Below, piece by piece: positions 1 through 28,618 of a stretch of 28,618 nt of DNA. This DNA is from a virus: IMG/VR virus record IMGVR_UViG_3300017527_000286, positions 1 to 28,618 of that record. The stretch is one strand, 5' to 3'. Both the position numbers and the translations under genes were made by a program. Below the pieces are notes generated by a model. The model had not been told where the DNA came from and made no database searches. It saw nothing but the letters and a program-made list of their open reading frames with translations. Position 1 is the first letter of the stretch. Each line of letters opens with the position of its first letter.

Positions 1-181
1 AACTATTAGTTTTCGGGGGCAGGGCAGGGGCCAACTATTAGGTTTAAGGGGGCCAACTATTAGGTTTAAGGGGGTCAACTGTTAGGTTTAAGGGGGTCAA
101 CTGTTAGGTTTCGGGGGCTTATTGTTAGGTTTAGGGGGATCAACTGTTAGGTTTCGGGGGCTTATTATCAGGTTTAGGGGG
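1..181. repeat. Iteron array, eight ~21-22 bp direct repeats (probable plasmid origin)
   Basis: Eight direct repeats are visible, with units beginning near 1, 33, 55, 77, 99, 120, 142 and 163. The core is close to AACTGTTAGGTTTAAGGGGG, with variants in the first four bases and in the AA/C/A before the G run. Spacing is 21-22 bp except between units 1 and 2 (32 bp), so most copies fall on the same helix face. The array ends about 37 bp before a Rep_3-type initiator gene. In iteron plasmids such repeats bind the Rep protein for origin opening and often for rep autoregulation. The array may continue left of the window. I see no clear DnaA box or AT-rich melting region in the visible part. Confidence 0.88.
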
Positions 182-218
182 AGGTTCACAGCGTTGCCAT
201 GGTGAGGTAATGTGAAGC

Positions 219-1103
219 ATGAGCAACCAGCGCAAAGTCATATACCTAAAGCCGTCGTTTGACGAGGCTATTAAGCCGTCTGAACTGATACAAATCACGG
301 GACATCAAGAACTTAGCCTGAATGCCAGACGTGCGATCAGTGTTCTGTGGCATAGCGCGCATCGTCAAGGAATCGAGCAAGGCAAGCGGTACACGATTGC
401 GCTTTCCGATCTGCGTACTGATCGTAAGAAGGGTAATGAGTGGATTGACGAAACGGTCGAACAGTTAATGAAAACGGTTCTGCGCGTTAAGCTGTCCAAC
501 GGCAAGACCCGCCGTGTTCAGTTTCTGGGCGGTAACGACATGGATGACAGTGATCGACCGGAAGGTACTTTGACCTACAACTTTGATCCTCTTCTGGTGG
601 AGATTTTGCGCGACAGCTACATCTGGGGTCGGATCGAGGTGCCTGTTTTAATGACCTTCAGCTCGAAATATGCCATATCTCTCTATGAACACGTTTCGCA
701 ATGGGCCAACCTGGAGTACAAATCGACCGAAGAATACTCTCTGAGTGAGTTTCGCGAAATGTTGGGGGTCGAAGATAACAAATACCGTCCATTTGGTGCT
801 TTCAGGAAGAATGTGATCGACCTTGCTGTAATGGAGATCAATGGTCTGGCGCCATTCAATATCAGTATTGTGCCAATCAAAACCGGCAAGCGTGTGACGC
901 ACATCAAACTTGGCTGGTGGACAAAGACACCCGACGAGCTGCGTGAAGCCTATAAGGAAACTCAGCGATCCAGGGTAGGGCGTAAGGCTCGACTTGCCGG
1001 CAGAGTGGAGCAGGTCTCTAAACCATTGCCTCGAATAGAAGAACAGATTAGAAAGATGAGGCTGCGACCCCCCGAAACCTCACATTTGATAGATAATGAA
1101 TGA
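219..1103 (+). CDS. Plasmid replication initiator, Rep_3 family
   Basis: This 294-aa protein resembles Rep_3 (RepA/RepB/RepE-type) initiators, which bind iterons as monomers and recruit host DnaA and helicase. The family pattern shows in a first winged-helix region at about residues 32-135 and a second at about 140-235. The second contains SKYAISLYEHVSQWAN (149-164), LSEFREMLGV (175-184) and a basic strand ending in HIKLGWW (228-234). The C-terminus is basic. The ATG at 219 has a GAGG-type ribosome binding site at 204-207 and sits just after the iterons, so autoregulation by iteron binding is likely. It is the only accepted gene on the + strand and converges on the phage operon. Function is confident from the motif pattern plus iterons; copy number and partner genes cannot be seen. 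Confidence 0.92.
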   Translation: MSNQRKVIYLKPSFDEAIKPSELIQITGHQELSLNARRAISVLWHSAHRQGIEQGKRYTIALSDLRTDRKKGNEWIDETVEQLMKTVLRVKLSNGKTRRVQFLGGNDMDDSDRPEGTLTYNFDPLLVEILRDSYIWGRIEVPVLMTFSSKYAISLYEHVSQWANLEYKSTEEYSLSEFREMLGVEDNKYRPFGAFRKNVIDLAVMEINGLAPFNISIVPIKTGKRVTHIKLGWWTKTPDELREAYKETQRSRVGRKARLAGRVEQVSKPLPRIEEQIRKMRLRPPETSHLIDNE

Positions 1104-1347
1104 AACCAAGCGCTTATCTTTAGCGTATAATGGTCATTATGGTAACTTTCGGCAAATGGAATATGTAGAAATCAGTGGTGAATGAAAAGAACCCGGGGCA
1201 AAAGCTGGCAGAGACGCCTCTTAATACCCCGGGTCTAGTTAGCGCTTGAATGACAACTCTGGAGACAATCAGAGGCAATCGTGTCACTCACGACCAGACA
1301 GTAATCGTTTGCGCTTTGTGTTCTATCTTAGTCAGTGATCGATCAAC
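1104..1347. other. Intergenic region between convergent genes, with nested inverted repeats
   Basis: This 244-bp stretch separates the end of rep (+) from the end of the long - strand operon and has no convincing ORF. Two 8-bp inverted repeats are nested: outer arms CAAGCGCT (1107-1114) and AGCGCTTG (1241-1248), inner arms ACCCGGGG (1191-1198) and CCCCGGGT (1227-1234). A TATAAT hexamer on the + strand lies at 1126-1131 without a good -35. A partial match to the operator-like motif, GTCAGTGATCGA, begins at 1331. No classical hairpin-plus-T-run terminator was found, although a bidirectional terminator would be expected here. It could instead encode a small structured RNA. Confidence 0.45.
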
Positions 1348-1599
1348 CTAATTGCCCCATGCCGCTCTTTTGTTCATTTCGATGAACTCATCCAGATCGA
1401 AGCAGTCGATCACATGCCACTCATGTTCAAACATGTCGCGGATCTCATCTGCGGAAGTGTCTTCGTCCTCTCGCGTCGCGGCCATTGAGGCATAAGTGTT
1501 TTCCACCGCTTCCGCGGGGTTGCTGGCCTCTGTGATTTCACCGAAGCTGTCGCCTTCTGGGAAATTGTCCCAGGTGACGGTTACATAATACCGCCTCAT
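1348..1599 (-). CDS. Small acidic protein, unknown function
   Basis: This 83-aa acidic protein is the last gene of the - strand operon. Its ATG overlaps the TGA of the ligase gene (ATGA, 1596-1599), indicating translational coupling. It opens with RRYYVTVTWDNFPEGDSFGE, a beta-rich amphipathic stretch, followed by an acidic helical segment rich in D/E (about residues 40-60), and ends in FIEMNKRAAWGN. There is no membrane segment or signal peptide. I do not recognise a named family. A role accessory to DNA metabolism is inferred only from position. Confidence 0.75.
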   Translation of the reverse strand: MRRYYVTVTWDNFPEGDSFGEITEASNPAEAVENTYASMAATREDEDTSADEIRDMFEHEWHVIDCFDLDEFIEMNKRAAWGN

Positions 1600-2978
1600 G
1601 CTGCCGCCTTCGCCTGGTCAACCATCATTGCCATCGACTTGTGATCCATTGCGCGCGCCAGCGTGTCCGTCTCGGACTTATCCTCGTCACGAAACTCAAT
1701 GAAACGCGGGTGTGAAAGCGCGTGGTGATCGTTGTCGCGCCCTTTAGTGATATCATTGCACGTCACCGTGATGATCTTCCCGACACACCAGTCACGCCGG
1801 GAATTGAAATCTTCCAGCTGTGCATTGGTGAACCCGGAGGTGCGCCCCTTGATCAGGCCGTCATCCGTTTCAAACAGCATCGAGCCAAAGGTTTTCTCGC
1901 GCACCGTGCCTGGTGTGCCTTCCAGAAAGCCTGTAACGCGCACATCCACGTCGATCTCCAGCTTGAGTTTAAGCTGTTGCAAGCTGGTGCCGTCTCGGAA
2001 GATTGCGCCCCGTTCTTTGATGATCGTGCCTTCAAGACCGCGGTTCATCACTTCGGCGGTGTATGACAGCGCCTCGGCCATGCTGTTAACGCTTCGGCTT
2101 TCAATCGCGCGCACCGGGTTTTTCAACGGGTCGGTATTGAAGGGTGCAAACAGTCGCTGAACGATCTGGAAGCGCTTGTCGTAAGGCACCGTGCCTTTGA
2201 TCTTGGCAATGGCGTTATTGTATTCCTTTTGACCCACGCAATCCCAGCAGTCAAAGACCACCTTGCAGTTCTCGGGAAAGTCGTCTTTGCGCAGCAGACC
2301 ATTGCCAGTTGCGCGATCCAACAGCTTCCCGTCGCGGTAAACTGTCAATTCGCCAAAGTAGACCGCGCTGAGCGGCTGACGTACCAGTTCCGCGTTGATT
2401 TCAGGGTAATGATACTCCTCACCCTGGCGCGAAATGCATGTGACCCGTCCGTTCTCGACGTTGAACTCACGATAGGTGCCGTCAGCCTTCAGCTGGACGA
2501 TAGCGCGGTCCATGTTGAATTTCTTCGCCGTTTTCTCGTTGTATGTGCCGCAGCGCATGTAGACCGGCTTGACGATCAGACCTTTGAACACCTTGTTGAT
2601 GTTGGATCGGCCCATATTGATGCGCAGATCGCGATCAACAATCTTGGTGAAGACAACGGCGTCCTTGTCTTCAAGACCGTTGTGAAGTTCGCCAAGAAGC
2701 TTGAGCGCCGCATGGCCTGTTACACTGCGTGTTGCAAACCTGGATTGAAGAACATTCAGCGCCTGTTCAAGCGTGAGTGTTCCAGATTTGACTGACATTG
2801 GGTCATATTCAAACAGGGCGTTCTTCATGGTCACGCCATAGGTGAACGTCGCCTTGTCATAGGTCATTTTCAGAACCCGTTTGAGCAAGTCGCTGTCGGC
2901 GTGTTTTCGCAACACGTCCATCTTGTGATTGGCGCCATTGTCGGCGTTTAATTCTTCGATAATTGCGTGGATTGTCAT
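1596..2978 (-). CDS. ATP-dependent DNA ligase, phage T4 type
   Basis: This 460-aa enzyme would seal nicks in double-stranded DNA through an enzyme-AMP intermediate. The nucleotidyltransferase motifs appear in order: motif I KADG at residues 164-167 (K164 is the adenylated lysine), motif III FGEL at 208-211, motif IIIa VFDCWD at 241-246, motif IV EG at 316-317 and motif V KLK at 337-339. An OB-fold-like C-terminus follows. Length and the N-terminal helical region (LLKRVLKMTYD, then ATRSVTGHAA) resemble T4 gp30 rather than short viral ligases. ATG at 2978 is preceded by an AAGGA site and overlaps the upstream stop (ATGA). It probably repairs Okazaki fragments with the primase and helicase of the same operon. 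All catalytic residues appear intact. Confidence 0.95.
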   Translation of the reverse strand: MTIHAIIEELNADNGANHKMDVLRKHADSDLLKRVLKMTYDKATFTYGVTMKNALFEYDPMSVKSGTLTLEQALNVLQSRFATRSVTGHAALKLLGELHNGLEDKDAVVFTKIVDRDLRINMGRSNINKVFKGLIVKPVYMRCGTYNEKTAKKFNMDRAIVQLKADGTYREFNVENGRVTCISRQGEEYHYPEINAELVRQPLSAVYFGELTVYRDGKLLDRATGNGLLRKDDFPENCKVVFDCWDCVGQKEYNNAIAKIKGTVPYDKRFQIVQRLFAPFNTDPLKNPVRAIESRSVNSMAEALSYTAEVMNRGLEGTIIKERGAIFRDGTSLQQLKLKLEIDVDVRVTGFLEGTPGTVREKTFGSMLFETDDGLIKGRTSGFTNAQLEDFNSRRDWCVGKIITVTCNDITKGRDNDHHALSHPRFIEFRDEDKSETDTLARAMDHKSMAMMVDQAKAAA

Positions 2979-3694
2979 ACAATTTTCCTTTCTCGCGCCA
3001 GTTTTGCGCGCTCTGCCATCGACAGCATGGGTTTGGTATTCTCTGACGCGCCCTGAGCGCTCTTCTGGAGCGCTTTACGCCCCTTTCCCTTGTCAGGGGC
3101 CGTGGGTTTCTCAGAAGCGCTCTCAGGGGCTTGTGCGCGTTCCTTGCGCACCAGCTCCGTGACGGCATCTGCCATGTCGTTTGAGGCGTCCTTGATCGTG
3201 TTCATCCGGGTCTTTGGCTCAGATGTTTCAGGCGCCTTTTTCTCAGACGCTTTGAGTGGCGCCTTCTTCAAACCCTTGCGCTTTGTGTTGGCGCTTGCAG
3301 CGGGGCGTGAGACTTCGCCAAACGTGACGGGCTTCTGCACTTTCGCAAACAGATCATCATGTGATCCAACCTCTTCGCCCCACATCCCACAGCGGCGATA
3401 ATCGCTTTCAACCGGAGTTGCGTGTGCCAGTGCATAGGCTGTCAGATCACCGGGCAGTTTTGCTGGTGTCATTGGCGTGTCGCTGTGCGGCTTGTTGTCA
3501 TAATGCGCCCAGGGTCCGCCAACGCGAAAGGCGTTCCTTGCCGGACACATCCAGCAGATGTGCGCTAAGGCGCAGACCTTATCCTCGACCTGACTTTGCT
3601 TGCCTTGCATCGACGTGGAGTGAACGCTCTCGCAATGCTCAAGCTTGACACCCTCGCCCTTGATTGGGCAGTTAAATGCGTATTCGTTTGCCAT
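2975..3694 (-). CDS. Cysteine-containing N-domain with basic low-complexity tail, unknown function
   Basis: This is a 239-aa protein. I chose the ATG at 3694 because AGGA lies six bases upstream; a TTG at 3709 gives a longer form without a better site. The N-terminal ~105 residues hold C9, C21, C41, C47, C50 and C102 with a CxxC at 47-50, which could bind zinc or an Fe-S cluster. From about residue 130 to the end the chain is Lys/Ala/Ser/Glu-rich with imperfect repeats around ASEK, SEKKAP and SEPKT, so it is probably disordered and may bind nucleic acid. It lies upstream of the ligase with a 4-bp overlap and follows a promoter/operator region. No family was recognised. Confidence 0.8.
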   Translation of the reverse strand: MANEYAFNCPIKGEGVKLEHCESVHSTSMQGKQSQVEDKVCALAHICWMCPARNAFRVGGPWAHYDNKPHSDTPMTPAKLPGDLTAYALAHATPVESDYRRCGMWGEEVGSHDDLFAKVQKPVTFGEVSRPAASANTKRKGLKKAPLKASEKKAPETSEPKTRMNTIKDASNDMADAVTELVRKERAQAPESASEKPTAPDKGKGRKALQKSAQGASENTKPMLSMAERAKLARERKIV

Positions 3695-3704
3695 CTGATA
3701 TCCT

Positions 3705-3726
3705 GTCAATGCTGATTTATACTATA
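3705..3726 (-). promoter_or_regulatory. Candidate promoter with operator-like 12-mer
   Basis: The + strand carries GTCAATGCTGAT at 3705-3716, one copy of the recurring operator-like motif. On the - strand it follows directly after AT-rich -10 candidates TATAGT (3726-3721) and TATAAA (3721-3716). A regulator bound here would cover the start of transcription for the Cys/Lys-rich protein, ligase and acidic protein. No good -35 was found. The motif's 15-bp extension (GTCARTGSTGATTTA) is shared with the site at 10589. Confidence 0.5.
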
Positions 3727-3762
3727 CAGCGTAAGAAGCGCCTTTATGCGGTGTAGCGTAAT

Positions 3763-4053
3763 TTACCACGTCCCTCGTACCTCGTTTAGAGTCAGGCTTG
3801 CTTCGTGTTTTTCAGTCTCTTGTCGTTCTTTTTCCTGGGCGTCGCCAATGCTCTGGAGAATGACACTGGCCAAACCCTTGAGTTCGTCCTGTGACAGGTC
3901 TTCAAGGCTGTCGATTATAATGCTGAGGGGAACTATGACCTTCCGGGCTTCAACCACGGTCGCTGGAATAGTGATATTTCTGAACGAAATAATATCGTTG
4001 GAGACGATATTATTTGTTGTGATTTCACCCACCGGGACAGTGCTGACAGTCAT
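3763..4053 (-). CDS. Small protein, unknown function
   Basis: This 96-aa protein has an ATG at 4053 that overlaps the TAA of the WGR gene by one base (TAATG), so it is coupled to it. Residues 1-50 are beta-rich and hydrophobic (EITTNNIVSNDIISFRNITI, then VIVPLSIIIDSL). Residues 50-96 are helical and charged (QEKERQETEKHEAS). Only mild hydrophobicity is seen, with no clear membrane span. A long inverted repeat sits within the codons for the NNIVSNDIIS region, and an operator-like GACAGTGCTGAC lies at 4036-4047 near its start. No family was recognised. Confidence 0.7.
   Translation of the reverse strand: MTVSTVPVGEITTNNIVSNDIISFRNITIPATVVEARKVIVPLSIIIDSLEDLSQDELKGLASVILQSIGDAQEKERQETEKHEASLTLNEVRGTW
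3987..4015. repeat. Intragenic inverted repeat, 12-bp perfect arms, 5-base loop
   Basis: AAATAATATCGT at 3987-3998 and ACGATATTATTT at 4004-4015 are perfect reverse complements around TGGAG. The repeat lies within the 96-aa gene, so a strong transcript hairpin or a protein-binding site is possible. A separate perfect 12-bp palindrome, AATGATATCATT, lies about 100 bp away at 4110-4121 inside the WGR gene. Confidence 0.7.
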
Positions 4054-4487
4054 TACCAGCTACCCCAGAGGTCACCGCGATCAATGGTTTCATCTAAAAC
4101 AGGGGTATCAATGATATCATTGGTATCATTCTCCATCAGCCACTCCCTTAAATAGCTGTTAAGGGGATCGTTGTACTGTGACATGAATACTATGTCGCTT
4201 AGTTCGGTAGCAGGTTTACCTGCCTGAAGTTCTTCCAAGAAGGTTAAACGCACCTGGCCGGCTTCCTTATAGTCACGCTTGACGCGTTTCGCGGTCTCAA
4301 GCGCAAGTTCCTGACGGGCTTTTGGTGCTGATTGCTTGTGGCCGTATTTAACCTGGCCATTTGCGCAACGCTTTCCCCAACGGCGAATAATCTGACCCTG
4401 GCCGGTTTCACTGTCCTCAAGCTTGATTAGATGATAGGTCTTTGACCCGCTCTCATGATCAAATTGATATATTGATACCGTTCGCAT
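4053..4487 (-). CDS. WGR-domain protein
   Basis: This 144-aa protein matches the WGR domain, a small beta-rich module known from PARPs, MolR-type and other nucleic-acid proteins. The signature is TYHLIKLEDSETGQG (17-31), IIRRWGKR (33-40) and a conserved GQ (44-45), followed by a helix with SAPKARQELALETAKRVKRDY (53-73). In PARP1 the WGR domain contacts the 5' end at a DNA break. The C-terminal ~45 residues are acidic with a repetitive NDTNDIIDT segment. Start ATG 4487 has only a weak GGGAC-type site. The gene lies in the ligase transcription region, so a DNA-end or nick-related role is plausible but inferred. Domain call is fairly confident; function is not. Confidence 0.8.
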   Translation of the reverse strand: MRTVSIYQFDHESGSKTYHLIKLEDSETGQGQIIRRWGKRCANGQVKYGHKQSAPKARQELALETAKRVKRDYKEAGQVRLTFLEELQAGKPATELSDIVFMSQYNDPLNSYLREWLMENDTNDIIDTPVLDETIDRGDLWGSW

Positions 4488-4516
4488 ATTCTGTCCCGTC
4501 GTTTTGTCTGTTGTTA

Positions 4517-4534
4517 CATAAGTAATGACTTATG
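4517..4534. promoter_or_regulatory. Inverted repeat upstream of the WGR gene
   Basis: CATAAGT-AATG-ACTTATG is an inverted repeat with perfect 7-bp arms and a 4-base centre, in the 71-bp gap between the primase stop and the WGR start. Its AAGT/ACTT halves resemble the flanks of the operator-like sites at 12.3, 24.7 and 25.3 kb. A regulator site is the most likely reading; a clear -10/-35 pair is not visible. Confidence 0.45.
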
Positions 4535-4558
4535 ATATGTGGGAAAGCAAACAGAAAG

Positions 4559-5629
4559 TCACCCCACGCGCAATTTCAGCAGATTGATCGGCGTCAAAGT
4601 CACGGCGGCATCGAGCGCCGCGGTGGTTTCAAGTGCTGACAGGTCGCCGGGGTCTTTGCCTTTCGGAGGTCTGGCGATCTTTACCTTGAACCCCATGCGT
4701 TTTAGATCACCCGCCGCGATCAGTGCCTTTTCATAGGCCGCATCCTCGCTGTCCCAGAACATAATGATATTGCGCAGACCCCAGGATTTGAGCCGCAGAA
4801 ACTTGTTCTTCTGGTCGTTGCCGTCCTGCCCCTTTGACAGGTGAATGCCAAACGAGCCAACGACGCCGTGATCCTTGTAATCGGTCTCACGAACATTGAC
4901 CCAAGTGCGAATCACGTCAAAGGCGCCTTCGCACAGAATAAGGGAGGCTTTATGCGTGGCGTTCTGACCATTATAGAGAAAGCGCCCCGTTCCCGGCAGC
5001 CCAGGTGGGAAGAGATATTTGCGATCACTTTCACCAGACAGATCACGTCCCTGAAATGTCACCATCGTGCCGTCCAGATCATAGATCGGAATGAGAACGC
5101 GATTGGCGAAATTCATGCCGCCATGTTCACCATCGGGCTTGGTGTAATTGAACCAGCCATCATCGCAGTATCGCAGGTGGAAATAAGCGGAAACTTTATC
5201 ATCGACACGCCGGTTGCGCAGATAGCCGAGGTTTTGACCGTCTGCGGTTGGCAGCGGGAAGGAATCGGGCAGCTTCCAGTCTTTGTTCGCTTCAACTTCG
5301 GTTTGCGTTTCAACGCGCTTCTTTGGTCGCCACCCCATCTCCTTAGCCAGACGTTCCAGATAGAGAAACGTATCCCGCCTGGTCTTGGTCGTCAGTGCTT
5401 CGGTGAATGAAAAGGTGTTGAATGTCTCACCGCAAGAGCCGTGAAAGCAGTTGCCAAGGCCGCTGTCACGGTTGGCGTAAACCTTCCACGAACTGCCGCC
5501 GCAGAACGGGCATTCATGGATATTCAACTGCTCACCGGATGACCCGTGACCCAGCTTGTAATCCACGCCTTCGCGGTCCAGCACGTCCTCAAGCAGAACG
5601 GCGTCCAGAATGTCTCTGATTTCGCTCAC
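4559..5629 (-). CDS. DNA primase (zinc finger plus TOPRIM)
   Basis: This 356-aa protein would synthesise RNA primers for lagging-strand replication. A zinc-binding module is formed by C40-x2-C43 and C61-x-H63-x2-C66. A TOPRIM domain follows, with LILCEGAFD around E234 and IIMFWDSED with D293 and E295/D296 as metal-binding acids. This matches the T7 gp4 primase half and other phage primases, without a fused helicase; the helicase is a separate gene just upstream. The start is a GTG at 5629 whose GTGA overlaps the stop of the 53-aa protein, so translation is probably coupled. The stop at 4559 is followed by a short regulatory gap. Confidence 0.93.
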   Translation of the reverse strand: MSEIRDILDAVLLEDVLDREGVDYKLGHGSSGEQLNIHECPFCGGSSWKVYANRDSGLGNCFHGSCGETFNTFSFTEALTTKTRRDTFLYLERLAKEMGWRPKKRVETQTEVEANKDWKLPDSFPLPTADGQNLGYLRNRRVDDKVSAYFHLRYCDDGWFNYTKPDGEHGGMNFANRVLIPIYDLDGTMVTFQGRDLSGESDRKYLFPPGLPGTGRFLYNGQNATHKASLILCEGAFDVIRTWVNVRETDYKDHGVVGSFGIHLSKGQDGNDQKNKFLRLKSWGLRNIIMFWDSEDAAYEKALIAAGDLKRMGFKVKIARPPKGKDPGDLSALETTAALDAAVTLTPINLLKLRVG

Positions 5630-5787
5630 GGTATCTTACCAAACATCCAGTCATGCGTGCGCCAGGCTTCGCACCCTGCACAGCCGCTTTCAAAGTCAGA
5701 GCATTTGGCGCCGTATAAGCGGCGCGTATAGATCCACGATATGATCCGATCAACACGATAGAACATAAAGGCGCGCAGAGCGTTCAT
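5626..5787 (-). CDS. 53-aa protein with three cysteines
   Basis: The start chosen is ATG 5787, which overlaps the previous stop as TGATG; a longer reading from 5925 is unlikely because it would run through that gene. The 53-aa product has an aromatic and basic N-terminal half (FMFYRVDRIISWIYTRRLYG) that may lie on a membrane, and cysteines C29, C36 and C39 (CxxC) that could bind a metal. The stop overlaps the primase GTG start (GTGA). Chaining to both neighbours by overlapping start/stop codons argues it is a real gene. No family recognised. Confidence 0.7.
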   Translation of the reverse strand: MNALRAFMFYRVDRIISWIYTRRLYGAKCSDFESGCAGCEAWRTHDWMFGKIP

Positions 5788-5906
5788 CAGAAGAACGCCC
5801 CTATGGAGTAGCCGATGCAGCCACCGATTACGAGCAAGCTGACCGCAATGATCAACGATGCGCGAATTACGCCTGGCATGATGTGACTGAATGCACTTGA
5901 GTCCAT
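5787..5906 (-). CDS. 39-aa single-span membrane peptide
   Basis: This short reading frame encodes 39 residues: a polar N-terminus (MDSSAFSHIMPGVIR) followed by one strongly hydrophobic segment (ASLIIAVSLLVIGGCIGYSI). Its ATG overlaps the helicase TAA (TAATG, 5904-5908) and its TGA overlaps the next ATG (TGATG, 5785-5789). These tight junctions on both sides, with no gap to explain otherwise, support it as a gene. It would insert into the inner membrane. Its position between replicative helicase and primase is unusual; a replisome tether or a Rz/holin-like accessory are both only guesses. Confidence 0.65.
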   Translation of the reverse strand: MDSSAFSHIMPGVIRASLIIAVSLLVIGGCIGYSIGAFF

Positions 5907-7219
5907 TAGATGCCGCCCTTTCCAAGAACCTTTGTGATGAACGTTGCGCGAGACAGGTCTTGCTCGATGTTCAGGACATAACCGCTTGCCATGTTGCGAA
6001 CGGCCGCCATGAACAGTCGCGCTTCGTTTGCTTCGCGCTCTTCTTCTGTTGATGAGATAGAAAACATGACGTCAGCCAGACGCACCTTGTTGAAGTCCTC
6101 AGCCGCGTGTTCGGCCTTGGTCAGAGCGGCTTTAAACCCGTCCCTGTTTGACTGAATGGCCGTGACAACAGCCAGGTTCTCGTCCTTAGCCAGAGCGCGC
6201 AGCCCCATGCCGACGCTGGCGCTTTCTCGGATATGATCATCGCGATACGACACGTCCGGCGCCATGATGTCCCAATAGTCGCAAACGATCATGTCAAAGG
6301 TGATGCCTTTGGCTTTGTATGTCTCGACCAGACGGCGCAAATCCTTGGGGGCAAACGTTCCCGTTCCATATTCGTGGATCTTCATGATACCCGCGCTCGA
6401 CAGAGCGGCGCGTACCTTTGTTTCCACGTCATTGATGTGTTTGAGAATGTCGTTGGTGCAGACCTTGCTGAGATAAGCGTCGATCCGGTCAGTGGTGACT
6501 TCGACGGAGTTCTCAAGCGTGACATAAAGCACGTTCTTGCCGGCCACCTGTGCGTTCACCGCGAAGTTCATCAGTCCAAATGACTTGCCACCCTTGGCAG
6601 GGCCAAGCAGAACGGCCAGTTCTTTGCGTTTGAAACCGCCGCCCAGTGCATCGTCCAGTTCAGTTGAGCCAGTTGAGATACCCGCCTCGACTTTGCCTGT
6701 TGCCAGGTCCAGTCTGCGCTGTGTTCGCGCGTCGATATCATCTGTCAGGTCATGACCAATCGACCCATCATTGGCAGCAACCTGAAAGGCGGCCGTCATA
6801 TAGCCCTCAACGGAGTCAAAGTCGTGATCTTCCATTGCCGGGATGGATTTCTCCATCGCTGCCATAATGGCCTGGTGTCGGGCAAAGTCTGAAACTTCCT
6901 CGATCACGTAATCCCGATCAGTCAGATCAACGGTCTTTAAGGCTTTGAACGTGTCGATCACATCGTCGCGCTGGTCTGCCCGAATGATCTTCTTCTTGAT
7001 CGCTGTGCCGAGAACGTGTTTCCAGGCCGTGTCGGAGGGAAGTGTTTTGAATCTGTCCCAGAAGGTTTTCGACAGCGACACCAATTGCGCCTCTGACTCG
7101 TTGAGAATGTATGACGGATCAATCAACCCTTCGGTGCGAATATTGAACGTAACGTCCCGTATCGCCAGTGCTGCGATCTTGGACTGAAAGTCGTCGTCAA
7201 AATCATACGCGGCGCTCAT
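5906..7219 (-). CDS. Replicative DNA helicase, DnaB/RecA-fold
   Basis: This 437-aa protein is a ring-type helicase core. Walker A is GPAKGGKS (206-213), Walker B lies in FDMIVCDYWD (309-318, D314), and a conserved glutamine motif VVTAIQSNRDG (351-361, Q356) senses nucleotide. The ~180-residue N-terminal part is helical, in the place of a DnaB-type N-domain (FWDRFKTLPSD, DYVIEEVSDFARHQAI). The preceding TGSTELDDALGGGFKRKELAVL is a classical KaiC/DnaB entry into the RecA fold. Start ATG 7219 overlaps the upstream stop (ATGA). It should unwind DNA 5' to 3' ahead of the fork with the primase encoded three genes further on. Confidence 0.92.
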   Translation of the reverse strand: MSAAYDFDDDFQSKIAALAIRDVTFNIRTEGLIDPSYILNESEAQLVSLSKTFWDRFKTLPSDTAWKHVLGTAIKKKIIRADQRDDVIDTFKALKTVDLTDRDYVIEEVSDFARHQAIMAAMEKSIPAMEDHDFDSVEGYMTAAFQVAANDGSIGHDLTDDIDARTQRRLDLATGKVEAGISTGSTELDDALGGGFKRKELAVLLGPAKGGKSFGLMNFAVNAQVAGKNVLYVTLENSVEVTTDRIDAYLSKVCTNDILKHINDVETKVRAALSSAGIMKIHEYGTGTFAPKDLRRLVETYKAKGITFDMIVCDYWDIMAPDVSYRDDHIRESASVGMGLRALAKDENLAVVTAIQSNRDGFKAALTKAEHAAEDFNKVRLADVMFSISSTEEEREANEARLFMAAVRNMASGYVLNIEQDLSRATFITKVLGKGGI

Positions 7220-7479
7220 GTGATAGTCTTCTCAATGCTTATCATTGAGGACTTAAAGAACAGCGCGATGCCCGCGTTCTGCGCTTCAACCAACACGGTG
7301 TAGCGATCAAACGCCTTGAGGTCGTAAAACCCTTTCTTGCCATCCGTGAAAACGATAGTGACTCGCTTATCAATTAGATCGTTCAGGAATTGCTCATGCC
7401 CCCAAGCACGGGGAATCGAGAGTTTCTTACGCGCAGGGGCGCGGTTGTTGTAATTGTCTTCGATTTGCTTCAAAACCAT
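7216..7479 (-). CDS. Hfq/Sm-like RNA-binding protein
   Basis: This 87-aa protein resembles Hfq. After a basic 27-residue extension, EQFLNDLIDKRVTIVFTDG (29-47) parallels the Hfq helix and first strands ([22 protein letters not shown]). FDRYTVLV (57-64) parallels FDQFVILL, and FFKSSMISI (74-82) parallels VYKHAISTV. The Hfq glutamine and lysine equivalents are present (Q30, K76), but the YKH signature of the proximal RNA-binding face reads FKS. Established Hfq forms hexameric rings that bind small RNAs and mRNAs; cyanophage-derived Sm-like proteins are also known. It is translationally coupled to the helicase. I infer an Sm fold; RNA partners, oligomer state and role are unknown. Confidence 0.7.
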   Translation of the reverse strand: MVLKQIEDNYNNRAPARKKLSIPRAWGHEQFLNDLIDKRVTIVFTDGKKGFYDLKAFDRYTVLVEAQNAGIALFFKSSMISIEKTIT

Positions 7480-7503
7480 GTTGTCTGTCTCGTTTGTTGT
7501 TGA

Positions 7504-8229
7504 TTACAGTGTTGATTTGATAGCGCGCATGTTCTTGACCACGCTCAGGCTCAGATGCTTGACGACTTCGTTTTCACGGATCAGACCAGCTTCATAGGCC
7601 AGTCGCGCCAGCACTGTGTCCCGCCCGGGTTTGGTGTTGGCCGTCTTGATCAGCCATTTCGCGCAGGCTTTCTGCTCGCTGGTGCCATGCCAGTTTTCTG
7701 CCCGGTAATGTGGCAGCTTTGGCAGACGCATCTTGTATGAGTTGCGTTCTTCAAACGCCTTCTGGCCCGAGACCAGAGCGCGAGCATCACAGAGCATGTT
7801 CAGGGGCGGTAGTGCCAGATTTCTCAAGTGCGGAGCTGCATCCTTGAACGTCGTCTCAAAGCCGCGTTCTTGCATCATGTGATCTATCGCTGCGTTGAAA
7901 TAGGTGTCATACGGACATCCCAGCTCGTCGATCAGATGCATCTTGAGAATGATCAGACGGATTGCAGTGGGCTTACGGCGATAGAGCGACTTCGTGCTGG
8001 GCAAGTCCTTGCCAGGACGGCTTGGCGTCCCGTAGTAGCGCTTGTACGCCCGCTGATATGCTCTTTCATACTCTTTGAGAAAGACGAAAGAGCGCAGCAC
8101 GGGATGAATGTGACGATAATCGAACCAGGTCTGACGAATGCGCTTGCGTTCGCGCACCACGCTGTCGGGCTTCCAGAACTGATACATCAGACTCTCGAAG
8201 GTCAGCCAGTCATAGCCGACCTCCGGCAC
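7504..8229 (-). CDS. Basic protein of unknown function
   Basis: The reading frame stays open up to 8442, but the part beyond 8246 lies inside phoH. I place the start at GTG 8229, after the phoH stop and an AAGGA at an unusually long distance; ATG 8187 and a TTG within phoH are alternatives. From GTG the product is about 241 aa, predominantly helical and rich in Arg, Lys and Tyr (SVVRERKRIRQTWFDYRHIH, then EYERAYQRAYKRYYG). There are no obvious catalytic motifs, cysteines or membrane segments. Net positive charge and location between PhoH and the Hfq-like/helicase genes suggest nucleic acid contact, as inference only. Confidence 0.7.
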   Translation of the reverse strand: MPEVGYDWLTFESLMYQFWKPDSVVRERKRIRQTWFDYRHIHPVLRSFVFLKEYERAYQRAYKRYYGTPSRPGKDLPSTKSLYRRKPTAIRLIILKMHLIDELGCPYDTYFNAAIDHMMQERGFETTFKDAAPHLRNLALPPLNMLCDARALVSGQKAFEERNSYKMRLPKLPHYRAENWHGTSEQKACAKWLIKTANTKPGRDTVLARLAYEAGLIRENEVVKHLSLSVVKNMRAIKSTL

Positions 8230-8245
8230 ATAATCGAAGATATCC

Positions 8246-9034
8246 TTATTCGGATTTACGGGTGATGAAACCTGGCAATTCAAGTTGATGGTCCTCGTCG
8301 CTGTCTTGTTGCTCGTCGTAAGCGTCAAGAATCTCCCGAACCAAACCGTGTCGCACGATATCATCCCGGTCGAACTCGACTGCCCCGACCTGATTAAGAT
8401 AACGTATCTTTTGATAACCGTCAATAAGCCCTGACTTATCATTTGTCATTTGCTGATCCGGGTCGCCATCGATGACAAGACGTGCGCCATCACCCATGCG
8501 GGTTAGAAACATCTTCATCTCCGCAATGGTCGCGTTTTCAGCTTCATCGAACAGCACCATGCAGGGTTCATCAAAGCTGCGCCCTTGCATGAAGTTCAAC
8601 GGGACGATTTCGATCTGTTCTGATTTCATCATGTAATCAAAGTGACCTCGCCCCATCCCGTCCTCGAACCCGCGTAGATAGCTGGCGATATACGGCGCCA
8701 TCTTTTCTTCCAGATCACCTTTGAGAAAACCGATCGGACGACCGGATTCCACAGCAGGTCGAGTGAGATAGACCTTCTTAATGTCTTTGTTCAGGATAAG
8801 TTGTGACGCGACCCGTGCTGCGCAATAGGTTTTACCGACACCAGCTGGACCGATGCCGAATGTGATCTTATTCGAGCCGATGGAAGAGATGTACCGACGT
8901 TGCGCTTCGGTCTTAGCGGTGAGCGGTTCTTTGACAGCTCTGGGAGAAGGTCTTGGAGGTAGGTTATTATTATCATATCCGAGGTTTGTTACGCGGTCCT
9001 GGCGCTTTGATTGGCGCTTCTGCCTCTTAGACAT
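8246..9034 (-). CDS. phoH: PhoH-like P-loop ATPase
   Basis: This 262-aa protein has a basic N-terminus (MSKRQKRQSKRQDRV) and a PhoH ATPase core: Walker A GPAGVGKT (62-69), RPIGFLKGDLEEKMAPY (99-115), which is diagnostic for PhoH, and Walker B MVLFDEAEN (159-167). DGDPDQ follows at 189-194. PhoH-type genes are common in marine phages; the biochemical role is unsettled, with RNA-related ATPase or helicase activity proposed. ATG 9034 is preferred over a TTG at 9037 because AAGGAG is seven bases from the ATG. A TATAAT lies about 30 bp upstream. Confidence 0.93.
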   Translation of the reverse strand: MSKRQKRQSKRQDRVTNLGYDNNNLPPRPSPRAVKEPLTAKTEAQRRYISSIGSNKITFGIGPAGVGKTYCAARVASQLILNKDIKKVYLTRPAVESGRPIGFLKGDLEEKMAPYIASYLRGFEDGMGRGHFDYMMKSEQIEIVPLNFMQGRSFDEPCMVLFDEAENATIAEMKMFLTRMGDGARLVIDGDPDQQMTNDKSGLIDGYQKIRYLNQVGAVEFDRDDIVRHGLVREILDAYDEQQDSDEDHQLELPGFITRKSE

Positions 9035-9044
9035 CAAGTATCTC

Positions 9045-9090
9045 CTTATGTATTAACTACATTATACCTCAGTCCTTATTTATTTACATC
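9045..9090 (-). promoter_or_regulatory. Candidate promoter for phoH
   Basis: Read on the - strand, TATAAT occupies 9066-9061, preceded by AAATAAGGACTGAG, which resembles the motif next to the -10 at 25.3 kb (TAAGTGCTGAC then TATAAT). AAGGAG of the phoH ribosome binding site follows about 20 bases on. The -35 is weak, so an activator or a variant recognition is possible. Two short nested inverted repeats at about 9127-9152 follow the metallophosphoesterase stop but lack a T run. Confidence 0.55.
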
Positions 9091-9164
9091 ACAACAATGA
9101 TATTGACACGAAAGTAATTCATCCATAGGCGGCTTGAGTTTTGACTCACCTATAAGACTTCGCT

Positions 9165-10571
9165 TCAGGTAAGAAATATCGCTTCATCAGCGGCTCGGGT
9201 GTAATATTCGCCGCCAAGAACACAATGATCCTGAATCTGAATATACTCAAACACGGAGTGCTGCGTCTGCGTGTCACAATGGACAACCATGATGCCGTTC
9301 TGCCAGATTTCGCCATCCATGAAGTCTGCACGACGGCGTTGACCGCCACCGAGTTGATGAAACTCACAGGCGCCAAAGAACGGATTGAAGAACGGCCAGA
9401 CCTCATGCTTGTGGTGATGACCGCCCCAGCCAGGGATGCGCAGATTACGCCGCTGCGGGTAGTGGCAGCTGAGCAGACAATCCCAATAGATCTTGAAGTT
9501 GCGGCTCAGTTCTTTCTTCACGTCCGCTTCGGTGAAAGCTTTGAGGCTGGCGGTCCCGGTGAAGCTGATCTCGAACTTGTCGAGCCCTAGAAGCTTCGGG
9601 ATATCCATGCCGTGCAGATCGGACAACAGCACCTTGAGAGCCGGTGTGCTTTCGCTCAGATGCCGAAACAGGCGAAACTCGTGATTACCTTCAATGAAAT
9701 CCATCTGTGCGTCAGGGTTATCCTCGCGCAACGTCGAGAACATATCGTGGTTCCATTCGATCTCGCCCATCACATCGAACTCACGCGGATCGGTGGTGTA
9801 TTTCGAGAAGTTAGGCAGGTCGAAGAAATCGCCGTTGAGATTGATGACGTCTGGCTGAATGCGCTTGTTGGCGATTTCAAACATGCGTCGCACGAAGGGG
9901 TCGCATTTCAGCCCATGAAAGTCTGTGCCGACCAGAATGGTCTTGAAGCGGCGGCCGTTGTCGGATCGATCATATTTGCCCGCATATGACCGTTTGAGAT
10001 CCGTGAGGTCTGACATCTTGTCGGTCGAGGCGTGTTTGCCGATCGCCATTTCGACCTGGTGCTGGTGCCGAGATAATTCCAGGCCAGCTTGACGGCGAAA
10101 CTCGTTGAATGTGCCGAAGTAGCGGTTCCAGGTTGCGTCAGAGATATTGGAGTTGATGCGAAAGCTGTTGCGCGTGATATGAACCAAAACACCCTTTTCA
10201 TCCGACAGCATCTGAACCACTTCGTTGAGGTGATCGAGGCAATCTTGATCAGTCCAGTCTTTGCGGTATTTGCGCAGATCTTCCGACAGAGGGACGACGC
10301 TGCCGTTATTGTCGCGCATCTGACCGATCTTCAGCGGCGCTTCGTCTTCCTCTTCTTCCACCAGAGTTGGGCTTTGATCACGTCCAGCGGCAACCCGTGA
10401 GGCAATCTTGTCGATGCCTACCTCCCCTGCCCTCACTTTTGCTCTGATCTCACCGACGATGTTCTGTGCGCGGCTTTTGGATATCTGCATTTCATCTGCC
10501 ACGTCCTGCATTGTGGGGAAATTGGCGATATCGTTATAGATGGCAATGAACTCATTGATATGATCGGTCAT
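9165..10571 (-). CDS. Metallophosphoesterase with N-terminal helix-turn-helix
   Basis: This is a 468-aa protein. The C-terminal half carries calcineurin-like phosphoesterase motifs in order: GTDFHG (215-220; D217, H219), NGDFFD (246-251; D248), EGNHEFR (294-300; N296, H297), SCHYPQ (368-373; H370) and GGHHHKH (383-389). The N-terminal ~45 residues contain a helix-turn-helix-like segment (PTMQDVADEMQISKSRAQNI). The middle ~150 residues are helical, with an acidic linker VEEEEDEAP. Such phage enzymes may be nucleases (Mre11/SbcD relatives) or phosphatases; the HTH suggests a DNA substrate, but this is inference. ATG 10571 has GGAAG four bases upstream, after an operator-like site. Confidence 0.88.
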   Translation of the reverse strand: MTDHINEFIAIYNDIANFPTMQDVADEMQISKSRAQNIVGEIRAKVRAGEVGIDKIASRVAAGRDQSPTLVEEEEDEAPLKIGQMRDNNGSVVPLSEDLRKYRKDWTDQDCLDHLNEVVQMLSDEKGVLVHITRNSFRINSNISDATWNRYFGTFNEFRRQAGLELSRHQHQVEMAIGKHASTDKMSDLTDLKRSYAGKYDRSDNGRRFKTILVGTDFHGLKCDPFVRRMFEIANKRIQPDVINLNGDFFDLPNFSKYTTDPREFDVMGEIEWNHDMFSTLREDNPDAQMDFIEGNHEFRLFRHLSESTPALKVLLSDLHGMDIPKLLGLDKFEISFTGTASLKAFTEADVKKELSRNFKIYWDCLLSCHYPQRRNLRIPGWGGHHHKHEVWPFFNPFFGACEFHQLGGGQRRRADFMDGEIWQNGIMVVHCDTQTQHSVFEYIQIQDHCVLGGEYYTRAADEAIFLT

Positions 10572-10588
10572 ATGGCTTCCAGTGCTAA

Positions 10589-10628
10589 GTCAGTGGTGAT
10601 TTAATATTCAGTGCGCGGCAATTGCCAG
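10589..10628 (-). promoter_or_regulatory. Candidate promoter with operator-like 12-mer (metallophosphoesterase)
   Basis: GTCAGTGGTGAT lies at 10589-10600 (+), a copy of the dispersed motif. On the - strand it follows directly on TATTAA (10606-10601), which sits 16 bp from CTGGCA (10628-10623), a 4/6 match to a -35. The operator would therefore overlap the transcription start of the metallophosphoesterase gene. The site also overlaps the end of the 30-aa gene. Confidence 0.5.
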
Positions 10629-10700
10629 CATAAGAACCATGCTAGAGATGATGATCAGGCTAACGATCTGTTTGACGATCTCGTCCTCATCCGGCTCCAT
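10608..10700 (-). CDS. 30-aa membrane peptide at the end of the lysis cassette
   Basis: This short frame encodes MEPDEDEIVKQIV followed by a hydrophobic stretch, SLIIISSMVLMLAIAAH, to the stop. The ATG at 10700 is two bases after the holin TAG and is preceded by GGGAAAGG, a good ribosome binding site made from the holin's last codons. An acidic N-terminus and a single C-terminal span suit a small lysis accessory such as a pinholin or antiholin, but sequence alone cannot say which. It is too short for family recognition. Confidence 0.6.
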   Translation of the reverse strand: MEPDEDEIVKQIVSLIIISSMVLMLAIAAH

Positions 10701-10702
10701 CG

Positions 10703-11293
10703 CTACCTTTCCCTCTGGTTACGTCGGTTCCATTCGAGAATGACATCATTGGTCATCGGCTCGGACCCAGCCATTCCCTGTTGGAATTCCTCTTCGCTCA
10801 CTTCGGCTTTGCCTGGGGTGGCTGCGATTTCCTGAGACAGAGCTGCATAGGCGCGCTGGTTCTCGATCACTTGCGGAGCAAGCGTGAGGTTCGAGCTAAC
10901 ATCAAAGCTGTGCTTCTTAGCCTGCCAGCGGCCGCCAAAGTAGAAAGAGACGACCACGCCGAGTAGCCACCACATTGGTTCAGGGACCAGGGTGATCCCT
11001 TCCATGCGTGCGGCAAACCAGATCGGGTCGAACATGGCAGAGAGAAAGAGTGCGATGATTCCTAGAGCAAAAGCTGGCCGCGGGATACGGTTCAAGCCAT
11101 CGATCAGGCTGTCAAACACGCTTTGGCGGCCGCGTGGGGCGAATTCACGCGCGTATTGATCTAGAACGGCTGTGCTTTCATCATGAATGCGCTGCGCTTG
11201 TGCTTCGGCGTTGGGGCGAAACACTTCGACAGTATCCTTGATGACGTTGCCGCTGCCGAACAGAGCGCCAAAAACCTGGCTCAACTTCCCCAT
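10703..11293 (-). CDS. Holin, GTA-type 3TM family
   Basis: This 196-aa protein matches the holin family described for gene transfer agents and many alphaproteobacterial prophages. Diagnostic stretches are RPNAEAQAQR (26-35), QYAREF (46-51), FDSLIDGLNRIPRPAFALG (60-78), MFDPIWFAARM (87-97) and SFYFGGRWQ (116-124). Hydrophobic segments lie at about 73-90 and 105-121, with a possible third short one. It should form inner-membrane lesions that release or activate the endolysin. ATG 11293 overlaps the endolysin end by 13 bp, so expression is coupled. The C-terminal ~70 residues are hydrophilic and cytoplasmic-like. Confidence 0.87.
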   Translation of the reverse strand: MGKLSQVFGALFGSGNVIKDTVEVFRPNAEAQAQRIHDESTAVLDQYAREFAPRGRQSVFDSLIDGLNRIPRPAFALGIIALFLSAMFDPIWFAARMEGITLVPEPMWWLLGVVVSFYFGGRWQAKKHSFDVSSNLTLAPQVIENQRAYAALSQEIAATPGKAEVSEEEFQQGMAGSEPMTNDVILEWNRRNQRER

Positions 11294-11910
11294 TTAGAGA
11301 TCCGAGCCTGGAACTGCGCCGTGGTCATGTGATATTTGGGATCAATGAACTCCTCTGCCCGCTTGATCCAGCCACCTTTGCCGCCGAGGCGTGTACGTGC
11401 GTATTTGCGGCTTGTTGGGCGACGATCTGCGAGGGAGAAGTAGTAATTGCGCCGCTCGATGCCGTAAGCATCGCGGATCAAATCCCCCATCTGCTTATGT
11501 GCGGCCGTGACCTTGGCAATGGTGATCGGCCCGATGGCCCCATCAGCTGAGATTGCGTTCCCTGTATCGGGGATTAGGTTGCACATGCGTTGCAGAATCT
11601 TGACGGCGTTTGAGCCTGAGTTGACCTGCATGTCAAAGACAGTGGCGTGCAGACATTCCGGTAGCTGTGCGATCTTCGGCTTCTCGAAGTAATGGCGAAT
11701 GAAGATTTGCGTGGCCTGGTCAACGGTCAGCAACTGAACGTCCCGGGTATCAACATCGCCGTCTCTATCCAGGTCGAGGCCGAGGCTTCGCATTGTGCCG
11801 ATTGTGACGCCGTATTTGGTTGCACCGCCTGGATCGTGAGGGTCGTTCACATAGCCCCCTTCTCGTTTGACGATGGCGGAGGCGATATTGAAGACAGAAG
11901 GATAACTCAT
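11281..11910 (-). CDS. Endolysin, glycoside hydrolase 108 with PG_binding_3
   Basis: This 209-aa enzyme should hydrolyse the peptidoglycan glycan strand during lysis. The GH108 N-terminal signature is IVKREGGYVNDPHDPGGATK (13-32), with E17 of EGGY as the catalytic glutamate, then YGVTIGTMRSLG. A C-terminal PG_binding_3-like part includes QVNSGSNAVKILQRMCN and DGAIGPITI. No signal peptide is seen, so it depends on the holin for export. ATG 11910 is preferred over 11955 because the upstream extension overlaps the preceding gene and GGA lies just before the ATG. The gene starts 10 bp after the XhlA-like stop. Confidence 0.93.
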   Translation of the reverse strand: MSYPSVFNIASAIVKREGGYVNDPHDPGGATKYGVTIGTMRSLGLDLDRDGDVDTRDVQLLTVDQATQIFIRHYFEKPKIAQLPECLHATVFDMQVNSGSNAVKILQRMCNLIPDTGNAISADGAIGPITIAKVTAAHKQMGDLIRDAYGIERRNYYFSLADRRPTSRKYARTRLGGKGGWIKRAEEFIDPKYHMTTAQFQARISKWGS

Positions 11911-11920
11911 GAGAATCCGA

Positions 11921-12271
11921 TCAGTAGATAATGTTGACAGCGACGGGTGTGGCAAAGGCCAGCAGCATCACCATGCCGATGGCGAGCCAGACATATTTGG
12001 ACAGGCGGTTGTAGGATTTGGCATGTCTCTCATCAACGGCCCGAATTTCTTCACGAGCTTTTTCGCGCTCGCTGTCCATCCGGGCTTCGAGCTTTTCCAT
12101 GCGGGTTTCCGATCTATCCTGTCGATCCTGCGACCGCTCAAGAAGCGCTATGGCTGTGTCCACTTTGCCATCAACTCGAACTATGACGTTGGACAACTCG
12201 GTCATGGTCTGACGAAGCTCCTTATGATCTTGCCCCAGATTTCCCAGGACTGAATAGTCAATGTCGCTCAT
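11921..12271 (-). CDS. XhlA-like coiled-coil membrane protein
   Basis: This is a 116-aa protein. Residues ~15-90 are a highly charged helix with heptad-like spacing (KLEARMDSEREKAREEIRAV), probably a coiled coil. Residues ~92-113 are a single membrane span (KYVWLAIGMVMLLAFATPVA). This layout resembles XhlA-type lysis accessory proteins, which act with holin and endolysin. It is the first gene of the lysis operon, with ATG 12271 preceded by CGAGG, and follows a good sigma70-like promoter. An antiholin or spanin-like role is an alternative; no lipobox or signal peptide is visible. Confidence 0.72.
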   Translation of the reverse strand: MSDIDYSVLGNLGQDHKELRQTMTELSNVIVRVDGKVDTAIALLERSQDRQDRSETRMEKLEARMDSEREKAREEIRAVDERHAKSYNRLSKYVWLAIGMVMLLAFATPVAVNIIY

Positions 12272-12289
12272 GTGAAACCTCGCTTATTC

Positions 12290-12340
12290 ACTAAGTCAGC
12301 GCTTACTTAGTATTGTACCCGAATGAACACCGGAAATCAA
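12290..12340 (-). promoter_or_regulatory. Sigma70-like promoter of the lysis operon with overlapping operator
   Basis: On the - strand, TTGATT (12340-12335) and TACAAT (12317-12312) are separated by 17 bp, the best -35/-10 pair in the window. Directly downstream, a 22-bp near-palindrome at 12290-12311 (one mismatched pair) contains the operator-like 12-mer GTCAGCGCTTAC (12295-12306, + strand). A bound regulator would cover the transcription start of the lysis genes. Confidence 0.7.
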
Positions 12341-12346
12341 TCAGCG

Positions 12347-12745
12347 TCAGGGCCAATATTTGTCATCTATGAAATCAGCTGGAATGATCGTCATATCCTT
12401 CAGCGTGCGGGCGGCAAACACATGCGCTGATTTATGCGCCATCGCTGCCTGAGAAAAAGCGAAACAGTCATGTGCGTCCATCAAAACAGACAGGTTGTTC
12501 TTTGCCAGCCATTTGAAGTCTACCGCAGCATTTGCCCAGCGATAGTCGTTAACCGAGGAACCGAGAGCGACAGCGATACCGGCACTTGACCCGGCGCCAT
12601 TGATATTGGTGATCGCTTCAGTATCGAAATCAAACACGTTGCCACCGAACGTAAACCCCAGTTCAAGGCGGCGCTGACGTTCAGCCATGACCAGTTTGCA
12701 CATACGAGCGTGGCGGGCATCTTTGTTTATACCAAGCTGTATCAT
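12347..12745 (-). CDS. DUF4376-like tail-fibre associated protein
   Basis: This 132-aa protein fits the DUF4376 pattern found in small proteins encoded next to phage tail fibres: RRLELGFTFGGNVFDFDTEAITNI (25-48), a YRWANAAVDFKWLA stretch (68-81) and a closing helical segment (DAHDCFAFSQAAMAHKSAHV). Members of that family often occur as tail fibre assembly or C-terminal fibre modules. ATG 12745 overlaps the preceding stop (ATGA). The gene ends just before the lysis promoter. Function as fibre chaperone or minor tip component is inferred. Confidence 0.65.
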   Translation of the reverse strand: MIQLGINKDARHARMCKLVMAERQRRLELGFTFGGNVFDFDTEAITNINGAGSSAGIAVALGSSVNDYRWANAAVDFKWLAKNNLSVLMDAHDCFAFSQAAMAHKSAHVFAARTLKDMTIIPADFIDDKYWP

Positions 12746-13137
12746 GGGATGATCACCTTCGTTTCGAAGTCGAGGAAAGGAAAGGGGCTGTCAAAGGAGC
12801 GAACCGTGTAAACGCCCGCTTCCGTGAGTTCCAAGGTGTCATCCTGTGCGGCGATCTCAGTCTCAAAACCCTCTTCGTCAGTGATCATCAGTTTTGCAAC
12901 TGGTTGCAACTGGTTCAGATCATATGTTGCAACTGTCATTGGTGGCACTCCGGGTCTTGGCAGAACAACTTTAGGATCAGCTAGGATATCAACGTAGTAG
13001 GTCTGCCACTCTGTTTCCTCAGTTGTTAAAACAGAATCCAACCCAGTTGGCCTATTCTGTTCGATTTCAACCTCGTCTTGCAGGTCTTTTACGTCTAGTA
13101 TTTTCCCCGTGGAGGGGGCGTAGTATGCGATCTGCAT
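12742..13137 (-). CDS. Small tail-tip associated protein, unknown
   Basis: This 131-aa beta-rich acidic protein begins MQIAYYAPSTGKILDV and contains RPGVPPMTVATYD (61-73). It ends with LELTEAGVYTVRSFDSPFPF (101-120) and DFETKVIIP. Proteins of this style commonly sit between the tip protein J and fibre assembly genes in siphophages. ATG 13137 follows the J stop by three bases, with AGAGG formed by J's last codon and stop. The stop overlaps the next ATG. No enzymatic motif is visible. Confidence 0.65.
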   Translation of the reverse strand: MQIAYYAPSTGKILDVKDLQDEVEIEQNRPTGLDSVLTTEETEWQTYYVDILADPKVVLPRPGVPPMTVATYDLNQLQPVAKLMITDEEGFETEIAAQDDTLELTEAGVYTVRSFDSPFPFLDFETKVIIP

Positions 13138-13140
13138 AGC

Positions 13141-16100
13141 TTACCTCTTTGTTTCAATTACAATCAGGTCACAGTTTGTACCGTTTCCAGAGGTTGAGAA
13201 TACAATCTCTACATCAGCAGTGGAGGTACCCTTCCATGTGACCATAGATTTACCTGTGGCAGAACTACTGTCAGGGGTAAAATCAAATCTTTGAGCTGTG
13301 ATACTACCGCCTTTGATAACACCGTCTACTTTCAATTGTAGAGTTGCCGTTGCTGCACCAACACCTGTAGTTGTGATCTCTCCGTAAAGGATTGCGGTAT
13401 ACTCGCCAGTCCAGTCTGGTGTGAAGGTAATAGACGGTGAGTTAGCACTACTTTTGCGAACCTTAGTTAGCTGATTACCCCCGCCGACATTGCTTGTTTT
13501 CACGCCGCCGGTTGAGATACGAAGATTATCACCGTCCGCAGTTAGAGTAAGGTTGTCCAGTTTGAGTTTTGTAGCCTGAACAGTTGTGGCTGCAATATGA
13601 CTACCTGTAATAGCCAAGGCATCAATTTGGGCAGATTTAATAGAGTCAGCTTTTAAGTGTACTGTGTCAATTTCACCCGCCACAATATGGTCAGCTATAA
13701 TACTACCTGTTTCAATGCTATCGCCATCAATTACAGTTTTACCATAAGCGGTGGATATGCTTACACCGCCCTTATAGGCGCAAACGATGATACGATCATC
13801 ACCTGTGGCCGTAGATTGGTTGGTAGAAGATCTGAGGAGATTTTCACCATACTTCCAGTAAACATAGAAGATACCTGAAGTATGAACAGAGCCGATTTCA
13901 CCAGCGGCAATACTGACCTCTTGGTTTGTACCATTATCATCTAAGTAACTCATCTGCCCTTGGTTCCAACTCAGACGATCAGTCTGCGCGGCCCCGCTAC
14001 TTCTGTAGTTACCGCGGAATTTAACACCGCTCAAAACAGGACCGCGAATTCCTATTGTGACTTTGTTGGCTGTAATGGTGTTGGCAGAGATTTCGCCACC
14101 GTCGATCTTCGTCAAATCCCCACCCATGCGCCAATCACCTAGAGTGGTGCCACCGTTGATGGTGATTTGACCGGGGTCGATTTTGGTGCTTCCCGGTATA
14201 TTCACAACAGCGCCGGGATCGGCAGCGGCGTCGTGGATCGTCTGCAAAGCAGTGCCTGACACGGTGATCGTCGAAGCCAGAGCCGTTCCTGCTGTCAGTT
14301 TTGCCGCACTCAGGTCTGCGATCTTAGCGTTCGTTACAACGCTGTTTTTGATGTTAGCAGTATTAGCAATGATTTCATTTGTGCCAATATGATCAGCGAT
14401 GATCCCGCCATCAACGATCAACTCCCCAGCGTTTTTCTTATACAACTCGACAGCGCCAAAGTTTGCCTTGGTCGCTGTGCCGATGTTGCTTTTGATAAAA
14501 CGAAACCGAGCGTACTTCATCCCTGCGGGGATGGTTATTGTCCCAGATCTTAACGTTGGTGAGGTACTTGTGACCGAACTCATGTAAATGTCTGTACGAT
14601 TGGTCATGTCTTGGGAGGCACTAACTTGAACATCCACATAGCAGCCACCAGTTGTACCGTCTTCAATATCCGCTACAAACTTGAATACATACTCTTCACC
14701 CTCTATGACGTTAAACGGCTGTTTGGGTGCCAAGTGGGAGTAGAGAATTAGGTAGCTTCCTGCTGTCCCAAGCAACCTTAGCATCCTTGGGGAGCGGTAA
14801 GCCGCAACTGATGTTGAGTGATAACTTTTGTTGCTGCCCGTGACCCCACTCACATAGTCTTCATCTAGGTGGTTAGGGTCCATGTAGTAGTTTGTGAAGT
14901 CACCTATGCCGACCTTGGATGCAACGAGTGCATTTACAGCGATCTGATCCGCACCGATTGCACCAGCTGCAATGGTTCCTGCGGTGATCGACGAAGATAT
15001 GATGTCGCCCCCGTCAACGGATTTAGTCCAACCTGACCCGTCATAACGATAAAGCTTATCATCAGTTGTCAGGAGCGCCATGCGGCCTTCGAAGTTACCT
15101 GTGGTCGGCAATGTGCCAACGATCTCAACAGGTGACAGATTAGCTGCAACACTGGCTTCAGCGATGATATCTGAAATGTCTGCCGAAATGAGACCAAGCG
15201 TAGTTGTCGTCTTAACGGTAGACCAGTCAGACTGATTGCCAGACGTGTCTACGGCGCGAACCCAAATATATTTCAGTACGCCGTCACCTAAACCAGTCCA
15301 TGCGAAGGACGCGGAATAGGAGGTGAAATGAAAGGCTGCTCCTTGATCGGTCGGCGCCGAATTCGAGGCTGCATGGTAGATCTCATAATGAGATAGATCA
15401 CTTTCCGTGTTTGGTGTCCATTCTATCCAGATACTTTCGAAACCAGGTGTCAAAGAAACTCCCGACGGCACAGCTGGCGGCGTTGCGTCGGCTATGACGG
15501 TATGAGTCACTTCGCCGGAGTAACTTGAGCGCTCCCCAAGAACGTTTCGCGCACGCACAGAGGCGTGATACTGCTCACCTGGCAGTACATCCCACTCCTT
15601 GCGATTGGTACCGGCATTGACGGTGACGTCATTGCCGCCATTTATTCGGATCTTGATGTCGTAAGTTACGTCATAACCTGAGACTGCACCCCATGTCAGA
15701 ATAAGCTTCGCCTTGCCATCTGATTTCAGAGTTGACGAGAACGCCACGCCAGTTGGCGTTGAAACTGTTCCGGTTTCCGGCGCTTCGATGATCGGAACAA
15801 TATTGATGTATGCGGTCTTGTCGCTTTCATTACCAGAGTGATCCACGGCGCTGATCTTGTAGCGCGTGTAATTGTCATCAGGGTCAGGGCGAAATACTTT
15901 GTAAGCGTCAGCCGTCACGGCGACACGAGTTAGATTTGTGCTACCTGCCGTACTGGCATAGATACGAAATCGCTTGAAGTCAGTCGCGGGGCTTTCATCA
16001 CCGCTGAAAGTGATCGTGTCAGGCCCAGAGATCGCGTACCAGTTCGTCGGGACGGGAGGGGCGAGTGAGACCCCCTGAATTGTTATCGACGCTGTAGGGG

Positions 16101-19100
16101 CGCCCTGTGCGACGAGAATGTCGTTTCGCTCATAGGAGAGGGATACGACACGCACGATGATAACGTCGCCAGCATCGGCACGAAAGCTTTTACGCTCGCC
16201 ACTGACGCGGCCCACGGTCTCAAAGCGCTCGCCATTGACTGACTTCTGAACCTCTGCACCTGTATAGATCCCGGTAGCTGGAGGATTCCAGGTAGCTTTC
16301 ACTCTGGATTTGAACGAACCGTCTTCCTGCTCGATCAGTTTCTCCTCAACAGCCAGGTCGGTAACATGTTCAGAAAGAGTTAGGGAAGAATAGTTATGAG
16401 TCTGCGCTTCAGGATCATCCGAATAGACCTCTGGAACAAACTCGACGGCCGACATGCTGACGATACCGTCTGTGGCACGACCGATCGTTTTGACGCGGAA
16501 AGGTTTCTTGGTGAACGAAACCTCGCCAAAGATATAGCTGGAGTATTTGAGCGGCGCACCGGAAGGCAGGTTGCTATCGAGATCAATGACACTTGCGGTT
16601 ACATTGGACCCGACCGCCGGGTTGGTGACAGTGACGTCATCGAGAACATCGGTATTCCACAACTCAGCAGAGAGACCGTTGATCGACAGGCCGTCTGCAC
16701 GTTCTTCCAGAAGAAGGTCAGTCGTGGTCGTGCCAGGCAGAATGCGCGTGATACCAATGTCCAAACCAGAGCCGGAATGAACCAGACGACGAATAGGTGT
16801 GTTATCAGGCACCAGCCAGTCGATGGTGATAAGGTTCGAGGACTGAGCGATGACATTCACGGACTGAATGTTATCAGAGTTCTGGTGCAGGACGACCCGA
16901 TAGGATTTGCCAGGGGAGAAAGTGACGTCGCGATCAAGTGTTAGCTGGGAACTGGTGCCGTTTAAAATGCGACCGCCAGTTCCCCAACCAGGCATTTCAT
17001 GCTGCACGACGATCATGTCGCCTACAGAACAGCTGACTGCTTCAACAGGGCTCTTCCATTCAGCAACGCGACTGACCAGGCGGTTGTAGTTCATACGGAA
17101 CACGCCTTCTTTCAAAGCGCGGTTCTGAGATGTTATCCCTTTAAGCGTCACTGTGGCAGGCTTGAGCGCTTCACCGCGTGCCAGGGCTGCGTCATTGGTG
17201 ACACGTACAGTACGGCGCTTGTACTTGTCATTCTTGTCGTTGAAGGACAGCTCAATATCATTGATTCGATCTGCGAAAGGTAGGTAGGTGATAGAGAAGC
17301 TGTTCTTGAGCATATTGCCCGAGCCAAACATCATAGTCGGAACTGAATCTTCGCGATCTATTGCAACCGAAAGCTTGGCCCCGGATGACACTCTCTGTGC
17401 GCGGCCCGCGATGTAAACATTCTTGAGGGCGTCATCAATGTTGCCACCTTCATAGAAGACCGCATTGAAGGTCAGACTATTAGCGTCACAGTGATCCCGC
17501 CAGTCCGCGTGTGCTGCGAAATCAATACGCTCTTTGTCTATCTGCGCGCCATAACGATTATTGATGTAGATGTTTAGCGCGACATCGGCCGGGTTGTTGC
17601 TGTAAGCCACATCTGTCGCATTGCCGTTGTGGTCGTAGATCACCATGACCCGACCTTTAGCAACACCAGTGATGGTTGGAATCTGATTGAGCTGACCCGT
17701 CAGTCTAATCTTGACGCCAAGCCAGGCTGTGTAAGGCAGAGAGACCTTATCAACGATGATCTCACCCACGTCGGACAGAATAACCTTGTCGAGCGTGGTG
17801 CTGGAGCCGGTTTGCTCAGGCGTGGTTCGCTTATAGCGAATCTCATACTCACTCTGCTTGAGAACAGGCGTCCGAAACGAGCGTCGCACGGTCTGATTTG
17901 TTTCATCCGACATGTTGAGCGCACCAGGCGTTTCAAGCCAGACGGTTCCTAATTCAGAAACAACGTTGGTGCCTGCCGTGATTACAACCTGATACTCCCA
18001 GGCGTTATCTGTGAGGTCAGCTTCTTCCCAGACTAGGGTATCTGCACCAAGCGGACTGACAGTGCCGTCATATGTGTCCAGATCGATCCAGGCCGTGACG
18101 GCATCCTTTATGCGATACTGAAGTTTTGCGCTGTATGTGGAGTTACCCGCTTTCTCGTCAGTGAGGGTCGATTTAATCTCTGCATTGACCTTGAAGGCAG
18201 TTGAAGTGTCTGTATCAAGGGCTCGCACGGTCCAGCTGAGCATATTACGCAGCTTCCTCCATGTCCCGCCTGTCTTGCGATACTCAACCTCGATAGGCAC
18301 TGTAACAGCTATGGATCTGCCGCGGTCATCCGTAACCTGCAAGCCAGCTGGCGCGGTAAAATCAATCCGAATGCGGTCCACTTCCTGCGATGTGGTGTAC
18401 GTCTGCCAGCTTTCGGTTAGATCTTTCGCCTGGTTGACCAATGTAATGGTCTCATCAAACCAGTTTGAGACTTTCTGCGAGCGGTTGCCTAGACGGTAGT
18501 CCCATTCAACATCGTCGTAGGTATCGATCTCCTGATCGTTCAGGTAGACGTCCGTCACGCTGTCAATCGGACCCTCTGAAATAGCAGTACGTGCATAGAG
18601 AAACTGAATTGCCTTGCCGTCATCGTCGGTGGAGTTCTCTGTGTAGAGATCAATGATGTTTCCACCAAAGCCGTGCTTGCCGAACAGAAGCGGCACTGGA
18701 ATACCTTCGGAGCTGGTATTCTTAGGACCATCGATACCATATGCCTGATCATCGGCCAGTGAATCATTTTCTGGCGCCGGGATCATGGCAGAAATTAATA
18801 CTCCGCCCGCGATGGATACGGCCGCAGTTGCTAGGGTTCGTGCAAGCTGCGTGCCGCCAAGCAAGTTACCAAGGGCGCCGCCTGCGATAGGAGCGAAGAC
18901 CGACAGGGCAATGGTTGCGACAAGCGCCATTACTGCCTTGCCATTATCACCGCCGCCGCCCCCACCTTCAGGAACCGGGGTTACAATGACATGGCTGTCT
19001 GGTTTTGGAAATGTAAGCGCAAGACATTCGGTTGGAATAATGACGCCATCAAGAACAACCGTCCATTCGATGTTATCAGGCAAGTCATCGACATAAGCCG

Positions 19101-19212
19101 ACAGAGAGTTGCCAGGCTGAAAGACCAGATCAACATCTTTGCGATCCGTCGCGTCGAGAGGGTTGTAGACAATTGACGCTCTTAGAGTGTCAGCGGTCGA
19201 GATGTCCAACAT
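13141..19212 (-). CDS. Tail tip / host-specificity protein (lambda J-like, TipJ type) with receptor-binding C-region
   Basis: This is a 2023-aa protein. ATG 19212 is preferred over a TTG at 19227 because GGAG lies nine bases before the ATG. N-terminal J/TipJ features include a Gly run (about 83-88), a hydrophobic Ala/Gly segment (about 93-145) and GIPVPLLFGKHGFGG. A Phage-tail_3-like central part includes ADWRDHCDANSLTFNAVFY. Fibronectin-III-like repeats occupy roughly residues 950-1340. The last ~600 residues form a fibre: repeats like ITAGTIAAGAIGADQI, a jelly-roll/carbohydrate-binding-like block starting NYYMDPNHL, more ADHI/ANTANI shaft repeats, and a terminal beta domain. This C-region looks lower in G+C (about 45% in sampled lines versus 50-57% upstream), suggesting an exchanged receptor-binding module. 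It overlaps the NlpC/P60 gene by 23 bp. Confidence 0.9.
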   Translation of the reverse strand: MLDISTADTLRASIVYNPLDATDRKDVDLVFQPGNSLSAYVDDLPDNIEWTVVLDGVIIPTECLALTFPKPDSHVIVTPVPEGGGGGGDNGKAVMALVATIALSVFAPIAGGALGNLLGGTQLARTLATAAVSIAGGVLISAMIPAPENDSLADDQAYGIDGPKNTSSEGIPVPLLFGKHGFGGNIIDLYTENSTDDDGKAIQFLYARTAISEGPIDSVTDVYLNDQEIDTYDDVEWDYRLGNRSQKVSNWFDETITLVNQAKDLTESWQTYTTSQEVDRIRIDFTAPAGLQVTDDRGRSIAVTVPIEVEYRKTGGTWRKLRNMLSWTVRALDTDTSTAFKVNAEIKSTLTDEKAGNSTYSAKLQYRIKDAVTAWIDLDTYDGTVSPLGADTLVWEEADLTDNAWEYQVVITAGTNVVSELGTVWLETPGALNMSDETNQTVRRSFRTPVLKQSEYEIRYKRTTPEQTGSSTTLDKVILSDVGEIIVDKVSLPYTAWLGVKIRLTGQLNQIPTITGVAKGRVMVIYDHNGNATDVAYSNNPADVALNIYINNRYGAQIDKERIDFAAHADWRDHCDANSLTFNAVFYEGGNIDDALKNVYIAGRAQRVSSGAKLSVAIDREDSVPTMMFGSGNMLKNSFSITYLPFADRINDIELSFNDKNDKYKRRTVRVTNDAALARGEALKPATVTLKGITSQNRALKEGVFRMNYNRLVSRVAEWKSPVEAVSCSVGDMIVVQHEMPGWGTGGRILNGTSSQLTLDRDVTFSPGKSYRVVLHQNSDNIQSVNVIAQSSNLITIDWLVPDNTPIRRLVHSGSGLDIGITRILPGTTTTDLLLEERADGLSINGLSAELWNTDVLDDVTVTNPAVGSNVTASVIDLDSNLPSGAPLKYSSYIFGEVSFTKKPFRVKTIGRATDGIVSMSAVEFVPEVYSDDPEAQTHNYSSLTLSEHVTDLAVEEKLIEQEDGSFKSRVKATWNPPATGIYTGAEVQKSVNGERFETVGRVSGERKSFRADAGDVIIVRVVSLSYERNDILVAQGAPTASITIQGVSLAPPVPTNWYAISGPDTITFSGDESPATDFKRFRIYASTAGSTNLTRVAVTADAYKVFRPDPDDNYTRYKISAVDHSGNESDKTAYINIVPIIEAPETGTVSTPTGVAFSSTLKSDGKAKLILTWGAVSGYDVTYDIKIRINGGNDVTVNAGTNRKEWDVLPGEQYHASVRARNVLGERSSYSGEVTHTVIADATPPAVPSGVSLTPGFESIWIEWTPNTESDLSHYEIYHAASNSAPTDQGAAFHFTSYSASFAWTGLGDGVLKYIWVRAVDTSGNQSDWSTVKTTTTLGLISADISDIIAEASVAANLSPVEIVGTLPTTGNFEGRMALLTTDDKLYRYDGSGWTKSVDGGDIISSSITAGTIAAGAIGADQIAVNALVASKVGIGDFTNYYMDPNHLDEDYVSGVTGSNKSYHSTSVAAYRSPRMLRLLGTAGSYLILYSHLAPKQPFNVIEGEEYVFKFVADIEDGTTGGCYVDVQVSASQDMTNRTDIYMSSVTSTSPTLRSGTITIPAGMKYARFRFIKSNIGTATKANFGAVELYKKNAGELIVDGGIIADHIGTNEIIANTANIKNSVVTNAKIADLSAAKLTAGTALASTITVSGTALQTIHDAAADPGAVVNIPGSTKIDPGQITINGGTTLGDWRMGGDLTKIDGGEISANTITANKVTIGIRGPVLSGVKFRGNYRSSGAAQTDRLSWNQGQMSYLDDNGTNQEVSIAAGEIGSVHTSGIFYVYWKYGENLLRSSTNQSTATGDDRIIVCAYKGGVSISTAYGKTVIDGDSIETGSIIADHIVAGEIDTVHLKADSIKSAQIDALAITGSHIAATTVQATKLKLDNLTLTADGDNLRISTGGVKTSNVGGGNQLTKVRKSSANSPSITFTPDWTGEYTAILYGEITTTGVGAATATLQLKVDGVIKGGSITAQRFDFTPDSSSATGKSMVTWKGTSTADVEIVFSTSGNGTNCDLIVIETKR

Positions 19213-19654
19213 AACGATAGGCTCCAATAATCTGGCGTTCGAACCGATTGGTTCGGCTTTCTATGACTCCGAAACCTTCAAGAGATTGAAGGAAGCGAGT
19301 GTTCGTGTGTGCGAAACCCACATGGGCTCCAAATCCTCTGACCCGCATCAGCAGCACCGCACCTGGTTTGATGCTGGGATTTTGTTCCCAGAGATGACGA
19401 CCTGCGCTTTCCATGACAGACGCATTAACTTTCGGTGAGCTGGAGGATCGGTAGTCTGGTAGCTTGATCCCGTGCCATCGTTGGTAACAAATCTGGATAA
19501 GACCCCAGCAGTCCAACGAAGTCGGCCCTCGTCCACCGTATTCGAATTCTACCCCAATCAGGTCACTGAAACAAGTCATCGCTGATTGATTATCTCGGGC
19601 GTATGCCGGGAAATCCCCCGTAACGGAGGGCGTTGTCATGAGTTGCGCATCCAT
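19190..19654 (-). CDS. Tail NlpC/P60 peptidase (lambda K-like)
   Basis: This protein is 154 aa from ATG 19654, which follows AAGGA with four bases spacing; ATG 19639 is an alternative. The NlpC/P60 motif SLDCWGL places the catalytic cysteine at C49, and GFGAHVGFA the histidine at H111. Such tail-tip enzymes cut peptidoglycan peptide bonds during DNA entry or help tip assembly. The gene overlaps the gpL-like gene by 65 bp and the J-like gene by 23 bp. No lambda I-like partner was seen between it and J. Confidence 0.9.
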   Translation of the reverse strand: MDAQLMTTPSVTGDFPAYARDNQSAMTCFSDLIGVEFEYGGRGPTSLDCWGLIQICYQRWHGIKLPDYRSSSSPKVNASVMESAGRHLWEQNPSIKPGAVLLMRVRGFGAHVGFAHTNTRFLQSLEGFGVIESRTNRFERQIIGAYRYVGHLDR

Positions 19655-20207
19655 CTGGTCCTTGTAGGGTGTAATCGCAGAACGTGTCTGCGCCGGAATA
19701 ACCGCACTGGTTCGACTTGAAGACCCAGGCGCATTTATCCCGCCACTGCATGCGACGTGGGAAGCGCTGCGCCAGAGGGTTACGCGCACCAAGAGTGAAC
19801 TCAACCGAATAGTTGCGGGCCTTAGCGGCGATGATATAGACCATTTCCTCGATCTCGGGATCAAGGGTCAGATCGCCTGAGTTGATGTATTTGAAGCGCA
19901 CCTTCCAGCCAACGCCGCCAGAGTAGGTTTCAGTCTTTGCTACGATAGCTTGCGTCGGGTCTTCGATATTCACTGATACCTCTGGCACACTGTCAGCGCT
20001 TTCCTCAACCTCAAAGTCAAAGGCAGAGGCGGTATAGACTTCACCGTGATAGGTGATGTCTTCGTTATTGCGCGCCAGATAGACAGTTTCGACATAGGCG
20101 CCTGTCGTTTCATCTACCACTTCAACTTCAACCAGCATGATAAACGGCGTGGCAGAGGCAATGCGATTCTTCTCGACGACCGTTCCAAGACTCAGATGCT
20201 TAGGCAT
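19590..20207 (-). CDS. Minor tail protein, lambda L-like
   Basis: This is a 205-aa protein. The N-terminal half is beta-rich (IMLVEVEVVDETTG, then YHGEVYTASAFDFEVEES). The C-terminal half carries RDKCAWVFKSNQCGY and a four-cysteine set C159, C168, C177 and C187, with the closing GGFPGI seen in lambda gpL. Lambda gpL has been shown to bind an Fe-S cluster through its C-terminal cysteines, so this protein probably does too. It sits between gpM-like and gpK-like proteins as in lambda. ATG 20207 overlaps the preceding TGA (TGATG). Confidence 0.88.
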   Translation of the reverse strand: MPKHLSLGTVVEKNRIASATPFIMLVEVEVVDETTGAYVETVYLARNNEDITYHGEVYTASAFDFEVEESADSVPEVSVNIEDPTQAIVAKTETYSGGVGWKVRFKYINSGDLTLDPEIEEMVYIIAAKARNYSVEFTLGARNPLAQRFPRRMQWRDKCAWVFKSNQCGYSGADTFCDYTLQGPDGCATHDNALRYGGFPGIRPR

Positions 20208-20584
20208 CAGACTTCCTCCAGAATGATTTCACCAATGTCCCAGCGATGCGTGCCGCCATAGCCTTTGTATTTGTATGAGGGGATTGATCCCTTCTTGAAG
20301 CGCACGTCGATCACTTCTCGGGTTACAGGGTGTTCCCAATTGGTGATGATATCGGCAGAGCCGCGTGTATCGTTGTAAAGATCGACCATCGACGTCTTGC
20401 GCGTATCGGTTACGTCAGTGAAGCCAAGCGTGAAGGTGCGCGCAGGGCGCTTGGTGAAGCGTGCGCGCGACATGATCCATCCTCCTTCTGCCTCGAAATC
20501 GATCGATGGATCTTCGCGGTGGGTTTCTTTGAACTTCGCACTGTCATGCTTGTCCTTTAGGAAGGTTGGGCAGGCTACGCTCAT
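20207..20584 (-). CDS. Minor tail protein, lambda M-like
   Basis: This is a 125-aa protein with FTLGFTDVTDTRKTSMVDLY (51-70), an NWEHPVTREVIDVRF stretch (82-96) and a C-terminal WDIGEIILEEV. These match the gpM/phage minor tail family that forms the distal tail ring after the tape measure. ATG 20584 overlaps the tape measure stop (ATGA). Order TMP-M-L-K-J matches lambda-type siphophages. Confidence 0.85.
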   Translation of the reverse strand: MSVACPTFLKDKHDSAKFKETHREDPSIDFEAEGGWIMSRARFTKRPARTFTLGFTDVTDTRKTSMVDLYNDTRGSADIITNWEHPVTREVIDVRFKKGSIPSYKYKGYGGTHRWDIGEIILEEV

Positions 20585-23500
20585 TTCAGAGACCTCTTGA
20601 GACTATCACGAAATGGACCTGGGCGAGCGGCGTTCTTTAGAACCACATCTAGAACCATACCGTCAGGGTTGAAGCGAACATCGCTGCTTTCAGAATCCAG
20701 CTGGGTGCCGGAGTTGTTGATCAGGTTAACTTTGACATCGCCCGATCCTCCGCCCCTGCCCATGGCTTTCATCTGTTCTTTAGTGAAGACGCCTTCACCT
20801 TTCTGGAGAATGGACGGCACTTCATCGCCTGCGATACCGCCACCGTGAAACTTTGGTGCCATTGCAAAAGCGTCGGCAGGGACTGATCGACTGCGACCCG
20901 CCATACCAGCAATGCCGCCACCGTGATTAACAGCAACGTTTGGCATAATGCCGCCAAGGATGCTTTTAGCCCCTGTGCGAAACAGGTCAGTGACGCCGGA
21001 TATGGCAGCGTTGATCGAAATTTGCAGAAAGGAGTTCAGCGCCGATCGAGCTAGTTGCTCCATGTTCATCTCACCTTCCGTGACCATATCTGCCAGTTCC
21101 TGAGAGATCGACTGGAACGTATCCGCACCCCAGTCTGAGATATTGTCAAAGAGGTCTTTCCACTCATTGGCGTACTGACCCATACCGCTCGCGGCGTCGA
21201 GCTGATCTCTGAGCGCCTGGATCTGGTCCGTGACGATCTGTTCGTAGTCAACGCGCCAGATGCCCATCTCAATCATCTGAGCCTTCATGTCGCGAATGCG
21301 GCTGGTTTCTTCGTCGTAAATATCGTTGCGAGCGGCGCGCTCGCCTTTGAGATTGCGATTAATATCTCGCGTAGCATCTACCATCTTGAGCATTTCTTTG
21401 CCCATGACGTTTGAAGCCATCAGCTTGAACAGGTCTTTCATGTCCTGCGTCCACTTGCCGCCGCTCTTGTCGGCCAGCTTGGCGATCTTGTTGCGTGCGG
21501 CATCAATGGCTTTGGGGAACTCATAAGCAAAAGGATCAAGAAAGCGCCGCTTGAGTGTTTCAGCTTCACGGTTGGCTGTTTCAAACATCGCTTCCATGCG
21601 CGCTGCGACGGATTTACCACCCCCGCCTTTACCGGCGGCGCCGCCTGTCGTGATCATCCCGCCTTTGAGCAGTCCAAGAATGGATGTTTGTTCGTCAATG
21701 AGGCTTTGAACCTGAAGCGCCATCGCAGCTCTGACAATGGCGGCCGCTTCTACGCCTGTTACGCCTTGCTGTATGAGCGTATCAATCGCCGCTTGCCCGA
21801 GTGTTTCATACCCTTCGATCTGCGTGCTGTAGAAGGCTTCTGCAATGCGAGAGGCTTCCTCAAACTGTTCTTCGCTGCTCAGGGAGGAGTCCTGCATCAC
21901 GTCGGACGCTTGTTTCAACATGAGCGCCGCGGCAGCAGAGCTTTCCTGCTTTAGAGCATTGAAAGCATCCGTGTGGGATTTTGCCAGCTCGTCAGCGCCT
22001 TCGCTGAACTCTCTGCTCATCGTGCCGGCCATGGCATCGACGTTGCGTTCCATTTCAACGACTTCGGCGTTTGCCTTGACCCAATTCTGAGCCAATTTGG
22101 CAACTTCGGGGTTCACGCTATTGAGCATATTGAACAATCGCGTTGCCTGATCCATCGCCGCGCCTTCTGGCCCGGGCTGGTCGCCAAACGCGTCAACCAA
22201 TCCTGGCTGGTTTGCTCTTTGCTGTAACCTTGCATCAAGCTCGACCATTTGGCGGATATAAGTGTCACGATCCGCGACAGACTGGTCGTACAGTGCTTTG
22301 GCTTTAGCAAGCTCAACCTGCGCTGTGGCTGTATCTGCATATTCGGCAGAGCCAACCAGAACCGACGCCTGTTGAAGAAAGCCGTTCCCGACCTTGGCGT
22401 TATGCGCCTCGCCGTCTGAGATTTCCTTTTGCAGGCGCGCAATGGTTGCGCTCAGCTCATGGACGTCGTTGATCTTTTCATCAATACCCGCGTTCAGGGC
22501 TGCCACTTGATCGGCGTTATAGCCTTCAAAGACATCATCACCAGCTCGGGCGGCGCGATCTGTGTCTCCAGCCAGCGCTTCTTGCAAATCCACCTCTGCG
22601 GCGTAAAGCATGGCTTTTTTGGCTCGGAGTTGGCGCGCGTGATTATCATAGGCAGACAGAGCCTTATCAAACTCTTCACTTCTGATCGCGTTACCGCGTT
22701 GCAGAATCTTCTGCATCAACCCGATTTCAGTTTCAGTGTAGCCGTCTATGAACGCATTTGTTTTAATCCCATCCGGTGTTTCGTGGTCGTAGTGACCGCT
22801 CTTCGTACCGGCGTTTGCTGCCACCCAGTCTTCGAACTCTTTAATGTCCATCAGGGCGTTTTTGATACTCGCGCCGATTTGCCCGAAGAAGCTGTCCTCG
22901 TTTAACATCTGGCTATTGATGTAATCGAAAAACGCGGCGAATTTCGCGTGGGCAAATTCCAGGTTCTTCACGACAGAGTTGACGCTAAGCATGAACGACG
23001 CCAGGGCGTTACCAATGCCGTCCATCATTTCTTTGCCAATGTCTGAGTTGAATAGATTAGTCAACGATGACCATAGTTCCTTGGTTGCTGCAAAGAAGTC
23101 CTTGACCCCGGATGATTGCGTGACAAGCTCAATCCAGGCCGTTTTCATCTTCGCCAGACGACCATTGTAGCTGTCCATCAAGCTTTGTGCGCGGCCGCCA
23201 AAGACGATCTGGAAGCCGGTGAACATCGCCTTCAAAGCTGGCTCAGCTTTAAGTTTACCTTCGGAAATGGTTTTCACCATCTCGCCGTAGCCTACACCCA
23301 TAGATTGTGCCATAATGGAGATCGCTTGCGGGACAGCCTCACCAAGTTGCTGCCGCAATTCTTCCATAGAAATCACGCCCTTACCAGCCATTTGTTGGAT
23401 GGCTATCGAGGCGCGGTGCAGGGTCTCATCGGTGCCACCAAACGCAGCAGTGGCGTCAACCAGAGATTGCATGGAACCATCGAGCGGGTCAAGTCCGACG

Positions 23501-23931
23501 GACTTGAATTTCACGAAACTGTCCGACAGAGCATTGACGGTGAAGGGTGCGTTCTTGGCGAAGCTGAACAGGTCTTTGATGTTCGAGGCGGCTTCTGCGG
23601 CCTTACCCGCTTCCGTGCTTGCTTTGGACATGCCCTTCATCAGGAAGGTCATGCGTTCGATCTCAGCCGAAGTGTTAATCAGCGATGACATCCATCGCCC
23701 TGTGACAAACCACAGCTGGTGCATCACGTTTCGCGATTGACCGATGATGATTGACCAGTCGCGCACCGCCACTGTCGCGGTCTTCATGCGACCTTCGACA
23801 CGCTTTACAGATTTGTTTAGGCGCTCCATGTCTCTCTTGAATGCGCGAGCCTGCTTACCGGCGCGGTTCATGCGCACGGTGTATTTGCCGTCATCCAAGA
23901 CAAGTTCTGCAACAATTCTTTGGTTAGACAT
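20581..23931 (-). CDS. Tape measure protein
   Basis: This 1116-aa protein sets tail length and is ejected at infection. The N-terminal tape measure domain shows AEIERMTFLMKGMSKAS, FAKNAPFTVNALSDSFVKFK, GGTDETLHRASIAIQQM and LRQQLGEAVPQA. The middle is long, Ala-rich and helical. The C-terminus has paired HGGGIAG motifs and VPSILQKGEGVFTKEQ, typical of lambda-H-like proteins. By the lambda ratio (~0.15 nm per residue) the tail would be about 165-170 nm, as inference that ignores processing. ATG 23931 directly follows the chaperone stop, with AAGG upstream. Confidence 0.95.
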   Translation of the reverse strand: MSNQRIVAELVLDDGKYTVRMNRAGKQARAFKRDMERLNKSVKRVEGRMKTATVAVRDWSIIIGQSRNVMHQLWFVTGRWMSSLINTSAEIERMTFLMKGMSKASTEAGKAAEAASNIKDLFSFAKNAPFTVNALSDSFVKFKSVGLDPLDGSMQSLVDATAAFGGTDETLHRASIAIQQMAGKGVISMEELRQQLGEAVPQAISIMAQSMGVGYGEMVKTISEGKLKAEPALKAMFTGFQIVFGGRAQSLMDSYNGRLAKMKTAWIELVTQSSGVKDFFAATKELWSSLTNLFNSDIGKEMMDGIGNALASFMLSVNSVVKNLEFAHAKFAAFFDYINSQMLNEDSFFGQIGASIKNALMDIKEFEDWVAANAGTKSGHYDHETPDGIKTNAFIDGYTETEIGLMQKILQRGNAIRSEEFDKALSAYDNHARQLRAKKAMLYAAEVDLQEALAGDTDRAARAGDDVFEGYNADQVAALNAGIDEKINDVHELSATIARLQKEISDGEAHNAKVGNGFLQQASVLVGSAEYADTATAQVELAKAKALYDQSVADRDTYIRQMVELDARLQQRANQPGLVDAFGDQPGPEGAAMDQATRLFNMLNSVNPEVAKLAQNWVKANAEVVEMERNVDAMAGTMSREFSEGADELAKSHTDAFNALKQESSAAAALMLKQASDVMQDSSLSSEEQFEEASRIAEAFYSTQIEGYETLGQAAIDTLIQQGVTGVEAAAIVRAAMALQVQSLIDEQTSILGLLKGGMITTGGAAGKGGGGKSVAARMEAMFETANREAETLKRRFLDPFAYEFPKAIDAARNKIAKLADKSGGKWTQDMKDLFKLMASNVMGKEMLKMVDATRDINRNLKGERAARNDIYDEETSRIRDMKAQMIEMGIWRVDYEQIVTDQIQALRDQLDAASGMGQYANEWKDLFDNISDWGADTFQSISQELADMVTEGEMNMEQLARSALNSFLQISINAAISGVTDLFRTGAKSILGGIMPNVAVNHGGGIAGMAGRSRSVPADAFAMAPKFHGGGIAGDEVPSILQKGEGVFTKEQMKAMGRGGGSGDVKVNLINNSGTQLDSESSDVRFNPDGMVLDVVLKNAARPGPFRDSLKRSLK

Positions 23932-24276
23932 TTACTTCGCCTTCTTGCCTTTCTGCTGATCGGAAATCTCTTTGAGCTTACTAAGCCCTTTTCGAGCGAC
24001 CGCAGATTGCCTTTGAATGAGAATCTCGCCCATTTCACGTTGCAGTCGTTCCAGGGTTTCTTTGAACCCTTTGTCTGATCCGGCAGCTGCGTGAACTGAT
24101 AGAGATCGTATGTCTTCTTCCGCACCGAGGCGGTTCACGTTTCCCGACATCATCCAGAAAGTCCGAAGAGGCAGATCAAGGGTCTCTTGATAGCCTTGCG
24201 AGTAAAAGCGCATGACCCGACAAAACAGAAAGCCGATATCCACGGCTTCTAACCTGTCCTGCGAGCCGTTTAGCCG
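23932..24276 (-). CDS. Tail assembly chaperone, T-part of G-T fusion (-1 frameshift)
   Basis: This frame is expressed as the C-terminal part of a G-T fusion: 120 residues of G, then a -1 shift at 24276 and 114 residues ending KKAK. It begins RLNGSQDRLEAVDIGF and contains FLFCRVMRFYSQGYQETLDL, helices and a Lys-rich tail. The T part would recruit tail tube subunits. An independent start at GTG 24243 is possible but lacks a strong ribosome binding site. The stop is immediately followed by the tape measure ATG. Confidence 0.82.
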   Translation of the reverse strand, partial: RLNGSQDRLEAVDIGFLFCRVMRFYSQGYQETLDLPLRTFWMMSGNVNRLGAEEDIRSLSVHAAAGSDKGFKETLERLQREMGEILIQRQSAVARKGLSKLKEISDQQKGKKAK

Positions 24277-24282
24277 TTTCCC
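24242..24282 (-). promoter_or_regulatory. Programmed -1 ribosomal frameshift site
   Basis: On the - strand, G-GGA-AAC (24282-24276) lies in the zero frame of the G-like gene, as X-XXY-YYZ requires; lambda uses the related GGGAAAG. The zero-frame TAA is two codons further on. A stem with 6-bp arms ACGGCT (24269-24264) and AGCCGT (24247-24242) begins six bases after the heptamer, a favourable distance. The -1 frame stays open into the T-like sequence. Confidence 0.87.
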
Positions 24283-24635
24283 GCGGCATCCTCTGCATCT
24301 TCGCTTTCTTCGTCGATTTCCGCTGTGATGAAATTGCGCACCTTGGTCAGCTGCTCATAAGACATGCCGTTCAAGTCTTTTTCAGAGAGCGAGGGGAAGG
24401 CTGATTTGACCGAATGCTTCATGGAGTCCGTCATCAGCTGAACGGCGATGGTTTGATCCATTTCGCCCTTGCCTTCGTACTTGTCCTGAAGCTTCTTGAT
24501 CCGCTTCATCTCATCGAGAAATTCGCCGATTGTCGGCGTCTTGAATTCGTGCTGTTTCTTGTTGATGGTAATCACCTTGCGGATAGTGGGGGTGATTTCG
24601 TCAACATTCAGGTATTCAGTGGTTTGATCGGTCAT
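24270..24635 (-). CDS. Tail assembly chaperone, G-like (zero-frame product)
   Basis: This 121-aa protein equals lambda gpG in position and size: HEFKTPTIGEFLDEMKRIKK (28-47), a helical middle and an acidic end DEESEDAEDAAGNG. It coats the tape measure during tail assembly. ATG 24635 has AGGA about seven bases upstream. Its last codons contain the slippery heptamer GGGAAAC, from which a fraction of ribosomes would shift to -1 and make a 234-aa fusion. A promoter/palindrome lies just upstream. Confidence 0.88.
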   Translation of the reverse strand: MTDQTTEYLNVDEITPTIRKVITINKKQHEFKTPTIGEFLDEMKRIKKLQDKYEGKGEMDQTIAVQLMTDSMKHSVKSAFPSLSEKDLNGMSYEQLTKVRNFITAEIDEESEDAEDAAGNG

Positions 24636-24658
24636 TGTTTGATCCTGAGTTATGAGGG

Positions 24659-24704
24659 GTCAGTGCTGATATGATTATAATCATATCAGCACTGACTTAC
24701 CACA
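24659..24704. promoter_or_regulatory. Promoter with perfect 38-bp palindrome (tail chaperone operon)
   Basis: Positions 24659-24696 are a perfect 38-bp palindrome: GTCAGTGCTGATATGATTA followed by its exact reverse complement. The centre contains TATAAT on both strands (24679-24674 on -, 24676-24681 on +), and each arm ends in an operator-like 12-mer. A 32-nt stretch read on - (24704-24673) differs at about six positions from the element at 25284-25315. It lies between the tail tube stop and the chaperone start. In read-through RNA it would form a 19-bp loopless hairpin, possibly an attenuator or processing site. Confidence 0.75.
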
Positions 24705-24713
24705 TAAAACGAC

Positions 24714-25238
24714 TTACGCAGCGGCAGATATGTCGCCAACAACGTACAACAGACCCGTTGTGCTGTCAGGATAGCCGTTCCAGGTCACATTGAAGACCCG
24801 TTCGGAATCGAGTTGATAGGCGAAAGTCATGTTACCGGCGGTAGCTGCTTTCGGTACGATGATGTCTTCATTCACATCAGCGCCTGCGGCAATCGGGTGC
24901 AGAGTCAATACGTCTGCACTGTCGATCAAGTTGGTACCAATGCCAGATGTCACCTCTGCTTTGATCTTGGTTGCAACTGAACCATCGATGACCTTTGTCG
25001 AACCAGGCATGGTCGCAACAAGGTTATCAACAGTGGTTTCAGCAAGAGGCGTGGTGATTGAAATGGTACGACCAATCAGATAGTCGTTGATCGGCGTTTG
25101 ACCGAACTGATCGACGGTCACAGTGTATTTCTCCGTGGTTACTTCAACCTCGACACCACCTTTGGTGTAGCCAAGATCAGTGCCACCGAAATCAACCGTG
25201 CAGACGCCAACTTTTACGTTGTCAGTCGAGCTGGGCAT
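24714..25238 (-). CDS. Major tail (tube) protein
   Basis: This is a 174-aa beta-rich protein. GVCTVDFGGTDLGYTKGGVE (11-30), VEVTTEKYTVTVDQFGQTPI (31-50) and a closing strand VFNVTWNGYPDSTTGLLYVV are typical of siphophage tube subunits. It lies between the tail terminator and the assembly chaperones, the standard site. ATG 25238 has AAGGA about nine bases upstream and its own promoter with an extended -10, which fits the high copy number of tube subunits. Confidence 0.87.
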   Translation of the reverse strand: MPSSTDNVKVGVCTVDFGGTDLGYTKGGVEVEVTTEKYTVTVDQFGQTPINDYLIGRTISITTPLAETTVDNLVATMPGSTKVIDGSVATKIKAEVTSGIGTNLIDSADVLTLHPIAAGADVNEDIIVPKAATAGNMTFAYQLDSERVFNVTWNGYPDSTTGLLYVVGDISAAA

Positions 25239-25283
25239 ATTCTTAATTCCTTCTTCAGCTGGTAAGATTCATGCATGTGTTGT

Positions 25284-25315
25284 GATTATAACACAGTCAG
25301 CACTTACTTACCACA
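25284..25315 (-). promoter_or_regulatory. Promoter with operator-like motif (tail tube gene)
   Basis: On the - strand, TGTTATAAT is an extended -10, with TATAAT at 25290-25285. Five bases upstream lies GTAAGTGCTGAC (25307-25296), a copy of the operator-like motif. The sequence TGTGGTAAGT leading into it is identical to the element at 24.7 kb. A classical -35 is absent. Confidence 0.68.
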
Positions 25316-25323
25316 AAGAAGGA

Positions 25324-25704
25324 TCAAACGACCCGATAGCGAATGTCAAAGTTGATGGAGAATTCGATCATGTCACCAGACGAGCGCGAGAAAGGCAATG
25401 GCGTGTTGCGCGGACGGCTGTATGTGACCACGTAATCGTTCATGTCTGTTTCGATCAGGTTGAGCAACGCATAGATGTCTTCAGCCCGTCTCATGCCATT
25501 GTCAAAGTCATAGTCGCGCACGATCACCTGGTAACGCGCCTTGAAGATGCCCGAGATTTCATGATCCGGTCTGTCGCCTGAGTTTTCCGTAATGACCAGA
25601 ACGCCGCGCTTTATATCCGGCGGCATGTGGAAGCTGAACAGCGTTTCGCCAACAACCAGATCGGTATTTGCTGCGATGTGATCGCGAATGGGGTAGACGT
25701 TCAT
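25324..25704 (-). CDS. Tail terminator-like protein
   Basis: This is a 126-aa protein with an alpha/beta layout: an N-terminal helix, strands GVLVITENSGD and KARYQVIVRDYD, a helix RRAEDIYALLNLIETDMN, then IEFSINFDIRYRVV. This resembles the terminator/minor capsid proteins that cap the tail and join it to the head. ATG 25704 overlaps the preceding stop (ATGA). Position directly before the tube gene supports the call. Confidence 0.75.
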   Translation of the reverse strand: MNVYPIRDHIAANTDLVVGETLFSFHMPPDIKRGVLVITENSGDRPDHEISGIFKARYQVIVRDYDFDNGMRRAEDIYALLNLIETDMNDYVVTYSRPRNTPLPFSRSSGDMIEFSINFDIRYRVV

Positions 25705-26108
25705 TTCTTAGCCTTCCTGAGTTCCGAGCGCAGACGTTTGTATAAGCCCCAGTCCTGAACCAGCCAGTCGGCGGCGCGGTCCATAAACTTGCGACCAACC
25801 TTATACGGTGAAGCTCCGTCTTTTGCTTCTGAGCCTGGGCCGAGACTGTAAACACCTTCATGCATATAGACGGCATGAGGCGCGTCTACGGTGACGTGAA
25901 ACTCTTTGCGGTTGAAGACTCCTTCAACCTCTTCAACGCTAATGGAATCTTCCAGTTCACCTTTCTTGTAGGGTGCCATGTCCTGAGCAACCTCAGCCAT
26001 CTTATGCGCGCCATCGCGGTGTACGCGGCGCAGCTGGCGGGTTGAGCGTTCGGCGATCTTCACCAGCTGGATATCGAAATCAGCCCCTTTGATTATTTTG
26101 ATACCCAT
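25701..26108 (-). CDS. HK97 gp10-like head-tail protein
   Basis: This is a 135-aa protein with the gp10 pattern: a helix ending AEVAQDMAPYKKGELEDSIS (38-57), then DAPHAVYMHEG (75-85), a glycine-rich loop (LGPGSEAKDG) and a closing helix with FMDRAADWL. The family is part of the head-tail joining apparatus. ATG 26108 overlaps the previous gene by 16 bp, with AAGG before it. The C-terminus is very basic. Confidence 0.83.
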   Translation of the reverse strand: MGIKIIKGADFDIQLVKIAERSTRQLRRVHRDGAHKMAEVAQDMAPYKKGELEDSISVEEVEGVFNRKEFHVTVDAPHAVYMHEGVYSLGPGSEAKDGASPYKVGRKFMDRAADWLVQDWGLYKRLRSELRKAKK

Positions 26109-26467
26109 ATCGCACCTTCAACGTCGATATGATGCACGCGGGCTGCGACATCCATGCGGCGGAATATCTTGGTCACTTCGATGGTCATGTTGTCACCACC
26201 ATTGACGGAGACTTCGACAAGATCGCCTGTCTTGATCTGTTCGCGGGCGCCAAACAACAGACGTGCCTGAGACAGCTGTTCTTCTGCCTGGCCACGCGAG
26301 GCGGAGCTGTCTGCGCGCACGGTTGTCTTTTCAGTCAGATCATAAAGATGCACCACAGAGCATTTGGTCCGACGTTTGCGTAAAGCGTGGATCGGCCGAC
26401 CGTTGCCATCATACTTGGTGGTTCGGGTAACGATCGTACACGGTGTGCGGGGTCTCAGAGAACTCAT
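26093..26467 (-). CDS. Head closure / head-tail adaptor protein
   Basis: This is a 124-aa beta-barrel-like protein, starting MSSLRPRTPCTIVTRTTKYD and including QLSQARLLFGAREQIKTGDL (64-83) and VHHIDVEGAIWVSK. The pattern of an N-terminal strand pair, a basic linker and a KTGDLVEV turn resembles head closure proteins such as SPP1 gp16. ATG 26467 overlaps the preceding stop (ATGA). Position between adaptor and gp10-like genes supports this; sequence evidence alone is moderate. Confidence 0.65.
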   Translation of the reverse strand: MSSLRPRTPCTIVTRTTKYDGNGRPIHALRKRRTKCSVVHLYDLTEKTTVRADSSASRGQAEEQLSQARLLFGAREQIKTGDLVEVSVNGGDNMTIEVTKIFRRMDVAARVHHIDVEGAIWVSK

Positions 26468-27255
26468 GTCAGCTCCATCATGTATTTGCGCGCTACCGGA
26501 AGTGCGCGTGCGTTTGGATGAAATATCTTATCGGCCTCTGCTAGACCATAATCTGCTTCTGCGATCTTCATGCTTTCGCCATAGAACTTGTGCTGAGGAT
26601 CTGGATGCCAGATAAACGCATGTGTCTCACCGTGTACGGCAAGGGTTCTGAGATAGATCATGACCCAGTGATCCCGAAGCGTCATGCGCCAGAGACGGCG
26701 CACATGCTTTTGGCTCGGGAATTTGCGCCCTGCCCTATCTGTAAACCAAAGTCTTTGCCGTCGCATGTTCATGATGTCTATTAGAACGCTTGTGTTTGCT
26801 TCCTGCTTGCTCATGTCAGAGACGTCTGCCAGCATCAAAGCGCGCAAGGAGGCGTTGCGATAGTCCCTGAGAACTTGATTCACGTCCCGGCCAGTCTGCG
26901 CGATGATCTCGTCTGCAAGATAGCTCGCGGCTGCGCGCTCAGCGTCGATGACAAGCTCTGTGAACGCGTCCGCTGAAGTTTGTTCGTGAGATATGTCGAG
27001 ATGCGTCAGTGCTGTTCTATGCGCTTCTTGCGAGATGAAGCGCATTTCGTTTTCCACTGCGTCCTCTTCAACAGACAGATGCCCCCAGGCGAGAGACTGT
27101 AGTGCCGCCCTCAGTGTCAGTGAGCCTGCATGCGAGAAAGCTTCAAAGCCGGTCATAGCTTGACGCGACTCCTTAAAGAACATCTCGATAGCGGTCAGAT
27201 GCCGACGACCGGACTCGTCGGCCGTTAATTCGATATCATCGAGAGTCTGTTTCAT
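26464..27255 (-). CDS. Structural protein, possibly MuF-like minor head protein
   Basis: This is a 263-aa largely helical protein. The C-terminal part has a string suggestive of MuF/SPP1 gp7-type minor head proteins: GRKFPSQKHVRRLWRMTLRD (176-195), an HGETHAFIWHPDPQHKFYG stretch (204-222) and KIFHPNARALP near the end. Such proteins are usually encoded nearer the portal, so the location between adaptor and head closure genes is unusual. ATG 27255 overlaps the previous stop. A different head-tail role is possible, and no catalytic motif is evident. Confidence 0.5.
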   Translation of the reverse strand: MKQTLDDIELTADESGRRHLTAIEMFFKESRQAMTGFEAFSHAGSLTLRAALQSLAWGHLSVEEDAVENEMRFISQEAHRTALTHLDISHEQTSADAFTELVIDAERAAASYLADEIIAQTGRDVNQVLRDYRNASLRALMLADVSDMSKQEANTSVLIDIMNMRRQRLWFTDRAGRKFPSQKHVRRLWRMTLRDHWVMIYLRTLAVHGETHAFIWHPDPQHKFYGESMKIAEADYGLAEADKIFHPNARALPVARKYMMELT

Positions 27256-28052
27256 GCACGGCCTATTACGATGGATCGTTTGACGTAACCGCGAATTTCT
27301 CGATGCGCTTTAGGCGAAACTGATGACATTGCCGCTTTCTTGGAGACAAACATCTCTGAGCTTTCGCCAACTGTCTTGGAGATCAGACCATCCTGGCGCC
27401 GATCCCAGGTCGGGTCGCCTTCCAGAATTACTGACGCTTCGATCAGTTGGGCGCGTTTCAGGGCGTCTGTGAAATGACCAGGCAGCAAGAGCCAATCTTC
27501 TGCGGCCATTTCATTGAGACGAAACTGTCCGGCTTTCACTTCCGTTGAGATATCGCCCGGGATTGTTTCATAGTCGTGCCAGGGATTGTATTTCAAACGA
27601 GACAGGCGAGACCATGCTTCGCGCAAAGCCGCCTGTCGCTTCGTGTCATCGAACTCTTCCCAAGCCTCCAGAACCGATTGTGCCAGATTGCGTGACAACA
27701 TCATTGATTGTGCAAGCGTCAAAGCGCTTTGCGCAGGAACTGTGAGAAAGGCGAATTGTTCTAAAACGTAGGTCTGACTGAGTGTGACCGACCCTGTGTC
27801 CGTTGCAACATGCAATAGAACGGTACGTGCGCCCTGGCCAGCGCCGCCCAGGGCGTTATCGACTGCCAGAATAGTGACGTTCAGCACATCCTCACCGCCA
27901 TCAACCGTGACAGCTGTGCTGGCGACAACTTCGACGCCTTCATCATCGAAAGCCTGAAAGGTTGCAGATGTCACAGTCAGAGGCTCATACGTGGCGGGGT
28001 CCACCATGTCGAACTCAAGAACAACATCGCTGTTTGGGGCAAATATCAACAT
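27252..28052 (-). CDS. Head-tail connector (gp6-like) with beta-rich N-domain
   Basis: This is a 266-aa protein with two parts. Residues 1-~110 are beta-rich (VLEFDMVDPATYEPLTVTSA) and look Ig-like. Residues ~115-266 are helical and end with LKRAQLIEASVILEGDPTWD (198-217), GLISKTVGESSEMF and a basic tail. The helical part resembles HK97 gp6-type adaptors that dock under the portal. ATG 28052 has GGAG five bases upstream. The fused beta domain is not usual for gp6. Call is moderate. Confidence 0.6.
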   Translation of the reverse strand: MLIFAPNSDVVLEFDMVDPATYEPLTVTSATFQAFDDEGVEVVASTAVTVDGGEDVLNVTILAVDNALGGAGQGARTVLLHVATDTGSVTLSQTYVLEQFAFLTVPAQSALTLAQSMMLSRNLAQSVLEAWEEFDDTKRQAALREAWSRLSRLKYNPWHDYETIPGDISTEVKAGQFRLNEMAAEDWLLLPGHFTDALKRAQLIEASVILEGDPTWDRRQDGLISKTVGESSEMFVSKKAAMSSVSPKAHREIRGYVKRSIVIGRA

Positions 28053-28067
28053 GGTGGCTCCGATCTG

Positions 28068-28610
28068 TTATGCCGTGTGAACGATTTTGCGGATTAGATC
28101 CTCGATGGACGTGGACTTGTGACCCATTGGCCCGGCAATCTTGCGCAGACCGTTGATACCTTCTTCGTCAGCGATGGCTTCAAGCTTTTCGCGGGTCCAG
28201 CCCTGGGTCTCGGTGTCTGATGGCTCATCGAGATCTGCGGCTTGTTCGAGCGCTTCAACTTCCGCATTCAATTCCGCCTCGACTGTCTCGGCAGGGTCAG
28301 CGGCAACCGGCTTGGACGTGACATGCAGCGGTTCAGCTGCGTGATCTGTCTTGTCTGTGCCTGTAGCGGCAGATTTCGGCATAGAGACATCAGGTGCAGG
28401 CACTTTGCGAATGTCCACATGCTCCTGGCCAAGACCGACGTTATGCACGTTGCCGCTCTCATCGACCTCCTCGACGGCAGTGATGGAACCCAGCAGACGC
28501 GCTTCCGCGGCACTGACGTGATCTTCCGAAACACCGTTCTTGAATTTGACGGTTCCCATGTAAGACGAGAACTTTGCCATCTGAGGGTTCTTGAGGCGAA
28601 TGTGAGCCAT
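28068..28610 (-). CDS. Acidic structural protein with C-terminal SAP/LEM-like helix pair
   Basis: This is a 180-aa protein with three parts. Residues 12-50 form a beta segment (KFSSYMGTVKFKNGVSEDHV) like small head-associated proteins. Residues ~70-135 are a low-complexity acidic Ala/Glu/Pro linker. Residues 138-178 (WTREKLEAIADEEGINGLRK, then STSIEDLIRKIV) form two helices as in SAP/HeH/LEM domains. It is the most upstream gene in the window, probably next to capsid genes beyond the edge. ATG 28610; its ribosome binding site lies at or beyond the edge. Confidence 0.65.
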   Translation of the reverse strand: MAHIRLKNPQMAKFSSYMGTVKFKNGVSEDHVSAAEARLLGSITAVEEVDESGNVHNVGLGQEHVDIRKVPAPDVSMPKSAATGTDKTDHAAEPLHVTSKPVAADPAETVEAELNAEVEALEQAADLDEPSDTETQGWTREKLEAIADEEGINGLRKIAGPMGHKSTSIEDLIRKIVHTA

Positions 28611-28618
28611 GTGTTTGA

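Follow-up and report, generated by a model that had tools for sequence, protein, structure and literature searches.

The window, which spans the whole of a linear IMG/VR virus record of 28,618 bases, is very probably a phage-plasmid fragment: about a quarter of a roughly 100–120 kb siphophage of the SSU5 supergroup that would be maintained as a low-copy plasmid, probably in an alphaproteobacterial host. Structural and lysis phage genes lie on one molecule with a plasmid initiator, the combination by which phage-plasmids are recognised. The phage-plasmid reading of the original prediction is well supported by synteny with circular phage-plasmids and isolated phages that carry an initiator in the same place, by a related contig in which the same junction runs on into a ParA gene, and by the absence of a recognised integrase in the window. 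This would extend the SSU5-type alphaproteobacterial phage-plasmids to a Rep_3 iteron replicon. The features of the window are as follows.

1–182, plus strand: array of eight iterons in direct orientation, each ~20 bp (AACTGTTAGGTTTCGGGGG type); putative plasmid origin (oriV), cut off at the contig edge
185–216, no strand assigned: inverted repeat TTCACA...TGTGAA just 5′ of rep, possible Rep operator
219–1103, plus strand: rep, Rep_3 initiator of 294 aa with an ATG start and two winged-helix domains, identified by Pfam and by profile comparison with structures
1069–1090, minus strand: ninth iteron, inverted, within the last rep codons (AAATGTGAGGTTTCGGGGG), probable control site
1191–1234, no strand assigned: inverted repeat ACCCGGGG...CCCCGGGT where the rep and ligase operons converge, possible terminator
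1348–1599, minus strand: small ORF of 83 aa, no family above cut-off
1596–2978, minus strand: ATP-dependent DNA ligase, conserved neighbour of the proposed maintenance slot
4053–4487, minus strand: WGR-domain protein
4559–5629, minus strand: DnaG-like primase (DNAG_N; TIGR01391 below its cut-off)
5906–7219, minus strand: DnaB-like replicative helicase
7216–7479, minus strand: small Hfq-like protein (score under the Pfam cut-off), encoded immediately upstream of the helicase gene
8246–9037, minus strand: PhoH-like ATPase
9165–10571: metallophosphoesterase (phrog_20266), beside the lysis genes
10703–11955, minus strand: lysis genes, GTA-type holin and GH108 endolysin
13141–26108, minus strand: siphophage tail module, with tip J-like protein, NlpC/P60, protein L, tape measure, tube/Ig protein, tail terminator and HK97-gp10-like protein
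26464–28610, minus strand: neck/head-proximal ORFs with homologues in pAMS5a and SSU5

The tail, lysis and replication genes had been described as a full set, which is fair. The replicon had also been placed at the end of a siphophage genome, and this does not hold, as position 1 is the contig edge of a linear 28.6 kb fragment and not a genome end. Complete related elements measure 100–122 kb, and the plasmid records that best match the helicase are elements of about 105–118 kb. At the right end, the last ORFs have homologues in pAMS5a and SSU5 that adjoin the gene for the major capsid protein, which suggests that the contig breaks off shortly before that gene. Genes for capsid, portal or terminase were not recognised in the truncated contig, which also contains no par genes or lysogeny repressor; capsid and terminase are present in pAMS5a and RHph_X66. 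Scans of the window for tRNAs, Rfam families and sigma-70 promoters returned nothing, and no defence genes were found among the ORFs of unknown function that were tested.

The predicted Rep_3 initiator was confirmed as a complete gene with iterons beside it. Both of its winged-helix domains, WH1 and WH2 (PF01051/PF21205), exceed the curated Pfam cut-offs, at 35.7 versus 22.4 bits for Rep3_N and 53 versus 21.1 bits for Rep3_C, and the family profile matches the structures of the pi and RepE initiators. The eight iterons also stand where they had been placed, starting at positions 1, 33, 55, 77, 99, 120, 142 and 163 (spacings of 32, 22, 22, 22, 21, 22 and 21), which gives a period of 21–22 bp after a degenerate, weak first copy (TTAGTTTT) that 10 extra bases separate from the rest. 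The motif T[TC]AG[GT]TTT[ACG]1-2GGGGG has eight matches in the window, all within 1–182, and 200 sequences simulated for the whole window with a first-order Markov model never contained it (mean of 0 matches). As the array touches the contig edge, further iterons may be missing. The iterons had been described as very G-rich on one strand; the G-richness is an ordinary trait of the family iteron, and the G-rich strand folded as DNA showed no special structure (z-score of −0.36). With about 16–17 nt between them, the G5 runs are too distant from one another to form a compact quadruplex. Across the wider Rep family, TGTGAGGnnTTCGGGG is the common sequence and presumably the unit that Rep would bind. 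A search of viral contigs for the exact iteron of the window gave 22 single matches and no array, and these were taken as chance.

Homologous arrays occupy the same place in L076, L077 and L002, and also in the independent contig L008, but there with a different sequence. Two layouts were seen. In the window, L076 and L077, and with another repeat unit in L008, many copies precede rep and one inverted copy lies at its 3′ end; in the mirror layout of plasmids L003–L006 and contigs L083 and L092, one or two upstream copies are accompanied by about four to seven inverted copies downstream. The inverted copy of the window (1069–1090), which the original prediction had missed, is 91% complementary to positions 139–160. 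It differs from its own array at 2 of 19 positions and from that of L008 at six, and the inverted iteron of L008 has one mismatch to its own array and eight to that of the window. The inverted copies of L076 and L077 have three to four mismatches to their own arrays with no clear preference for them, so this co-variation rests on two genomes, the window and L008. Between genomes the amino acids encoded at the site vary, and its DNA changes in step with the array, which points to conservation of the DNA as a site for Rep; because it follows the array of its own genome, it is probably a real Rep site. In RepFIB and mini-F, upstream iterons form the origin and downstream iterons its copy-control partner (PMC11983097). 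The window likewise has iterons on both sides of rep, for which we infer the same roles, although it has a single inverted downstream copy and no DnaA box was seen in its replicon. By analogy with RepFIB, the inverted iteron likely serves copy control, and would then offer a simple handle on it.

The arms of the repeat at 185–216 (TTCAC...GTGAA) are oppositely oriented to the GTGAA...TTCAC repeat that precedes rep in most relatives and is absent from the window. At 9440–9500 of L008, 3′ of rep, lies a near-perfect 26-nt palindrome with two iteron-like halves (AAAGGTTAGGTTTATGAAC), which could be a Rep operator or a terminator.

These elements suggest how the replicon may work. While the phage is a lysogen, monomers of Rep_3 would occupy the eight iterons and open the origin; partition of the copies would fall to ParA and a small ribbon-helix-helix partner, whose genes are expected immediately past the contig edge. 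As Rep accumulates, its dimers would handcuff the array to the inverted iteron at the rep 3′ end and so limit copy number. Once induced, the phage would rely on replication proteins of its own, namely the DnaB-like helicase, the primase, the ligase and probably a polymerase encoded beyond the window. It is also conceivable, if unlikely, that one replicon serves both lytic and plasmid replication, with Rep loading the phage helicase at a DnaA-free origin and no clean switch of mode. No DnaA box (TTWTNCACA, up to one mismatch) was found at positions 1–1400 of the window, which lacks the left flank of the array, or in L008, where the region searched ran from about 1.2 kb upstream of rep to about 1.5 kb downstream of it. 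These two loci are the ones that encode the phage helicase as well; perfect boxes lie within a few hundred bases of rep in L002, L004–L006, L083, L092, L076 and L077, the last two having a separate phage backbone. However, this absence concerns two loci, one of them truncated, and the lack of a consensus box carries little weight as evidence. Rep in the window might recruit the phage helicase directly; we favour the inferred switch to the phage's own replication proteins.

The gene order of the window matches that of SSU5-supergroup phage-plasmids, the closest being alphaproteobacterial (pAMS5a and RHph_X66/B1VFA). It has the homologous tail genes and the helicase–primase–ligase order used to define the supergroup, a definition that also includes tyPPing protein-profile thresholds and a size of 85–134 kb, the window being only a fragment. 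The circular Methylobacterium plasmid pAMS5a (NZ_CP006993, 117,697 bp) matches 14 of 30 window proteins and shares the order tail, lysis, PhoH, helicase, primase, WGR, ligase and initiator; in contrast to the window, it is without Rep_3, and the initiator beside its ligase is RepC. SSU5, of which half was compared, matches 11 of 30. RHph_X66, B1VFA and V1VFA-S are siphophages of 118–122 kb; of these, B1VFA was isolated and purified from plaques and forms siphophage particles (PMC12509600). Both RHph_X66 and B1VFA, which we examined, show the order of the window up to an initiator on the opposite strand, with PhoH, helicase, primase, WGR and ligase followed by RepC, HTH, CobT, CobS, a sigma factor and DNA polymerase III alpha. 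They differ in that the initiator is RepC (PF03428) rather than Rep_3, the helicase is 38% identical and the host is Rhizobium. A circular 106 kb Cupriavidus element has PhoH, Hfq, helicase, primase and ligase, then TrfA, ParB-like and MipZ/ParA genes, and then HTH, VWA and MoxR. The supergroup members SSU5, pHCM2, pMT1 and AB (PMC12977533) share the siphovirus type and homologous tail proteins, helicase and primase with the window. A Rep_3-class initiator is likewise present in SSU5 and Acinetobacter AB, but it belongs to another subfamily and lies elsewhere (59.4–60.5 kb in SSU5; before hfq in AB). Hfq is annotated in the Cupriavidus and Acinetobacter phage-plasmids at the same place as the Hfq-like gene of the window.

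The junction between ligase and rep recurs in L008, which encodes a helicase (73% identical), primase (69%), ligase (68%) and Rep_3 initiator (59%), followed by iterons, a ribbon-helix-helix gene and ParA. As L008 continues from its iterons into ParA, a ParA gene is expected just left of position 1. The repetition also makes it unlikely that the adjacency is an assembly accident or a single insertion next to a host plasmid. A chimera of a phage contig and a plasmid contig might be suspected, since the window is a fragment assembly from a public virus collection with its edge in tandem repeats; yet the same adjacency was assembled independently in L008 at 59–73% protein identity, and G+C content shows no clear break at the junction, so that we regard such an artefact as extremely improbable.

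We compared what follows the ligase in related genomes, a convenience sample rather than a count of independent exchanges, in which a search with close helicases gave no relatives' genomes and a broader alignment gave eight loci. The interval between the ligase and HTH/CobT genes holds Rep_3 in the window and L008; RepC in pAMS5a, RHph_X66 and B1VFA; TrfA, ParB-like and MipZ genes (Cupriavidus, L035); RPA and a recombinase (Magnetospirillum, L040); RepA_C and a recombinase (Roseospira, L041); a helix-turn-helix protein with ParAB in L012 and L015; and ParA or ParAB alone in L013, L026, L036 and L043. It is empty in L014, L016, L017, L021 and L022. A tyrosine integrase followed by host-type genes takes the position in L045 (13811–16968) and, less tightly linked, in L044 (14366–19535), and host-type genes appear soon after the ligase in the genome assemblies L039 and L042.

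The last four loci speak for an alternative in which the window is an integrated prophage whose DNA ends between ligase and rep, its border happening to lie beside the rep of a usual host plasmid. In its favour, too, members of the Rep family are common on plasmids. Against this, no integrase was recognised among the main ORFs of the window, whether between ligase and rep or elsewhere, the same junction is found in L008, although its helicase, ligase and Rep have diverged by 27–41% from those of the window, and initiators occupy the same slot in circular relatives and complete phages. We therefore consider integration at this border very unlikely for the window and keep to an extrachromosomal element. 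L044 and L045 are apparently integrated members of the group, and they deserve a check because complete genomes are reported to hold P1-, N15- and SSU5-type elements solely in extrachromosomal form (PMC9600943).

The survey points to change of the initiator at one constant place in the genome, with the phage backbone staying as it is. Phage-plasmids in general carry variable plasmid genes on a conserved phage backbone. We give even chances to a broader proposal, that the ligase-to-HTH/CobT/MoxR interval is an exchangeable maintenance slot and that swapping its cassette turns one backbone into a lysogen kept as a plasmid, an integrated lysogen or possibly a virulent phage, with plasmids and the L076/L077 backbone sharing the Rep_3 cassette of the window. 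We found no description of a ligase-to-CobT slot in the literature searched. A similar colinearity is known from cluster A mycobacteriophages, where parABS replaces the integration cassettes of relatives (PMC7157519), although those phages are unrelated and exchange mainly parABS for integrase, whereas here many unrelated initiators are involved. If the proposal is true, the exchange of lifestyle could be tested in an isolated Rhizobium relative, by asking whether the lysogen is a plasmid or integrated once the slot cassette is removed or replaced. The helix-turn-helix proteins of L012 (17850–18902) and L015 (16751–17881) lie beside ParB and ParA and matched no known Pfam Rep family; they are possibly undescribed initiators.

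As to the source of the replicon, Rep homologues with a common iteron core and arrays beside rep were found, and the closest cultured ones, 54–58% identical, lie on alphaproteobacterial plasmids in which no phage genes are annotated. Thioclava p5, Paracoccus pPspOM44, Pukyongiella p4, Acuticoccus p4 and Acidibrevibacterium share the iteron core of the window and have ParA near rep; in contrast to the window, the main array is downstream of rep in four of the five. A search of annotated phages with Rep gave no match. Among viral contigs, a scan with the single protein likewise found no relative, and one with a seven-sequence alignment found 19 loci, the closest being L076 and L077 (64%). These contigs of 36–46 kb have a different, smaller phage backbone with an endolysin and, in L076, a tape-measure gene. 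In both, a ParA–RHH–iteron–Rep_3 module is followed by lysis and tail genes encoded on the opposite strand. The Rep tree joins the window and L008 as sisters only at 58/87 support, and thus does not separate vertical inheritance from exchange of rep.

Among the near relatives, the metallophosphoesterase is the best-conserved protein (75% identical in L007, and 87% over 205 aa in L008), exceeding helicase and ligase. L007 has about 3.6 kb extra between helicase and primase (11300–14893) compared with the window and L008.
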